Part shown: positions 1 through 64,000 of the stretch, one piece after another
How the letters are laid out: every line of letters begins with the position of its first letter
Position numbering within the stretch: position 1 is the first letter of the stretch
Assembly: GCF_001866075.3 (NCBI RefSeq)
Contig: NZ_CP063356.1
Location: forward strand, 1,478,164-1,542,163
From: Anaerobacillus isosaccharinicus
GTDB taxonomy: Bacteria > Bacillota > Bacilli > Bacillales > Anaerobacillaceae
DNA length: 64,000 nt
Reading direction: 5' to 3'
The notes under the pieces: generated by a model
Databases searched by the model: none
Told to the model about the DNA's origin: nothing
What the model saw: the letters and a program-made list of their open reading frames with translations, nothing else
Position numbers and translations under genes: made by a program

Positions 1-1
1 A

Positions 2-883
2 AAAGGTGAAACGTTAGCTATTGTTGGAGAATCAGGCTCAGGAAAAAGTATTACATCCCTTTCGATTATGGGTCTTGTACCTAAACCAGGCGGTAAGATT
101 GTTGAGGGTGAAATCATTTTCGATGGTGCAGACTTAGTGTCATTAAGTGAAAATGAAATGTTTAAAGTTCGTGGAAATGACATCGCGATGATCTTTCAAG
201 AACCTATGTCATCACTAAATCCAGTTTTAACGATTGGTGAACAAATTACCGAAGTATTAATTTATCACAAGAAAATAACAAAAAAAGAAGCTAGGGCAAG
301 AGCGATCGAATTACTGAAAATTGTTGGTTTTGCTCGCGCGGAAGAAATGTTAGACGATTATCCGCACCGTTTGTCTGGTGGGATGAGACAAAGGGTTATG
401 ATTGCGATGGCAATGAGCTGTGATCCTAAGTTGTTAATTGCGGATGAGCCTACAACTGCACTTGATGTAACTGTACAAGCGCAAATTTTAGAATTAATGA
501 AGGAATTATCTAAAAAGTTTAGTTCTTCGATTATTTTAATTACTCATGACTTAGGGGTAGTTGCTGAGTTAGCTGATAGAGTACTAGTTATGTATGCTGG
601 ACAAGTAGTAGAAGAATCACCAATTGTTGAAATGTTTGACGCACCGCTACATCCTTACACTCAAGGGTTACTAAGCTCCGTACCAAAAATTGATGAAGAA
701 CAAGAAAGGCTTTCATCAATTGGCGGAAATGTTCCATCTCCAGATAACTTCCCGAAAGGTTGTCGCTTTTCAACACGTTGTGCTCATGTCATGGAAAAAT
801 GTTTGGAAAGTCAACCAGATTTAGTAGAAGTTTATCCAGGTCGCAAGTCGCGTTGCTTCTTGCATGAGGAAGGAGATAACTAA
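2..883 (+). CDS. appD: Oligopeptide ABC transporter ATP-binding protein AppD, copy 1 (5' truncated by window edge)
   Basis: ATPase that powers uptake of oligopeptides on the cytoplasmic face of the membrane. The reading frame is open from base 2, so the start codon lies outside the window; by comparison with the second copy about 35 residues are missing. Visible are the Walker A motif GESGSGKS (bases 26-50), the signature LSGGMRQR, Walker [13 protein letters not shown] and the switch His in LITHDLG. The C-terminal GCRFSTRC segment with conserved cysteines is typical of the oligopeptide_HPY domain of OppD/DppD/AppD. It is the first gene of a five-gene set in the order D-F-A-B-C, which matches the Bacillus subtilis app operon rather than opp (ABCDF). 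Substrate range cannot be read from sequence. Confidence 0.93.
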
Positions 884-885
884 AG

Positions 886-1905
886 ATGAGCAATGTTACA
901 TTAGACACTAGTAATAATTCAGTAGATCAAAAGAACTCAGATATTTTACTAGAAGTAAAGGGACTTAAGAAATATTTCCCGATAAAGTCTGGTATTCTTC
1001 AAAAAACAGTTGGTCATGTAAAAGCTGTTGATGATGTAAGTTTCTTCATTAAAAAAGGTGAAACATTTGGTCTAGTAGGAGAATCAGGTTGTGGGAAATC
1101 GACCACAGGGCGAACGATTATTCGTTTGTACGAACCAACAGAAGGAGAAATCCTTTTTGACGGCCAAGACCTTTCCGGTTTAAGTGAAAATCAATTAAAA
1201 CCTTATCGAAAAGATATTCAAATGGTATTCCAAGATCCTTATTCTTCATTAAATCCAAGGAAGACGGTTGGAACGATTTTAGAAGAGCCTTTTCGAGTTC
1301 ATAATTTATATTCGAAGCTAGAGCGTAAAGAAAGAGTAGAGCATTTACTAGATCGAGTTGGTTTAAATCCTCATTTACGAGATCGCTATCCACATGAGTT
1401 TTCAGGTGGACAACGTCAAAGAATTGGTATTGCTCGCGCATTAACGCTTAATCCAAAGTTGATTATCGGAGACGAACCAGTTTCAGCTCTAGATGTATCA
1501 ATACAATCACAAGTTTTAAATATTATGGATGATCTTCAAAAGGAATTTGGGTTAACGTATTTATTTATCGCCCATGATTTAGCTGTAGTTAAACATATCT
1601 CTGATCGAATTGGAGTCATGTACTTAGGTCGAATGATGGAAGTAACGGATAAAAAGACGTTGTATAGTAACCCACTTCATCCGTATACTCAAGCATTGCT
1701 TTCTGCGATCCCTAAAACTCATCCGAGTGAAGTAAAGCGAGAGAGAATTATCTTAAAGGGCGATGTTCCTAGCCCTGCAAATCCGCCAAAAGGCTGTGTA
1801 TTCCATACGCGTTGTCCTCAGGCAATGGACCATTGTAAAGAAGTCGTACCTATGTTAAAAGAGTTAGAGCCTGGTCACTTTGTTGCTTGCCACCTATACG
1901 AGTAG
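886..1905 (+). CDS. appF: Oligopeptide ABC transporter ATP-binding protein AppF, copy 1
   Basis: Second ATPase subunit, expected to form a heterodimer with AppD. The 339 residues carry Walker A ([12 protein letters not shown]), signature [10 protein letters not shown], Walker [13 protein letters not shown] and His switch IAHDLAV, followed by the C-terminal cysteine segment [12 protein letters not shown] common to OppF-type proteins. The start is two bases after the appD stop (with the GGAGAT ribosome site inside the end of appD), which implies translational coupling. A small inverted repeat (1919-1935) lies between this gene and appA, and may limit read-through or mark an mRNA processing point. 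Very similar to the copy at 7291-8298. Confidence 0.93.
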
Positions 1906-1971
1906 TATGTGGCAAACAGTAGAGCCCAACTCTACACTATATTATAAAAATTTTTTAAGGGGGAAATACAC

Positions 1972-3639
1972 ATGAATTCAAAGAAGTCGTTATTAACACT
2001 TCTAAGCATGATTTTAATGTTATCTTTGTTTTTAGTAGCTTGTGGCGGAAACAACACACCTACAGAAACTGAAACACCAGCTCCTGGTGAGCAAACAGAT
2101 GGAGAGTCTACTGAAGATGCAACAAGCGGTGAGCCAAAACAAGGTGGAACCATTGTTTTAGGTTCTTCAGGTGAGCCAGTACTTTTCAACTCGCTTTACC
2201 ACCAAGATTCAGCGAGTGCTGATGTTACAGATTTAGTTTTCGCTGGTTTAATGCAAGCTAACGAAAATTTAGAAATGCAACCACTAATTGCAGCTGACTT
2301 CCCAGAGATTTCAGAAGATGGATTAGAATTCACTTATACTCTTCGTGAAGGAGTTCTTTTCCATGATGGAACTGAGTTAACTGCTGAAGATGTTGAGTTT
2401 ACGTATAGTATCTTCAAGCATGAAGACTATGCTGGTCCACGTGCAGGAAGCTTTGCTAACATGGAAAGCGTAGAAGCAACTGGTAAATATGAAGTGAAAT
2501 TCACTTTATCACAAGCAGATGCTAGTTTCCCTACTTTAGCTAGTTATGGTATCTTACCTAAGCATATTCTTGGCGACATTCCTGTTGCAGATTTAGGAGA
2601 ATATCAAGAGTTTAATATTAAAAATCCAATTGGTGCTGGTCCATTTAAATTTGTGAGCTGGACACAAGGTCAAAACTTAGCATTAGAAGCTTTTGAAGAT
2701 TACTTCGAAGGACGCCCGAATCTTGACAAAGTAACATTCCGTTTTGCTTCTGATTCGAATGCGTTAGTTTTATTAATGCAAACTGGAGATATTGATTGGA
2801 TGATCGCACCACCGTCTGAAATTCCAACAATTGAAACATTTAACCATGCAAAAATTTCTAACACATTAGCTTTACGTTATGACTACATTGGATGGAACTT
2901 ACAAAATCCATTATTCCAAGACGTAAAAGTTCGTCAAGCACTAACACATGCTATTGATCGTCAAGAAATCGTTGACACAATCATGGAAGGTAATGCAACA
3001 GTTGCTCATGCTCCGGTATCTCCACTTAGCTGGGCATACAATGACAATGTTCCTAAGTTCGATTATGATTTAGACAAAGCAAGTCAATTATTAGCAGAAG
3101 CTGGCTGGGAGCCAGGTGCTGATGGAATTCTTACTAAAGACGGCCAAAGATTTTCATTCACAATCCTTTCTAATGACGGAAACGTAGTACGTCGTGACAT
3201 CGGGATTATCGTTCAACAATATTTAGGTCAAATTGGTATCGAAGTGAAAGCTGAACAAATGGAGTGGGGCGCGTTCTTAGATAAGATCAACCCACCAAAC
3301 TATGACTTTGATGCAGTAGTATTAGCTTGGGGTCTAGCTCTTGATCCAGATCCAAGAGCAATCTGGCATTCATCAGAAATCGAAAATGGCTTAAATAACA
3401 TTAGCTATAGCAACCCTCGTGTTGATGAAATTGCAGACAGCAACAAGCAAATCATGGACCAAGCTGAACGTGCAGCAGCACTTGCAGAAGTATGGGAAAT
3501 TTTAGCTGAAGAGCAACCATACACTTACATGTACTACCCACAACAATTTATTTCACTAAGCAATAGAGTTCAAGGCTTTACACATCACCCACGTGTTAAC
3601 ATGTACAAAGTTAACGAGTGGTGGGTTGATAATAACTAA
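1972..3639 (+). CDS. appA: Oligopeptide-binding lipoprotein AppA, copy 1
   Basis: Extracytoplasmic solute-binding protein of the SBP_bac_5 family, 555 residues. The N-terminus has a Lys-rich stretch, a hydrophobic core and the lipobox LVAC at residues 21-24, so it should be lipid-anchored at Cys24. A short acidic, Thr/Glu-rich linker follows before the conserved GGTIVLGSSGEPVLFNSLYH start of the binding domain. Family landmarks include GAGPFKF, DVKVRQALTHAIDR and the C-terminal IWHSSEIENG region. A strong ribosome site (AAGGGGGAAA) precedes the ATG. It is about as long as B. subtilis AppA and captures peptides for the AppBC channel. Confidence 0.93.
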   Translation: MNSKKSLLTLLSMILMLSLFLVACGGNNTPTETETPAPGEQTDGESTEDATSGEPKQGGTIVLGSSGEPVLFNSLYHQDSASADVTDLVFAGLMQANENLEMQPLIAADFPEISEDGLEFTYTLREGVLFHDGTELTAEDVEFTYSIFKHEDYAGPRAGSFANMESVEATGKYEVKFTLSQADASFPTLASYGILPKHILGDIPVADLGEYQEFNIKNPIGAGPFKFVSWTQGQNLALEAFEDYFEGRPNLDKVTFRFASDSNALVLLMQTGDIDWMIAPPSEIPTIETFNHAKISNTLALRYDYIGWNLQNPLFQDVKVRQALTHAIDRQEIVDTIMEGNATVAHAPVSPLSWAYNDNVPKFDYDLDKASQLLAEAGWEPGADGILTKDGQRFSFTILSNDGNVVRRDIGIIVQQYLGQIGIEVKAEQMEWGAFLDKINPPNYDFDAVVLAWGLALDPDPRAIWHSSEIENGLNNISYSNPRVDEIADSNKQIMDQAERAAALAEVWEILAEEQPYTYMYYPQQFISLSNRVQGFTHHPRVNMYKVNEWWVDNN

Positions 3640-3658
3640 TGATCTATTGTGAGGATAA

Positions 3659-3679
3659 AAGGGGACCTTCCGTCCCCTT
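3659..3679 (+). terminator. GC-rich hairpin between appA and appB (copy 1)
   Basis: Inverted repeat AAGGGGAC-CTTCC-GTCCCCTT twenty bases after the appA stop. The 3' side is only moderately U-rich, so it may act as a partial terminator or an mRNA 3'-end stabiliser that keeps binding-protein mRNA in excess over permease mRNA. An analogous hairpin sits at the same place in copy 2. Confidence 0.6.
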
Positions 3680-3683
3680 ATTC

Positions 3684-3735
3684 CTTATACTTTTTAAAGG
3701 CTATAACTTCTGTTATGGATTTTATAAAGTATAAG
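3684..3735 (+). repeat. 10-bp inverted repeat in appA-appB gap
   Basis: CTTATACTTT (3684-3693) is exactly complementary to AAAGTATAAG (3726-3735), with a smaller ATAAC-ttct-GTTAT hairpin inside it. The RNA could therefore fold into a long extended hairpin directly upstream of the terminator-like hairpin at 3759-3786. No known riboswitch core was recognised in it. Confidence 0.5.
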
Positions 3736-3758
3736 AAAAACGAAGGCATTCGCTTTAG

Positions 3759-3786
3759 ACTTGGCGATGAGCCAAGTTTTTCTTTT
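3759..3786 (+). terminator. Rho-independent terminator-like hairpin just upstream of appB (copy 1)
   Basis: ACTTGGC-GATGA-GCCAAGT followed by TTTTCTTTT, ending about 26 bases before the appB start. It sits inside the operon, so complete termination would silence appBC; partial termination or conditional anti-termination is the likelier role. Confidence 0.65.
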
Positions 3787-3812
3787 AAATAACATGTAAG
3801 GGAGTAATGAAG

Positions 3813-4760
3813 ATGACTACGTATTTAATTCGCCGACTAGTGATGATGATTCCAATTCTTTTTGGAATATCAATTATCTCCTTTGCCATTATGTATGCGG
3901 CACCAGGGAAACCAGCGGTTATGAACTTAGACCCTGATATTTCTGTGGAAGACCGTGAGAAACAAATGGAGAAGTTAGGTTTAAATGATCCTGCGCATGT
4001 TCAATACCTTAGATGGATGGGCAATGTAGTTAAAGGAGACTTTGGTACTTCCTTTACAAAAAAACAACCTGTTAAAGACATGATCTTAGATCGTTTACCA
4101 AATACACTTATCTTAATGGTGTTTTCAACAATATTAGCTGTAATTATTGCGATACCATTTGGTGTAATTTCTGCTACCAAACAGTATTCTAAGTTAGACT
4201 ATGGGGTTACCATATCGTCATTCTTAGGACTTGCTACACCGAACTTTTGGTTAGGTTTAATGCTTATTATGTTTTTCTCAGTTCAGTTAGGTTGGACGCC
4301 CGTTGGCGGAGTAGCTACACTTGGAGCTGACTTTAGTTTATTAGATCGACTTCATCACTTAATCTTACCTGCAATCGTTCTTGCAACTGCAGATATGGCG
4401 GGACTTACTCGTTATACACGTTCAAGTATGCTAGAAGTAATTAACCAGGATTATATACGAACTGCACGCGCAAAAGGTTTCCGTGAGTCTACAGTTATTT
4501 ATAAACATGGCTTACGTAATGGACTTATTCCGATCATTACAATCTTTGGTTTAATGCTACCAACTTTCATTGGTGGATCAGTTATTGTTGAGTCGTTATT
4601 TAGCTGGCCAGGAATTGGGAAGTTATTTATTGATGCTACTTTTGAGAGAGATTACCCTGTAATTATGGCAATTACAATGTTCGGTGCCGTTCTTACAGTT
4701 CTTGGGAACCTAATAGCAGATATCCTTTATGCTGTCATGGATCCAAGGATCGAGTATTAG
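3813..4760 (+). CDS. appB: Oligopeptide ABC transporter permease AppB, copy 1
   Basis: Integral membrane permease of the DppB/OppB type, 315 residues from the chosen start. An in-frame ATG exists at 3807, but the ribosome site AAGGGAG (3798-3804) is only two bases from it and eight bases from the ATG at 3813, so 3813 is preferred (MTTYLIRRLVMM). The TM-rich protein has the usual N-terminal helix, periplasmic stretch, and the cytoplasmic EAA loop around [27 protein letters not shown] that contacts the ATPases. It partners AppC encoded 12 bases downstream. Confidence 0.92.
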   Translation: MTTYLIRRLVMMIPILFGISIISFAIMYAAPGKPAVMNLDPDISVEDREKQMEKLGLNDPAHVQYLRWMGNVVKGDFGTSFTKKQPVKDMILDRLPNTLILMVFSTILAVIIAIPFGVISATKQYSKLDYGVTISSFLGLATPNFWLGLMLIMFFSVQLGWTPVGGVATLGADFSLLDRLHHLILPAIVLATADMAGLTRYTRSSMLEVINQDYIRTARAKGFRESTVIYKHGLRNGLIPIITIFGLMLPTFIGGSVIVESLFSWPGIGKLFIDATFERDYPVIMAITMFGAVLTVLGNLIADILYAVMDPRIEY

Positions 4761-4772
4761 GAGGGGTGTCAA

Positions 4773-5687
4773 ATGGGAAAACCTGAATTAAATGTGAAGA
4801 ATAAACTTAATAATGTAGAACAAACTTTAGGGGAAAGACGATCCCTAACATCAATTATTGTTGCGAAATTCTTTCAAAATAAGCTGGCTGTTATTGGCTT
4901 AATTTTGTTAGTTATCATCGTAGGTAGCGCATTACTAGCGCCTTGGATTGCTCCACACGATCCCGACTTCCAAAACTTAAGAAACCGTTTAGCTGCACCA
5001 AGTGCTGAGTTTCTGTTAGGGACAGATCATTTAGGACGAGATATTTTTAGTCGCCTTTTATTCGGAGGAAGAGTCTCACTATTCGTAGGTTTTGTAGCGA
5101 TGGTAGGTGCTGTAACGATCGGAACAACTGTAGGGGCGGTAGCGGGATACTTCGGTGGTCTAGTTGATGCATTCTTAATGCGCCTAGTAGATATTATCAT
5201 TTCATTCCCGAATATCTTCTTATTAATAACATTGGTTGCTGTTCTTGAACCAAGTATTGATAAATTAATTATGGTATTTGCCTTCTTAAGTTGGACTGGA
5301 ACCGCACGTTTAGTTCGTGGTGAGTTCTTAACACTGAAGAAACGTGAATTTGTATTAGCAGCTCGTACAATTGGAATGTCGAATACACGAATTATCTTCG
5401 GCCAAATTTTACCGAGTGCGTTAGGTCCTGTCATAGTAGCAGCGACACTTGCAGTAGGTGGATTTATCTTAGCTGAGTCGGCGCTTAGTTTCCTCGGTTT
5501 AGGTGTGCAACCACCAACTTCTACATGGGGGAACATGCTGACGTACTCTCAAAGTGTAACGATTTTCAGAACGGCATGGTGGTATCCGACTTTCCCTGGT
5601 TTGATGATTTTACTGACAGTATTATCATTTAACTTTGTTGGTGATGGTTTACGTGATGCTCTAGATCCACGTGTTATTGAAAAATAA
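4773..5687 (+). CDS. appC: Oligopeptide ABC transporter permease AppC, copy 1
   Basis: Second channel subunit, 304 residues, DppC/OppC type. A cytoplasmic N-terminal tail (LGERRSLTSIIVAKFFQNKLA) precedes the first TM helix; the OppC signature [17 protein letters not shown] with [13 protein letters not shown] follows, and the EAA loop is at [26 protein letters not shown]. It closes the first transporter operon and is followed by a strong terminator. The copy at 11063-11977 is nearly identical from residue 40 onward. Confidence 0.92.
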   Translation: MGKPELNVKNKLNNVEQTLGERRSLTSIIVAKFFQNKLAVIGLILLVIIVGSALLAPWIAPHDPDFQNLRNRLAAPSAEFLLGTDHLGRDIFSRLLFGGRVSLFVGFVAMVGAVTIGTTVGAVAGYFGGLVDAFLMRLVDIIISFPNIFLLITLVAVLEPSIDKLIMVFAFLSWTGTARLVRGEFLTLKKREFVLAARTIGMSNTRIIFGQILPSALGPVIVAATLAVGGFILAESALSFLGLGVQPPTSTWGNMLTYSQSVTIFRTAWWYPTFPGLMILLTVLSFNFVGDGLRDALDPRVIEK

Positions 5688-5701
5688 ATCTAAACCTAAT
5701 A

Positions 5702-5743
5702 AATAGCTTACATAGTTTTTAATCTATGTAAGCTATTTTTTTT
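5702..5743 (+). terminator. Rho-independent terminator of app operon 1
   Basis: Perfect 14-bp stem AATAGCTTACATAG / CTATGTAAGCTATT with an 8-base loop, followed by a run of seven or more T. It separates the two tandem transporter operons. Confidence 0.92.
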
Positions 5744-6017
5744 ATTTATATGCCAATGTAATACAGTTAGGAAATATCAATATTATCTTTATATAGTGTT
5801 AAAGGAATATGTCCAGAGATGTCTATGCGACAAAGTTAATAGAAGGAAAGATCAATATACTATGGGTTGTACGTATGTAAAGTTACGGTCTGGGATATAT
5901 TACAAATGAATTTTTCACTAATCGTATAGTGTTAACCTTGATTCCATGTTAATATTATATTAGAAAAACAAATTAATGACACCGAATTTATTCAATTAAA
6001 AAAATATTTTAATTATT

Positions 6018-6068
6018 CCCGCTTGTTTTAATTATTTAAATATAATTATAAAAAACTGGCGGGTTTTT
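6018..6068 (+). terminator. Hairpin with T-run inside the app operon 2 leader
   Basis: CCCGC (6018-6022) pairs with GCGGG (6059-6063); the pairing continues imperfectly through TTGTTTTAATTAT and its partner, and TTTTT follows. It is either a remnant terminator or an attenuator of a transcript started upstream. The long AT loop makes strength uncertain. Confidence 0.45.
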
Positions 6069-6147
6069 GCTATATTAATAAAAACTCAAATGTATCACTG
6101 ATTATTCTTAAAATTCCCACAAACGAAAAAATACCAATTCTTTAACA

Positions 6148-6174
6148 TTGACAATTTTGTTACATTAATATAAT
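6148..6174 (+). promoter_or_regulatory. Possible sigma-A promoter of app operon 2
   Basis: TTGACA at 6148-6153 and TATAAT at 6169-6174, both perfect hexamers, but the 15-bp spacer is shorter than the preferred 17. It lies about 135 bases before the appD start, after the hairpin at 6018-6068. Confidence 0.5.
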
Positions 6175-6310
6175 ATTTTAAGCGTTACTCTATACTTTTA
6201 AACTATTAGCTCAAGGCTTGATAATAGTAATGTTGGCTTTTGCTACTATAATGATTAGCAATTGTAGATTAGTAGTAGAAAGTACGCTCTTAAGGTGGTG
6301 AATGCATAAG

Positions 6311-7291
6311 ATGTCTACATTATTAGAAGTTAAAAATTTAAAGACCCACTTCTTCGGTAAAAACAAAGTACTACCAGTTGTAGATGGCGTAGACTTTGAA
6401 GTGAAAAAAGGTGAAACATTAGCTATAGTTGGTGAATCAGGATCAGGTAAGAGTATTACTTCTCTTTCGATTATGGGTCTTGTGCCAAAACCAGGTGGGA
6501 AAATTGTTGACGGACAAATTATCTTCGATGGTACTGATTTAGTATCATTAAGTGAAAATGAGATGTTTAAAGTTCGTGGAAATGAAATTGCAATGATCTT
6601 CCAAGAACCAATGTCTTCATTAAATCCAGTTTTAACAATTGGTGAACAAATTACAGAAGTATTAATTTATCATAAGAAGTTAAGTAAAAAAGAAGCTCGA
6701 CTTAAAGCTGTAGAACTATTAAAAATTGTTGGGTTTGCTCGGGCTGAGGAAATTTTAGATGATTATCCACATCGTTTATCAGGTGGTATGAGACAAAGGG
6801 TAATGATTGCAATGGCGATGAGCTGTGACCCAAAGTTGTTAATTGCCGATGAGCCAACAACGGCATTGGACGTTACTGTTCAGGCACAAATACTAGAATT
6901 GATGAAAGACTTATCTGAGAAATTTAATTCTTCAATTATTTTGATTACACATGACCTTGGTGTAGTAGCAGAACTTGCTGACCGTGTCATTGTTATGTAC
7001 GCAGGACAAGTAGTTGAAGAGTCAGGGATTGTGGAAATGTTTGATAACCCACTACACCCTTATACAGCAGGACTATTAAATTCTGTTCCGAAAATCGATG
7101 AAGATCAAGAACGATTATCTTCGATTGGAGGAAATGTTCCTTCACCAGATAACTTCCCTAAGGGTTGTCGTTTCGCAACACGTTGTGAGCATGTTATGGA
7201 AAGATGTTTAGAAGAACAACCAATGTTAAAGGAAATAAAACCTGGCCGTAAATCACGTTGTTTTTTGCATGAGGAAGGAGGTAACCAATAA
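6311..7291 (+). CDS. appD: Oligopeptide ABC transporter ATP-binding protein AppD, copy 2
   Basis: Full-length 326-residue paralogue of the first gene of the window. The ATG at 6302 abuts the ribosome site AAGGTGG (6292-6298), so the in-frame ATG at 6311 ([15 protein letters not shown]) is the better start. Walker A GESGSGKS, signature LSGGMRQR, Walker [13 protein letters not shown] and the C-terminal GCRFATRC segment are intact. Nearly all differences from copy 1 are conservative or synonymous, indicating an old duplication under purifying selection rather than a decaying copy. Confidence 0.94.
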
Positions 7292-8298
7292 TGACTACGA
7301 ATACTTTAATTAATTCAAAAACAGATAAAAGTGATATCTTACTTGAAGTTAATGGATTAAAAAAATATTTTCCAATAAAAGCGGGAATTCTCCAAAAAAC
7401 AGTAGGGAATGTTAAGGCTGTAGATGATGTTAGTTTTTTCATCAAAAAGGGAGAAACGTTTGGACTTGTTGGTGAATCTGGATGTGGTAAATCAACAACA
7501 GGAAGAACGATTATCCGCCTATATGAACCAACAGAAGGTGAAATTATATTTGAAGGACAAGACCTTTCAACGTTAAAGGAGAAAGAATTAAAACCTTATC
7601 GCAAGGATATTCAAATGGTTTTCCAAGATCCTTATTCTTCTTTAAACCCGAGAAAGACTGTCGGAACAATATTAGAAGAGCCGTTTGGGGTTCATAATTT
7701 ATATTCAAAAGCAGAACGAAAAGAACGAGTTGAGCATCTTTTAGACCGTGTAGGTTTAAATCCAACTTTACGTGACCGTTATCCGCATGAGTTTTCAGGT
7801 GGTCAACGTCAAAGAATTGGAATAGCCCGTGCTCTTACGCTGAACCCAAAATTAATTATTGGTGATGAGCCAGTGTCTGCATTAGATGTATCGATTCAAT
7901 CGCAAGTTCTAAATATTATGAACGATTTACAGAAGGAATTCGGCTTAACGTATCTATTTATTGCTCATGACTTGGCAGTAGTTAAGCATATATCTGACCG
8001 TATTGGTGTTATGTATTTAGGTCGAATGATGGAAGTTACTGACAAGAAAGCGTTATACAGTAACCCACTTCACCCGTATACTCAAGCATTACTTTCAGCT
8101 ATTCCTAAAACACATCCAAGTGAAGTGAAGCGCGAGAGAATTATTTTAAAAGGGGATGTACCAAGTCCTTCGAATCCACCTAAAGGCTGTGTATTCCATA
8201 CACGTTGTCCGCAGGCAATGGATCATTGTAAAGAAGCTGTTCCGGTCTTAAAAGAATTAGAACCTGGACATTTCGTTGCATGTCATTTATATAACTAA
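7291..8298 (+). CDS. appF: Oligopeptide ABC transporter ATP-binding protein AppF, copy 2
   Basis: 335-residue second ATPase of operon 2. The start overlaps the appD stop by one base (TAATG) with GGAGG upstream, so the two are translationally coupled. Walker [13 protein letters not shown], signature [10 protein letters not shown], Walker [13 protein letters not shown] and the C-terminal cysteine segment are conserved. The first 15 residues differ from copy 1 while the ATPase core is nearly the same. Confidence 0.94.
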   Translation: MTTNTLINSKTDKSDILLEVNGLKKYFPIKAGILQKTVGNVKAVDDVSFFIKKGETFGLVGESGCGKSTTGRTIIRLYEPTEGEIIFEGQDLSTLKEKELKPYRKDIQMVFQDPYSSLNPRKTVGTILEEPFGVHNLYSKAERKERVEHLLDRVGLNPTLRDRYPHEFSGGQRQRIGIARALTLNPKLIIGDEPVSALDVSIQSQVLNIMNDLQKEFGLTYLFIAHDLAVVKHISDRIGVMYLGRMMEVTDKKALYSNPLHPYTQALLSAIPKTHPSEVKRERIILKGDVPSPSNPPKGCVFHTRCPQAMDHCKEAVPVLKELEPGHFVACHLYN

Positions 8299-8350
8299 AA
8301 TGAACTTATAAATGACTAAATTAGAAAAAACTTATTAGGAGGAAACACAA

Positions 8351-9997
8351 TTGTTTAAACAGAAATCACTTTTAACAACTTTAGCATTACTTTTAATCTT
8401 CTCACTATTTCTAGTTGCCTGTGGAGGAACTACAACAGATCCTACTGAGGAAGAGAAAGCACCAGCAGACCAAGAAGAAGCAACAGGAGAACCAAAAAAA
8501 GGTGGTAGTATTGTCCTAGGTTCATCTGGTGAACCAGTACTTTTCAACCCGCTTTACCACCAGGACTCAGCAAGTGCTGACGTTACTGACTTAGTATTTG
8601 CAGGTTTAATGCAATCAAATGAAAACTTAGAGATGGTACCTTACATTGCTGAGGATTTTCCTGAGATTTCTGAAGATGGTTTAGAATTAACATATAAAAT
8701 TCGTGAAGGTGTCCTTTTCCATGATGGACAAGAATTAACTGCAGATGACGTAGTATTTACGTATAACATCTTTAAAGATGAAGACTATACTGGACCACGA
8801 GCATCAAGCTTTGTGGATTTAGAAAAAGTAGAAGCTTTAAATGAATACGAAGTAAAATTTACATTATCTGAGGCTGATGCGAGCTTTCCGACATTAACTA
8901 CGTACGGAATTTTACCAAAGCATATTTTAGGTGATGTACCTGTAGCAGATTTAGGTGAATATCGTGAGTTTAATATCGAAAACCCAGTTGGTGCTGGACC
9001 TTTTAAATTTGTTAGCTTTACTACTGGACAAAGCTTAGAATTAGAAGCATTCGAGGAGTATTTTGAAGGACGTCCAAACCTTGATAAAGTAACATTCCGT
9101 TTTGCTTCTGACTCAAATGCTTTAGTTTTATTAATGCAAACTGGTGATATTGATTGGATGATCGCACCACCTTCAGAAATTGCTACAATTGAAACGTTCA
9201 ATCATGCAAGAGTTTCTAACACGTTAGCATTACGTTATGACTATATTGCTTGGAATCAACTAAATCCATTGTTCCAAGATGTAAAAGTTCGTCAAGCGTT
9301 AACACATGCCATTGATCGTCAAGAAATTGTTGAAACGATTATGGAAGGGAACGCAACAGTTGCTCATGCACCTGTATCACCATTAAGCTGGGCTTATAAT
9401 GACAATGTTCCTAAATTTGAATTTGATCCAGAAAGAGCAACTCAATTATTATCTGAAGCTGGTTGGGAGCCAGGTCCAGATGGAATCTTGCAAAAAGATG
9501 GTGAAAGGTTCTCTTTCACAATCCTATCTAATAGTGGTAACGTTGTTCGTCGTGATATTGGAATTATTGCTCAACAATACCTTGGACAAGTTGGTATTGA
9601 AGTGAAAGCAGAACAAATGGAGTGGGGAGCATTCTTAGATAAGATCAACCCACCAAACTATGACTTTGATGCAATTGTATTAGCTTGGGGCTTAGCGTTA
9701 GATCCAGATCCTACTGCTATTTGGCATTCAAAAGAAATTGAACAAGGTTTAAATAATATTAGTTACCGAAATGACCGAGTTGATGAAATTGCTGATCTAA
9801 ACAAGACAATACTTGATCAAACAGAACGTGCAGCAGCATTAGGTGAAATTTGGGAAATCCTTGCCCAAGAGCAACCATACACGTTTATGTACTATCCACA
9901 ACAATTTATTTCACTAAATAAAGATGTTCAAGGATTTACACATCATCCACGTGTAAATATGTACAAAGTAAATGAATGGTGGTTAGACCGAAACTAA
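8351..9997 (+). CDS. appA: Oligopeptide-binding lipoprotein AppA, copy 2
   Basis: 548-residue SBP_bac_5 lipoprotein with lipobox LVAC before Cys24. The start codon is TTG, supported by the ribosome site TAGGAGGAAA seven bases upstream and by the signal peptide beginning immediately (MFKQKSLL). The linker after the lipobox is shorter than in copy 1 and the binding domain shows scattered substitutions (for example VDLEKVEALNEYE against ANMESVEATGKYE). As the specificity component it is the subunit most likely to distinguish the two transporters. Confidence 0.93.
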   Translation: MFKQKSLLTTLALLLIFSLFLVACGGTTTDPTEEEKAPADQEEATGEPKKGGSIVLGSSGEPVLFNPLYHQDSASADVTDLVFAGLMQSNENLEMVPYIAEDFPEISEDGLELTYKIREGVLFHDGQELTADDVVFTYNIFKDEDYTGPRASSFVDLEKVEALNEYEVKFTLSEADASFPTLTTYGILPKHILGDVPVADLGEYREFNIENPVGAGPFKFVSFTTGQSLELEAFEEYFEGRPNLDKVTFRFASDSNALVLLMQTGDIDWMIAPPSEIATIETFNHARVSNTLALRYDYIAWNQLNPLFQDVKVRQALTHAIDRQEIVETIMEGNATVAHAPVSPLSWAYNDNVPKFEFDPERATQLLSEAGWEPGPDGILQKDGERFSFTILSNSGNVVRRDIGIIAQQYLGQVGIEVKAEQMEWGAFLDKINPPNYDFDAIVLAWGLALDPDPTAIWHSKEIEQGLNNISYRNDRVDEIADLNKTILDQTERAAALGEIWEILAQEQPYTFMYYPQQFISLNKDVQGFTHHPRVNMYKVNEWWLDRN

Positions 9998-10044
9998 TGT
10001 AACTTTGTTAAACTAAGGTTTTTAAAACTAATCATTGTGTAGAC

Positions 10045-10067
10045 GAGGGGGATTTTTGTTCCCCTTC
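10045..10067 (+). terminator. Hairpin between appA and appB (copy 2)
   Basis: GAGGGG (10045-10050) pairs with CCCCTTC (10061-10067) around a T-rich loop. It occupies the same place as the hairpin at 3659-3679 in copy 1, although the surrounding sequence is not conserved, which argues for a functional role in differential expression within the operon. Confidence 0.55.
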
Positions 10068-10101
10068 TTACATGCAAAATTTGAAGTAAAGGAGTTTGAA
10101 G

Positions 10102-11049
10102 ATGACGACATATATTATTCGCCGATTAATCATGATGATTCCTATTTTATTTGGAATTTCGCTTATCTCCTTTGCGATTATGTATGCAGCTCCAGGAAAG
10201 CCTGCGGTTATGGATCTAGACCCAAGTATCTCAGTTGAAGACCGTGAGAAACAAATGGAAAAGTTGGGATTAAATGATCCGCCTCACATTCAATACCTTA
10301 ATTGGATGGGGAATGTTTTAAAAGGAGACTTTGGTACATCGTTTACAAAAAAGCAACCTGTTAAAGATATGATTTTAGACCGGTTACCTAACACACTCAT
10401 TTTGATGGTGTTTTCAACAATATTAGCAGTAATTATTGCGATACCATTTGGTGTATTATCTGCTACCAAACAGTATTCTAAGTTAGACTATGGTGTTACG
10501 ATTACGTCGTTTTTAGGACTAGCTACACCTAACTTCTGGTTGGGGTTAATGCTAATTATGTTGTTTTCCGTTCAGTTAGGGTGGACCCCTGTTGGTGGAG
10601 TTTCGACTCTTGGTGCTGAATTTAGTTTACTAGATAGACTTCATCACTTAATTTTACCTGCGATTGTATTAGCAACCGCAGATATGGCTGGATTAACACG
10701 TTATACTCGTTCGAGTATGTTAGAAGTTATTAATCAAGATTATATCCGTACAGCTCGATCGAAAGGTTTTCCTGAGCGTACTGTTATTTATAAACATGGA
10801 TTACGCAATGGACTTATTCCGATTATAACAATTTTTGGTTTAATGTTACCTACCTTTATCGGTGGTTCAGTAATCGTAGAATCATTGTTTAGTTGGCCGG
10901 GAATTGGAAAGTTATTTATTGATGCAACATTTGAAAGAGATTACCCAGTTATCATGGCGATTACGATGTTCGGTGCTTTACTTACAGTTATCGGGAACTT
11001 AATTGCAGATATATTATATGCTGTTTTAGATCCACGGATCGAATATTAG
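10102..11049 (+). CDS. appB: Oligopeptide ABC transporter permease AppB, copy 2
   Basis: 315-residue permease very close to the copy at 3813. A TTG lies in frame at 10096, but AAAGGAG (10088-10094) is ideally spaced from the ATG at 10102. TM pattern and EAA loop ([24 protein letters not shown]) are conserved. Spacing to appC is 13 bases, as in copy 1. Confidence 0.92.
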
Positions 11050-11062
11050 GAGGTGGAGAACG

Positions 11063-11977
11063 TTGGCAAAACTAGAAGTTAAACTTCCAAACCAAAAAAC
11101 ACTTGATGTGCAATCATTGGGGGAAAGACGTTCCCTCTTATCCATTATCGTTGCAAAATTCTTACAAAATAAATTAGCTGTTATTGGTTTAGTAATGCTA
11201 GCAATCATTGTTTTTAGTGCTCTTTTAGCTCCTTGGATTGCACCACATGATCCCGATTTCCAAAACTTGAGAAACCGTTTAGCGGCTCCAAGTGCCGAGT
11301 TCCTTTTGGGTACGGATCATTTAGGAAGAGATATTTTTAGCCGTCTATTATTTGGTGGTCGAGTATCACTATTCGTTGGGTTTGTAGCCATGATTGGTGC
11401 TGTCACAATTGGTACAACAGTAGGTGCAGTTGCTGGTTATTTTGGTGGCTTAGTAGATTCAATTTTAATGCGATTAGTAGATATTATCATTTCATTCCCT
11501 AACATCTTTCTATTAATTACACTAGTTGCTGTACTTGAGCCGAGCATTGATAAACTTATTATGGTATTTGCTTTCTTAAGTTGGACAGGAACTGCTCGTT
11601 TAGTACGTGGTGAGTTCTTAACATTAAAGAAACGAGAGTTTGTATTAGCAGCGCGTACAATTGGGATGTCAAATACAAGAATTATTTTTGGACAAATTTT
11701 ACCGAGTGCATTTGGCCCTGTCATTGTAGCAGCGACACTTGCAGTAGGTGGCTTTATATTAGCTGAATCAGCGTTAAGTTTCTTAGGGTTAGGTGTACAA
11801 CCACCAACTTCGACTTGGGGTAACATGCTTACGTATTCCCAAAGTGTCACGATTTTTAGAACTGCTTGGTGGTATCCTACTTTCCCAGGTTTGATGATTT
11901 TACTTACTGTATTATCATTTAACTTTGTTGGTGACGGTTTACGTGATGCGTTAGATCCAAGAGTAATAGAAAAGTAA
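11063..11977 (+). CDS. appC: Oligopeptide ABC transporter permease AppC, copy 2
   Basis: 304-residue permease starting at TTG 11063, with AGGAGGTGG immediately upstream. The N-terminal tail differs from copy 1 ([16 protein letters not shown]) while the rest is almost the same, including [13 protein letters not shown] and the EAA loop. It is the last gene of operon 2. Confidence 0.92.
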
Positions 11978-11988
11978 GGAATTGTAAG

Positions 11989-12016
11989 AGGGTAACCATC
12001 GTGTTACCCTTTTTTT
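11989..12016 (+). terminator. Rho-independent terminator of app operon 2
   Basis: AGGGTAAC (11989-11996) and GTTACCCT (12003-12010) form an 8-bp stem followed by TTTTTT. Confidence 0.9.
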
Positions 12017-12273
12017 GTTTAATTTTTTTTGCTAAGCTAATAAACCAAATTTCATAAAGTTTCAGTTATTCTAGATAAAAACAAACTAAATACAACACTT
12101 TCACACATTTTAACTGTAATTTATTAAGATTTTCTACAGATATTTTCAGGAACTTCACAGTTTCTTCACCGGAATTTTGTTAGTTAAGTTAGGTAAAACC
12201 CTTATACTTAAAGGTTTTACCTATTATTTTAGTCTTTTATCCATGGAAACGTTCACATTACTGTAACAGGAAA

Positions 12274-12316
12274 AGTGATTTTAATCACATTGTGTGAAAG
12301 TGTATGAAAGTATGAT
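12274..12316 (+). promoter_or_regulatory. Fnr-type site and promoter of nrfHA copy 1
   Basis: AGTGATTTTAATCACA (12274-12289) matches the Crp/Fnr palindrome TGTGA-N6-TCACA with one mismatch. A -10 hexamer TATGAT lies at 12311-12316. With a start near 12323 the palindrome is centred at -41.5, the canonical class II activator position. This predicts oxygen-limitation-dependent activation by Fnr. No good -35 is present, as expected for an activated promoter. Confidence 0.75.
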
Positions 12317-12326
12317 ATAGACAGAA

Positions 12327-12342
12327 AGTGAGATACATCACA
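12327..12342 (+). promoter_or_regulatory. Second Fnr-type palindrome, just downstream of the predicted nrf-1 start
   Basis: AGTGAGATACATCACA, one mismatch from TGTGA-N6-TCACA. Its centre falls around +12 of the predicted transcript, a position where a bound protein would hinder rather than help transcription, or it may serve another promoter. Confidence 0.55.
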
Positions 12343-12447
12343 ACAGTAACTTTTTATACTACGTAATATGCCATTCGGTATTAAGCAGTTCCATTATAAA
12401 TGAATGCTTAATCTATAAAGCTCTAAAATATGAAAGGAGAGAAACCG

Positions 12448-12963
12448 ATGGGGGAAATGCTTAAGAAGCTAGATAAGAAGATTTTGTTATTTACGCTAAT
12501 CGGTGTGTTCGCAGGGATCGTACTTTTTGCAGGAACTGCAAGTACACTGAAAGCTACAGACACTGGTGAGTTTTGTTCTAGCTGCCACATTATGGGAACG
12601 GCTTATGAAACTTTTGCTAATTCTAACCATGCATCGTTAGCTTGTAATGACTGTCACTTGCCACAAGATAATGCAGTTAACAAGTTAGTTGAAAAAGCAA
12701 AAGCTGGCATGGGTCACATGTACATGAATACTTTGGGAGCAAGTAAAATTCCAGATGTACTTCATGCAACAGGTAACTCGCAAGAAATAATTCAACAGAA
12801 CTGCATTAGTTGTCATGAACCAAGCTTACAAAATGTATCACATGATGTTAAAGGAAGTTGTATCGATTGTCACCGCCAAGTTCCGCACAGTAAGGGTGAC
12901 TTTAGACCAGCTGAGTGGTTTGAACCAAGAGAATTCTTCTTTATGGAACCAGGTAGAAAATAA
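12448..12963 (+). CDS. nrfH: Cytochrome c nitrite reductase membrane subunit NrfH, copy 1
   Basis: Tetrahaem quinol dehydrogenase of the NapC/NirT/NrfH family, 171 residues, which passes electrons from menaquinol to NrfA. An ATG at 12430 is in frame, but AAAGGAG (12433-12439) is eight bases before the ATG at 12448, so that start is used. A single TM anchor (ILLFTLIGVFAGIVLFAG, residues 12-29) precedes four CxxCH haem motifs at residues 43, 66, 119 and 138. Its stop codon overlaps the region where nrfA begins, so the pair is coupled. Size and haem number are standard for the family. Confidence 0.93.
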   Translation: MGEMLKKLDKKILLFTLIGVFAGIVLFAGTASTLKATDTGEFCSSCHIMGTAYETFANSNHASLACNDCHLPQDNAVNKLVEKAKAGMGHMYMNTLGASKIPDVLHATGNSQEIIQQNCISCHEPSLQNVSHDVKGSCIDCHRQVPHSKGDFRPAEWFEPREFFFMEPGRK

Positions 12964-12980
12964 TGAAAGGAATGAAAAAA

Positions 12981-14462
12981 ATGGGGAGCAATCATAAAAA
13001 ACCATTATTATTGATGGTACTATCATTCTTGTTAATGCTTGCATTAGTAGGATGCGCAAGTTCACAAGCAAAAGAAAAAGAACCAATCAACACCGGACTT
13101 GATCCAGCAGAATGGAATAGCTACGCATTTAAGGATAAATACCCGTTACATTGGGAAAGTTTTATGAAAAACATGGTTAATGAAAAAGAGGTTAAGCCAA
13201 AGAATGATCCTTCAATTGAGCCATACTTACCGATTTTATGGAATGGTTTTGGATTTGCGGTAGAGTATAACTTAACTCGTGGGCACACATATGCATTTGA
13301 AGATCAAATGGTTGTAAGACGTATTACAGGTAACCCAAATGCAATATCTGCTTGTATGTCTTGTAAAACGACACTATTCCCTAAAATGATGGAAGAGTTT
13401 GGCGATCAAGCATTTAAGTTAAATTACCACGAAGAAGCAATGCCTTGGATTGATAAAATGACAGCACCTGATAAAGATCGTGAACTTGGTACTTATGGTC
13501 ACGCGTCTGTTGGATGTTCTACATGTCATGATCCTGTAACAATGGATTTACGTATTGCAATGCCACAATTAACACTTTCTTTAGAAAATATGGATCCTGA
13601 GATCATGCAAAGGCAATTAGGATTTACTTTAGATACAATTACACAACATGACATGCGTTCACTAGTTTGTGCTCAATGTCACGTAGAATACTATTTTGAC
13701 CCTGCAAACAATGCTCACACAACTTTCCCTTGGACTGAAGGTGTTCGTATGGAAAACATGTGGGATCACTATGAAGAAATTTGGGAAAAAGATGGCGAAT
13801 TCCAAGGAGAGTATGTTTCACGGTTAACGAACCAACCAATCTTAAAAGCACAACATCCTGAGTATGAATTATGGAGCTACGGCCCTCACCAAACTGTCTC
13901 ATGTGCTGATTGTCATATGCCTTACCAAAGAGTTGACGGTAAAAAGAAAATCTCTTCTCACCGTTGGGGATCTCCTATGAAGACAGCTGAAGAATCTTGC
14001 CGTACTTGCCACGCAGATAAGTCTGAAACTGAACTTAAAGATCGAGTAAAAGATATACAAACGGTTCACAAATCAGCATTACTGGAAGCGCAAGATATTG
14101 GTGCAACTGCAACTTATTATGTAAACAGAATGATTACTCGTCAAGTTGACGAAGCAAAGATTAAAGAAGCGCAATATTTACTACGCGAAGGACAATGGTT
14201 CTGGGATATTATTGCAGCTGAAAACTCTAAAGGTTTCCACAACCCACAAGGTGCTATGGAATCGTTTAGAAGATCTATCAAAGCTTCTTCTCAAGCAATT
14301 GAACTTGCTACGATTGAATTAATGAAACTTGGTGAAGATATTGATGAATTAAAGAAACAGATCGAAATTACTAAGCAAAACGTAGTAAACGAAACTGTTT
14401 CACACGAAAAACATCTTCAAGCAATCAACGAGTGGTTCCCGAACCACCGTGACAAACAATAA
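12981..14462 (+). CDS. nrfA: Ammonia-forming cytochrome c nitrite reductase NrfA, copy 1
   Basis: Catalytic subunit reducing nitrite to ammonium with six electrons (EC 1.7.2.2), acting outside the membrane. In-frame ATGs occur at 12963, 12972 and 12981; GAAAGGA (12965-12971) is nine bases from the last, which is used here (493 residues). A lipobox LVGC at residue 25 indicates a lipid anchor. The first haem site is CMSCK (residue 125), the NrfA-specific motif with catalytic lysine ligand; four CxxCH motifs follow at 179, 230, 308 and 340. CAQCHVEYYF and HRWGSP are NrfA family blocks around the active site and haem ligands. Confidence 0.95.
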   Translation: MGSNHKKPLLLMVLSFLLMLALVGCASSQAKEKEPINTGLDPAEWNSYAFKDKYPLHWESFMKNMVNEKEVKPKNDPSIEPYLPILWNGFGFAVEYNLTRGHTYAFEDQMVVRRITGNPNAISACMSCKTTLFPKMMEEFGDQAFKLNYHEEAMPWIDKMTAPDKDRELGTYGHASVGCSTCHDPVTMDLRIAMPQLTLSLENMDPEIMQRQLGFTLDTITQHDMRSLVCAQCHVEYYFDPANNAHTTFPWTEGVRMENMWDHYEEIWEKDGEFQGEYVSRLTNQPILKAQHPEYELWSYGPHQTVSCADCHMPYQRVDGKKKISSHRWGSPMKTAEESCRTCHADKSETELKDRVKDIQTVHKSALLEAQDIGATATYYVNRMITRQVDEAKIKEAQYLLREGQWFWDIIAAENSKGFHNPQGAMESFRRSIKASSQAIELATIELMKLGEDIDELKKQIEITKQNVVNETVSHEKHLQAINEWFPNHRDKQ

Positions 14463-14472
14463 GTAAAATAGA

Positions 14473-14519
14473 GAGACTCTTTTCAAAGGCTGGCCCCTTT
14501 GGAAGGAGTTTCTTTTTTT
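14473..14519 (+). terminator. Terminator after nrfA copy 1
   Basis: GAGACTCTTTTCAAAGG and CCTTTGGAAGGAGTTTC form a long stem with several G-U pairs around a short loop, followed by a T-run of seven. Confidence 0.85.
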
Positions 14520-14582
14520 ATCTTATAAATAGTTGTAACAAATCGCAAATGATCTGCTCGCAAGAATTATTAAAAATTGTGG

Positions 14583-14598
14583 TGTGACATTTTTCACA
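14583..14598 (+). promoter_or_regulatory. Perfect Fnr-type palindrome 1 before nrfHA copy 2
   Basis: TGTGACATTTTTCACA, exact match to TGTGA-N6-TCACA. It is the most upstream of four such sites in the 570-bp gap before nrfH copy 2. Confidence 0.75.
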
Positions 14599-14614
14599 CG
14601 TTTGACACACTTTT

Positions 14615-14630
14615 TGTGACGTAATTCACA
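14615..14630 (+). promoter_or_regulatory. Perfect Fnr-type palindrome 2 before nrfHA copy 2
   Basis: TGTGACGTAATTCACA, exact match; centre to centre 32 bp (three helical turns) from palindrome 1, so two dimers could bind the same DNA face. Confidence 0.75.
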
Positions 14631-14787
14631 GTTTCAAAATTGAATTGTGACAAGTTGTTTATACACAAATTGTTAAAAAATATGTAAACGTATGATTTTT
14701 GTACAAAAATCCTCGAAAATAAGGGATTTTATTGTAGAAAATTACACTATTTATTGGAATTTTAGTGTCTTTTTTAAGTGAATACGG

Positions 14788-14803
14788 TGTGACAAAGTTC
14801 ACA
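14788..14803 (+). promoter_or_regulatory. Perfect Fnr-type palindrome 3 before nrfHA copy 2
   Basis: TGTGACAAAGTTCACA, exact match, 33 bp upstream of palindrome 4 (centre to centre). Confidence 0.75.
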
Positions 14804-14820
14804 TTTTGTTCACCCTTTCA

Positions 14821-14836
14821 AGTGACATTTCTCACA
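14821..14836 (+). promoter_or_regulatory. Fnr-type palindrome 4 before nrfHA copy 2
   Basis: AGTGACATTTCTCACA, one mismatch. It is the site closest to nrfH. A -10-like TATAGG lies at 14850-14855 but does not give the ideal -41.5 spacing, so the start site is uncertain. Confidence 0.7.
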
Positions 14837-15034
14837 GTGACCACAATTGTATAGGAGTAACCTAAGGGTAAGAAAAGTAAATATGTAAAACAATGAAAAG
14901 GTTTGGCAACCTAAGTTTTACGTTTAATATTACTCTTGTTAGTAGGTGAATAACTAGGTATAGTTGCTTACTTTTATCCTAGTTAATCTATAAAATTAGT
15001 TTGATTTACAAAAAGAAAAAAGGGGGGGAGAAAT

Positions 15035-15538
15035 GTGAAAAACTTAGTAAGAAAAATCAATAATAAGCTCTTGTTGTTTACATTACTAGGAGTCTTCGTA
15101 GGAATTGTATTTTTCGCAGGTACTGAGGGAGCGATCAATGCAACAGATACACCAGAATTTTGTGCCAGCTGCCATGTATATGAACAGACAATTACAAACT
15201 TTGAAAATTCTAATCATGCTGCATTAAATTGTAACGATTGTCATGCACCAACAGATAGTAAGATTGCCAAATATACATTTAAAGGGATAAATGCTATAAG
15301 TCATGGTTACGCAACTACCTTTGGTGCAAGTTCGCTACCAGATGTCATCCATGCAACAGATAAGTCGAAGGAAGTTATTGAAAAAAACTGTATTAGCTGT
15401 CACGAACCGAGTCTACAAAATGTTGCACACGACTCAAAAGATAGTTGTATAAGTTGTCATCGTCAAGTACCACATAATAAGGGAGATTTTAAACCTTCAG
15501 AATGGCATGAGCCAGGCAATTTCCACTTTAACCGGTAA
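15035..15538 (+). CDS. nrfH: Cytochrome c nitrite reductase membrane subunit NrfH, copy 2
   Basis: 167-residue paralogue of the NrfH at 12448. The start is GTG; the overlapping ATG at 15033 runs straight into TGA, and a very strong AGGGGGGGAG ribosome site precedes the GTG. A TM anchor covers residues 11-29 and the CxxCH motifs fall at 43, 66, 119 and 138, exactly as in copy 1. The last residues (GNFHFNR) differ from copy 1. It feeds electrons from menaquinol to the NrfA encoded next. Confidence 0.93.
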   Translation: MKNLVRKINNKLLLFTLLGVFVGIVFFAGTEGAINATDTPEFCASCHVYEQTITNFENSNHAALNCNDCHAPTDSKIAKYTFKGINAISHGYATTFGASSLPDVIHATDKSKEVIEKNCISCHEPSLQNVAHDSKDSCISCHRQVPHNKGDFKPSEWHEPGNFHFNR

Positions 15539-15562
15539 TAAAAATTGAAAGGAATGAAAAAA

Positions 15563-17011
15563 ATGGGGAGTTTAAATAAAAAGTCGATTTTATTGGCTAT
15601 GTTTTCTATCTTTCTAACGCTAGCCCTAGTAGCTTGTAACAGCTCAAATGCAGAAGAAAGCCAACCGATGGATACGGGACTTGATCCAGATGAATATTTT
15701 AACACAGCATTTAAAGAGAAGTTTCCACTGCATTATGAAAGTTACCTAAAAAACATGGTAAATGAAAAAGAAGTGATTTCAAAAAGTGATCCTACTATAG
15801 AGCCTTATCAACCTGCTTTATGGAGCGGTTATGGATTTTCTCTTGAATATAACTTAACAAGAGGTCACACGTATGCATTAGAGGATCAAATTAAAGTTAA
15901 ACGTATTAACGATAATTCAATAGGTTCATGTATAACTTGTAAAGCAACAGTAGTACCACTTCTTTTAAGTGAAGAAGAGTTTGGTGATGAATTTTGGGGT
16001 GCTAACTTTAGAGGTGAAATTTTACCTCGTGTGAAAGAGTTAGCTGAAGGTGGAGAAAGTGAAGAATTAGGCGAATTAGGTCACATCTCCATTGGTTGTT
16101 CGGATTGTCATGACCCAGTAACGATGGATTTACGTGTTACTCGTCCTTCATTTACAAAAGCTATGGAGCGTAGTGGGGTAGATTTAACAAAAGCAACACA
16201 AAATGATATGCGTTCATACGTATGTGGACAATGTCACGTAGAGTACTATTTTGAGCCTGAAAAGAAAGAAGTAACATTTCCGTGGGATAAGGGCTTAAGA
16301 GTAGAAGATATGTATGAGTACTATGAAACAATTGCTATTGATCAAGGTTTCGATGCTGATTGGACACACCAAATTTCTGGAACGCCGTCTCTAAAATCAC
16401 AACATCCAGAATTTGAACTATCTAGCTACGGGACACATGGGAATGCGGGTGTTTCTTGTTCAGATTGTCATATGCCATATCAAAGAGTTGACGGTAAAAA
16501 GAAAATCTCATCTCACCGTTGGGGTTCACCTTTAAAAACAGTAGAAGAGTCTTGTCGCAGCTGTCATGCTGATAAGTCAGCAACATATTTAAAGGATCGT
16601 GTTGAAGATATTCAAGACCGACACGTAGAAGCATTATTAGAAGCCCAGGAATTAAATACAATTTCTCACTATTATGTAAATCGTATGATTACTGCTGGAG
16701 TACCGGAAGCAAAGATAAAAGAAGCTCAGCAACACGTTCGTAAAGCACAATGGTTCTGGGATATTATTGCTGCAGAAAACTCAAAAGGATTCCATAATCC
16801 AAATGCTTCTATTGACTCTTTTAGAACTTCATCTATTGAATCTCAAGCAGCTATTGTCATTGCTACAGAGGAACTTGTGAAACTTGGTGAAGATATTGAT
16901 GTATTGAAACAACAAATTGAAACTACAATGCAAAACATTGTTAATGAAGCGGACCATTTTGAAAAGCATAAACATGCAATAAACGAATGGTTCCCTGCAC
17001 AAAACAAATAA
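15563..17011 (+). CDS. nrfA: Ammonia-forming cytochrome c nitrite reductase NrfA, copy 2
   Basis: 482-residue paralogue of the first NrfA. The start region (AAAGGAATGAAAAAAATG) is conserved with copy 1; the third in-frame candidate, ATG 15563, is nine bases after AAAGGA and is preferred. Lipobox LVAC precedes Cys25. The catalytic haem motif is CITCK, followed by CSDCH, CGQCH, CSDCH and CRSCH. Divergence from copy 1 is clear in the central region (for example an insertion LLLSEEEFGDEFWGANF), so the two enzymes may differ in affinity or expression rather than being a recent duplication. Confidence 0.95.
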   Translation: MGSLNKKSILLAMFSIFLTLALVACNSSNAEESQPMDTGLDPDEYFNTAFKEKFPLHYESYLKNMVNEKEVISKSDPTIEPYQPALWSGYGFSLEYNLTRGHTYALEDQIKVKRINDNSIGSCITCKATVVPLLLSEEEFGDEFWGANFRGEILPRVKELAEGGESEELGELGHISIGCSDCHDPVTMDLRVTRPSFTKAMERSGVDLTKATQNDMRSYVCGQCHVEYYFEPEKKEVTFPWDKGLRVEDMYEYYETIAIDQGFDADWTHQISGTPSLKSQHPEFELSSYGTHGNAGVSCSDCHMPYQRVDGKKKISSHRWGSPLKTVEESCRSCHADKSATYLKDRVEDIQDRHVEALLEAQELNTISHYYVNRMITAGVPEAKIKEAQQHVRKAQWFWDIIAAENSKGFHNPNASIDSFRTSSIESQAAIVIATEELVKLGEDIDVLKQQIETTMQNIVNEADHFEKHKHAINEWFPAQNK

Positions 17012-17015
17012 CACT

Positions 17016-17048
17016 AAAACACCGTACATAAATTTGTACGGTGTTTTC
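17016..17048 (+). terminator. Terminator after nrfA copy 2
   Basis: AAAACACCGTACA and TGTACGGTGTTTT form a 12-13 bp stem with a short AT loop; the 3' arm itself ends in T residues and the 5' arm in A residues, so it could work on both strands. Confidence 0.88.
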
Positions 17049-17218
17049 TATTGAATTGTGTAAATGAATTACACAATCTTGCTAGACAATTGGTTTACAA
17101 AAACCATGGCGTAGCAATTTATCAGACTAGTAGTAAAATAAATAGTGTAAAACCCTTGTAATACTAGAATCAATCCCACATTATCACATAAATCATTCAC
17201 AGTTATTTCACCCTGAAG

Positions 17219-17261
17219 TGTGATCTTTCTCACAGTTATGAAACCCCTTAACAATTAAAGT
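17219..17261 (+). promoter_or_regulatory. Fnr-type site and promoter of the ccm operon
   Basis: TGTGATCTTTCTCACA (17219-17234) is an exact TGTGA-N6-TCACA. A weak -10 (TAAAGT, 17256-17261) places the palindrome near -41.5 relative to a start at about 17268. This links cytochrome c maturation to the same regulator as the two nrf operons. Confidence 0.72.
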
Positions 17262-17305
17262 TAAGGTATAGAAAATATAGAAAGAACAAAAGGGGAGAAG
17301 TATAT

Positions 17306-18310
17306 ATGAAAAAACTAGTTAGAGGCTTTGTATTGTTAGTAACGATCCTCTTATTACAACTAACAATTCTACCGCCAAATGAAGCTTTATCCAACAATCC
17401 AAATATATCATTAACTGAGTTAAATATTAAAGTAATGCCTGAATTTATTAATCCAGAAGATTGGGATTACAACAATCCCTCCCTATTAGTAGGCTATCAT
17501 GGAACAATTACCAACCACTCTGAAGCTCCTTACACAGGTGAAATTAAGATTGATGTACCTACTCACCTACCCGACTTTCAAGCAGGTTTTGTAGCACAGT
17601 TTTTAAATGAAGAAGACGCTGAACCAATTGAAGAAGATTATACAGTAAACGTTGAAGACGGGAGTATCACTTGGACACCGAAAAATCCTATAGCACCTAA
17701 TGAAAGCTACAACTTCGTTTTAGAATACTTCAGTGCTGCAATTGAGGGTGTTGTAGATCGAAGCTTCAAATTTGAGTTCATTCCAGAAGCAGATATAGAT
17801 AATGTGAACATTGCTGTATATGCACCATACAAAGCAGAAAACTTTACAATTGATAAAGAAGCTGATTTAAATTCTATGACGTTTGGGATCGATTTCCATA
17901 TGTTTGAACACAGTGACGTAAAACAAGGTGAACAGCTTGATCTTACTGTATCTTATACGAAAGAAGATATCGTTACAACAATGGAGGCATTAAATGATTT
18001 TAGTGCACCAGAAGATGAGGCTCATGCGGGTTTTAATCAGCAAGATACAGAAACACCACAACAACAAAGTAATGCAATACTAAGTGCTGAAAATATTATT
18101 ATGATTAGTTTATCTTTAATACTAATTGGGGCCCTTGCTTTTATTATTCTTCGTAAAAAGAAAGAAAATAATCAGTCTGTAAAAGTAAATAGCATAGCAC
18201 CAAAGAAAATCGTCAATAAAGAAGGGGAAATCAAAAAACTTAGAAAAATGTTAACAGATGGTTTGATTGATGAAAAAACATATAAAGAGAAACGCGCAAA
18301 GTTAGGATAA
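17306..18310 (+). CDS. Unrecognised exported membrane protein heading the ccm operon (SHOCT-like C-terminus)
   Basis: I do not recognise this 334-residue protein. It has a signal-peptide-like N-terminus (residues 5-28), an extracytoplasmic region of about 220 residues rich in beta-type sequence (possible Ig-like or cell-surface fold), a Gln-rich linker, one TM helix (about residues 265-285) and a short cytoplasmic tail. The final 30 residues (EGEIKKLRKMLTDGLIDEKT...) resemble a SHOCT domain, a small oligomerisation module. It has no CxxCH or conserved cysteines, so it is not a cytochrome. Position as first gene of the ccm operon, 16 bases before ccmE, suggests an accessory or scaffold role in haem delivery; that is inference. 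Confidence 0.75.
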   Translation: MKKLVRGFVLLVTILLLQLTILPPNEALSNNPNISLTELNIKVMPEFINPEDWDYNNPSLLVGYHGTITNHSEAPYTGEIKIDVPTHLPDFQAGFVAQFLNEEDAEPIEEDYTVNVEDGSITWTPKNPIAPNESYNFVLEYFSAAIEGVVDRSFKFEFIPEADIDNVNIAVYAPYKAENFTIDKEADLNSMTFGIDFHMFEHSDVKQGEQLDLTVSYTKEDIVTTMEALNDFSAPEDEAHAGFNQQDTETPQQQSNAILSAENIIMISLSLILIGALAFIILRKKKENNQSVKVNSIAPKKIVNKEGEIKKLRKMLTDGLIDEKTYKEKRAKLG

Positions 18311-18326
18311 TTGAGGAGGAAGCTAT

Positions 18327-18767
18327 ATGAAAAAGAATACAAAGGTTTTACTTGGAGGCTGTACGATCATTTTAACAATTTTAATCTTATTAATTGCAGC
18401 AACTCCAGGGGCAAGTGGAACGGAAATTCCTATTCAAGAAGTATTGGCAAATCCTGACAAGTATGAAGACCGTTATGTTACAACTGAAGGATTTTTAATT
18501 GAAGAATCAATTGAGTGGCGAGCAGATGAAATTGAATTATACTTTGATATTGTAGACAGTGACGGAAATGTACTCTCTGTATACCACCATGGTGTAAGAC
18601 CGGATAATTTCTCTGAAGGAGTAATTACTATTTTAGAAGGATATATTGTCCCTGGAGAACCATTTCAGGCAGAACGTGTAAAAACAAAGTGTCCATCAAA
18701 ATATGAAGGTGAAGACCCAAATGATTATGACCCAGAATTTCACAAAGAGTTATTAGATGATAAATAA
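18327..18767 (+). CDS. ccmE: Haem chaperone CcmE, Cys-type variant
   Basis: CcmE binds haem covalently outside the membrane and hands it to the CcmF lyase. This 146-residue protein has an N-terminal TM anchor, then an OB-fold-like domain with the recognisable stretch GVRPDNFSEGVITILEGYI (canonical CcmE: LPDLFREGQGIVAEG). At the place of the usual HxxxY haem-binding motif it has KCPSKY (C-x-x-x-Y), so cysteine replaces histidine as the haem ligand; this Cys-type CcmE is known from archaea and some sulfate reducers. The tail after it is short and acidic. Confidence 0.85.
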   Translation: MKKNTKVLLGGCTIILTILILLIAATPGASGTEIPIQEVLANPDKYEDRYVTTEGFLIEESIEWRADEIELYFDIVDSDGNVLSVYHHGVRPDNFSEGVITILEGYIVPGEPFQAERVKTKCPSKYEGEDPNDYDPEFHKELLDDK

Positions 18768-18803
18768 TTTCTTTAAAATTGAACTCAAAGAAGGTGGCAC
18801 ATC

Positions 18804-20783
18804 ATGCATTTGATAGGAAATTTATCAATTTATTTAGCGTTAGCTTTATCAATATATGCCTTTATCATTTTTATCCTAGGAATTTATAAACAAGATCAAA
18901 GATTAGTAGATAGTGGGAAAGCAGCGAGCTTAATCGTATTTATTATGGCATCTATCTCGATGTTAATTCTTTTTACTGCACTAGGTACGAGTCAACTGCA
19001 ATTTGAATATGTCTCAGCTTATACAAGTACAGACTTACCGATTTTATATAAATTAGCAGCTCTTTGGGCTGGTAATGCAGGCTCACTTCTTCTGTGGACA
19101 TTCTTTTTAACCATGTATACTGCAATGGTTGTTTACTCTAGAAAGATGAAAAATAATCCGCTAACGCCATATGTAGCGGCGATTATGCTAGCAAATACAA
19201 TTTTCTTCTATTTAATTTTAGGGTTTGTGGCAAAACCATTTGTGCTTTTAGATCAAGTACCAGTGGAAGGTCGTGGTTTAAATCCGATGCTACAAGATCC
19301 TGGGATGCTGTTACACCCAGTAACATTATATTTAGGTTATGTAGGTTTAGCAGTACCGTTTGCTTTTGCAATCGCAGCTTTAATTGTTAAAAATATTGAT
19401 GCATTCTGGTTACGTATGACTCGTCGTTGGACGATCATTGCCTGGATGTTTCTAACCTTAGGAAACGTAATCGGCGGTTACTGGGCTTATACGGAGCTTG
19501 GTTGGGGCGGATACTGGGCATGGGATCCAGTAGAAAACGCATCATTTATGCCGTGGTTAACCGTGACGGCTTATCTCCACTCAGTCATGATCCAAGAAAG
19601 AAAAGGGATGTTGAAGATTTGGAATATCTCTTTAATTATCCTCTCGTACGCTTTAACGTTATTCGGAACATTCTTGGTACGAAGTGGGGTATTAACTTCA
19701 GTGCATGCGTTCGGAGACTCTAATCTAGGTGCTTATTTCTTAATATTCATGGCACTAGCAGTGATTTTCTCGTTATATATTTTAATGAGTCGTTATCACT
19801 TATTAAAGAAAGATAGTGGCCAATTTGAATCATTTTTCTCAAAGGAAAGTAGTTTCTTAGTAAATAACTTAATCCTAGTTGGTGCTACGTTTGCAGTATT
19901 CTGGGGTACAATCTTTCCGTTAGTTTCAGAGGCGGTTAGAGGAACGAAGGTAACCGTAGGTATTCCGTTCTTTAATACGGTAATGTCACCAATTTTACTA
20001 GCTTTAATTTTCGTAATGGCTGTATGTCCACTAATTGCGTGGCAACGTTCAACAGCTAAAAATTTAAGAGATAATTTCTTAATTCCTGCTATTTTAAGTT
20101 TGGTAGTTGTAGGTTTATTAGCTGGATTAGGGATGAGAGCAGCTTATCCAATTATTTCTTTCGGTATTATTTCGTTTATGTTATTGACGCATATTCTTGA
20201 ATTCTATCGCGGAGTAAAAGCAAGAAGGAAAGTAACAAAAGAAGCTTATCCAGTTGCTCTTTACTGGTTAATGATTAAAAACCGCCGCAGATATGGTGGT
20301 TATATCGTCCACTTTGGTATAGCGCTGATGGCAATCGGTATTGTTGGTTCCAATTTTGATACTGAAACGATGAAAACTGTTCCTAAAGGTGGAACGATTG
20401 AAATTCAAGATTATGTTTTAACTTATGAATACCTAGCACAACGTTCTGAGGGAATTAATGATATTGTCTTTGCTAATATCCGTGTTACAAAAAATGGTAA
20501 AGAACTGGGTTATGTCCAACCAGAACGAATTTTCTATGGTAGTTGGGAAGAACCATCTACTGAAGTAGCGGTTCTAGGAAGTTTACGTGAAGATTTATAT
20601 GTAGTATTAAGTGCTTGGGAAAAAGACGAGCGTGCAACATTCGTAGTAAAAGTAAATCCGCTTGTTAAGTGGGTATGGATTGGTAGTTTTGTACTAGTAA
20701 TCGGCTCCGTTTTCGCAATTTGGACTGGTAAGTATGGGAACACTACACCGCGGTACACTGGTCCGCAAAGGAAGGTGTCCTAA
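18804..20783 (+). CDS. ccmF: Cytochrome c haem lyase subunit CcmF
   Basis: 659-residue polytopic membrane protein of the HHP (haem handling protein) superfamily that ligates haem to apocytochrome CxxCH (and perhaps CxxCK) motifs. The tryptophan-rich WWD-type signature GWGGYWAWDPVENASFMPW is clear around residues 230-250, with about 14-15 TM helices and a large extracytoplasmic domain near the C-terminus (KTVPKGGTIEIQDYVLTYEYLAQ). Histidines flanking the WWD region are present. No separate NrfE is encoded nearby, so this CcmF is the obvious candidate to serve both NrfH and NrfA. Confidence 0.95.
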   Translation: MHLIGNLSIYLALALSIYAFIIFILGIYKQDQRLVDSGKAASLIVFIMASISMLILFTALGTSQLQFEYVSAYTSTDLPILYKLAALWAGNAGSLLLWTFFLTMYTAMVVYSRKMKNNPLTPYVAAIMLANTIFFYLILGFVAKPFVLLDQVPVEGRGLNPMLQDPGMLLHPVTLYLGYVGLAVPFAFAIAALIVKNIDAFWLRMTRRWTIIAWMFLTLGNVIGGYWAYTELGWGGYWAWDPVENASFMPWLTVTAYLHSVMIQERKGMLKIWNISLIILSYALTLFGTFLVRSGVLTSVHAFGDSNLGAYFLIFMALAVIFSLYILMSRYHLLKKDSGQFESFFSKESSFLVNNLILVGATFAVFWGTIFPLVSEAVRGTKVTVGIPFFNTVMSPILLALIFVMAVCPLIAWQRSTAKNLRDNFLIPAILSLVVVGLLAGLGMRAAYPIISFGIISFMLLTHILEFYRGVKARRKVTKEAYPVALYWLMIKNRRRYGGYIVHFGIALMAIGIVGSNFDTETMKTVPKGGTIEIQDYVLTYEYLAQRSEGINDIVFANIRVTKNGKELGYVQPERIFYGSWEEPSTEVAVLGSLREDLYVVLSAWEKDERATFVVKVNPLVKWVWIGSFVLVIGSVFAIWTGKYGNTTPRYTGPQRKVS

Positions 20784-21278
20784 GTGAAAAAAGTAATAGC
20801 TGCTTTGACACTATTATTACTAATTTCAGTGATCCCCGCATATGCCGGGGATCAATATGACTTTAAATCTGCAGAGTTTAAAGAAGTCGCTTCGCAGTTT
20901 ATGTGTATGTGCGGTTGCGGACAAGATCATTTTGAATGTAATATGCAAGGCTGTGGTTTAAACGACTCGTTTAAGCAAGAAATGAAAGAAATGATGGATG
21001 ATGGTTTAACAAAAGATGAAATTAAAGATTATTATATCGGCATGTATGGTGAAGAAATTTTAACAGCTCCTGAGAAAAAAGGCTTTAGCTTAACAGCTTG
21101 GATTTTGCCGTTCGCTGTTCTTGGAGTTGCAGGAGTTGGGATTGTTTTTGTAATTCGTAAGTGGGTAGCAGGATATAAAGAAGAACCGATTTTATTTGAA
21201 GAACTTACAGAAGAACAAGAATTAGAAGATGAAATTGTAAAGTCAATGATCGATGAAGAGCGAAAAAAGTATTTTTAG
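20784..21278 (+). CDS. ccmH: Cytochrome c biogenesis protein CcmH (CGCG-type)
   Basis: 164-residue CcmH/CycL/NrfF-like protein that keeps apocytochrome cysteines reduced for haem ligation. GTG start directly after the ccmF stop, with GGAAGGTG upstream, so strongly coupled. It has a signal peptide, a cysteine-rich segment FMCMCGCGQDHFECNMQGCG (in place of the proteobacterial LRCxxCQ), a helix, and a C-terminal TM helix followed by an acidic cytoplasmic tail. The CGCG form with extra cysteines occurs in deeper-branching System I organisms. Confidence 0.87.
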   Translation: MKKVIAALTLLLLISVIPAYAGDQYDFKSAEFKEVASQFMCMCGCGQDHFECNMQGCGLNDSFKQEMKEMMDDGLTKDEIKDYYIGMYGEEILTAPEKKGFSLTAWILPFAVLGVAGVGIVFVIRKWVAGYKEEPILFEELTEEQELEDEIVKSMIDEERKKYF

Positions 21279-21285
21279 GATGTGA

Positions 21286-21645
21286 ATGGTTATGGCGATC
21301 GTTTTAAGTATAATAATCGTAGCATTCTCTCTTTACTTAGTAGTTACGCCGTTGTTAAGAAAAGACAATATCCAACTACCTGTAGAGATCAAGGATGATA
21401 CGGAAGATATTTCAATCAAGAATGTTTATGCTACGTTAAATGAGCTAGAGATGGATTACCATATGCAAAAGCTTTCAGAAGAAGATTATCAAAAATTAAA
21501 AGTCCAGTATGAGCGTTTAGCTGCTGAATTACTTGAAAAAGACAAAAAAGCTAGTAAGACAGATACTGATAGTGCTGTCAAAGATATTGAAGCAGAAATT
21601 GAGGAAGAACTAGCAAAGCTGAGAAAAGAGAGAGGGGAAAAGTAA
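21286..21645 (+). CDS. Small CcmI-like membrane protein
   Basis: 119 residues: one N-terminal TM helix (residues 1-20) and a coiled-coil cytoplasmic part. The segment VYATLNELEMDYHMQKLSEEDYQKLKVQYERL resembles the N-terminal domain of CcmI, the apocytochrome chaperone; the tetratricopeptide domain of full CcmI is missing. An in-frame ATG at 21292 is an alternative start. Context inside the ccm operon supports a role in apocytochrome handling. Confidence 0.75.
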   Translation: MVMAIVLSIIIVAFSLYLVVTPLLRKDNIQLPVEIKDDTEDISIKNVYATLNELEMDYHMQKLSEEDYQKLKVQYERLAAELLEKDKKASKTDTDSAVKDIEAEIEEELAKLRKERGEK

Positions 21646-21646
21646 C

Positions 21647-22042
21647 ATGGTTGGACTAATTTTAGCTTCAGCTGTTACAAGGTCCACTCCTTCTTTTCAT
21701 AACCCCGGTCATTTACGAATGTGGTACACTTCACCACTTCGAAGCTTTGATCCACATTTAGTTACCGCAATTTTGGCTCTTATTGTAATTGCAGGAGTAG
21801 GCTGGTTTATCTACTTCCAAATGAAGCACCGTATTTCTGAAGAAAAATTGGAAGTCAATCCAGATGAAAAAGTATTTCAGGAATTAGTTGTAAAGCAAAA
21901 GGTAATCTTAAATAAATTGCTAGAGTTAGAAGAGATGCATAAAGCTGGTACCATTGCAGATGAAGAATTTGAAAAGAAGGCATCTCTTTATCGTGAACAT
22001 CTCGTAAAAGTTAAAATGGAATTACAAAGGTTCATGGACTAA
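21647..22042 (+). CDS. Unrecognised small membrane protein with coiled coil, ccm operon
   Basis: 131 residues, starting one base after the previous stop. The N-terminal 40 residues are moderately hydrophobic and His/Pro-containing (PSFHNPGHLRMWY), then a clear TM helix (VTAILALIVIAGVGWFIYF) and a charged helix with a SHOCT/CcmI-like pattern (LLELEEMHKAGTIADEEFEKKASLY). It looks like a second CcmI-type helper. No family name can be given with confidence. Confidence 0.72.
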   Translation: MVGLILASAVTRSTPSFHNPGHLRMWYTSPLRSFDPHLVTAILALIVIAGVGWFIYFQMKHRISEEKLEVNPDEKVFQELVVKQKVILNKLLELEEMHKAGTIADEEFEKKASLYREHLVKVKMELQRFMD

Positions 22043-22056
22043 AGGAGAGGGCCCCT

Positions 22057-22758
22057 ATGATAGAAACAAAAGGACTCATAAAAACCATCGGCGATAAAAT
22101 GATCCTTCGTGGAATTAACCTTTCGATAAAAAAAGGTGAATCTGTAGCAATATTGGGACCTAACGGAGCTGGAAAAAGTACGATTTTAAAAATCATCGCA
22201 GGATTAATTAAATCAACAAGTGGAGAAGTCATTATTAATGGAAAGAATTTAAAAGATGACCCCTATGAAATAAAGAGAAAAATTGGCTTCCTTGCCCATA
22301 ATAGTTTTTTATATGACCACTTAACACCGTTAGAAAACCTAAAGTTTTTTGGTAAGCTATACGGTGTTAAAGATTTAGAAACAAAAGCAAAAGCACTAGT
22401 TGATGAGGTGGGATTAAGTTTTTTCATTCATGATCCAGTGCGTTCGTTCTCACGAGGGATGTTGCAACGAATTGCTATAGCGAGAGCGATTATTCATGAT
22501 CCAGAAATTTTGCTTTTTGATGAGCCTCATACGGGTTTAGATCAACATGCTATTAAATTATTAAATGATGTAATCTTAAAAATGAAAGCAAAAGGCAGTA
22601 CGGTAATAATGGTTACTCATGACTTTCATCAAGCAGTTGAAACGTGTGATCGAGTGATTATTTTCAAAAACGGAAAGCTTGTCGAAGATATGAGCAATGT
22701 TTCAAACAACCTTGAAGTTGTTACGGCAAAATATGCAGAACAGGTGACTAGCTTATGA
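22057..22758 (+). CDS. ccmA: Haem exporter ATP-binding protein CcmA
   Basis: 233-residue ABC ATPase that releases holo-CcmE from the CcmC complex. Walker A GPNGAGKST, signature FSRGMLQRIAIARA, Walker B ILLFDEPHTGLD and His switch MVTHDFHQ are all present. AAAGGAG precedes the ATG by a normal distance; the 3' end overlaps ccmB by four bases (ATGA). Confidence 0.93.
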   Translation: MIETKGLIKTIGDKMILRGINLSIKKGESVAILGPNGAGKSTILKIIAGLIKSTSGEVIINGKNLKDDPYEIKRKIGFLAHNSFLYDHLTPLENLKFFGKLYGVKDLETKAKALVDEVGLSFFIHDPVRSFSRGMLQRIAIARAIIHDPEILLFDEPHTGLDQHAIKLLNDVILKMKAKGSTVIMVTHDFHQAVETCDRVIIFKNGKLVEDMSNVSNNLEVVTAKYAEQVTSL

Positions 22759-23438
22759 ACAATTTATTCAGAGCAGCCTTCATCATCGCTGGAAAAGATC
22801 TATATTCAGAATGGAAGACAAAACAAGTTGTTACAACAATGCTCATTTTTTCAGGATTAGTAATTGTTACGTTTTCATTCGCGTTTGATCCATCTAACAA
22901 TGCAGTTCGGGCAATTATCCCTGGCTTAATTTGGGTCATTACGATTTTTTCAGCAATCTTAGGTTTAAACCGCTCATTCCTTTCAGAAACGAAGAACGAT
23001 AACCTTTACGGAATGATTGTTTCACCTACAGATCCATCAAGTATCTATTTAGGAAAAGTTATCGGTAATTTTATCTTTGTGCTTATTGTACAATTAATTT
23101 CAATTCCGGTTTTATTCTTATTATTTGATTTTCGATTTTTTGGACATCTGCCATTATTTATTATCGTTGTTGTATTAGGTACATTTGGGTTTATTAGTGT
23201 CGGAACCTTTTTAGCGGGATTAGCAGCAAACTCAAAAAGTAGTGAGATGCTCTTACCAATTTTGTTGTTCCCAATCGTAAGTCCAATCATTATCGCTGCC
23301 GTTCAAGCAACAAAAATACTTTTGATCGACTTAGAACAAATTTCAAGTGCGATTTCTTGGATGCAATTAATGGGAGCATATAACTTAATCTTTTTTGTTT
23401 TATGTTTTATTCTTTTTGAATATGTATTGGAGGTGTAA
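22755..23438 (+). CDS. ccmB: Haem exporter membrane subunit CcmB
   Basis: 227-residue permease with six predicted TM helices; the GTFGFISVGTFLAGLAANSKSSEMLLPILLFPI stretch is characteristic of CcmB. It overlaps ccmA by four bases and is three bases from ccmC, so CcmA, CcmB and CcmC are made together as the CcmABCD complex. Confidence 0.92.
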   Translation: MNNLFRAAFIIAGKDLYSEWKTKQVVTTMLIFSGLVIVTFSFAFDPSNNAVRAIIPGLIWVITIFSAILGLNRSFLSETKNDNLYGMIVSPTDPSSIYLGKVIGNFIFVLIVQLISIPVLFLLFDFRFFGHLPLFIIVVVLGTFGFISVGTFLAGLAANSKSSEMLLPILLFPIVSPIIIAAVQATKILLIDLEQISSAISWMQLMGAYNLIFFVLCFILFEYVLEV

Positions 23439-23441
23439 TTA

Positions 23442-24182
23442 ATGAAGCTTATTAATGACGATTTAACAGCTATACCAGAAGAAACTTTGCTTCATAGAAT
23501 TTTATTTTACCTTAGCATACCAATGATGTTAACAGCTCTCTATTTGGCTTTTATATACACACCTGTTGAACGAGTTATGGGTGTTGTACAAAAAATATTT
23601 TATTTCCACGTTGCGTCTGCGTGGGTTGCGTTCTTTGCTTTCTTTATTGTAGCAGTATTTAGCATTATGTATTTGGTGAAAAGGAAACGCATATATGATG
23701 TTATCGCAGGAATATCAGCAGAAATTGGTGTTGTATACACGGCAATCGTTTTAACAACAGGTCCTATTTGGGGGCGTTCTGCTTGGAATGCATGGTGGTC
23801 TTGGGAGCCGAGATTAACAACGACTTTAATTTTATTCTTTATGTATATTGCTTACATTATGATCCGTCATATGGATGTAGCATGGGAAAAGAAAGCACGT
23901 TTTGCTTCGGTATTTGGGATTATTTCTTTTATTAATGTACCGATTGTGTTCATGTCTATTCGTTGGTGGAATTCGACACTTCACCCAGTTGTATTGGGAG
24001 AAGGTGGAGTAAATGAGTCAGGCGGTGGTTTAGAGCCATCGATGTTATTTGCATTAATCTTTACCGTATTTACGATGACTATTTTATATTTTGTACTATT
24101 ACAAAAAGGTGTTTATATTGAACGACTTAAAATACAAGCTGAACGTCTAAAAGAAAAATTCCAAGAAAAATTAGCTGGATAG
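23442..24182 (+). CDS. ccmC: Haem delivery protein CcmC
   Basis: 246-residue HHP-family membrane protein that attaches haem to CcmE. Six TM helices; the WWD signature reads WGRSAWNAWWSWEPRLTTTL, and the two flanking histidines (FYFHVASAW and a later STLHPVVL) are in place. GGAGGTG lies ahead of the start. Confidence 0.95.
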   Translation: MKLINDDLTAIPEETLLHRILFYLSIPMMLTALYLAFIYTPVERVMGVVQKIFYFHVASAWVAFFAFFIVAVFSIMYLVKRKRIYDVIAGISAEIGVVYTAIVLTTGPIWGRSAWNAWWSWEPRLTTTLILFFMYIAYIMIRHMDVAWEKKARFASVFGIISFINVPIVFMSIRWWNSTLHPVVLGEGGVNESGGGLEPSMLFALIFTVFTMTILYFVLLQKGVYIERLKIQAERLKEKFQEKLAG

Positions 24183-24195
24183 GGAGGATTTTAAA

Positions 24196-24324
24196 ATGAC
24201 TTATTTATGGGCAGCGTATTCAATTATTTGGTTAATGATCGCCGGTTATGTAGTAGTATTAGGGAAACGCCAAAAAGCTATCAGTAAGCAACTTTTATTT
24301 TTACAAGAGTTAGAAAAAAAATGA
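24196..24324 (+). CDS. ccmD: Small haem exporter subunit CcmD
   Basis: 42-residue peptide beginning MTYLWAAYSIIWLMIAGYVV and ending in a basic helix (QKAISKQLLFLQELEKK). One TM helix with aromatic/Ala-Tyr start and a charged coiled tail is the CcmD layout, and CcmD normally follows ccmC. GGGAGG stands eight bases before the ATG. CcmD stabilises the CcmABC-CcmE complex. Confidence 0.85.
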   Translation: MTYLWAAYSIIWLMIAGYVVVLGKRQKAISKQLLFLQELEKK

Positions 24325-24355
24325 TCGATAAACCCGTTATTAAGGGGAGTTATGT

Positions 24356-24871
24356 ATGAATAAACAAAAAATAATTCAAATGGTTGTATTAGTTTTTGTC
24401 ATTGGTATTTTAATAACAATGGTATTAGGATTACGTTCTCAAGGTCAAGCTTATGGAATAGGGGATGAAGCCTATGACTTTGAACTACAAGATCTTGATG
24501 GCAACACCCGCCGGTTGTCAGACTATCGAGGAAAAGTAGTTATGTTAAATTTCTTTGCTACATGGTGTACTGCCTGTGTGGCAGAAGCTCCTGAGCTTGA
24601 GCGGTTTAATGATGAGTTTAAGGACGAAGTTCAACTTTTCGTTGTCGTAAAAGGGGAAACACAAAATACTGTCAGAAGATATGTAGAAGAAAGACAGTCA
24701 AAAAAAACATATGTCTTTGATTTTACAAACAGCGTTTCGAGAAAATTTGGCGTAATCGGTCAACCTGAAACAATTGTTATAAATGAAGAAGGTATCATTG
24801 TTGACCATTTCATTGGTGGTTTATCTAGAGACTTTTTAGGTGTCGTTTTGAATGAACTAAAGGGGAGATAG
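24356..24871 (+). CDS. ccmG: Membrane-anchored thioredoxin-like protein CcmG/ResA
   Basis: 171 residues: N-terminal TM anchor (residues 9-25) and an extracytoplasmic thioredoxin fold of the TlpA/ResA/CcmG type with active site WCTAC (residues about 67-71) and the cis-Pro loop IGQPETIVI. It reduces the haem-binding cysteines of apocytochromes. Last gene of the ccm operon, followed by a terminator. ResA of System II is indistinguishable by motif alone; context favours CcmG. Confidence 0.9.
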   Translation: MNKQKIIQMVVLVFVIGILITMVLGLRSQGQAYGIGDEAYDFELQDLDGNTRRLSDYRGKVVMLNFFATWCTACVAEAPELERFNDEFKDEVQLFVVVKGETQNTVRRYVEERQSKKTYVFDFTNSVSRKFGVIGQPETIVINEEGIIVDHFIGGLSRDFLGVVLNELKGR

Positions 24872-24878
24872 AATAAGG

Positions 24879-24916
24879 AGAGGTGAGCATCCTATTGGAT
24901 CACCTCTTTTTTGTTT
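24879..24916 (+). terminator. Terminator of the ccm operon
   Basis: AGAGGTGA (24879-24886) pairs with TCACCTCT (24900-24907), an inner ATCC/GGAT adds to the stem, and TTTTTTT follows. The insertion sequence begins about ten bases downstream. Confidence 0.9.
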
Positions 24917-24925
24917 AATAGTCTC

Positions 24926-26740
24926 TCGGAAATTAAATTTCCGCTTCAGCTCTAGTCTTTCGACTTGGGCTTTTTATTGTTTCACCCCTAATTAAAGGGT
25001 ACGAACAAATTTTCCTCTTGACAAATTCAGATCGCCCCAACAATCGAGTTGAAGACATTAAAAAACTCGTATTGGGGGAATTTTTATGCTAAAAAACGTC
25101 CGTTCTCATGAATCCTATCTGTCTTTTGTTGTTGAGCAATTAGAAGAACTCTATAAGGATAAAACATTTTTAAAAACCTTTTACTCTAGACCAATAATTT
25201 GGTGTTCCTTGATTGACCTAACCGATGCCGCCATGTTGCTTAGACACCGTTATTCCTCTAATCCAAGAGGAAGAAAACCGCGTAATCCTTGTGATATGTT
25301 GAGAAGTTTAATGCTAATGCATTATCACAATGTAACGAGTGTTGATCAATGGGTTTACCATTTAAAAACAACACCGATTTATGCTGTCCTTAGTGGATTT
25401 TCTCCAAGCAACGTTCCTGGAGTCGGAACGTTTTACGACTTTTTCAATCGTCTATGGCTTGCTTCAACTCCACATTTATCAAAAAGAAATAAAAGAAAGT
25501 TAGCAAAACCTCGAAAGAAAGGAAAAAAGAATCAGAAACTAGATCCTAAAAACCCAAAGATTGTAGAAAAGCTAGTTAAACGCACTTTGAAAAATAAACA
25601 TCAAAACTATATACCGAAGGCTCATGATCAGCTTCAAATAATCTTTCAGTCTTTGTTTGTCAATAAATCAGCAGAAGCAGGATTATTAGGAAACACAAAA
25701 TCTCTAAGCATTCTAGGTGATGGTTCTCCAGTTCTGACCGGTGGTAAACCTTACGGTAAGTTTCTTTGTGAATGTCGTAAACAAGGGAACTGGAAGTGCC
25801 AATGTAAGCGTCAATTCTCAGACCCTGATGCTGATTATGGTTGGGATAGTTCTAGAGAAAAGTACTATTATGGTAGAAGTCTTTTCATGGTATCTGCTTC
25901 TGATAGTCCTTATGACTTACCTATTTATCCAAGGCTCTACCGAGCCAGTAAACACGATTCTGTTTTGTTTATAAGCGCATTTAGCGAACTCCAACAATGG
26001 TATTCTGATTGGAAAATTGGTGAAGTCATTTTAGATTCAGCCTTAGATGCAACCCCTATCTATGAAATGTTAGAACACTATGATGTTTCAGCCATCATTG
26101 ACCTTAATCCAAGACGTTCTAAACAATTTCAGCACAAACAAATGGATATAAACCTTAAAGGGGTTCCAATTTGCCCAATCGGTCGAGAGATGATCCATTG
26201 GGGACTAAATCAGAAAACCTACCGCCGCAAATGGCGTTGTCCAGCCGTTTGTGGGAAGTGGGAATGTCCAAATCCATGTTCCGATTCAAAATATGGTCGA
26301 ACATTTTATACAGCGACGAAGGATAATCCTCGTCTTTTTCCTCGCGTCAAGCGAGGTAGTAAGGAATGGCGAAAACGCTATTCTTTACGAACTGGAGTCG
26401 AGCGTTGTATCAAACGTCAAAAAGTGGATTATCGTTTAGAAGATTCAAGAGGACGAAGTTCTCGGCATTGGAATATTCGTACATATATCATCGGCATGTG
26501 CCAACATGCCGATGCGTGGATAAAGGAAGCAAAAAAGAATAACTTTGTGGCTGCGAACCCAATTATTCAATCTCTTTTGTCCTTATAAACCCATCATAAA
26601 GAACAATTTTCAAAAAATCCACAACATGTGGTTTATTTGTCATGCATTCTTTTGAAAATGGCTTTGAAAATTCCATTTTTCCTTCTTAAATCCAGCTGAT
26701 ACACTCCAGGAGACCGCAAATTAATCATTTAATTTCCGAG
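24926..26740. mobile_element. Insertion sequence with DDE transposase, about 1.8 kb
   Basis: The ends carry inverted repeats: TCGGAAATTAAAT at 24926-24938 and its complement ATTTAATTTCCGA at 26727-26739. GTCTC flanks both ends (24921-24925 and 26740-26744; AGTCTCT is shared if the last repeat bases are included), consistent with a 5-7 bp target duplication. The inside holds one transposase gene and nothing else. The element separates the ccm operon from tadA and is likely intact. Confidence 0.8.
25086..26588 (+). CDS. Transposase (DDE, IS4-superfamily type)
   Basis: 500 residues. N-terminal helical domain like other DUF772-type transposases (RGRKPRNPCDMLRSLMLMH), a Lys-rich linker near residues 135-170, then the catalytic region: Asp in ILGDGSPV, Asp in EVILDSALDATP, and Glu in LRTGVERCIKRQK (candidate DDE triad). 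A cysteine cluster (CECRKQGNWKCQC) lies within the catalytic part and another (CPAVCGKWECPNPC) precedes the last Glu, both compatible with zinc binding. No frameshift or internal stop. I cannot assign the IS family with certainty. Confidence 0.85.
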   Translation: MLKNVRSHESYLSFVVEQLEELYKDKTFLKTFYSRPIIWCSLIDLTDAAMLLRHRYSSNPRGRKPRNPCDMLRSLMLMHYHNVTSVDQWVYHLKTTPIYAVLSGFSPSNVPGVGTFYDFFNRLWLASTPHLSKRNKRKLAKPRKKGKKNQKLDPKNPKIVEKLVKRTLKNKHQNYIPKAHDQLQIIFQSLFVNKSAEAGLLGNTKSLSILGDGSPVLTGGKPYGKFLCECRKQGNWKCQCKRQFSDPDADYGWDSSREKYYYGRSLFMVSASDSPYDLPIYPRLYRASKHDSVLFISAFSELQQWYSDWKIGEVILDSALDATPIYEMLEHYDVSAIIDLNPRRSKQFQHKQMDINLKGVPICPIGREMIHWGLNQKTYRRKWRCPAVCGKWECPNPCSDSKYGRTFYTATKDNPRLFPRVKRGSKEWRKRYSLRTGVERCIKRQKVDYRLEDSRGRSSRHWNIRTYIIGMCQHADAWIKEAKKNNFVAANPIIQSLLSL

Positions 26741-26782
26741 TCTCTATATTATTTCAAAAATATTAGTTAAAATTAGGATTAA

Positions 26783-27268
<486 letters not shown>

Positions 27269-27356
27269 AGAATGAAGAGTGTAAAAAGAATGCGCAAAAC
27301 TTTAAAGCTTTAGCTAAATAAATTTTACATCCATTCTGCATTCTACATTCTACATT
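27269..27356. repeat. ATTCTACATT-type dispersed repeat, copy 1
   Basis: TACATCCATTCTGCATTCT and a second TCTACATT run form the right arm; a diverged complementary arm (AGAATGAAGAGTGTAAAAAG) starts directly after tadA. It belongs to the family seen at 49527, 51931, 55641, 61744 and, as one arm, at 33306. Confidence 0.55.
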
Positions 27357-27403
27357 AATTCCATTAATTTCAAATAGTTCCTATAACATGTCTCTTCTTG
27401 CTC

Positions 27404-27432
27404 TTGATTTTTAGTTTGAAAACGTCTATACT
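27404..27432 (+). promoter_or_regulatory. Sigma-A promoter of the SRP RNA gene
   Basis: TTGATT (27404-27409), 17-bp spacer, TATACT (27427-27432). Transcription from about 27439 would give a precursor with a 40-nt 5' extension, as for B. subtilis scRNA, which is trimmed by RNase III. Confidence 0.8.
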
Positions 27433-27478
27433 AAATTATGCGTCACAAGATTGGCGCCCTAAAAATTGTTTATTAATT

Positions 27479-27750
27479 TGTCGTGCTAGGTGGGGAGGTA
27501 GCGGTGCCCTGTACTCGCAATCCGCTATAGCGAGACGGAATCCCTTCCCTAGGTCTTGGTATCGTAGGGTCTGCCCTAAGTAAGTAGTGTTGACATTCGG
27601 GTTCTACGCAACGGAAACCCATGAATCCTGTCAGGTCCGGAAGGAAGCAGCAGTAAGTGGACTATTTCGTGTGCCGTAGAGTTGCCTGGATCGAGCTAAC
27701 TGCTTAGGTAACGCCTGGGGTACCTTGATCAAAGGAAGGTGCACGGCATT
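27479..27750 (+). ncRNA. scr: Signal recognition particle RNA (Bacillus scRNA)
   Basis: Large Gram-positive SRP RNA of about 270 nt that binds Ffh and targets membrane proteins. The hallmark domain IV loop GTCAGGTCCGGAAGGAAGCA is at about 27629-27648; the Alu-domain start GTGCTAGGTGGGGAGGTAGC and the closing GGTGCACGGCATT are also conserved. Ends are set from complementarity of CGTGC (5') with GCACG (3') and are accurate to a few bases. Confidence 0.95.
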
Positions 27751-27758
27751 AAATTTAT

Positions 27759-27800
27759 AATAGAAGCAATTCTCTTTGGAGAGTTGCTTCTATTTATTTT
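27759..27800 (+). terminator. Terminator of scr
   Basis: AATAGAAGCAA and TTGCTTCTATT form the outer stem with an inner CTC-tttg-GAG helix, followed by TTATTTT. Confidence 0.85.
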
Positions 27801-27918
27801 CTATTATAATTCTTCATCATCTAGACTTTGAAATATAGTATCTGAAAGGGTATAATGTTTACTAGTACGTTAAAATGTGTAGAATTCTAATCATTTATGT
27901 TTCCTAGGAGGTGTGGAG

Positions 27919-29601
27919 ATGAGTTATCAAGCATTATATCGAGTTTGGCGACCGAAGCAATTAAATGATGTTGTCGGACAAGTACATATTACAAAAACAA
28001 TTAAAAATGCTCTCATTCAAGAAAAGCTCTCTCATGCCTATCTTTTCACGGGACCTCGTGGAACTGGGAAAACAAGTGCCGCAAAAATAATGGCTAAAGC
28101 AGTAAATTGTCACCGGTCACCAGTTGCTGAACCTTGTAACGAATGTGAAGCATGCCTTGGCATCTCAGATGGATCAATTGTTGATGTTATTGAAATTGAT
28201 GCAGCTTCTAATAATGGAGTTGACGAAATCAGAGATATTCGTGACAAAGTTAAGTTTGCGCCAAGTAGCGGGATTAGATATAAAGTTTATATTATAGATG
28301 AAGTACATATGTTATCAACAGGCGCATTTAATGCACTATTAAAAACACTAGAAGAGCCACCAAAACACGTGATTTTTATTTTAGCAACAACAGAACCACA
28401 TAAAATACCACTAACTATTATCTCAAGATGTCAACGTTTTGATTTTAAACGAATTACAAGTGTGGCAATGATAGGTAGAATGGAATTTATATTAAGTAAC
28501 TATGACACAAAGGTTTCTGATGAAGCTTTAGCAATGATAGCAAGGGTGTCTGAAGGTGGTATGAGAGATGCGCTTAGTTTATTAGACCAAGCGATTTCTT
28601 ATTGTGATGAGGAAGTTACTTTAGACGATATTCTAACGATTACTGGAGCGGTTTCTCAAGGCCTTTTAATGGAAGTGGCACAAGCCTTACTAGCTAGTGA
28701 TGTTGTTAGAGCATTGCAAGCAGTAGATAAACTAATTTTAGCAGGAAAAGATCCAACCAGATTTATCGAAGACTTTATCTTTTTCTATCGAGACATGCTT
28801 TTATACAAAACCGCTCCAGAGCTAAATGAGTCGCTAGAAAGAGTGGCAGTAGATGAGGAGTTTATTTCCATTAGTAAAGATACACCTACTAAATGGATTT
28901 ATAATACAATAGAAACTTTAAATGAAATTCTCCAAGATATGAAGTGGTCTAGTCATCCAAAAATTTTTATCGAGGTGGCTATTGTAAAAATCTGTAATAC
29001 TAAAGCTGAAGCGCAATATGAAAATAATGAAGCGTTTGCTTCATTATTAAAGAAAGTTCAGCTTCTAGAACAAAAGTTGGAGAATGTTGGCTCTATCCCA
29101 GAACAGGGGCAAACCACTATTGCTGAAGTACCTAAGAAAAACCAAGGGCAATTTAACTTTAAAGCAGGTAAGAGCGGCATAAGTAGTGGCCAAATAAAAG
29201 AAATGCTAAAGCAAGCATCAAAACAAGATTTGCAACGTATTACTAGTAATTGGGGCCAGGTGATGGATGCTGTAAAGAAAAATAGCGTACCAGCCCATGC
29301 GTGGTTATCAGATAGTAAACCCGTTGCAGCTTCAAAAACAATGATTTTACTTGCGTTTCAAAATGAGATGCATCGGGATATGGTTGATACAAAATTTCGT
29401 TCGTTAGTAGAACAAGAAATCGCAGATGTATTCCGAGAGCCTTATAAAATTTTGACTTTACTCACTAATCAGTGGGAAACTGTTAAAGAGGATTTTGTAC
29501 GCGAGCAACGGGGAGAAACTACTGCTTCTTATGAAGGAGACCCCATCGTAGAAGAAGCTTTGAAATTAGTAGGTTCAGATTTAATTGAAATAATTGATTA
29601 A
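27919..29601 (+). CDS. dnaX: DNA polymerase III subunits gamma/tau DnaX
   Basis: Clamp-loader ATPase, 560 residues from the ATG at 27919, which has AGGAGGTG at the right distance (a GTG at 27913 is part of that ribosome site). Walker [10 protein letters not shown] (about residues 43-51), a four-cysteine zinc module (CHRSP...CNECEAC), Walker B IIDEVHML and sensor 1 ATTEPHKIP are present; the C-terminal domain is the tau part that contacts the polymerase. Length matches B. subtilis DnaX. No A-rich slippery site for a gamma form was recognised. Confidence 0.95.
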
Positions 29602-29620
29602 TGAAAGCGAGGAAAATGAT

Positions 29621-29932
29621 ATGAAAAACATGGGTAATATGATGAAGCAAATGCAAAAATTACAAAAGCAAATGGCACAGGCTCAAGAAGAGTTGAAGTC
29701 AAAAACTGTTGAAGCGACAGCAGGCGGTGGTATGGTGAAAGTTATTGCTACTGGGGAGAAGAAGATTGTAGAAGTAATTATTAATCAAGAAGTTGTAGAT
29801 CCTGAAGATGTAGAAATGCTTCAAGATTTAATTTTGGCTGCTACAAATGAAGCTTTAAAAAATGCGGATGAACTAATCAATCAAGACATGGGCAAGTTTA
29901 CGAAAGGTATGAATTTGCCGGGGATGTTCTAA
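29621..29932 (+). CDS. ebfC: Nucleoid-associated protein YbaB/EbfC (YaaK)
   Basis: 103-residue DNA-binding protein of the YbaB/EbfC family. The ATG at 29621 follows GCGAGG; the sequence begins [25 protein letters not shown], the long first helix of the family. It stands between dnaX and recR as in most bacteria. Confidence 0.92.
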
Positions 29933-29950
29933 TTTTAGGAGGAATGGTTG

Positions 29951-30547
29951 TTGCAATATCCTGAACCGATATCCAAACTAATAGAAGGTTTTATGAGATT
30001 GCCAGGAATCGGGCCGAAAACGGCAAGCCGACTGGCTTTTTTCGTACTAGATATGAAAGAAGATGATGTTTTAGATTTTGCAAAGGCGTTAGTAAATGCA
30101 AAACGGAACCTCACTTATTGTACCGTTTGTTATAATATCACTGATACAGATCCATGCTATATATGTGAAGATAAAAAACGAGACAGAACAGTAATATGTG
30201 TTGTCCAAGATGCAAAAGATGTAATTGCAATGGAAAAGATGAGGGAATACCATGGTCTTTACCACGTTTTGCAAGGAGCGATTTCACCAATGGATGGTGT
30301 CGGTCCAGAAGATATAAAAATACCTGAACTTTTAAAACGGCTTCAAGATGATACGATTCAAGAAATTATTTTAGCTACTAACCCAAATATCGAAGGGGAA
30401 GCAACTGCTATGTATATTTCTCGGTTGATAAAGCCAATTGGGATTAAAGTAACCAGAATTGCGCATGGTCTCCCAGTAGGTGGCGATTTAGAATATGCAG
30501 ATGAAGTGACCTTGTCAAGAGCTATCGAGGGCCGAAGAGAATTATAG
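29951..30547 (+). CDS. recR: Recombination mediator RecR
   Basis: 198 residues when started at TTG 29951 ([11 protein letters not shown]..., equal in length to B. subtilis RecR); the TTG at 29948 is the alternative, both behind AGGAGG. Helix-hairpin-helix at [14 protein letters not shown], a four-cysteine zinc finger (CTVCYN...CYIC), and a Toprim domain. With RecF and RecO it loads RecA at gaps and ends. Confidence 0.94.
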
Positions 30548-30565
30548 GTATTAAAGGAGATAAAA

Positions 30566-30787
30566 ATGCTTTTTAAGAAAAAAGGCAAAATTAGAAGAGA
30601 TGAAAACATCAGGCTAGTTGAACAAATAGAGATTCAAAAGCAACTGCTAATGCACCAAAAGGAATTAGTAGAAAAAAGTGTTGACCCTTCTGAAGAAGTT
30701 ATCCTAAAACTAAAAGTAACCGAAGCTAAATATTTATTTATGTTAAAAGAAGCAAGGGCAAGAAGAACGAACATGGAAAAATCTTAA
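30566..30787 (+). CDS. yaaL: DUF2508 family protein YaaL
   Basis: 73 residues, highly charged, predicted helical, unknown function. Same position between recR and bofA in Bacillus. Its last codons form the 5' arm of a terminator. Confidence 0.88.
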   Translation: MLFKKKGKIRRDENIRLVEQIEIQKQLLMHQKELVEKSVDPSEEVILKLKVTEAKYLFMLKEARARRTNMEKS

Positions 30788-30812
30788 TTTAAGATTTCTA
30801 TGTTCTTTTTTT
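30769..30812 (+). terminator. Terminator overlapping the end of yaaL
   Basis: GAACATGGAAAAATCTTAA and TTAAGATTTCTATGTTC pair almost completely, followed by TTTTTTT. The yaaL stop codon lies in the hairpin. Confidence 0.88.
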
Positions 30813-30877
30813 ATTTGTAAATTAATAGGATTACTATTGAAGGCTTGTCAATATAAATTACGGAGGTTGAATGTATT

Positions 30878-31141
30878 ATGGATCCAATTATTATTGTTAC
30901 ACTACTAGGTGGCGTTATCTTTTTATTGTTGGTTTTAGGGGCGCCGATTAAACCATTGCGTCTTGTTGGACAAGGAATGATTAGGCTAATTATAGGAGCT
31001 TTATTTTTATTTTTTCTTAATGCGTTTGGATCTTTCTTTGATTATCATATACCAATTAACTTAGCAACAGCTTCAGTTTCAGGTTTTTTAGGCATTCCTG
31101 GTTTACTTGTTTTAATTGCAGTAGATATTTTTGTTTTGTAG
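30878..31141 (+). CDS. bofA: Pro-sigma-K processing inhibitor BofA
   Basis: 87-residue integral membrane protein with two to three hydrophobic segments, which holds the SpoIVFB protease inactive until the sigma-G checkpoint in sporulation. Length and the C-terminal GIPGLLVLIAVDIFVL are typical. GGAGGTTGA precedes the ATG. Located before the rRNA operon as in B. subtilis. Confidence 0.9.
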   Translation: MDPIIIVTLLGGVIFLLLVLGAPIKPLRLVGQGMIRLIIGALFLFFLNAFGSFFDYHIPINLATASVSGFLGIPGLLVLIAVDIFVL

Positions 31142-31186
31142 TAGGGAAATACCAAAAAATACTAAACCGATTTTAGGTTTAAAGGA

Positions 31187-31215
31187 TTGCAAACAGGGTA
31201 TAAGCATGGTATAGT
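31187..31215 (+). promoter_or_regulatory. rRNA operon promoter 1 (most upstream)
   Basis: TTGCAA, 17-bp spacer, TATAGT (31210-31215). Confidence 0.7.
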
Positions 31216-31269
31216 AATAAAACACTCTTCGAGAGACAAATTTCGTCATAAAAACGACAAAATGTTCTA

Positions 31270-31298
31270 TTGACTAAGAAATCGATCAGTGTTACTAT
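31270..31298 (+). promoter_or_regulatory. rRNA operon promoter 2
   Basis: TTGACT (31270-31275), 17-bp spacer, TACTAT (31293-31298). Confidence 0.78.
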
Positions 31299-31341
31299 AT
31301 TGTAAGTCGCAACGACGTGTTAAAAAATAATTAAAAAGTTG

Positions 31342-31370
31342 TTGACTTATAAGAAATTATATGGTAAGAT
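31342..31370 (+). promoter_or_regulatory. rRNA operon promoter 3 (closest to 16S)
   Basis: TTGACT (31342-31347), 17-bp spacer, TAAGAT (31365-31370). A boxA-like antitermination sequence (GTTCTTTGAAAACTGAAC, about 31413-31430) follows in the leader. Confidence 0.85.
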
Positions 31371-31504
31371 CAAGATCTTGTTGTTGAAACGACAAGAAGC
31401 GACAAATTACTCGTTCTTTGAAAACTGAACACACAGCCAAGCGAATTAAAGAGATAGTAATATCTCGTCAATGTAACAAAATTTTTTGAGCTATATCAAA
31501 CACT

Positions 31505-33060
<1,556 letters not shown>

Positions 33061-33173
33061 TGGAGTTAAAACTCTAGTCGATGCTTTTCTTAGGGAAAGT
33101 ACGCTTGTGCTTGTTTGTTCAGTTTTGAAGGAATGATCCTTCAACTATATAATTTGCTGATCTGAATTTAGAT

Positions 33174-33281
33174 CGTGCGTCTGCGTCTACTAGCGTAGCT
33201 TCGAAGTAAGCTTCCTCGACGCAAAGCAGCATGATGTTAATTCAAAGTCGCATCACATGATGTGATTGTTGTCAGTAGCTT
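33174..33281. repeat. rRNA-spacer repeat, copy 1 (variant)
   Basis: Starts GTGCGTCTGCGTCTAC, has CCTCGACGCAAAGCAGCA in the middle, and ends CATGATGTGATTG...GTCAGTAGCT. The middle and end match the other copies; the first third is closest to the copy at 39072. Confidence 0.75.
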
Positions 33282-33305
33282 TTTTGAGAGAATGATCTCT
33301 CAGTA

Positions 33306-33338
33306 TAATGTAGAATTCAAAATGTAGAATGTAGAATT
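33306..33338. repeat. ATTCTACATT-type repeat, single arm in rRNA spacer
   Basis: AATGTAGAATTCAAAATG followed by a second TAGAATGTAGAATT run. Same motif as the palindromic elements at 49527 and 51931, but only one arm is present. Confidence 0.55.
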
Positions 33339-33449
33339 GTGAAAGTATCTCAGTGATGCCTCATATATTCTAAATCCATTTAGAAACTACAAAGGCAATT
33401 TAGAAGCAAGAAGTTTCTAAATTGTTAATACTACCGATCATCAAGTGAT

Positions 33450-33547
33450 TGTGCTCCTGCGGTACTCCTTGCGTCGTATCCTCGTCGCAAAGCTGCATGA
33501 AGTATAATCAATGAAGCATCTCACGATGTGATTGAGATCAGTAGCTT
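33450..33547. repeat. rRNA-spacer repeat, copy 2
   Basis: TGTGCTCCTGCGGTACTCCT, then GTCGTATCCTCGTCGCAAAG, and the closing CACGATGTGATTGAGATCAG-TAGCTT. Nearly the same as the copies at 36861 and 37151. Confidence 0.85.
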
Positions 33548-33819
33548 CGTTCCTTGAAAACTAGATAACAACAACACATTTAAGTTTTACCGGAAAGTTT
33601 GTAAGAACTTTATGAGTAAACTTGAGTAGTCAAGAATTCAAATCGACGTAAAATCCTTTTAACAGGTGTTTTTGTAAAAAAACACTAGGTATTTTTTCGA
33701 AAGAAGCAAGAAGATCGAGGAGCCGAATGAGACAATCACCGGAGTGTACATAGACGTACATGAGGATGATTGGGGAATGAAGGCGACGAAGATATTCGCC
33801 GCTTATTTTGAAAAAATTA

Positions 33820-36760
<2,941 letters not shown>

Positions 36761-36860
36761 AAAAATAAGAATTTGAATTCTTACTCAAGTCTTAAATGTG
36801 TGTTATCTAGTTTTCAGGGAATGATCCTTGAACTTAATATTTACTGCTCAATTTAGTGGT

Positions 36861-36955
36861 TGTGCTCCTGCGGTACTCCTTGCGTCGTATCCTCGTCGCA
36901 AAGCTGCAAGAAGCAAATCAAGAAGCATCTCATGATGTGATTGAGGTCAGTAGCT

Positions 36956-36956
<1 letters not shown>
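36861..36956. repeat. rRNA-spacer repeat, copy 3 (23S-5S spacer)
   Basis: Same order of blocks as copy 2 (TGTGCTCCTGCGGTACTCCT ... CGTCGCAAAGCTGCA ... GTCAGTAGCTT). It runs directly into the 5S gene, so it forms the leader of 5S. Confidence 0.85.
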
Positions 36957-37074
<118 letters not shown>

Positions 37075-37076
37075 CA

Positions 37077-37118
37077 ACAAAAACACACCAATTATGGTGT
37101 GTTTTTGTGTTTTTTTTC
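37077..37118 (+). terminator. Terminator of the rRNA operon
   Basis: ACAAAAACACACC and GGTGTGTTTTTGT form a 13-bp stem with loop AATTAT, followed by a long T-run. Confidence 0.93.
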
Positions 37119-37150
37119 ATTTAATAAAATTATGAATAAATTAATTGGAA

Positions 37151-37248
37151 TGTGCTCCTGCGGTACTCCTAAGGTCGTATCCTCGTCGCAAAGCAGCACG
37201 AAGAAATTTCAATGAAGTAACTCATGATGTGAACGAGGTCAGTAGCTT
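37151..37248. repeat. rRNA-spacer repeat, copy 4
   Basis: Same blocks as copy 3, but followed not by a full 5S gene but by its last bases only (see 37249). Confidence 0.85.
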
Positions 37249-37305
37249 CCCTGTGAGAGTAGGACGTTGCTAGGCACAACAAAAACACACCAATTATGGT
37301 GTGTT
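37249..37305 (+). pseudogene. Deleted 5S rRNA copy: 3' end plus terminator hairpin
   Basis: The 57 bases are identical to 37047-37103, i.e. the last part of 5S (CCCTGTGAGAGTAGGACG...) and the terminator stem-loop. The first ~90 bases of 5S are missing, with the junction right after the repeat end AGTAGCTT. It is the remnant of a tandem duplication of spacer, 5S and terminator. The IS1182-type element begins at the next base. Confidence 0.88.
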
Positions 37306-37421
37306 CAGGCTGTTGAGAAAGTCTCAACAGCCTGTTTTCATGATTAAACTATGTAAATTTTTCCAGTAGCCGAGCGTTGCTTGGCTCTTCACAAACAAAA
37401 GGTGGCGTTTAGGAGATAACA

Positions 37422-37466
37422 AGAGCCGTGAGACAATTTATATTGTCTCACGGCTCTCTCTTTTTA
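37422..37466 (+). terminator. Insulating terminator inside the left part of the IS1182-type element
   Basis: AGAGCCGTGAGACAAT and ATTGTCTCACGGCTCT pair perfectly over 16 bp with loop TTAT, followed by CTCTTTTTATTTT. Confidence 0.9.
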
Positions 37467-37557
37467 TTTTATAAAACGGTCTAAAATCAATAATTATAAC
37501 TGACTATTCAGATAAGTGTAGTATAATATTTGTATAGACTAATTTGAGGTGATATTC

Positions 37558-38910
37558 ATGCTAAAGCCTAGAAAAGAAAAACAAATTGAGTTTGAAATGG
37601 TAACCATTGATCAGCTAGTCCCTGAAGATCATGAACTAAGAATTATTGATAAATACATAGATTTCTCTTTTATCTACGATAAAGTAAAGGGTTACTATTG
37701 TGCAGATAATGGACGACCACCAATTGATCCTGTCATGCTATTTAAGATGATGTTTATTGGTTATTTATACGGAATTCGGTCGGAACGCAGATTAGAAAAA
37801 GAAATTCAAACCAATATGGCTTACCGATGGTTCCTTGGCCTTGGAATAACAGAACGTGTTCCTCATCATTCTACGATTAGTTTTAATCGACATAAACGGT
37901 TTGATGGGACCAGTGCTTTTCAGGATATCTTTGATGAAGTAGTAGAATTGGCGATGAAACATCGAATGGTTGGTGGCCGGGTTTTATTTACTGATTCCAC
38001 ACATTTAAAAGCGAACGCAAATAAAAAAAAGTTTGTGAAAAAAACTGTTCAATCCCCTACTAGAACTTATATAAAAGAGCTAGATGCAGCTATTGAAGAA
38101 AGCCGTCGTGAGCATGGAAAAAAGCCTTTAAAAGCTAGGGAGGAAGTGAGTGAAGAAAAAGAAATAAAAGAAAGTACAACAGACCCTGAGAGCGGGTATA
38201 TGTACCGAGAGGGGAAACCTGAGGGATTTTTTTACCTTGATCACCGTACAACCGATATGAAATTTAACATCATCACGGATGTTCATGTAACTCCAGGAAA
38301 TGTCCACGATTCACAACCTTATATTGAAAGATTAGAACGTCAAATTGAGCGATTTGGTTTTAAAGTTGAAGCAGCTGCCACTGATTCTGGTTACTATACA
38401 GCATGGATTTGTAAGAAACTCGAAGAGATGAAAATTATGGGTGTCATTGGTTATCGTCGTTTTCATCCAACACGAGGGCTATTTCCTAAGTGGAAATTCA
38501 AATTTGATAAAGAAACTGATACTTACGCATGTCCAAATAACCAAAATTTATATTACAAGACTACCTCAAGAGAAGGGTATCAAGAATACCATTCCGATCC
38601 AAAGCAATGTAAGGACTGTCCGCTACTCTCGGAATGTACAAGGAGCCGAAATCAGAAAAAGGTAGTGACTAGACATGTTTGGGAAGAAAGTAAAGAACTG
38701 ATTAGAAAAAACCGTCTTTCTGATACAGGAAAGATGCTTTATAAAAAAAGAAAAGAAACAGTTGAGCGAAGCTTTGCGGATTCAAAAGAACTCCACGGGC
38801 TTCGCTACTGCCGGTTACGAGGCAGAGAACATGTTCAAGAGCAAGCGCTAATGACAGCAGCTGCTCAGAACATCAAAAAGATCGCAAACCACCTAGCCAA
38901 GATGGCATAG
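37558..38910 (+). CDS. IS1182-family transposase
   Basis: 450 residues from the ATG at 37558 behind GAGGTGAT (an upstream GTG is part of that ribosome site). N-terminal DUF772-type domain with [28 protein letters not shown]-like sequence, then the catalytic core: Asp in [11 protein letters not shown], Asp in [11 protein letters not shown], Glu in [25 protein letters not shown]. Four-cysteine cluster [10 protein letters not shown] between the second Asp and the Glu. Complete, no frameshift; probably active. Confidence 0.93.
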
Positions 38911-38928
38911 GTGGTTTGCGAACTGCTT
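38883..38928 (+). terminator. Terminator overlapping the transposase stop
   Basis: CGCAAACCACCTA and TAGGTGGTTTGCG form a perfect 13-bp stem; the transposase stop TAG is the first codon of the 3' arm; a T-run follows. A second hairpin (38967-39003, AAACCCAATGTAAAA and complement) lies close to the right end of the element. Confidence 0.85.
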
Positions 38929-39071
38929 TTTTTCTGTTTTTATAAAACCAACTATACAAAAATAAAGAAACCCAATGTAAAAATGAATTTTACATTGGGT
39001 TTCTCGACACTCTGAACACACCAATTATGGTGTGTTTTTTTATTTTGACTCTACTTTTGGCAAAAGGTTTC

Positions 39072-39179
39072 TGTGCATCTGCGTCTTCTAGAAATGCTTC
39101 GAAGCGTGGTTCCTCGATACAAAGCAACACGAAGGTATTCATTGAAGTAATTCATGAAGTGAATGAAATCAGTTGCTTT
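39072..39179. repeat. rRNA-spacer repeat, copy 5 (variant)
   Basis: CTGTGCATCTGCGTCTTCTA, GCTTCGAAGCGTGGTTCCTC, and a diverged end (CATGAAGTGAATGAAATCAG). Closest to the variant in the 16S-23S spacer at 33174. It lies beyond the IS element and is followed at once by copy 6. Confidence 0.75.
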
Positions 39180-39256
39180 CCTGCGGTACTCCTAGGGTCG
39201 TATCCTCGTCGCAAAGCAGCACGAAGAAATTTCAATGAAGTAACTCATGATGTGAT
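39180..39256. repeat. rRNA-spacer repeat, copy 6 (3' truncated)
   Basis: CCTGCGGTACTCCTAGGGTC, then CGTCGCAAAGCAGCACG and CTCATGATGTGA; the final GTCAGTAGCTT is missing. Almost the same as copy 4 at 37151, including AAGAAATTTCAATGAAGTAA. Confidence 0.8.
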
Positions 39257-39330
39257 TTTTTATTTTGAATTTTAAACTTAGAAGTTGACTTTCTTCTTAA
39301 ATTCAAAAAAAATAGACCCTACCAAAAGGT

Positions 39331-39525
39331 CTAAGAGATATTTAATAACATGTGCTTTAATTTTCTGAGTTTCTGTAAATAATACCTGTAAAATTCATCG
39401 GTTACATCAGAATTAACAATTTCCCGTTCACAAGATTCACAGATATAGATATCACAAATATGAATTCCGTTTTCTTGTTTCTGCTCACATACTGAACATT
39501 TTTCTTTCTTTTGACCTTCATTCAT
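39331..39525 (-). CDS. gin: Anti-sigma-G factor Gin (CsfB)
   Basis: 64 residues with two CxxC pairs (CSVCEQ ... CESCER) forming a zinc site and GIHICDIYIC between them. Gin is made in the forespore under sigma-F and blocks premature sigma-G activity. The complement of GGAGGTGA lies seven bases before the ATG. A sigma-F-like -35 (GTATA, complement at 39571-39575) is visible upstream; the -10 is weak. Position next to the rRNA operon agrees with Bacillus, but here the gene is on the minus strand, opposed to its neighbours. Confidence 0.88.
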   Translation of the reverse strand: MNEGQKKEKCSVCEQKQENGIHICDIYICESCEREIVNSDVTDEFYRYYLQKLRKLKHMLLNIS

Positions 39526-39772
39526 AGTTGTTCACCTCCATAGTTCATTCATTTCCAATGAAAGGTAAACTATACATAAAAAATTCTGATTTTTATTAAA
39601 ATATTAACTATTGCATTAATATGCGAATAACTTCTTGAATGTGTATGTCTATATAAAAAGTACAAATTAACAATAGCAATCAATCTATTTGTAAATGAAA
39701 TGTTTAGTTGATATGTAAACTTCGATATAATAGAACAGTGTTTTTAAATTTACTAACAAAAGGAATTAAATC

Positions 39773-41203
39773 ATGAATCAATATAAGTTACCGTTATATG
39801 AAGCACTTATCGATTATCATAAGAAAAATCCTTTTTCATTTCATGTTCCCGGCCATAAAAACGGTTCAGTTTTCCCCGAACAGGGCCTTAAGTTTTATCG
39901 CTCCATCTTATCGTTAGATGTTACAGAGCTAAATGGTTTAGATGATTTACACCAACCTTCAGGGGTTATTAAAGAGGCAGAAGATTTAGCTGCAAATTTG
40001 TATGGTTCGAAAAAATGTTTTTTTCTTGTAGGTGGCTCTACGGTTGGAAATTTAGCGATGATTATGGCTACTTGCGAGGAGGGGGATACTGTCCTTGTTC
40101 AAAGAAACAGTCATAAATCAATTTTAAATGGTCTTAGATTGGCAAAAGTTAAACCTGTTTTTATAGATCCTAATTTTGACGATAGTGCTCAAATTGCAAC
40201 ATGTGTGGACGAAGCAGATGTCATCAAAGCAATGGAAAAATTCCCTTATGCTAAAGCGTTAATAATAACAAGACCTAATTATTATGGGTATACGAATAAA
40301 ATAGATACAATTGTAGAGGTTGCACACCATCTTGAAATAGCAGTATTAATAGATGAGGCCCATGGTGCTCATTTTGGACATCGATCTGATTTACTCCCTA
40401 AATCAGCAATTACTTATGGTGCCGATATTGTTGTTCAATCAGCTCATAAAACGCTACCAGCGATGACGATGTGTTCTTTTTTACACTATAATAGCAATTT
40501 AGTCGACGAAATGAAGCTAAAGTATTACTTACAATTACTTCAATCAAGTAGCCCATCCTATCCGTTGATGGCCTCGCTTGATTTAGCAAGGTATTATTTA
40601 GCTACTCTTTCAAAAAGTGAGTTTGTAGCGACACTTGAAAAGATTAGTGAGTTAAAAAACTATATTAACAAAATACCGCAACTGAAAATAGTTGAAAGTG
40701 GTAAATACGAAATTGATCCATTGAAGCTGACAGTTCAGTCATGCTGCGATTTAAGTGGCTATGAAGTGCAGAGGTTATTCGAAGAAACAGGAATTTATAC
40801 AGAGCTTGCAGATCAGCATAACGTGTTGTTTATAATGCCAATGAAAATAACGACTGATCTCCTTTCGATCGGAAAGAATATTAAAAAACTACTAGAAGGT
40901 AAAGAAACAAGGCAACAGATTCTCAGAGTAAACCACAAACAACGTAAAAAAGTGTCAGCTTTGGAGCTCACATATACGGAAATGGAACGTCTGGAAAAAG
41001 AAGTAGTACCTATAGAAAAAGCTGTAGGAAGAATTATTTCCGAAGAAATCATACCTTATCCACCAGGTATACCATTATTGGTTAGTGGTGAAAAAATTCA
41101 GTGTGACCATATTGAACAATTATATGCTTTGAAAAAATCTGGGGCTTACTTTCAAGGAACGGATGTTTTCCAACAAGGTATGAAAGTATTTAAAAATAGA
41201 TAA
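39773..41203 (+). CDS. yaaO: PLP-dependent Orn/Lys/Arg decarboxylase family protein YaaO
   Basis: 476 residues, aspartate-aminotransferase fold. The PLP lysine lies in QSAHKTLPAMT, with the preceding DEAHGAHFG block holding the cofactor-binding Asp and His. N-terminal FHVPGHKNG is the usual start of the family. Substrate is not certain (amino-acid decarboxylase). AAAGGA is eight bases before the ATG. In B. subtilis yaaO also precedes tmk. Confidence 0.9.
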   Translation: MNQYKLPLYEALIDYHKKNPFSFHVPGHKNGSVFPEQGLKFYRSILSLDVTELNGLDDLHQPSGVIKEAEDLAANLYGSKKCFFLVGGSTVGNLAMIMATCEEGDTVLVQRNSHKSILNGLRLAKVKPVFIDPNFDDSAQIATCVDEADVIKAMEKFPYAKALIITRPNYYGYTNKIDTIVEVAHHLEIAVLIDEAHGAHFGHRSDLLPKSAITYGADIVVQSAHKTLPAMTMCSFLHYNSNLVDEMKLKYYLQLLQSSSPSYPLMASLDLARYYLATLSKSEFVATLEKISELKNYINKIPQLKIVESGKYEIDPLKLTVQSCCDLSGYEVQRLFEETGIYTELADQHNVLFIMPMKITTDLLSIGKNIKKLLEGKETRQQILRVNHKQRKKVSALELTYTEMERLEKEVVPIEKAVGRIISEEIIPYPPGIPLLVSGEKIQCDHIEQLYALKKSGAYFQGTDVFQQGMKVFKNR

Positions 41204-41219
41204 AGCGAGGAACAAAACT

Positions 41220-41867
41220 ATGAATGAAAAATTTATAACTTTTGAGGGTGGAGAAGGAGCTGGAAAAACATCTGTAATTTTGGAGTTGGCTGTTTTTCTG
41301 AAAGAAGAAGGGTTTGACTTTATTACGACTCGAGAACCAGGTGGGATTCAAATTGCAGAAAGTATCCGTCAAATTATATTAGATACAAATAATACAGCGA
41401 TGGACGGAAGAACTGAAGCGCTTCTCTATGCAGCAGCAAGAAGGCAGCATCTAGTTGAAAAAGTTATTCCAGAACTCAATGCAAGTAAAATTGTTCTTTG
41501 TGATCGATTTTTAGATAGTAGCCTTGTATATCAAGGAATAGCTAGGGCTATTGGATTTGATGAGGTGTTATCGATCAATAATTTCGCCATTGAAAATTGT
41601 ATGCCAAAGCTGACGTTTTATTTTGATATTGAGCCAGAAAAAGGATTAGCGAGGATTGCAAAAAATAAAGATCGTGAAATTAATCGTCTAGATAAAGAAA
41701 ATCTTGATTTTCATTATAAGGTTCGAGAAGGATACTTAAGATTATTAGCGATGTTCCCAGAAAGAATTATTAGAATAGATGCAGAACGGCCGTTAGAAGA
41801 GGTAGTACTAGAAACGAAGAAAAAACTAACTACCTATTTAAATTTAATTATGGAGGACAGTCGATAA
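41220..41867 (+). CDS. tmk: Thymidylate kinase
   Basis: Phosphorylates dTMP to dTDP. 215 residues, P-loop EGGEGAGKTS (residues 8-17), DRFLDSSLVYQG (the DR(Y/F) motif) and a lid region rich in Lys/Arg. 16 bases from yaaO. Slightly atypical GGVQ-equivalent (GGIQIAESIRQII). Confidence 0.93.
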   Translation: MNEKFITFEGGEGAGKTSVILELAVFLKEEGFDFITTREPGGIQIAESIRQIILDTNNTAMDGRTEALLYAAARRQHLVEKVIPELNASKIVLCDRFLDSSLVYQGIARAIGFDEVLSINNFAIENCMPKLTFYFDIEPEKGLARIAKNKDREINRLDKENLDFHYKVREGYLRLLAMFPERIIRIDAERPLEEVVLETKKKLTTYLNLIMEDSR

Positions 41868-41957
41868 TTTAAAGTCATGGAAACGTTTCGGTGTTTTGAT
41901 GGATAAGACACCATAACAGGAAAACTATTGATAATTCGGTTTCATAATGTCGAAAAA

Positions 41958-41982
41958 TTTTCAGTCTTCTGAAAGTTTTTTT
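41958..41982 (+). terminator. Weak terminator-like hairpin after tmk
   Basis: TTTCAG-TCTT-CTGAAA followed by GTTTTTTT. The stem is short and AT-rich; it also resembles part of a CodY-type palindrome, so its role is open. Confidence 0.4.
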
Positions 41983-42022
41983 AAAACTCAAAATTACATC
42001 CATAGGTTCTTGCCAGGACATC

Positions 42023-42031
42023 TGTTATAAT
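42023..42031 (+). promoter_or_regulatory. Extended -10 promoter before darA
   Basis: TGTTATAAT is an extended -10 (TGn-TATAAT) with no convincing -35. It lies about 60 bases before the darA start. Confidence 0.5.
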
Positions 42032-42080
42032 AGGATAAATAGAGATTAGATATAATTTTCCTTATAGATACCATTTTTGA

Positions 42081-42422
<342 letters not shown>

Positions 42423-42433
42423 GTGTTGGTAGA

Positions 42434-43420
42434 ATGACTTGGAATAAGCTATCAGAAACTCAAGAAAAGGTAGTTAAAATTATAACAAATAGTATCCGTA
42501 AGCAGCGTTTATCTCATGCTTATTTATTTGATGGGCCAAAGGGAACAGGGAAACGAAATGTTGCATTGCAGCTGGCAAAAACGTTTTTTTGTGCCAACAA
42601 AGAAGAGCAAGATGCCTGTGAGTCTTGTTCTGATTGTAAACGGATAACATCAGGTAATCACCCTGATGTTCATGTAATAAAACCTGAGGGACAATCAATT
42701 AAAATTGAACAAATTCGCAATCTGAAAAAAGAATTTTCGTACCGAGGAATGGAATCCGTCCGAAAGTTTTATATTATTGAAGATGCAGAAAAAATGACGG
42801 TTAGTGCTGCTAACGGTCTACTGAAATTTCTAGAAGAACCAGATGGTCAATCAATTGCTGTATTGACAACAGCTGAAGTTCATCGTATTTTAAATACGAT
42901 TATATCTAGAGCACAAATAATTTCATTTGTTCCTTTAACACCATTAAAGTTAATGGAAAACCTAGAAAAAGATGGTGTAACAAAGCCGATAGCTAAATTA
43001 TTGGGACAATTAACGAATGACTTGGAGGAAGCTTACCAGCTTTACCATGATGAATGGATTGCACAAGCCCGAGGCATAGTGATACAATTAGGAGAAGAAG
43101 TGTCTACAAGGCCACATCAGGTTTTGCTCACTTTGCAAGAAAGTTGGTTTACACATTTTAAAGAAAAGAACCAACTAAATTTAGGTTTAGATATATTGTT
43201 ACTTTGGTACCGAGATGTCCTCAGGACCTTATTAGCAAATGAAGATCAACTAATTTTTGTTGATCAGGTCGATAAATTAGAACGACATGCATTAAAGAGT
43301 TCGCAGCGAAAGGTAAGCCAGCATATGGCTGCTATTTTAGAAGCAAAGCGACGTCTAAGTGCAAATGTAAATCCTCAACTTTTGATGGAACAATTAATGA
43401 TGAGGTTACAGGAGGGATAG
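42434..43420 (+). CDS. holB: DNA polymerase III delta-prime subunit HolB
   Basis: 328-residue clamp-loader subunit. N-terminal AAA+ domain with FDGPKGTGKRN (altered P-loop), zinc Cys cluster (CANKEEQDACESCSDC), and the SRC-equivalent SRAQ. Begins 11 bases after darA with a GGTG ribosome site. Confidence 0.93.
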   Translation: MTWNKLSETQEKVVKIITNSIRKQRLSHAYLFDGPKGTGKRNVALQLAKTFFCANKEEQDACESCSDCKRITSGNHPDVHVIKPEGQSIKIEQIRNLKKEFSYRGMESVRKFYIIEDAEKMTVSAANGLLKFLEEPDGQSIAVLTTAEVHRILNTIISRAQIISFVPLTPLKLMENLEKDGVTKPIAKLLGQLTNDLEEAYQLYHDEWIAQARGIVIQLGEEVSTRPHQVLLTLQESWFTHFKEKNQLNLGLDILLLWYRDVLRTLLANEDQLIFVDQVDKLERHALKSSQRKVSQHMAAILEAKRRLSANVNPQLLMEQLMMRLQEG

Positions 43421-43426
43421 TGTATA

Positions 43427-44260
43427 GTGCATCAAGTAGTCGGTGTCAGGTTTAAAAAAGCGGGAAAAATATATTATTTCTCCCCTGAAGATATAGACGT
43501 AGAAAAAGGCGAGCTAGTCATCGTTGAAACGGCTCGAGGTATAGAGTTTGGTAAGGTTGTCATTGGCAAAAAGGTCGTTGGCGATCAAGATGTTGTATTC
43601 CCTCTTAAAAAGGTGGTTCGAATTGCAAACGAAAAAGATCGAACGACTGTAGATGAGAACAAAACAGCAGCAAAAGAAGCTTTTGAAGTTTGTTTAGAAA
43701 AAATTCAAGAGCATGACTTAGATATGAAACTTGTCGACGTCGAATACACGTTTGATCGAAATAAAGTTTTATTTTATTTCACTGCTGATGGTCGCATCGA
43801 TTTTAGGGAGCTAGTAAAAGATTTAGCAGCCATTTTTAGGACAAGAATTGAGCTTAGACAAATCGGTGTTAGAGATGAAGCGAAAATGCTAGGAGGAATT
43901 GGTCCTTGCGGTAGAGTGTTATGTTGTTCTTCTTTCCTCGGTGATTTTGAGCCGGTATCTATTAAAATGGCAAAGGATCAAAGTTTATCGCTAAATCCAA
44001 CAAAAATTTCAGGCTTATGTGGCAGGTTAATGTGCTGCTTAAAGTATGAAAATGATAACTATGAAACAGCTAAGAAACAACTTCCTGATATCGGTAAATC
44101 TATTGTCACATCACAAGGTAAAGGTCGAGTTATTGGTTTAAATATACTAGAGCAGCTTGTCCAAGTTGAACTAGTTGACGAGCGGATTATGGAATATACG
44201 CTTGACGAGCTAATGAATGAAGGAGCATTACCTACTCATACCACAAATATTGAGGTGTAA
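43427..44260 (+). CDS. ricT: PSP1-domain protein RicT (YaaT)
   Basis: 277 residues; starts at GTG 43427 behind GGAGGGATA ([17 protein letters not shown], colinear with B. subtilis YaaT). PSP1 C-terminal domain with cysteine-rich segments GPCGRVLCC and GLCGRLMCC, which bind an Fe-S cluster in the RicA-RicF-RicT complex that promotes mRNA processing and supports Spo0A activation. Confidence 0.93.
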
Positions 44261-44267
44261 AGTAAAC

Positions 44268-44618
44268 GTGGATAAAAAAGGGGTCTTTTCACGAGTAAGT
44301 CTTATGGAAGAAAAAATAGGTGGCCTTTATCGTGAACTAGGAGAGTTAAAAGAACATTTAGCCCTTCTATTAGAAGAGAATCAACATCTCAAGATTGAAA
44401 ATGACCATCTACGTTCTCGGATCGAAAAAGCATCTGAACAAGAGCAAGAAGAAGTAAAGGAAATAAAAGTTGATAATGAAAAAGTTGATATAGGCGAAGG
44501 GTATGATAACTTGGCCAGATTATATCAAGAAGGATTTCACATTTGTAATCTTCATTACGGTAGTATTCGTAAAGAAGGAGACTGTCTGTTTTGCTTGTCG
44601 TTCTTAAATAAAAAGTAA
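44268..44618 (+). CDS. yabA: Replication initiation control protein YabA
   Basis: 116 residues from GTG 44268, chosen because GAGGTG is ten bases upstream and because [18 protein letters not shown] aligns with the start of B. subtilis YabA. N-terminal leucine-rich coiled coil, linker, and C-terminal zinc site (CNLHYGS ... CLFC). YabA bridges DnaA and DnaN to limit initiation. Confidence 0.93.
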
Positions 44619-44623
44619 ATCTT

Positions 44624-44655
44624 AGAGATGGACTTTATTGGTCTGTCTCTTTTTT
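44624..44655 (+). terminator. Terminator after yabA
   Basis: AGAGATGGAC and GTCTGTCTCT pair with one G-U, then TTTTT. Confidence 0.8.
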
Positions 44656-44738
44656 GTTATTCAATTTTACCTTTCTGGTAACTACTACTATTGATTTGAT
44701 ATAATCAACTTTATTAAAGCTACTTGAGAGGAACGAAT

Positions 44739-45476
44739 ATGAATAAAATTGAGCATGATGAACGGATTGATTATTTACCTAATGAAAAGTTAAAAATTAT
44801 TCAAAGTTCTGATGTTTTCTCTTTTTCAATGGATGCATTTTTTTTGGCAAAGTTTTGTTATGTTCCAATTCAAAAAGGGAAGATTGTTGATCTTTGTACT
44901 GGTAATGGTGTAATCCCACTTTTATTGAGTGAACGAAGCAAAGCCGAGATTACTGGTGTAGAGATCCAAGATCGTCTTTATGATATGGCGGTGCGAAGCG
45001 CACAACTTAATGAGCGTCAAGAACAGTTACAATTTATAAAAGATGATATCAAAAAGGTTGTTGTAAACTTAGGCAAAGGAAAATTTGATGTGGTCACTTG
45101 TAACCCGCCATATTTTAAAACAGTGACAGAAAAAGAGTGGAATGAAAATAAACATTTCGCCATTGCTAGACATGAAATTTATTGTAATCTAGATGATGTT
45201 GTCCGTATTAGCAGTGAGCTAGTAAAACAAAAAGGAAAAGTAGCTCTTGTACACCGTCCAGAACGCTTAATTGATATTATATTGATGATGAAAAAATACT
45301 CAATTGAACCGAAGCGAATTCAATTTATTCACCCGAAAAAACAAAAAGAAGCAAATATTTTACTCATTGAAGGAATTAAAGCTGGAAACCCTGGTGTCAA
45401 AATTCTTGAGCCATTAATTGTTTATAATGAAGATAATACGTATACGGAGGAATTTAAGGAGGTTTATTATTCATAA
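44739..45476 (+). CDS. trmN6: tRNA1(Val) adenine-37 N6-methyltransferase family protein TrmN6 (YabB)
   Basis: 245 residues from the ATG at 44739 (GAGAGGA upstream; the TTG at 44724 is less likely). SAM-binding [14 protein letters not shown] (motif I) and catalytic CNPPYF (NPPY motif of N6-adenine methyltransferases). Target tRNA is inferred from the family. Confidence 0.9.
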
Positions 45477-45560
45477 TTTAGGTTTTACAGTGCTTCAATG
45501 AAATGTAATTTTTAAAATGTGATAAGAGTGTTTAAATTTAGGGGAGGGTTATCAAACTTA

Positions 45561-46433
45561 ATGTGGATCCAACAAAGCTTTCGTGATGAAGAAGAAGGGG
45601 CATTATATTTAGTTCCTACACCAATTGGCAATTTAGAAGATATAACATATCGGGCATTAAAAATATTAAAAGAAGTCGACCTTATTGCTGCTGAAGATAC
45701 GAGGCAGACGAAAAAACTTTGCAATCATTTTGAAATCTCTACAAAGTTGGTTAGTTACCATGACCATAATAAACAATCTAGTGGCTTTAAGTTATTAGAG
45801 GAAATAAAGGCAGGGAAAAAAATTGCTTTAGTTAGTGATGCAGGAATGCCAGCAATTTCGGACCCAGGGTATGAATTAGTTGTCAGTTGTATTGAAGAAA
45901 AAATAGCAGTCATTCCTTTACCAGGAGCAAATGCTGCTCTCCCAGCCCTTATAGCTTCTGGATTACCGACAGATCATTTTTATTTTTACGGTTTCTTACA
46001 TAGACAAAAGAAAGATAAGAAGAAACAATTAGAAACGTTAAACAATATCAAATGTCCAATTATCTTTTATGAGTCTCCACATCGTATTAAAGAAACGTTA
46101 CAAAATATTTTAGAACAATTAGGAGATCGAAAAATTTCTGTTTGTCGTGAGCTGACGAAGAAATTTGAAGAGTTCATTAGAGGAAATGTGAGTGAGCTAA
46201 TTAGTTATTATGAAAACGTTGATCCCCGGGGAGAATACTGTCTTATTTTGGAGGGGACATCTGAAGAAACGATCGATAGTAATTCACTCTGGTGGCAAGA
46301 TCTTTCAATTGAGCAGCATATTGAGCATTATATTGCGATCCAGCTTTCTTCTAAAGAGGCGATTAAACAAGTAGCAAAAGACCGTAATATTCAAAAGCGA
46401 GAAGTATATCAGGTTTATCATAATGAAGATTAA
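45561..46433 (+). CDS. rsmI: 16S rRNA 2'-O-ribose C1402 methyltransferase RsmI (YabC)
   Basis: 290 residues from the ATG at 45561, giving MWIQQSFRDEEEGALYLVPTPIGNLED, which corresponds to the B. subtilis start; GGGGAGGG lies 12 bases upstream. Tetrapyrrole methylase fold with LYLVPTPIGNLEDIT, AAEDTRQT and SDAGMPAISDPG. The GIY-YIG gene yazA that separates yabB and yabC in B. subtilis is not present. Confidence 0.93.
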   Translation: MWIQQSFRDEEEGALYLVPTPIGNLEDITYRALKILKEVDLIAAEDTRQTKKLCNHFEISTKLVSYHDHNKQSSGFKLLEEIKAGKKIALVSDAGMPAISDPGYELVVSCIEEKIAVIPLPGANAALPALIASGLPTDHFYFYGFLHRQKKDKKKQLETLNNIKCPIIFYESPHRIKETLQNILEQLGDRKISVCRELTKKFEEFIRGNVSELISYYENVDPRGEYCLILEGTSEETIDSNSLWWQDLSIEQHIEHYIAIQLSSKEAIKQVAKDRNIQKREVYQVYHNED

Positions 46434-46437
46434 AAAA

Positions 46438-46475
46438 AGGCTGACAACGCGGGACGTTGTCAGCCTGTCTTGTTT
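46438..46475 (+). terminator. Terminator between rsmI and the convergent abrB
   Basis: AGGCTGACAACG and CGTTGTCAGCCT form a perfect 12-bp stem; TCTTGTTT follows on the plus strand and the upstream TTAAAAAA reads as a U-run on the minus strand, so it may serve both genes. Confidence 0.88.
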
Positions 46476-46491
46476 AAGTAAAATGGTCTAA

Positions 46492-46779
46492 TTACTTAGC
46501 TGTTTTTTCGACAAAGTTTTGAAGTTCAGAAATAATCTCTTGAGCACCACTTGGGCTTAAGATAATTTTTCCACCAGCTAATGATAAATTAGCGTCATTA
46601 ACTTCACCAGTCACCTGGCAAGTCATATTTGGCTTGTATTTCTTTAAAATGATTCTATCACCATCAACATAGATTTCTAGAGCATCCTTCTCGGCAATAT
46701 CAAGTGTACGGCGAAGCTCGATTGGAATAACCACGCGTCCTAACTCATCAACTTTACGAACAATTCCTGTAGATTTCAT
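46492..46779 (-). CDS. abrB: Transition-state regulator AbrB
   Basis: 95 residues: N-terminal SpoVT-AbrB DNA-binding swapped hairpin (MKSTGIVRKVDELGRVVIPI) and C-terminal multimerisation domain. AbrB represses stationary-phase genes during growth. AGGAGGAAAAAT precedes the start. Orientation and position (between rsmI and metG) match B. subtilis. Confidence 0.95.
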   Translation of the reverse strand: MKSTGIVRKVDELGRVVIPIELRRTLDIAEKDALEIYVDGDRIILKKYKPNMTCQVTGEVNDANLSLAGGKIILSPSGAQEIISELQNFVEKTAK

Positions 46780-46800
46780 TTATTTTTCCTCCTAAAATTT

Positions 46801-46829
46801 AGTATATGATATATCGTCTTATTCTTCAA
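46801..46829 (-). promoter_or_regulatory. Sigma-A promoter of abrB
   Basis: On the minus strand TTGAAG (46829-46824), 17-bp spacer, TATACT (46806-46801). Confidence 0.75.
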
Positions 46830-46831
46830 TT

Positions 46832-46838
46832 TTCGACA
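46832..46838 (-). promoter_or_regulatory. Spo0A box (0A box) next to the abrB -35
   Basis: TGTCGAA on the minus strand, directly upstream of the -35 element. Two more copies occur at 47062-47068 and 47095-47101 on the same strand. In B. subtilis abrB is repressed by phosphorylated Spo0A. Confidence 0.55.
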
Positions 46839-47138
46839 ATTTTCTCTATGAATTTAGAATACCAGTGTTTCCAAAAGAAGTCAATTATATTTATTCAAAT
46901 TTTTACTAGTTTTGTAGAATTTTTTAAAGTTGCATGACTAAAACGTTACTATATCAACGTTTTAGTCATGGTTCATTTTGAACAGTTTTTGAGATTTAGG
47001 AAGATATTTCAAAATAATTTACATTTTTTGATGATTTCTATTAAAAATAACCAAGTGTTATTTCGACAAAACTTAAAGTAATAGGCACCTATAATTCGAC
47101 AAAATTCACTGCAATAAAAATAAATAATTTGGGCAAAC

Positions 47139-47168
47139 TTGACAATAGGATATTTATTTAGGTATATT
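47139..47168 (+). promoter_or_regulatory. Promoter of the metG T-box transcript
   Basis: TTGACA (47139-47144), 18-bp spacer, TATATT (47163-47168). Confidence 0.75.
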
Positions 47169-47222
47169 TTTTTCAAAGGAATTGAAGAGTAAGCAATAAC
47201 TGAATGATTGGTTTCCAGTGAA

Positions 47223-47510
47223 AAGATAAGTAAAGAGGAAATCCTATCTTATATTGAGCGAGGTAGCTTAAATAAGTCAGAGAGCCAGGGAAGCTGAAAA
47301 CTGGTATAGGTGGAACTTTTGAAAATGGTCTTGGAGGAATTCCCCTCGAGTTACGTTGTGATAAGGGGGGAACGTGAACTAAGCGTTAATTAGTCAAAAG
47401 TTACATTTAGTAACTTTCCGAGCCTTGTTTTCGTGAGAAGCAAGGGAAATTGGGTGGTATCACGTGAGAAACTATCTCTCGTCCCTTTAAAGGGCGGGAG
47501 TTTTTTTGTG
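47223..47510 (+). promoter_or_regulatory. T-box riboswitch leader, methionine-specific
   Basis: Leader that reads the charging state of tRNA-Met. Stem I contains AGAGAGCCAGGGAAGCTG and AAAACTGG; the specifier loop GAAAATGG offers the Met codon ATG at 47325-47327; the T-box core reads TTGGGTGGTATCACG at about 47451-47465. The competing terminator CTCTCGTCCCT-TTAA-AGGGCGGGAG with seven T lies at 47476-47507. Uncharged tRNA should stabilise the antiterminator and allow metG expression. Confidence 0.9.
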
Positions 47511-47537
47511 TTTAAAAGCAAAAGCTCGTCTTATTAG

Positions 47538-49526
<1,989 letters not shown>

Positions 49527-49629
49527 AAAATGTAGAATTCAAGATGTAGAATGTAAAATGTCTTGGACTTTGCTTCGAAGCATTGCCCACGATAATTCTA
49601 CATTCTACACTTTACATTCTACATTCAAA
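49527..49629. repeat. ATTCTACATT-type palindromic repeat, copy 3
   Basis: Outer arms AATGTAGAATTCAAGATGTA and TTCTACACTTTACATTCTAC; centre CTTGGACTTTGCTTCGAAGC followed by ATTGCCCACGA. It fills the whole metG-tatD gap. Strongly similar to copy 4 at 51931. Confidence 0.8.
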
Positions 49630-49646
49630 AGTGGAGGTTTTTCTAA

Positions 49647-50414
49647 ATGTTATTCGACACGCATGCGCATTTAAATGCGGATCAGTTTGAAGAAGATGCT
49701 GCTGAGGTTATTAGCAGGGCTCAAGCAGAAGGGGTTTCTAATATCGTTGTTGTAGGTTTTGATGAGAAGACAATCAAAGGAGCTCTGAAGCTGGCTGAGG
49801 AGTATGACTTTATCTATGCTGCAGTAGGATGGCATCCAGTTGATGCAATTGATATGACTGATGAACATATCGCATGGCTTGAAGATTTAGCATCACACCC
49901 TAAAGTAGTCGCCCTAGGTGAAATGGGCTTGGATTACTATTGGGACAAATCGCCTAAAAATGTTCAAAAAGAGGTTTTCCGAAGACAAATCCAACTGGCA
50001 AAAAAAGTAAAGCTGCCAATCATTATTCATAATCGAGATGCCCATGAAGACATTGTTACAATTTTAAGAGAAGAAAATGCTAGTGAAGTTGGCGGCATTA
50101 TGCATTGTTTTGGGAGTAGTTTAGAAATTGCAAAGCAGTGTATGGAAATGAATTTTTATATCTCTTTTGGTGGTCCGGTGACATTTAAAAATGCAAAACG
50201 TCCAAAAGAAGTAGCAAAGGAACTTCCCTTAGATCGACTATTAATTGAAACTGATTGTCCATATTTGGCACCGCATCCATATAGAGGAAAGCGCAATGAA
50301 CCAAGTTATGTTAAACTAATAGCAGAAGAAATTGCTAACCTAAAAGGTATCACTTATGAAGAAGTTGTCCAAGTGACGAATGATAATGCAAAAAAACTTT
50401 TTGCTATAAAGTGA
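49647..50414 (+). CDS. tatD: TatD-family metal-dependent DNase (YabD)
   Basis: 255 residues, amidohydrolase TIM barrel. DTHAHLNADQF (metal-binding HxH), GEMGLDYYW (Glu ligand), IIHNRDA (His), MHCFGSS (His) and ETDCPYLAPHPYRGKRNEP (Asp and the family C-terminal signature). Likely 3'-5' exonuclease acting on DNA ends. Confidence 0.93.
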   Translation: MLFDTHAHLNADQFEEDAAEVISRAQAEGVSNIVVVGFDEKTIKGALKLAEEYDFIYAAVGWHPVDAIDMTDEHIAWLEDLASHPKVVALGEMGLDYYWDKSPKNVQKEVFRRQIQLAKKVKLPIIIHNRDAHEDIVTILREENASEVGGIMHCFGSSLEIAKQCMEMNFYISFGGPVTFKNAKRPKEVAKELPLDRLLIETDCPYLAPHPYRGKRNEPSYVKLIAEEIANLKGITYEEVVQVTNDNAKKLFAIK

Positions 50415-50587
50415 CATCGGTTTGTGTCGATTTTTATAGAGGCTTGTCTAGTAGAAACTCTCTTCTAGTTAGTTCTACATTTAAAGAAACATGCATATGC
50501 TAGTCTTGTCGAACAGTTTTTGTTCCTTTTTCGCCTATTTTTAAGGATAATTCTACGTAAGACTCTGGGAGGGGGAATTATTTGACA

Positions 50588-50616
50588 TTGACAAGACTGG
50601 TATAACTCTATATAAT
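50588..50616 (+). promoter_or_regulatory. Consensus sigma-A promoter of yabE
   Basis: TTGACA (50588-50593), 17-bp spacer, TATAAT (50611-50616); both hexamers perfect. A second TTGACA directly precedes the first (50582-50587). Confidence 0.9.
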
Positions 50617-50645
50617 TCGGTCCTTAGAAGGGGGAGTTTATAACT

Positions 50646-51848
50646 ATGATACCAAACATGAAAAAACTTTTTTCTAACGCCTTTAGTGGGAAAAGGTTAA
50701 TCATGTCCATCGTTAGTATGATATTACTAGTAGGTGTCGTTAGTGCTGCAGCTTATGAGCTAACGAAAACATCTGTAACACTAGTAATAAATGGGGAAGA
50801 AATGACCCTTAAAACTCATGCCAAAACTGTAGATGAACTAATGTTGGAGAATGATATATTAGTAGGGGAGCATGACTTTATTGAACCATCATTGGATAGT
50901 CGGTTAACAAATGATCTCAATGTTGCTTGGATTCCTGCGAAGTTAGTCTATTTAACAAATAATGGTGAAAAACTACCGGTATGGACCACATCTCATACGA
51001 TACAAGAATTAATTACTGAATTAAATCTAGAAGTTGGTGAACATGATAAGATCCAACCAAGTTTTGAAACAGCTCTTGTTGAAGATATGCAAATTACTTA
51101 TGAGTCCGCCTTTGCTGTTACGTTATATAGTGATGGTGAAGAAAAAGAAGTGTGGACGACTTCGACAACTGTCGCTGACTTTTTAGAAGCAGAAGACATT
51201 ATTCTAGGAGAGCTTGATAGAGTAGAGCCATCACAAGGAGAAATTGTAAAAGCTAATACAAACATCAATATCGTTAGAGTACAAAAGGTCACCGATGTTG
51301 TGGAAGAAGGAATAAACTTTGCGACTGTAACTAGGAATGATAATTCTTTGACTCGGGGAACTGAGCGAGAAGTTCAATCCGGTCAAAAAGGAAAAGTAGC
51401 AAAGCATTATGAAGTCATTCTTGAAAATGGTAAGGAAGTTTCACGAGAATTAGTGAAAACCGAAACGATTCAAGAAAGTAAAGATCGAATTGTAGCTGTA
51501 GGAACAAAACAAATCGTCCAACCAGTGTCCCGTGGTGGAACACCTGGTGATTGGGTTACATTCTCGTCTACAGCCTATACAGCCTACTGTAACGGTTGTT
51601 CTGGTGTGACATCTACTGGGCTTAATTTAAGAACAAACCCAGATAAAAATGTCGTAGCTGTTGATCCAAACGTGATTCCATTAGGTTCGATTATTGAAAT
51701 TAGGTATAATGGTAGAATCCTAGGACAATATAGAGCCGCAGATACTGGCGGTGCAATTCAAGGACGTAAAATTGATATTTTCATGCCTGAACGAAGCGAT
51801 GCCCTTAGATGGGGACGTAAAAACGTTCAAGTACGAATCGTAAAATAG
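50646..51848 (+). CDS. yabE: YabE: secreted cell-wall protein with DUF348, G5 and 3D domains
   Basis: 400 residues, related to resuscitation-promoting factors. Signal anchor (residues about 17-37), three DUF348 repeats (roughly 40-215, each with a TV-hinge-DLL-x-EN/ D pattern), one G5 domain (about 220-300) and a C-terminal 3D domain (AADTGGAIQGRKIDIFMP, with the three conserved Asp) forming a double-psi barrel, which in relatives cleaves peptidoglycan. In B. subtilis yabE belongs to extracytoplasmic-stress regulated genes; here a consensus sigma-A promoter is visible. Confidence 0.92.
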   Translation: MIPNMKKLFSNAFSGKRLIMSIVSMILLVGVVSAAAYELTKTSVTLVINGEEMTLKTHAKTVDELMLENDILVGEHDFIEPSLDSRLTNDLNVAWIPAKLVYLTNNGEKLPVWTTSHTIQELITELNLEVGEHDKIQPSFETALVEDMQITYESAFAVTLYSDGEEKEVWTTSTTVADFLEAEDIILGELDRVEPSQGEIVKANTNINIVRVQKVTDVVEEGINFATVTRNDNSLTRGTEREVQSGQKGKVAKHYEVILENGKEVSRELVKTETIQESKDRIVAVGTKQIVQPVSRGGTPGDWVTFSSTAYTAYCNGCSGVTSTGLNLRTNPDKNVVAVDPNVIPLGSIIEIRYNGRILGQYRAADTGGAIQGRKIDIFMPERSDALRWGRKNVQVRIVK

Positions 51849-51852
51849 TGTA

Positions 51853-51887
51853 GGAAAGAGGGTGACTCAGTCATCCTCTTTCTTGTT
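51853..51887 (+). terminator. Terminator of yabE
   Basis: GAAAGAGGGTGAC and GTCATCCTCTTTC with a TCA loop, then TTGTTTC. Confidence 0.85.
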
Positions 51888-51930
51888 TCACTATGTTAGA
51901 CGCTATATACTATAATTTAGTTTCAATTAA

Positions 51931-52032
51931 TTTAAAATGTAGAATGTAAAATGTAAAATTTTTTCTTGGTCTTGCCTTCGAAGCTTTGCCCACGAAAATT
52001 CTACATTCTTCATTTTGGATTCTACATTTAAA
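51931..52032. repeat. ATTCTACATT-type palindromic repeat, copy 4
   Basis: Arms TTTAAAATGTAGAATGTAAA and its loose complement TTCATTTTGGATTCTACATT; centre TCTTGGTCTTGCCTTCGAAG then CTTTGCCCACGA. It ends a few bases before the rnmV ribosome site. Centre and right arm match copy 3 closely. Confidence 0.8.
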
Positions 52033-52044
52033 AGCGGAGGATTT

Positions 52045-53467
<1,423 letters not shown>

Positions 53468-53516
53468 TCACTGTTTTACCGCCTCGCTCATAGGCTATAG
53501 TGAGGAGGTGTGTTTT

Positions 53517-54407
53517 TTGAACTTAAAGGTTGGCGATTTTGTTACGAGAAAATCATACGGAAATGATTTGTTATTTCGTGTTTCTAAAATAGATCAACAA
53601 AGTGTGATTATTGTTGGTGAAGAACTTCGGTTAATTGCAGATGCACCTGCATCTGATTTACTGTTAGTTACGGAGTCTGAGAAAAGTAGTAGGAAAATAG
53701 AGGAAAACAAAATAGAAGAAAACTGCTATCGCCTTTTTCGTCAGGATCGTCGTTTGACTCGACATCGAAATGAGTATGAGATGACAGGTGGTTATAAAAG
53801 TAAAAGTTCCTATTTTGAGCTACCGGGGCGAATTCTTCACATCGATGGTGATCCCGTTTATCTTAAAAAGTGTACTGATTTATATGAGAAACTTGGAGTA
53901 CCTATATATGGCGTCCATATGCAAGAAAAGGAAATGCCATTGCAAATTGCATCTCTTCTAGAAATGGTTCGTCCTGATATTCTTGTCATTACTGGTCATG
54001 ATGCCTATATGAGAAGCAAAGGTGAACAGAATGAAGTGAAGGCCTACCGTAATACAAAGTTTTTTGCTGAAGCAGTTAGAGAGGCGCGGAAGTTTGAGCC
54101 TCATATGGATCATTTAGTTATCTTTGCTGGTGCGTGTCAATCGTACTTCGAGACGTTAATTCGAGCCGGGGCTAATTTTGCTAGTTCTCCAGAGCGGATA
54201 AATATCCATGCCTTAGACCCTGTCTATATCGCAGCTAAAGTTAGTCTAACTCCATTTATGGATAGTGTTAGTATTTGGGAGTTATTAAAAAACACGTTAA
54301 CTGGTGAAAAGGGTTTAGGTGGCATTGAAACAAAAGGCTTATTGCGAAGAGGGATGCCGATTAAAAACGATGATGAGGATTTAGATACAAGAAAGAAGGA
54401 GCGATAA
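53517..54407 (+). CDS. yabG: Sporulation-specific protease YabG
   Basis: 296 residues from TTG 53517 (GAGGAGGTG eight bases upstream; the GTG at 53508 lies within that site). Peptidase family U57: RLFRQDRRLTRHRNEYE, ILHIDGDPVYLKKC, VITGHDAYMR and FAGACQSYFE with the conserved Cys and His. Trims spore-coat and cortex proteins in the mother cell. Confidence 0.93.
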   Translation: MNLKVGDFVTRKSYGNDLLFRVSKIDQQSVIIVGEELRLIADAPASDLLLVTESEKSSRKIEENKIEENCYRLFRQDRRLTRHRNEYEMTGGYKSKSSYFELPGRILHIDGDPVYLKKCTDLYEKLGVPIYGVHMQEKEMPLQIASLLEMVRPDILVITGHDAYMRSKGEQNEVKAYRNTKFFAEAVREARKFEPHMDHLVIFAGACQSYFETLIRAGANFASSPERINIHALDPVYIAAKVSLTPFMDSVSIWELLKNTLTGEKGLGGIETKGLLRRGMPIKNDDEDLDTRKKER

Positions 54408-54469
54408 GCTTCTTCTTTTTTTAAAAGATAAGAAAGTATAACTTTTTGAATTTTAAAAGTTGTCTAGCT

Positions 54470-54640
54470 CCGAGCGCCAGCGGATCGAGGTCAAATAACC
54501 TGACAGATAAAAAGTGAATAAGCGCACTTCCTTGCTCCTGCGGTTACTCGTCGCAAAGCTTGCAAGATGTTTTTCATGAAGTTGCTTGTCAGAACATTTG
54601 CTTGTCGCTGCTAGGCGGGCGCTCTGTGCTTTTCTTAAAA
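54470..54640. repeat. Bacillus-type intergenic repeat with a piece of the rRNA-spacer repeat
   Basis: TAGCTCCGAGCGCCAGCGGA at the left and CGCTGCTAGGCGGGCGCTCT at the right are imperfectly complementary, a layout known from repeats scattered through Bacillaceae genomes. Inside, CTTGCTCCTGCGG-TTACTCGTCGCAAAGCTTGC resembles the spacer-repeat core (CTGCGGTACTCC...CGTCGCAAAG). Confidence 0.65.
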
Positions 54641-54756
54641 GACTTTCATTTTCTTACAAATTATGTATAGGGAAAAAATAGTTTACATAAAAATCCTCAT
54701 TTAAAGTCATAATAAGGTCGGCGAGAAAAACGTCAAAAAAAGTTGAATAAATATTG

Positions 54757-54786
54757 TTGACAAATAATTTGTTTACTTGCTATAAT
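54757..54786 (+). promoter_or_regulatory. veg promoter 1
   Basis: TTGACA (54757-54762), 18-bp spacer, TATAAT (54781-54786). Confidence 0.82.
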
Positions 54787-54797
54787 TTAATTTTTGT

Positions 54798-54826
54798 TTG
54801 ACATTATTATTCGTTTGTGTTAAACT
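54798..54826 (+). promoter_or_regulatory. veg promoter 2
   Basis: TTGACA (54798-54803), 17-bp spacer, TAAACT (54821-54826), starting 12 bases after the -10 of promoter 1. Transcription would begin just before the ribosome site. Confidence 0.75.
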
Positions 54827-54851
54827 TTTTAAAAGTGAGGTGGTTTCAATA

Positions 54852-55118
54852 ATGGGAAAAACGTTAGTTGATATTAAGCGCACGTTAGACGCAAATATTG
54901 GAAAGAGAATTACAATAAAAGCGAATGGCGGCCGTCGCAAGACGATTGAACGTTCTGGTTTTCTTGAAGAAACGTACCCGTCTGTATTTATTATTAAGCT
55001 GGATGAAGATCATAATGCCTTCGAGAGAGTGTCATATAGTTATGCGGACGTTTTAACAGAAACGGTGCAATTAACGGTATGTGAGGATGAGAGTCCTGTA
55101 GCTGTAGAGGTTGAATAG
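54852..55118 (+). CDS. veg: Veg protein
   Basis: 88 residues from ATG 54852 with GAGGTGG upstream. [20 protein letters not shown] and [26 protein letters not shown] are conserved in Veg, which is linked to biofilm formation and spore outgrowth in B. subtilis. The B. subtilis gene also has a very strong promoter. Confidence 0.94.
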
Positions 55119-55127
55119 TCTTTTGTA

Positions 55128-55248
55128 AAAAAAGAGGTATACTCATCTTGGGTCTGACTTCTCCCTAGAAAAGTATTGTTGCGAAATTGGCAACAACATG
55201 CTTTTAAAGGGAGGTGCCTGACCACAATTTATGAGTATACCTCTTTTT
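55128..55248 (+). terminator. 120-nt near-perfect hairpin ending as terminator of veg
   Basis: AAAAAAGAGGTATACTCAT (5' arm) is complementary to ATGAGTATACCTCTTTTTTT (3' arm). Inside, CTCCCT/AGGGAG, AAAAG/CTTTT and TGTTGC/GCAACA continue the pairing to a small loop at about 55185. The 3' U-run makes it a terminator, but it is far larger than needed and could be a structured RNA or a small mobile hairpin. Confidence 0.75.
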
Positions 55249-55338
55249 TTATGTGTTTTTATAAGTAACATAACCTTGCCCCAATAAGGAGACAATAGGA
55301 AGGTCGTAGCAACGTCATTTTCAAAGGAGTTGTTTCTA

Positions 55339-55518
55339 ATGGCTAAAAGGCGAGGTATTATGTCTGAGCAATTTAAAACAGAGCTTGCAAAAGAACTAGG
55401 GTTTTACGAGACTGTCCAAAAAGAGGGCTGGGGCGGAATCCGTTCTCGGGATGCCGGTAATATGGTTAAGCGTGCAATAGAAATTGCCCAACAGCAACTT
55501 GCTAATAACAGGCAATAA
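55339..55518 (+). CDS. sspF: Alpha/beta-type small acid-soluble spore protein SspF
   Basis: 59 residues from ATG 55339, nine bases after [47 protein letters not shown] carry the SASP signature including the GPR-type motif region. Binds forespore DNA; expressed under sigma-G. No clear sigma-G promoter could be read. Confidence 0.94.
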
Positions 55519-55539
55519 CAACTAACAGTTTGTTACGAC

Positions 55540-55585
55540 AGGCTGACTCATTAAGGGTGTACCACTTAATGGGTCGGCTTTTTTT
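55540..55585 (+). terminator. Terminator of sspF
   Basis: AGGCTGACTCATTAAG and CTTAATGGGTCGGCT pair with G-U wobbles, then TTTTTTT. Confidence 0.88.
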
Positions 55586-55640
55586 GTGATAGAAACTAAC
55601 TAATCTCTAAGAACTAAAGCTACGTTTGAATTACTATGAT

Positions 55641-55672
55641 AATTCTACATTCTCCATTTTAAACTCTACATT
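55641..55672. repeat. ATTCTACATT-type repeat, copy 5 (one arm)
   Basis: AATTCTACATTCTCCATTTT then AAACTCTACATT. Only the right arm is present, in the gap before ispE. Confidence 0.55.
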
Positions 55673-55813
55673 GCACTTGGTTATAGACTTGACCTTACTC
55701 GGCAATGCTTATAAAAAATATTTACTTGAAAATTTTGTAACGAATAGGTGGTTTACGACGACAACAAGTGATAAAATAGCCTAAGCATAAAGGAACATAG
55801 AAGGTGATAAAAC

Positions 55814-56677
55814 ATGAAAATAACTATTAAAGCCCCAGCAAAAATTAACTTATCTCTAGATGTTCTTCATAAAAGAGAAGATGGTTTCCATGAAGTAGAG
55901 ATGATTATGACTACAGTCGACTTGGCTGATCGCATTGAACTTACGATGCTTGAAGAAAACAAAATTGTAGTTGATGTATCAGAGGGGTTTGTACCAAGTG
56001 ATAATCGAAACTTAGCGTATCAAGCCGCTCAATTATTAAAAGATAAGTTTCATGTTCAAAAAGGTGTTCGGATTGCCATCCAAAAAAACATCCCTGTTTC
56101 AGCAGGCTTAGCAGGAGGAAGCAGTGATGCAGCCGCAACCCTTAGGGGCCTTAATCAGCTTTGGAATCTAGGTTTGAGTTTGGACGAGCTTGCAGGCTTA
56201 GGTGCACAAATTGGCTCAGATGTCTCGTTTTGTGTTTATGGAGGAACTGCTTTAGCTACTGGTAGGGGAGAAAAGATTAAACATATTTCTGCACCACCAC
56301 CTTGTTGGGTTATTTTAGCCAAACCGCCTATTGGTGTATCGACAGCAGAGGTTTATCGTAATCTAATGGTTGATGATCTAACTCATCCGAATATCAAAAA
56401 TATGGTTGCCGCTATTGAAGAGCGCCAGTATCAGGAGATTTGTCAGCAACTAGGCAATGTACTTGAAACCGTTACGTTTAAGCTTTACCCTGAAGTACAA
56501 AGGATTAAAGATCAAATGATCAGATTTGGCGCTGATGGTGTATTGATGAGCGGTAGCGGACCGACAGTATTTGGACTTGTTAAACATGAATCAAGGATGG
56601 TAAGAATTTATAATGGATTAAGAGGTTTTTGCAATGATGTACATGCCGTTCGTTTAATTGGGGAACGTTACTATTGA
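55814..56677 (+). CDS. ispE: 4-diphosphocytidyl-2-C-methyl-D-erythritol kinase IspE
   Basis: MEP isoprenoid pathway, GHMP kinase fold, 287 residues. Substrate-binding [16 protein letters not shown] loop [21 protein letters not shown] and C-terminal [10 protein letters not shown] are present. AAGGTGAT ribosome site. Confidence 0.95.
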
Positions 56678-56723
56678 TAAAATCCGTACAAAAATGTTAT
56701 ATTACATTTAAATATTCGGATTT
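56674..56723 (+). promoter_or_regulatory. purR promoter with two PurBoxes
   Basis: TTGATA (56674-56679), 18-bp spacer, TATATT (56698-56703) with an upstream TGT. Two PurBox-like sequences face each other: AAATCCGTACAAA (56680-56692) and, on the minus strand, AAATCCGAATATT (56723-56711), against consensus AWWWCCGAACWWT (two and one mismatches). 18 bases separate them, close to the 16-17 known for PurR operators. This predicts purR autoregulation. Confidence 0.78.
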
Positions 56724-56735
56724 TTGGAGGTCGTT

Positions 56736-57578
56736 ATGAAAAAGTTTCGTCGGAGTGGCCGTTTAGTTGACTTGACCAATTACTTAATACATAATCCCCA
56801 TCAACTTATATCATTAACATATTTTGCTGAACGTTACGATTCAGCTAAATCTTCAATAAGTGAAGATTTAGCAATTATAAAAGAAATGTTTGAAGCCCGA
56901 GAAACCGGACTTTTATTAACGGTAGCTGGAGCGAGTGGTGGGGTTAAGTACATTCCCACAGCAAGCTTGTCGGAAATTAAAACCTTTCTTACAGAATTAT
57001 GTTCCAAATTAGAGGACCCTAATCGAGTCTTACCTGGTGGCTATTTATACATGATGGATATCATTGGTAATCCTAAATGGATGAATGAGATAGGTCGCTA
57101 CTTTGCCACAATGTATGCTAATAAGAAAGTCGATGTGATCATGACAATGGCTACAAAAGGGATTCCTTTGGCCTATGCAGTTGCTACATATATGAACGTT
57201 CCCGTATGTATTGTCCGACATGAACATCGAATTACAGAAGGGTCTCTCGTAAGCATTAACTACGTATCTGGCTCTACAAAACGTATTCAAACGATGTCTC
57301 TGGCAAAAAGAAGTTTAAAAGAAGGCTCAAATGTCCTAATAATTGATGATTTCATGAAGGCTGGCGGAACAATTAAGGGAATGATTAATTTAGTCGATGA
57401 GTTTCAATCCCATGTAGTTGGAATAGGTGTATTAGTTGAGGCAGATCATGTCGAAGAAAGATTAGTTGATACTTATACTTCTATGACAAGGTTGTCTGAA
57501 GTAAATACAAAAGAAAAGCTAGTGAAAGTTGAATTAGGTAATTTCTTTGAAAAGTTAAGCCAAATTAAGGAGGATTAA
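56736..57578 (+). CDS. purR: Purine operon repressor PurR
   Basis: 280 residues from ATG 56736 (TTGGAGGTC upstream). N-terminal winged helix ([17 protein letters not shown]), C-terminal phosphoribosyltransferase-like domain with the PRPP loop [17 protein letters not shown] prevents DNA binding. Overlap to ridA is absent, one base apart. Confidence 0.95.
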
Positions 57579-57579
57579 G

Positions 57580-57954
57580 ATGAAAATTGTTCAAACATCA
57601 GAAGCGCCTGCAGCAATCGGTCCATACTCACAAGGAGTTGTTGTAAACAATATGTTTTATAGCTCTGGGCAAATTCCGCTAAAGGCAAATGGAGAGCTAG
57701 TTGTGGGTGATGTGAAAGACCAAACAGATCAAGTATTAAAAAATGTTGATGCTGTTCTTAAAGAAGCAGGTGCTTCTAAAGAAACAGTTGTAAAAACAAC
57801 GGTATTTATTAAAGATATGAATGATTTTCCACTAATTAACGAGGTTTATGAAAATTATTTCTCTACTCATAAACCAGCTAGATCTTGTGTTGAAGTAGCA
57901 AGACTCCCTAAAGATGTTCTTGTTGAAATTGAAGTTATTGCATTAATTAAATAA
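57580..57954 (+). CDS. ridA: Enamine/imine deaminase RidA (YabJ)
   Basis: 124-residue trimeric YjgF/YER057c/UK114 protein. Starts after a GGAGGATTAAG ribosome site within the purR end. Signature [23 protein letters not shown] near the C-terminus with the catalytic Arg. Removes reactive enamines from PLP enzymes and, in B. subtilis, sits in an operon with purR. Confidence 0.95.
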
Positions 57955-57963
57955 ACTAATCTT

Positions 57964-57991
57964 AAAGGCTGGTTATATTCAGCCTTTTTTT
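57964..57991 (+). terminator. Terminator of purR-ridA
   Basis: AAAGGCTG and CAGCCTTT around a TTATATT loop; the T-run continues. Confidence 0.88.
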
Positions 57992-58069
57992 ATATTTATG
58001 AACATTCTGTGAACATTGTGTATTTTTTAGTAAAAACTGAAAATTTTCATATTTTTTCAGTTTTAAAAA

Positions 58070-58096
58070 GAAGGAATATGAAAAGTCTTGTTGAAT
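58070..58096 (+). promoter_or_regulatory. Sigma-H promoter of spoVG
   Basis: GAAGGAATA (58070-58078), 11-bp spacer, GTTGAAT (58090-58096). This fits every position of the sigma-H consensus RnAGGAWWW-N11/12-RnnGAAT. spoVG is a classical sigma-H gene. Confidence 0.88.
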
Positions 58097-58139
58097 GGTA
58101 TAAGAGGACTTATTCATTTGGAAAAAGGTGGTGGCAGAA

Positions 58140-58433
58140 ATGGAAGTAACAGACGTGAGACTACGCCGTGTAACAACGGAAGGGCGCATGCGTGCAATAG
58201 CATCCATTACGATTGATCATGAATTTGTTGTTCATGATATCCGAGTTATTGACGGAAATAATGGAATGTTTGTAGCAATGCCTAGTAAGAGAACTCCAGA
58301 TGGTGAATTTAGAGACATCGCCCACCCTATTTCTTCTCAAACAAGAGAGAAAATTCAATCAGCTGTTTTAGCTGAGTATGAAAAGGCTGGAGATCTTGAA
58401 GAAGTTGAATATGAAGAAGCCGGTGCTTCGTAA
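58140..58433 (+). CDS. spoVG: Septation regulator SpoVG
   Basis: 97 residues from ATG 58140 (identical length to B. subtilis). [50 protein letters not shown] are nearly invariant in Firmicutes. Nucleic-acid-binding regulator involved in sporulation division and virulence in relatives. Confidence 0.96.
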
Positions 58434-58444
58434 CAAACGAATAC

Positions 58445-58482
58445 GAATGACCAAGGAAATTTTCCTTGGTCATTCTTTTTTT
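58445..58482 (+). terminator. Terminator of spoVG
   Basis: GAATGACCAAGGAAA and TTTTCCTTGGTCATTC, then seven T. Confidence 0.92.
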
Positions 58483-58599
58483 GTTTAATTATATCACCAG
58501 TAAAATAATGTATTTTAAAGAATTGCGAATGATTGCTTGAAATGGCAACGTTTTTAAGATATATTCGTAATGGAAAAAAAGATCCGTTGGAGGGTAGCT

Positions 58600-59967
58600 A
58601 TGAATCGTTTTGCAGTAATTTTGGCCGCTGGTCAAGGGACTAGAATGAAGTCCCGTCTATATAAAGTCCTTCATTCTGTTTGTGGCAAACCTATGGTACA
58701 ACATGTAGTTGATCAAATTTCATTAGTAGGAGTAGATGAAACAGTAGTTGTTGTTGGACATGGTGCCGAAAAAGTAAAAGACCAATTAGGTGACAAAATA
58801 ACCTATGTTTTGCAAGAAGAACAGCTCGGAACAGGTCATGCGGTAATGCAAGCTGAACCTGTACTAAAAAATAAGGAAGGCGTCACTATTGTTCTTTGCG
58901 GTGACACACCTCTAATAACTAAAGAGACGATGGAATCGCTCTTAGCGTTTCATGCCGAACATAAAGCAAAAGCTACCATTCTTACAGCAAAAGCTACTGA
59001 TCCTACGGGGTACGGGAGAATTGTTCGAGATAGTCAAGGCGCAGTTTTGAGAATTGTTGAACATAAAGATGCTACTGATGAAGAGCGAATGATTACAGAA
59101 ATAAATACTGGAACGTACTGCTTTGATAATGCAGCATTATTTGAAGCATTAAAACATGTCGGCAATACGAATGTTCAAGGGGAATATTACTTACCTGATG
59201 TAATTGAAATACTTCAAAATCGAGGAGAATTAATTGCTGCTTTCCAAACAGCTAACTTTGAGGAAACTCTAGGTGTGAATGACCGAGTTGCATTAGCAAG
59301 TGCGGAGTCTATCATGAAAAATCGTATAAATGAAACTCATATGCGAAATGGAGTTACACTAATCGACCCAACTAACACTTATATTGGTGCTGAAGTTACA
59401 ATTGGAACAGATACAGTCATTAAGCCTGGAACTGCCCTATCAGGTAAAACGGCGATTGGAGACAATTGTGAAATTGGACCTAATACAGAAATTATTGATA
59501 GTCTTGTCGGAGATCAAACAATGATTAAACAGTCAGTCGTTTCGAAGAGTGAAATCGGCAACGATGTAACGATTGGTCCATTTGCTCACATTAGACCTGA
59601 ATCGCAAATACATGATGAAGTCAAAGTTGGAAATTTTGTCGAAATAAAAAAGACTATCTTTGGCAAAGGTAGTAAAGCGTCACACTTAAGTTATATTGGC
59701 GATGCCCAGATTGGTAGTGACGTAAACTTAGGTTGCGGCTCAATTACGGTAAACTATGATGGAAAAAATAAATATTTAACCAAAGTAGAAGACGGGGCAT
59801 TTGTAGGGTGTAATTCAAATTTAATTGCGCCTGTTACTGTCGGTAAAAACTCATATATTGCAGCTGGTTCTACAATTACAGATGACGTACCAGAAAACTC
59901 TTTGGCAATTGCTCGTGAAAGACAAATGATAAAACGTGAATATGTTAATAAATTAAAAGAAAAATAA
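58600..59967 (+). CDS. glmU: Bifunctional UDP-GlcNAc pyrophosphorylase / GlcN-1-P acetyltransferase GlmU
   Basis: 455 residues from ATG 58600 behind TTGGAGGGT. N-terminal nucleotidyltransferase ([18 protein letters not shown]), C-terminal left-handed beta helix of hexapeptide repeats ([27 protein letters not shown]). Makes UDP-GlcNAc for peptidoglycan. Confidence 0.96.
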
Positions 59968-60002
59968 CATTAATTATTTAAAATATGGGGGTAAATCCGA
60001 TA

Positions 60003-60953
60003 ATGGTTAAATATGGTGATCCAAGTTTAAAGGTTTTAACGCTAAATTCAAATAGAAAGCTTGCAGAAGAAATTGCTGAAAAAATTGGGATAGAGCTGTC
60101 TGTTTGTTCAGTTTCAAGATTTAGTGATGGAGAAGTACAAATTAACATTGAGGAAAGTATTCGTGGGTGTGATACGTTTGTTATTCAATCTACGAGTGCT
60201 CCAGCAAATGAGCATATCATGGAACTATTAATTATGATTGATGCTCTAAAACGTGCTTCAGCAAAGACAATTAACGTTGTTCTTCCTTACTACGGATATG
60301 CTCGTCAAGACCGTAAAGCAAGAGCACGTGAACCAATTACTGCAAAATTAGTGGCAAACCTACTTGAAACTGCAGGAGCAACTCGGGTTATTTCGTTAGA
60401 TTTACATGCAACGCAAATTCAAGGGTTCTTTGATATCCCAGTTGACCAATTAGTTGGTGTTCCACTGCTTTCCGATTATTTTAAAGAAAAGCAAATGGAA
60501 GATCTTGTTATTGTATCACCAGACCATGGTGGTGTAGTAAGAGCTAGAAAAATGGCAGACCGTTTAAAGGCACCGATTGCTATTATTGATAAGCGTCGTC
60601 CAAAGCCAAACGTTGCAGAAGTAATGAATATCGTTGGTAATGTTGACGGGAAGACGTGTATTATTATTGATGATATTATTGATACAGCAGGGACAATTAC
60701 GCTTGCAGCAAATGCGTTAATTGAAAGTGGCGCTAAAGAAGTTTACGCATGTTGTACTCACGCAGTACTTTCAGGACCAGCGATTGAAAGAATTGATAAT
60801 TCAAAAATTAAAGAGTTAGTTATTACAAATTCAATTCCTTTAAGTGAAGACAAAATGAGTCCTAAAATTAAGCAATTATCGGTTGCACCTTTAATTGCTA
60901 AAGCAATTATTCATGTTCATGAAGAAAGATCAGTTAGCCAACTTTTCGATTAA
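60003..60953 (+). CDS. prs: Ribose-phosphate pyrophosphokinase Prs
   Basis: 316 residues from ATG 60003, ten bases after GGGGGT; an in-frame ATG at 59985 would add six residues and overlap the ribosome site. Class I PRPP synthetase: [10 protein letters not shown], flexible loop and PRPP motif [13 protein letters not shown]. Supplies PRPP, the signal read by PurR nearby. Confidence 0.95.
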
Positions 60954-61001
60954 GGAAAAGTAATCCATAGTTACCTATTTATCATTTTTCAAGATTTATT
61001 T

Positions 61002-61027
61002 GGTTAAAAACGCTCAGTAATGGGTAG
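61002..61027 (+). promoter_or_regulatory. Possible sigma-B promoter of ctc
   Basis: GGTTAA (61002-61007), 14-bp spacer, GGGTAG (61022-61027); one mismatch in each half against GTTTAA and GGGTAT. ctc is sigma-B dependent in B. subtilis. Confidence 0.6.
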
Positions 61028-61062
61028 ACCATATAGAGAATGAAAAATATGAGGTGAAAAGA

Positions 61063-61695
61063 ATGGGTACTATGTTAAAAGCTAATAGTCGTGAAGATTT
61101 AAAAGGTTCATCTTTAAGAAAGCTCCGAAATCAAGGAAGTGTTCCCGCTGTAGTTTATGGAAAAGATTTAGCTAGTAAAGCAATTTCTATAGACGAAATA
61201 GAGTTCTTAAAAACTTTAAAAGTAACAGGGAAAAATGGAATTATTTCTCTAGCAGCTGATGGAGAAACTTACGATGTGATAACCCATGATATTCAAAAAG
61301 AAAAACTAAAGGGTAACATTATTCATATCGATTTTTATAAAGTGGATATGGCTTCGAAAATGGATGCGAATGTCGCTATTCATTTAGTTGGAGAGGCTAT
61401 GGGCGTTAAGGATGGCGGGGTTATTCAACAAACATTGTATGAAGTGTCTGTTCGTTCACTACCAGGTGATATTCCAGAATCTATCGAAATCGATATTAGT
61501 GATATGAGGGTTGGTGACTCGCTACAAGTTAGAAATTTACCAAAATTCGATAAGTATGAAATAAATAATGAACCTGAAGAAGGTATTATGTCAATCTTAC
61601 CTCCTACTTTAGGTAATGAACCAGACGAACAGCAGGAAATGGAAGACAAAGAAGAAGTACAAGCTGAAAAGGAAAATACAGCTCAAGAAGAATAA
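61063..61695 (+). CDS. ctc: General stress protein Ctc, ribosomal protein bL25 family
   Basis: 210 residues from ATG 61063 with GAGGTG. N-terminal 5S-RNA-binding bL25 domain (LRNQGSVPAVVYGKDL), C-terminal TL5 beta domain (VVIHLVGEAMGV-type) and an acidic tail (QQEMEDKEEVQAEKENTAQEE). Binds 5S rRNA in the 50S subunit. Confidence 0.94.
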   Translation: MGTMLKANSREDLKGSSLRKLRNQGSVPAVVYGKDLASKAISIDEIEFLKTLKVTGKNGIISLAADGETYDVITHDIQKEKLKGNIIHIDFYKVDMASKMDANVAIHLVGEAMGVKDGGVIQQTLYEVSVRSLPGDIPESIEIDISDMRVGDSLQVRNLPKFDKYEINNEPEEGIMSILPPTLGNEPDEQQEMEDKEEVQAEKENTAQEE

Positions 61696-61705
61696 ACAAT
61701 AAAGA

Positions 61706-61742
61706 TGAAAAAGGTATAGCCAGTCGGTTATGCCTTTTTTTA
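61706..61742 (+). terminator. Terminator of ctc
   Basis: AAAAGGTATAGCC-AGTC-GGTTATGCCTTTT then more T. Confidence 0.88.
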
Positions 61743-61743
61743 T

Positions 61744-61830
61744 AATTTAAAGTGTAGAGTTTAAAGTTGGAATATGTTTTAATGCTCCTTCTGAATAAGC
61801 TATCACCACTCTATACTCTAAACTAATAAA
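61744..61830. repeat. ATTCTACATT-type repeat, copy 6 (diverged)
   Basis: Left arm AATTTAAAGTGTAGAGTTTA and right arm CACTCTATACTCTAAACT are loosely complementary, with an unrelated centre. Weaker member of the family. Confidence 0.45.
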
Positions 61831-61907
61831 GGATTTCATTGTACTTTTAGCGAAATGGATAATAGAATATCTTTATATGTGCCAGATAAGAAAGTGAGGA
61901 AGTAGAC

Positions 61908-62465
61908 GTGAAGTTAATTGTAGGACTAGGAAACCCAGGGAAAAAATATGATGAGACAAGACATAATATTGGGTTTCGTGTTATTGATGAATTATCTAAA
62001 AGCTTTAATATCCCTTTGAATCAAGAGAAGTTTAAAGGTGTATTTGGTTTTGATACAATAAATGGAGAGAAAGTCTTTTTGTTAAAACCGCTTACTTATA
62101 TGAATTTATCAGGAGAATCCGTTCGGCCCTTAATGGATTTTTATAAAATTGATATTGAAGATGTTGTTGTTGTTTATGACGATTTAGATCTCCCACCTGG
62201 AAAGATCCGTTTACGACAAAAGGGTGGTCATGGCGGACACAATGGCATAAAATCATTATTAGCGCATCTAGGTACTGAAAACTTCAAAAGAATTAGAGTA
62301 GGCGTAGGAAGGCCAGAAGCAGGTGTTGCCGTTGCCAATTATGTATTGAGTACGTTTAGACCTGATGAAAGGCAAGAGATGGAAGAAGCAGTTTCTCAAG
62401 CCTCGAAAGCATGTGAAAGTTGGCTAAGTAAAGATTTTTTAAATGTCATGAATAGTTTTAATTAA
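61908..62465 (+). CDS. pth: Peptidyl-tRNA hydrolase (SpoVC)
   Basis: 185 residues, GTG start behind [28 protein letters not shown] (catalytic His in RHNIG), [19 protein letters not shown]. Rescues tRNAs from drop-off peptides. Confidence 0.95.
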
Positions 62466-62657
62466 AGCTTAGTTTTCATATGTTGGAAGTAAGGATACAT
62501 TTTTTTAGTTTGTTTGGGTTCAAATTGGCGCAAGCTGTTTTTCTATGCATAGTTGACCACCTGAAAGTTCATACTATAATAAGATTTTTTCATTGATGTC
62601 GAAGTTTGGCAAAAAATGAAAAGTATTTTTATTAAGGTATTTTAGGGAGGAATTCTT

Positions 62658-62888
62658 ATGGCAGTTCACTATCGATGTCGCCATTGTGGAATTAATGTTG
62701 GGAAAATAGACGAGCAAAACCTAGATAGTCAAAAATTAGGGTTTCATCAGTTAGATCAGAGTGAGCGTACAGAAATGATCCAATATGATGAGAGTGGCGA
62801 TATGCATGTGAGCACGATTTGTGAGGACTGTCAGGAAGCACTTGATAGAAATCCTCAATTTCATGAAAATCATACATTTATTCAGTAG
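62658..62888 (+). CDS. fin: Anti-sigma-F factor Fin (YabK)
   Basis: 76 residues with two CxxC pairs (CRHCG and CEDCQ) that bind zinc. Fin is made under sigma-F and then inhibits sigma-F to allow the switch to sigma-G. AGGGAGGAA is eight bases before the ATG. No clear sigma-F promoter was read in the 190-base gap. Confidence 0.93.
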
Positions 62889-62946
62889 TAGTATGTATTA
62901 GATTAAGTTTTCCAAGGTCATAATGTGTTGTAAGAAGATTGTAACC

Positions 62947-62973
62947 GCTTTGGTTTTATACCAAAGCATTTTT
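62947..62973 (+). terminator. Terminator of fin
   Basis: GCTTTGG-TTTTATA-CCAAAGC then ATTTTT. It separates fin from mfd. Confidence 0.75.
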
Positions 62974-63107
62974 CCGCTTCCATCGAATAATTAATTGGGC
63001 CAGAGGATGAAACTTAATAAAATAAGAGTTATTGGCTTTTTCTACTTTTAGGAGTAAGGATTAGGGTGAGAGAGAAGAGCCAAGTTTTTTAAAGGGGGAA
63101 CAAGTGA

Positions 63108-64000
63108 TTGTTAGGTTTGAAGCGTTTTTTTTTAGAAGACGATGATGTTAGGGCGGTCTTAGACGGAATCGAAGCTGAGTTAAGTGAGCAGATGGTTTCT
63201 GGCTTAACAGGTTCAGCAAGAACATTATTACTAGCTTCTGTATATGAACAAACAAAAAGGTCTCAGATTGTGGTGACGAATAATCTATTTCAAGCCCAAA
63301 AGCTATATGATGATCTCGTAGGTTTAATCGGTGAAGAGTTAGTTTATTTATATCCAGTAAATGAGTTGATCTCTTCAGAAATAGCAGTAGCAAGTCCTGA
63401 AATGAGAGGACAACGTATTGAGGCTTTAAATTTTTTAAGTCAGGAGAAAGCAGGGGTTGTTATTACGCCGATTGCTGGCTTAAGAAGATTACTACCACCA
63501 AAAGAAATTTGGCAACAATGTCAATTAAAGTTTAAAGTAGGGGAAGAAATAAATGTAGAAGAAAAACTTAAGAAGCTTGTTCAAGCGGGATTTCAAAGAA
63601 CGGAAATGGTTTCTACCCCAGGGCAATTTAGTTTACGGGGGGGAATCATCGATATATACCCACTAACTGAAGAAATGCCATTACGAATTGAGTTATTTGA
63701 TACAGAGGTTGATTCAATTCGGTTTTTTGACGTGGATACACAAAGATCTCAAAAACAATTAAAAGAAATTAAGATTGGTCCAGCTCAAGAAGTGATTTTA
63801 TATGATGAGCATTATGAACGAGGAGCACACCAATTAAAAGATGGATTATCTACTAGTTTAGCAAAGCTAAAAGATTCAAAAGCAAAAGAATCAATGCTTG
63901 AAAAGATAACCTACGAAATAGAGATGCTTAGAAGAAAGCAATCTTTTGAAGGTATGTATAAATACATGTCTTTGTATTACGGTAAAGTAACAACATTACT
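63108..64000 (+). CDS. mfd: Transcription-repair coupling factor Mfd (3' truncated by window edge)
   Basis: About 297 N-terminal residues of an expected ~1180. Starts at TTG 63108, ten bases after AAGGGGG; a stop (63105-63107) lies directly before it in frame, and MLGLKRFFLEDDDVRAVLDG lines up residue for residue with B. subtilis Mfd. UvrB-like N-terminal module: YPVNELISSEIAVASPEMR, PGQFSLRGGIIDIYPL, RIELFDTEVDSIR. Mfd removes stalled RNA polymerase and recruits UvrA. A run of nine T lies within codons 6-8. Confidence 0.92.
   Translation, partial: MLGLKRFFLEDDDVRAVLDGIEAELSEQMVSGLTGSARTLLLASVYEQTKRSQIVVTNNLFQAQKLYDDLVGLIGEELVYLYPVNELISSEIAVASPEMRGQRIEALNFLSQEKAGVVITPIAGLRRLLPPKEIWQQCQLKFKVGEEINVEEKLKKLVQAGFQRTEMVSTPGQFSLRGGIIDIYPLTEEMPLRIELFDTEVDSIRFFDVDTQRSQKQLKEIKIGPAQEVILYDEHYERGAHQLKDGLSTSLAKLKDSKAKESMLEKITYEIEMLRRKQSFEGMYKYMSLYYGKVTTL

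Follow-up and report, generated by a model that had tools for sequence, protein, structure and literature searches.

Two unnamed membrane protein families in a System I* (Ccm) operon of Anaerobacillus isosaccharinicus, one of them retained beside nrfHA in reduced loci

The genome of Anaerobacillus isosaccharinicus, a single contig of 5.23 Mb, carries a cytochrome c maturation operon of the System I* kind (Ccm proteins with a Cys-type CcmE), a kind already known, in which two conserved, unnamed membrane proteins, ORF1 and ORF6, are the new element. In relatives whose nrf-linked copy of the operon has shrunk, orf1 is the last biogenesis gene retained. Our tentative reading, which we regard as close to evenly balanced, is that the operon serves NrfHA and that ORF1 and ORF6 replace the TPR part of CcmI/NrfG, with ORF1 handling NrfA.

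Eleven genes on the plus strand occupy positions 17306-24871 of the 64-kb stretch of DNA analyzed here (the window), in the order orf1-ccmE-F-H-I(N-terminal part)-orf6-A-B-C-D-G. The initial annotation had described a one-strand ccm operon with short spacings, and every reading frame lay where it had been placed, with intergenic gaps from orf1 to ccmG of -4 to 36 bases. The gene order is repeated in relatives, so the operon is not due to chance. Profiles upheld the names given to ccmE, of the Cys type (CPSKYE; 18327-18767; PF03100, 66 bits, over the Pfam cut-off, and alignment); the haem lyase gene ccmF (18804-20783; CcmF_C PF16327, 193 bits, PF01578, 136 bits, and tree); ccmH, of the multi-cysteine class (MCMCGCGQDHFECNMQGCG; 20784-21278; PF03918, 79 bits, and alignment); ccmA (22057-22758; TIGR01189, 140.6 bits, cut-off 131.6); ccmB (22755-23438; PF03379, 100 bits, over the Pfam cut-off); and ccmC (23442-24182; Cytochrom_C_asm PF01578, 90 bits, and TIGR01191, 129 bits, cut-off 186). 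Two names held in part. The ccmI gene (21286-21645; alignment) probably encodes the N-terminal domain only, 119 aa with a TM segment and cytoplasmic hairpin and no TPR, at a gene position conserved in relatives, and its TIGR03142 score of 28.0 bits is just under the cut-off of 29.3; the 42-aa ccmD-like protein (24196-24324) is named from place and conservation and matched no Pfam family. The last gene (24356-24871) encodes a ccmG/ResA-like membrane-anchored thioredoxin (PF00578, 91.7 bits), nearest to ResA/DsbE-type thioredoxins and scoring 108.8 bits with the NCBIfam ResA model against a cut-off of 170. For CcmE, CcmF, CcmB and CcmC, the NCBIfam matches are under cut-off and the Pfam matches over it. 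System II proteins are not the better match for either CcmF (455 bits with the System I model, 38 with the System II CcsB model) or CcmC (129 and 39 bits). Within the operon there is neither a TPR protein nor, by Pfam and NCBIfam, a ResB or CcsA-type protein; the best match to TPR_CcmH_CycH in the genome reaches 26.2 bits (cut-off 42) and is located outside the operon. That model also gives weak matches to TPR genes in all 24 CcmE genomes of the Bacillales and in B. subtilis. With a single CcmE and a single CcmF, the genome has one such operon. General roles of the Ccm proteins beyond those in the reviews cited below are taken as common background.

System I has been added to System II in these bacteria and not substituted for it. 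The resBC genes, which the initial annotation proposed to seek elsewhere in the genome, were found at a separate locus, resABC-resD-resE, in which ResB is identified by PF05140 and the other genes are presumably resA, resC, resD and resE, names read by eye from the sequences. Of 24 Bacillales genomes with CcmE, 23 contain ResB, as do 20/20 in the subset with completeness of 90% or more and contamination of 5% or less; together with the resABCDE locus of the window genome, these counts rule out System I as a replacement of System II. CcmF is single in 23 of the 24 and present twice in one (G219). The Cys motif of CcmE was found in 24/24 and 72/72 sequences of two Bacillales sets and in 70/71 of a phylum set; the CcmE of locus L328 has no readable motif. 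System I* with a CPSKY-type CcmE has been described, with Firmicutes listed as carriers (PMC3601427), and it has in common with the window the CPSKYE CcmE, CcmABCF, an optional CcmH and the Firmicutes carriers; the window differs in a CcmI cut to its N-terminal domain, and the available portion of that source names no ORF1- or ORF6-like subunits. A ccm cluster adjoining nrfAH in B. azotoformans (ccmEFHABC) was published in 2012, the same linkage in a Bacillus; the report, in its accessible part, gives six/eight Ccm proteins and leaves extra genes, regulation and reduced forms undiscussed (PMC3475470). The composition that the initial annotation called unusual for a Bacillaceae genome is thus in print as regards System I* and the ccm-nrfAH linkage; the new part is ORF1 and ORF6, of which we found no mention in a literature search whose scope lay outside most subscription journals.

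Two nrfHA pairs lie upstream of the operon, also on the plus strand. They comprise nrfH1 (12430-12963; PF03264, 66.9 bits), for a NapC/NirT-type multihaem cytochrome, with nrfA1 (12963-14462; PF02335, 330 bits), for a pentahaem, ammonia-forming nitrite reductase with the haem 1 motif CMSCK, and nrfH2 (15035-15538; PF03264, 62.6 bits) with nrfA2 (15545-17011; PF02335, 385 bits; haem 1 motif CITCK), the first haem of both NrfA being of the CXXCK type. The sequence TGTGA-N6-TCACA, which we take to be the FNR/CRP-type box of Bacillus, occurs with at most one mismatch seven times in the 64-kb window (100 dinucleotide shuffles: mean 2.18, maximum 6). All seven plus-strand boxes are upstream of nrfH1 (12274 and 12327, each with one mismatch; 12274-12342), nrfH2 (14583, 14615 and 14788, perfect, and 14821, one mismatch; 14583-14836) or orf1 (the perfect box TGTGATCTTTCTCACA, 17219-17234, with similar spacing in relatives). 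Among the matches listed, the 350 bases preceding the called start of orf1 contained a box at 16/16 nrf-linked loci, 15 of them perfect, and at 6/63 nrf-unlinked loci, every one mismatched; expectation for this comparison came from mononucleotide shuffles. A first Bacillales set, which has several genomes in common with the second, gave 19/21 nrf-linked and 0/2 unlinked loci with a box at orf1. Boxes were found in 8/24 nrfH upstream stretches and in 0/2 of those upstream of a ccmE without orf1 (G016, G120). The orf1 gene heads a presumed anaerobic unit.

The initial annotation had read the operon as System I in a Gram-positive version that brings accessory proteins of its own and had picked the first gene, orf1 (17306-18310), as the best candidate for an undescribed component. 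Both views gain support, as ORF1 is outside Pfam and NCBIfam and recurs together with ORF6 beside ccm in relatives, contrary to the refuting outcome named there, absence of the two unknown genes from the surroundings of ccm in all related genomes. Neither window protein matched a Pfam or NCBIfam family over cut-off; nor did 19 ORF1 relatives match Pfam over cut-off among the matches listed (best 25 of 41 families), or 17 ORF6 relatives. The structure model of ORF1 has a signal helix, an exported beta domain (residues 34-218), a TM helix (261-286) and a short helical hairpin (305-333); the SHOCT-like label given earlier to the tail is sub-threshold, with SHOCT at 14.2 bits in ORF1 and 18.8 in ORF6 against a Pfam cut-off of 27. 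ORF1 and ORF6 are homologous at the profile level. The orf6 gene of the window (21647-22042) encodes a short form with a FHNPGH...W..SP......H motif, a TM segment and a CcmI-like hairpin, without the exported beta domain of its long relatives (~330 aa). For the models of ORF1 and long ORF6 (fold comparison of the latter: VIA), the best fold match is ribophorin I, a subunit of the oligosaccharyltransferase, with aminopeptidase N-terminal domains a close second, so that the outer domain as modelled has a ribophorin I/M1-aminopeptidase-N-terminal fold. At the sequence level, the ribophorin I family PF04597 gave one match in six genomes (E 0.26, 11.6 bits, cut-off 25), inside the long orf6 of G168, and was absent from the Pfam results of ORF1 and ORF6 relatives among the matches listed. 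Searches of PDB sequences and, with ORF1, of plasmids returned no match, and comparison of CcmI-N with ORF1 gave nothing significant.

ORF6 length follows nrf linkage in the Bacillales. It is short where nrfA is in the stretch (18/18 and 9/9 in two sets) and long where it is not (2/2 and 60/60), the second set comprising the matches listed. Loss of the outer domain as a universal mark of nrf linkage was rejected, with 5 of 26 phylum-level ORF6 short and no nrfA in the stretch, some of the five being cut by a contig end.

ORF1 itself tracks CcmI-bearing operons and, inside the Bacillales, NrfA. Among 249 Bacillales genomes, CcmE is found in 24, NrfA in 22 and strong ORF1 in the identical 22 (weak matches in G094 and G029, E 0.0026 and 0.0088, left out), which supports the tie to multihaem nitrite reductases proposed at the outset; G016 and G120 have CcmE and neither ORF1 nor NrfA. 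These cases are not independent, as they come from nine genera with a shared gene cluster. At the phylum level, in hand-compiled lists that leave out ORF1 matches with E >1e-20 and NrfA matches with E >1e-50, strong ORF1 is present in 26 of 299 genomes, with CcmE in 24/26 and full-length NrfA in just 16/26, so ORF1 is not an NrfA-only protein everywhere; CcmE is found in 32/55 NrfA genomes. ORF1 is encoded at 25 of 72 phylum loci (at L283 split by a stop and counted as present), where CcmI-N accompanies it in every case and ORF6 in 21; CcmI-N occurs without ORF1 at three (L274, L291, L309). None of orf1, ccmH, ccmI or orf6 is present at 42/72 loci, yet CcmE is Cys type in 70/71, and the suggested co-occurrence of ORF1 with Cys-type CcmE, as a general partner, accordingly fails. 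In Bacillota, the counts instead make ORF1 a marker of those System I* operons that include CcmI. Its gene lies ahead of ccmE in Bacillales as well as in clostridial-type Bacillota, with ccmE directly 3' of orf1 at 22/23, 72/79 (among the matches listed) and 23/25 loci of three sets.

A natural deletion series carries the argument further. The named-locus set covers 80 of 124 relatives retrieved with a single peptide pattern and cannot be read as a census of proportions; 79 have ORF1, the other (L139) being a relative of the query without a called ORF1 at a contig edge. The set includes 53 stand-alone full operons with long ORF6 and 8 nrf-linked full operons with short ORF6. In the nrf-linked locus L170, orf1, ccmF, H, I, orf6 and G remain; in L185 and L188, orf1-ccmF-H-I-nrfHA; and in L180, L182, L187 and L189, as in L075 of the other set, orf1-nrfHA, orf1 alone being left of the operon. 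Each of these eight reduced loci has, going by shared record or assembly names, a second, full stand-alone ccm operon in the same, Neobacillus-type genome (L170 with L135, L185 with L120, L188 with L160, L180 with L158, L182 with L153, L187 with L150, L189 with L132, and L075 with L061 in G168). The haem-export genes and ccmE are lost in 8/8 reduced loci and orf1 in 0/8. Conversely, five stand-alone operons among the matches listed are without A-D (L113, L117, L137, L145, L178), and for L113 (G219) and L117 the same genome has an nrf-linked operon carrying A-D (L067 and L177). The series fits duplicated lyase-side genes, including ORF1, with one common exporter; it tells little on ORF6. Separately, ccmH is missing from L113, L123, L136 and L148.

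Retention of orf1 by nrfHA after loss of the other ccm genes suggests that ORF1 faces the client and not the haem supply. From family membership, CcmABCD and CcmE would load haem, which CcmF, CcmH and CcmI-N would then attach in the manner of known System I*. ORF1 and ORF6, as homologous single-TM lyase-side proteins, would stand in for the absent TPR part of CcmI/NrfG. ORF1 would hold apo-NrfA near CcmF while all five haems, the CXXCK haem included, are attached; ORF6 would dock through its CcmI-like tail, probably acting at the lyase side, and may handle haem at its membrane-level H...W...H site. Since no TPR protein exceeds the cut-off, and since this fold adjoins the catalytic subunit in a different machine, a client adaptor is the most economical role.

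Another possibility is that the nrf-linked operon is simply a System I* under anaerobic control, lacking any CXXCK-specific part, and ORF1 a general apocytochrome chaperone, as the single CcmE and CcmF, hence one operon, of the window genome and the occurrence of ORF1 in stand-alone operons and in genomes without full-length NrfA would allow. We consider this unlikely, because nrf-linked orf1 outlasts the rest of its ccm operon and because stand-alone and nrf-linked copies are distinct. In an ORF1 tree of 57 sequences, with many Neobacillus rows left out, stand-alone genes form one clade (100/99) apart from nrf-linked ones. The orf1-only loci group (100/98), with L185 and L188 (95/86), inside the nrf-linked clade (100/98), and L170 lies elsewhere within it; the f17/f25 genomes join Mesobacillus-type nrf-linked genes (97/94), and Anaerobacillus joins weakly (82/67). 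A CcmF tree (80 rows, quick method, midpoint root, CcmF <800 aa and >600 bits only) is partly in conflict: Anaerobacillus and the nrf-linked f17/f25 genomes join stand-alone Neobacillus-type operons there (99), whereas ORF1 sorts more by nrf linkage. ORF1-bearing Bacillales form a group in that tree (SH-aLRT 100), adjoined by ORF1-bearing sequences of other Bacillota, and G016 lies inside it without orf1, orf6 or NrfA, which fits joint loss. CcmH alignment also sets the nrf-linked operons apart, with Cys-poor CcmH in every one outside Anaerobacillus and 0/8 intact stand-alone operons, although CcmH of L077, a remnant without nrf, is Cys-poor too.

Somewhat more doubtful still is a purely structural role, with ORF1 and ORF6 capping haem-handling membrane proteins and never touching the client, orf1 retention then reflecting shared regulation. 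Each is a single-TM protein with a short tail; ORF1 and the long form of ORF6 also carry a beta domain that is exported, and the His/Trp/His motif lies at the membrane in 109/111 ORF6 sequences scanned, in sets that overlap (the long ORF6 of L078, outside the 111, has no H/W motif). CcsAB has a beta cap over its WWD site, as given in the accessible text of a 2025 review (PMC12285233). Against caps, the orf1-nrfHA loci keep orf1 with no CcmF or CcmC within the ~20 kb fetched.

E. coli NrfEFG supplies dedicated CcmF/CcmH/CcmI-type helpers beside nrfA (PMC12285233, PMC3601427, each as far as available), and L185 and L188 come nearest to it. NrfEFG includes a TPR protein, whereas the window has none and has ORF1 instead; it is a lyase-only set, whereas the window carries a single complete ccm operon. 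An NrfE-like extra CcmF besides a general Ccm set is not in the window genome and is the arrangement of L185 and L188. The available part of the 2025 review calls CXXCK recognition by NrfEFG unclear and has NrfHA complexes served by System II (PMC12285233), which does not fit the linkage at the window; System II (ResBC/CcsBA, NrfI) also attaches haem outside the membrane, and lies in the same genome at a separate locus. Ribophorin I/Ost1 resembles ORF1 and long ORF6 in spanning the membrane once and in the fold of its outer beta domain, and differs in having two outer beta domains in a single chain and another chemistry, with no sequence match over cut-off. Ost1 has been proposed, in the portion of the report at hand, to keep the glycosylated peptide off the catalytic site (PMC7226087).

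A more specific version, possible if rather unlikely, is that in the Bacillota haem lyase a ribophorin-I-like ORF1/ORF6 pair replaces the TPR chaperone, the Nrf version of ORF1 being NrfA/CXXCK-specific and able to act in trans alongside a general Ccm system, and ORF6 binding haem via H-x7-W-x2-SP-x5-8-H. If true, two membrane machines that are unrelated but both modify exported polypeptides would use one fold to hold their clients, and two unnamed Bacillota operon families would gain a testable role. The Bacillales linkage points to System I* for NrfHA, and trimming of the nrf-linked copy to one helper in some Neobacillus-type genomes makes the CXXCK question reducible to a single gene.

Seven phylum-level ORF1 matches, strong or partial, have other surroundings: six are away from ccm (L331-L334, L336, L338), and L330 is beside ccmH. 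Homologues in two genomes (L331, L333) adjoin genes that we take to be FeoA/FeoB-like, names read by eye from the sequences, as are the Opp/Dpp gene names. Such neighbours would suit an ORF1 unrelated to cytochromes as such, an iron- or haem-supply membrane protein often travelling with ccm, a reading made highly improbable by CcmE in 24/26 phylum-level ORF1 genomes and by ccmE directly after orf1 in most loci.

One conserved Cys in the CcmH alignment marks a Cys-poor CcmH class that is found in nrf-linked operons. Its members lie in the relatives' loci L056 (8393-8881), L057 (8486-8962), L058 (5077-5559), and L062-L077, and in some Anaerobacillus the protein is present as a second ccmH copy; the alignment revealed none in the window. 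A ccm remnant in L077 (genome G016) adjoins a further multihaem cytochrome, and ccmA, ccmB, orf1, and orf6 were not found in it. In L303, L304, L308, and L310, a different Cys-CcmE cluster with gene order A-B-C-E-F adjoins nrfHA, and searches of these clusters for ORF1, ORF6, CcmH, and CcmI found none. ORF1 homologues also occur in clostridial-type genomes (L331, 11054-12031; L333, 3710-4711), beside genes that we take, by eye, to be FeoA/FeoB-like.

The window genome carries a third nrfA (G000:C1:475535-476716), away from the window's nrfHA pairs. Immediately 5' of nrfH1 stand two similar tandem operons (68-5687 and 6302-11977) for ABC transporters of the peptide/nickel type, with two ATPases, a binding protein, and two permeases, all as named by eye. 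G+C climbs to ~0.45-0.52 at 32000-38000, perhaps reflecting candidate ribosomal RNA genes; despite this rise, ARAGORN detected no tRNA in the entire 64-kb window. Just 3' of ccmG is a transposase-like gene (25086-26588), which matches DUF772 above the cut-off and DDE_Tnp_1 slightly below it.
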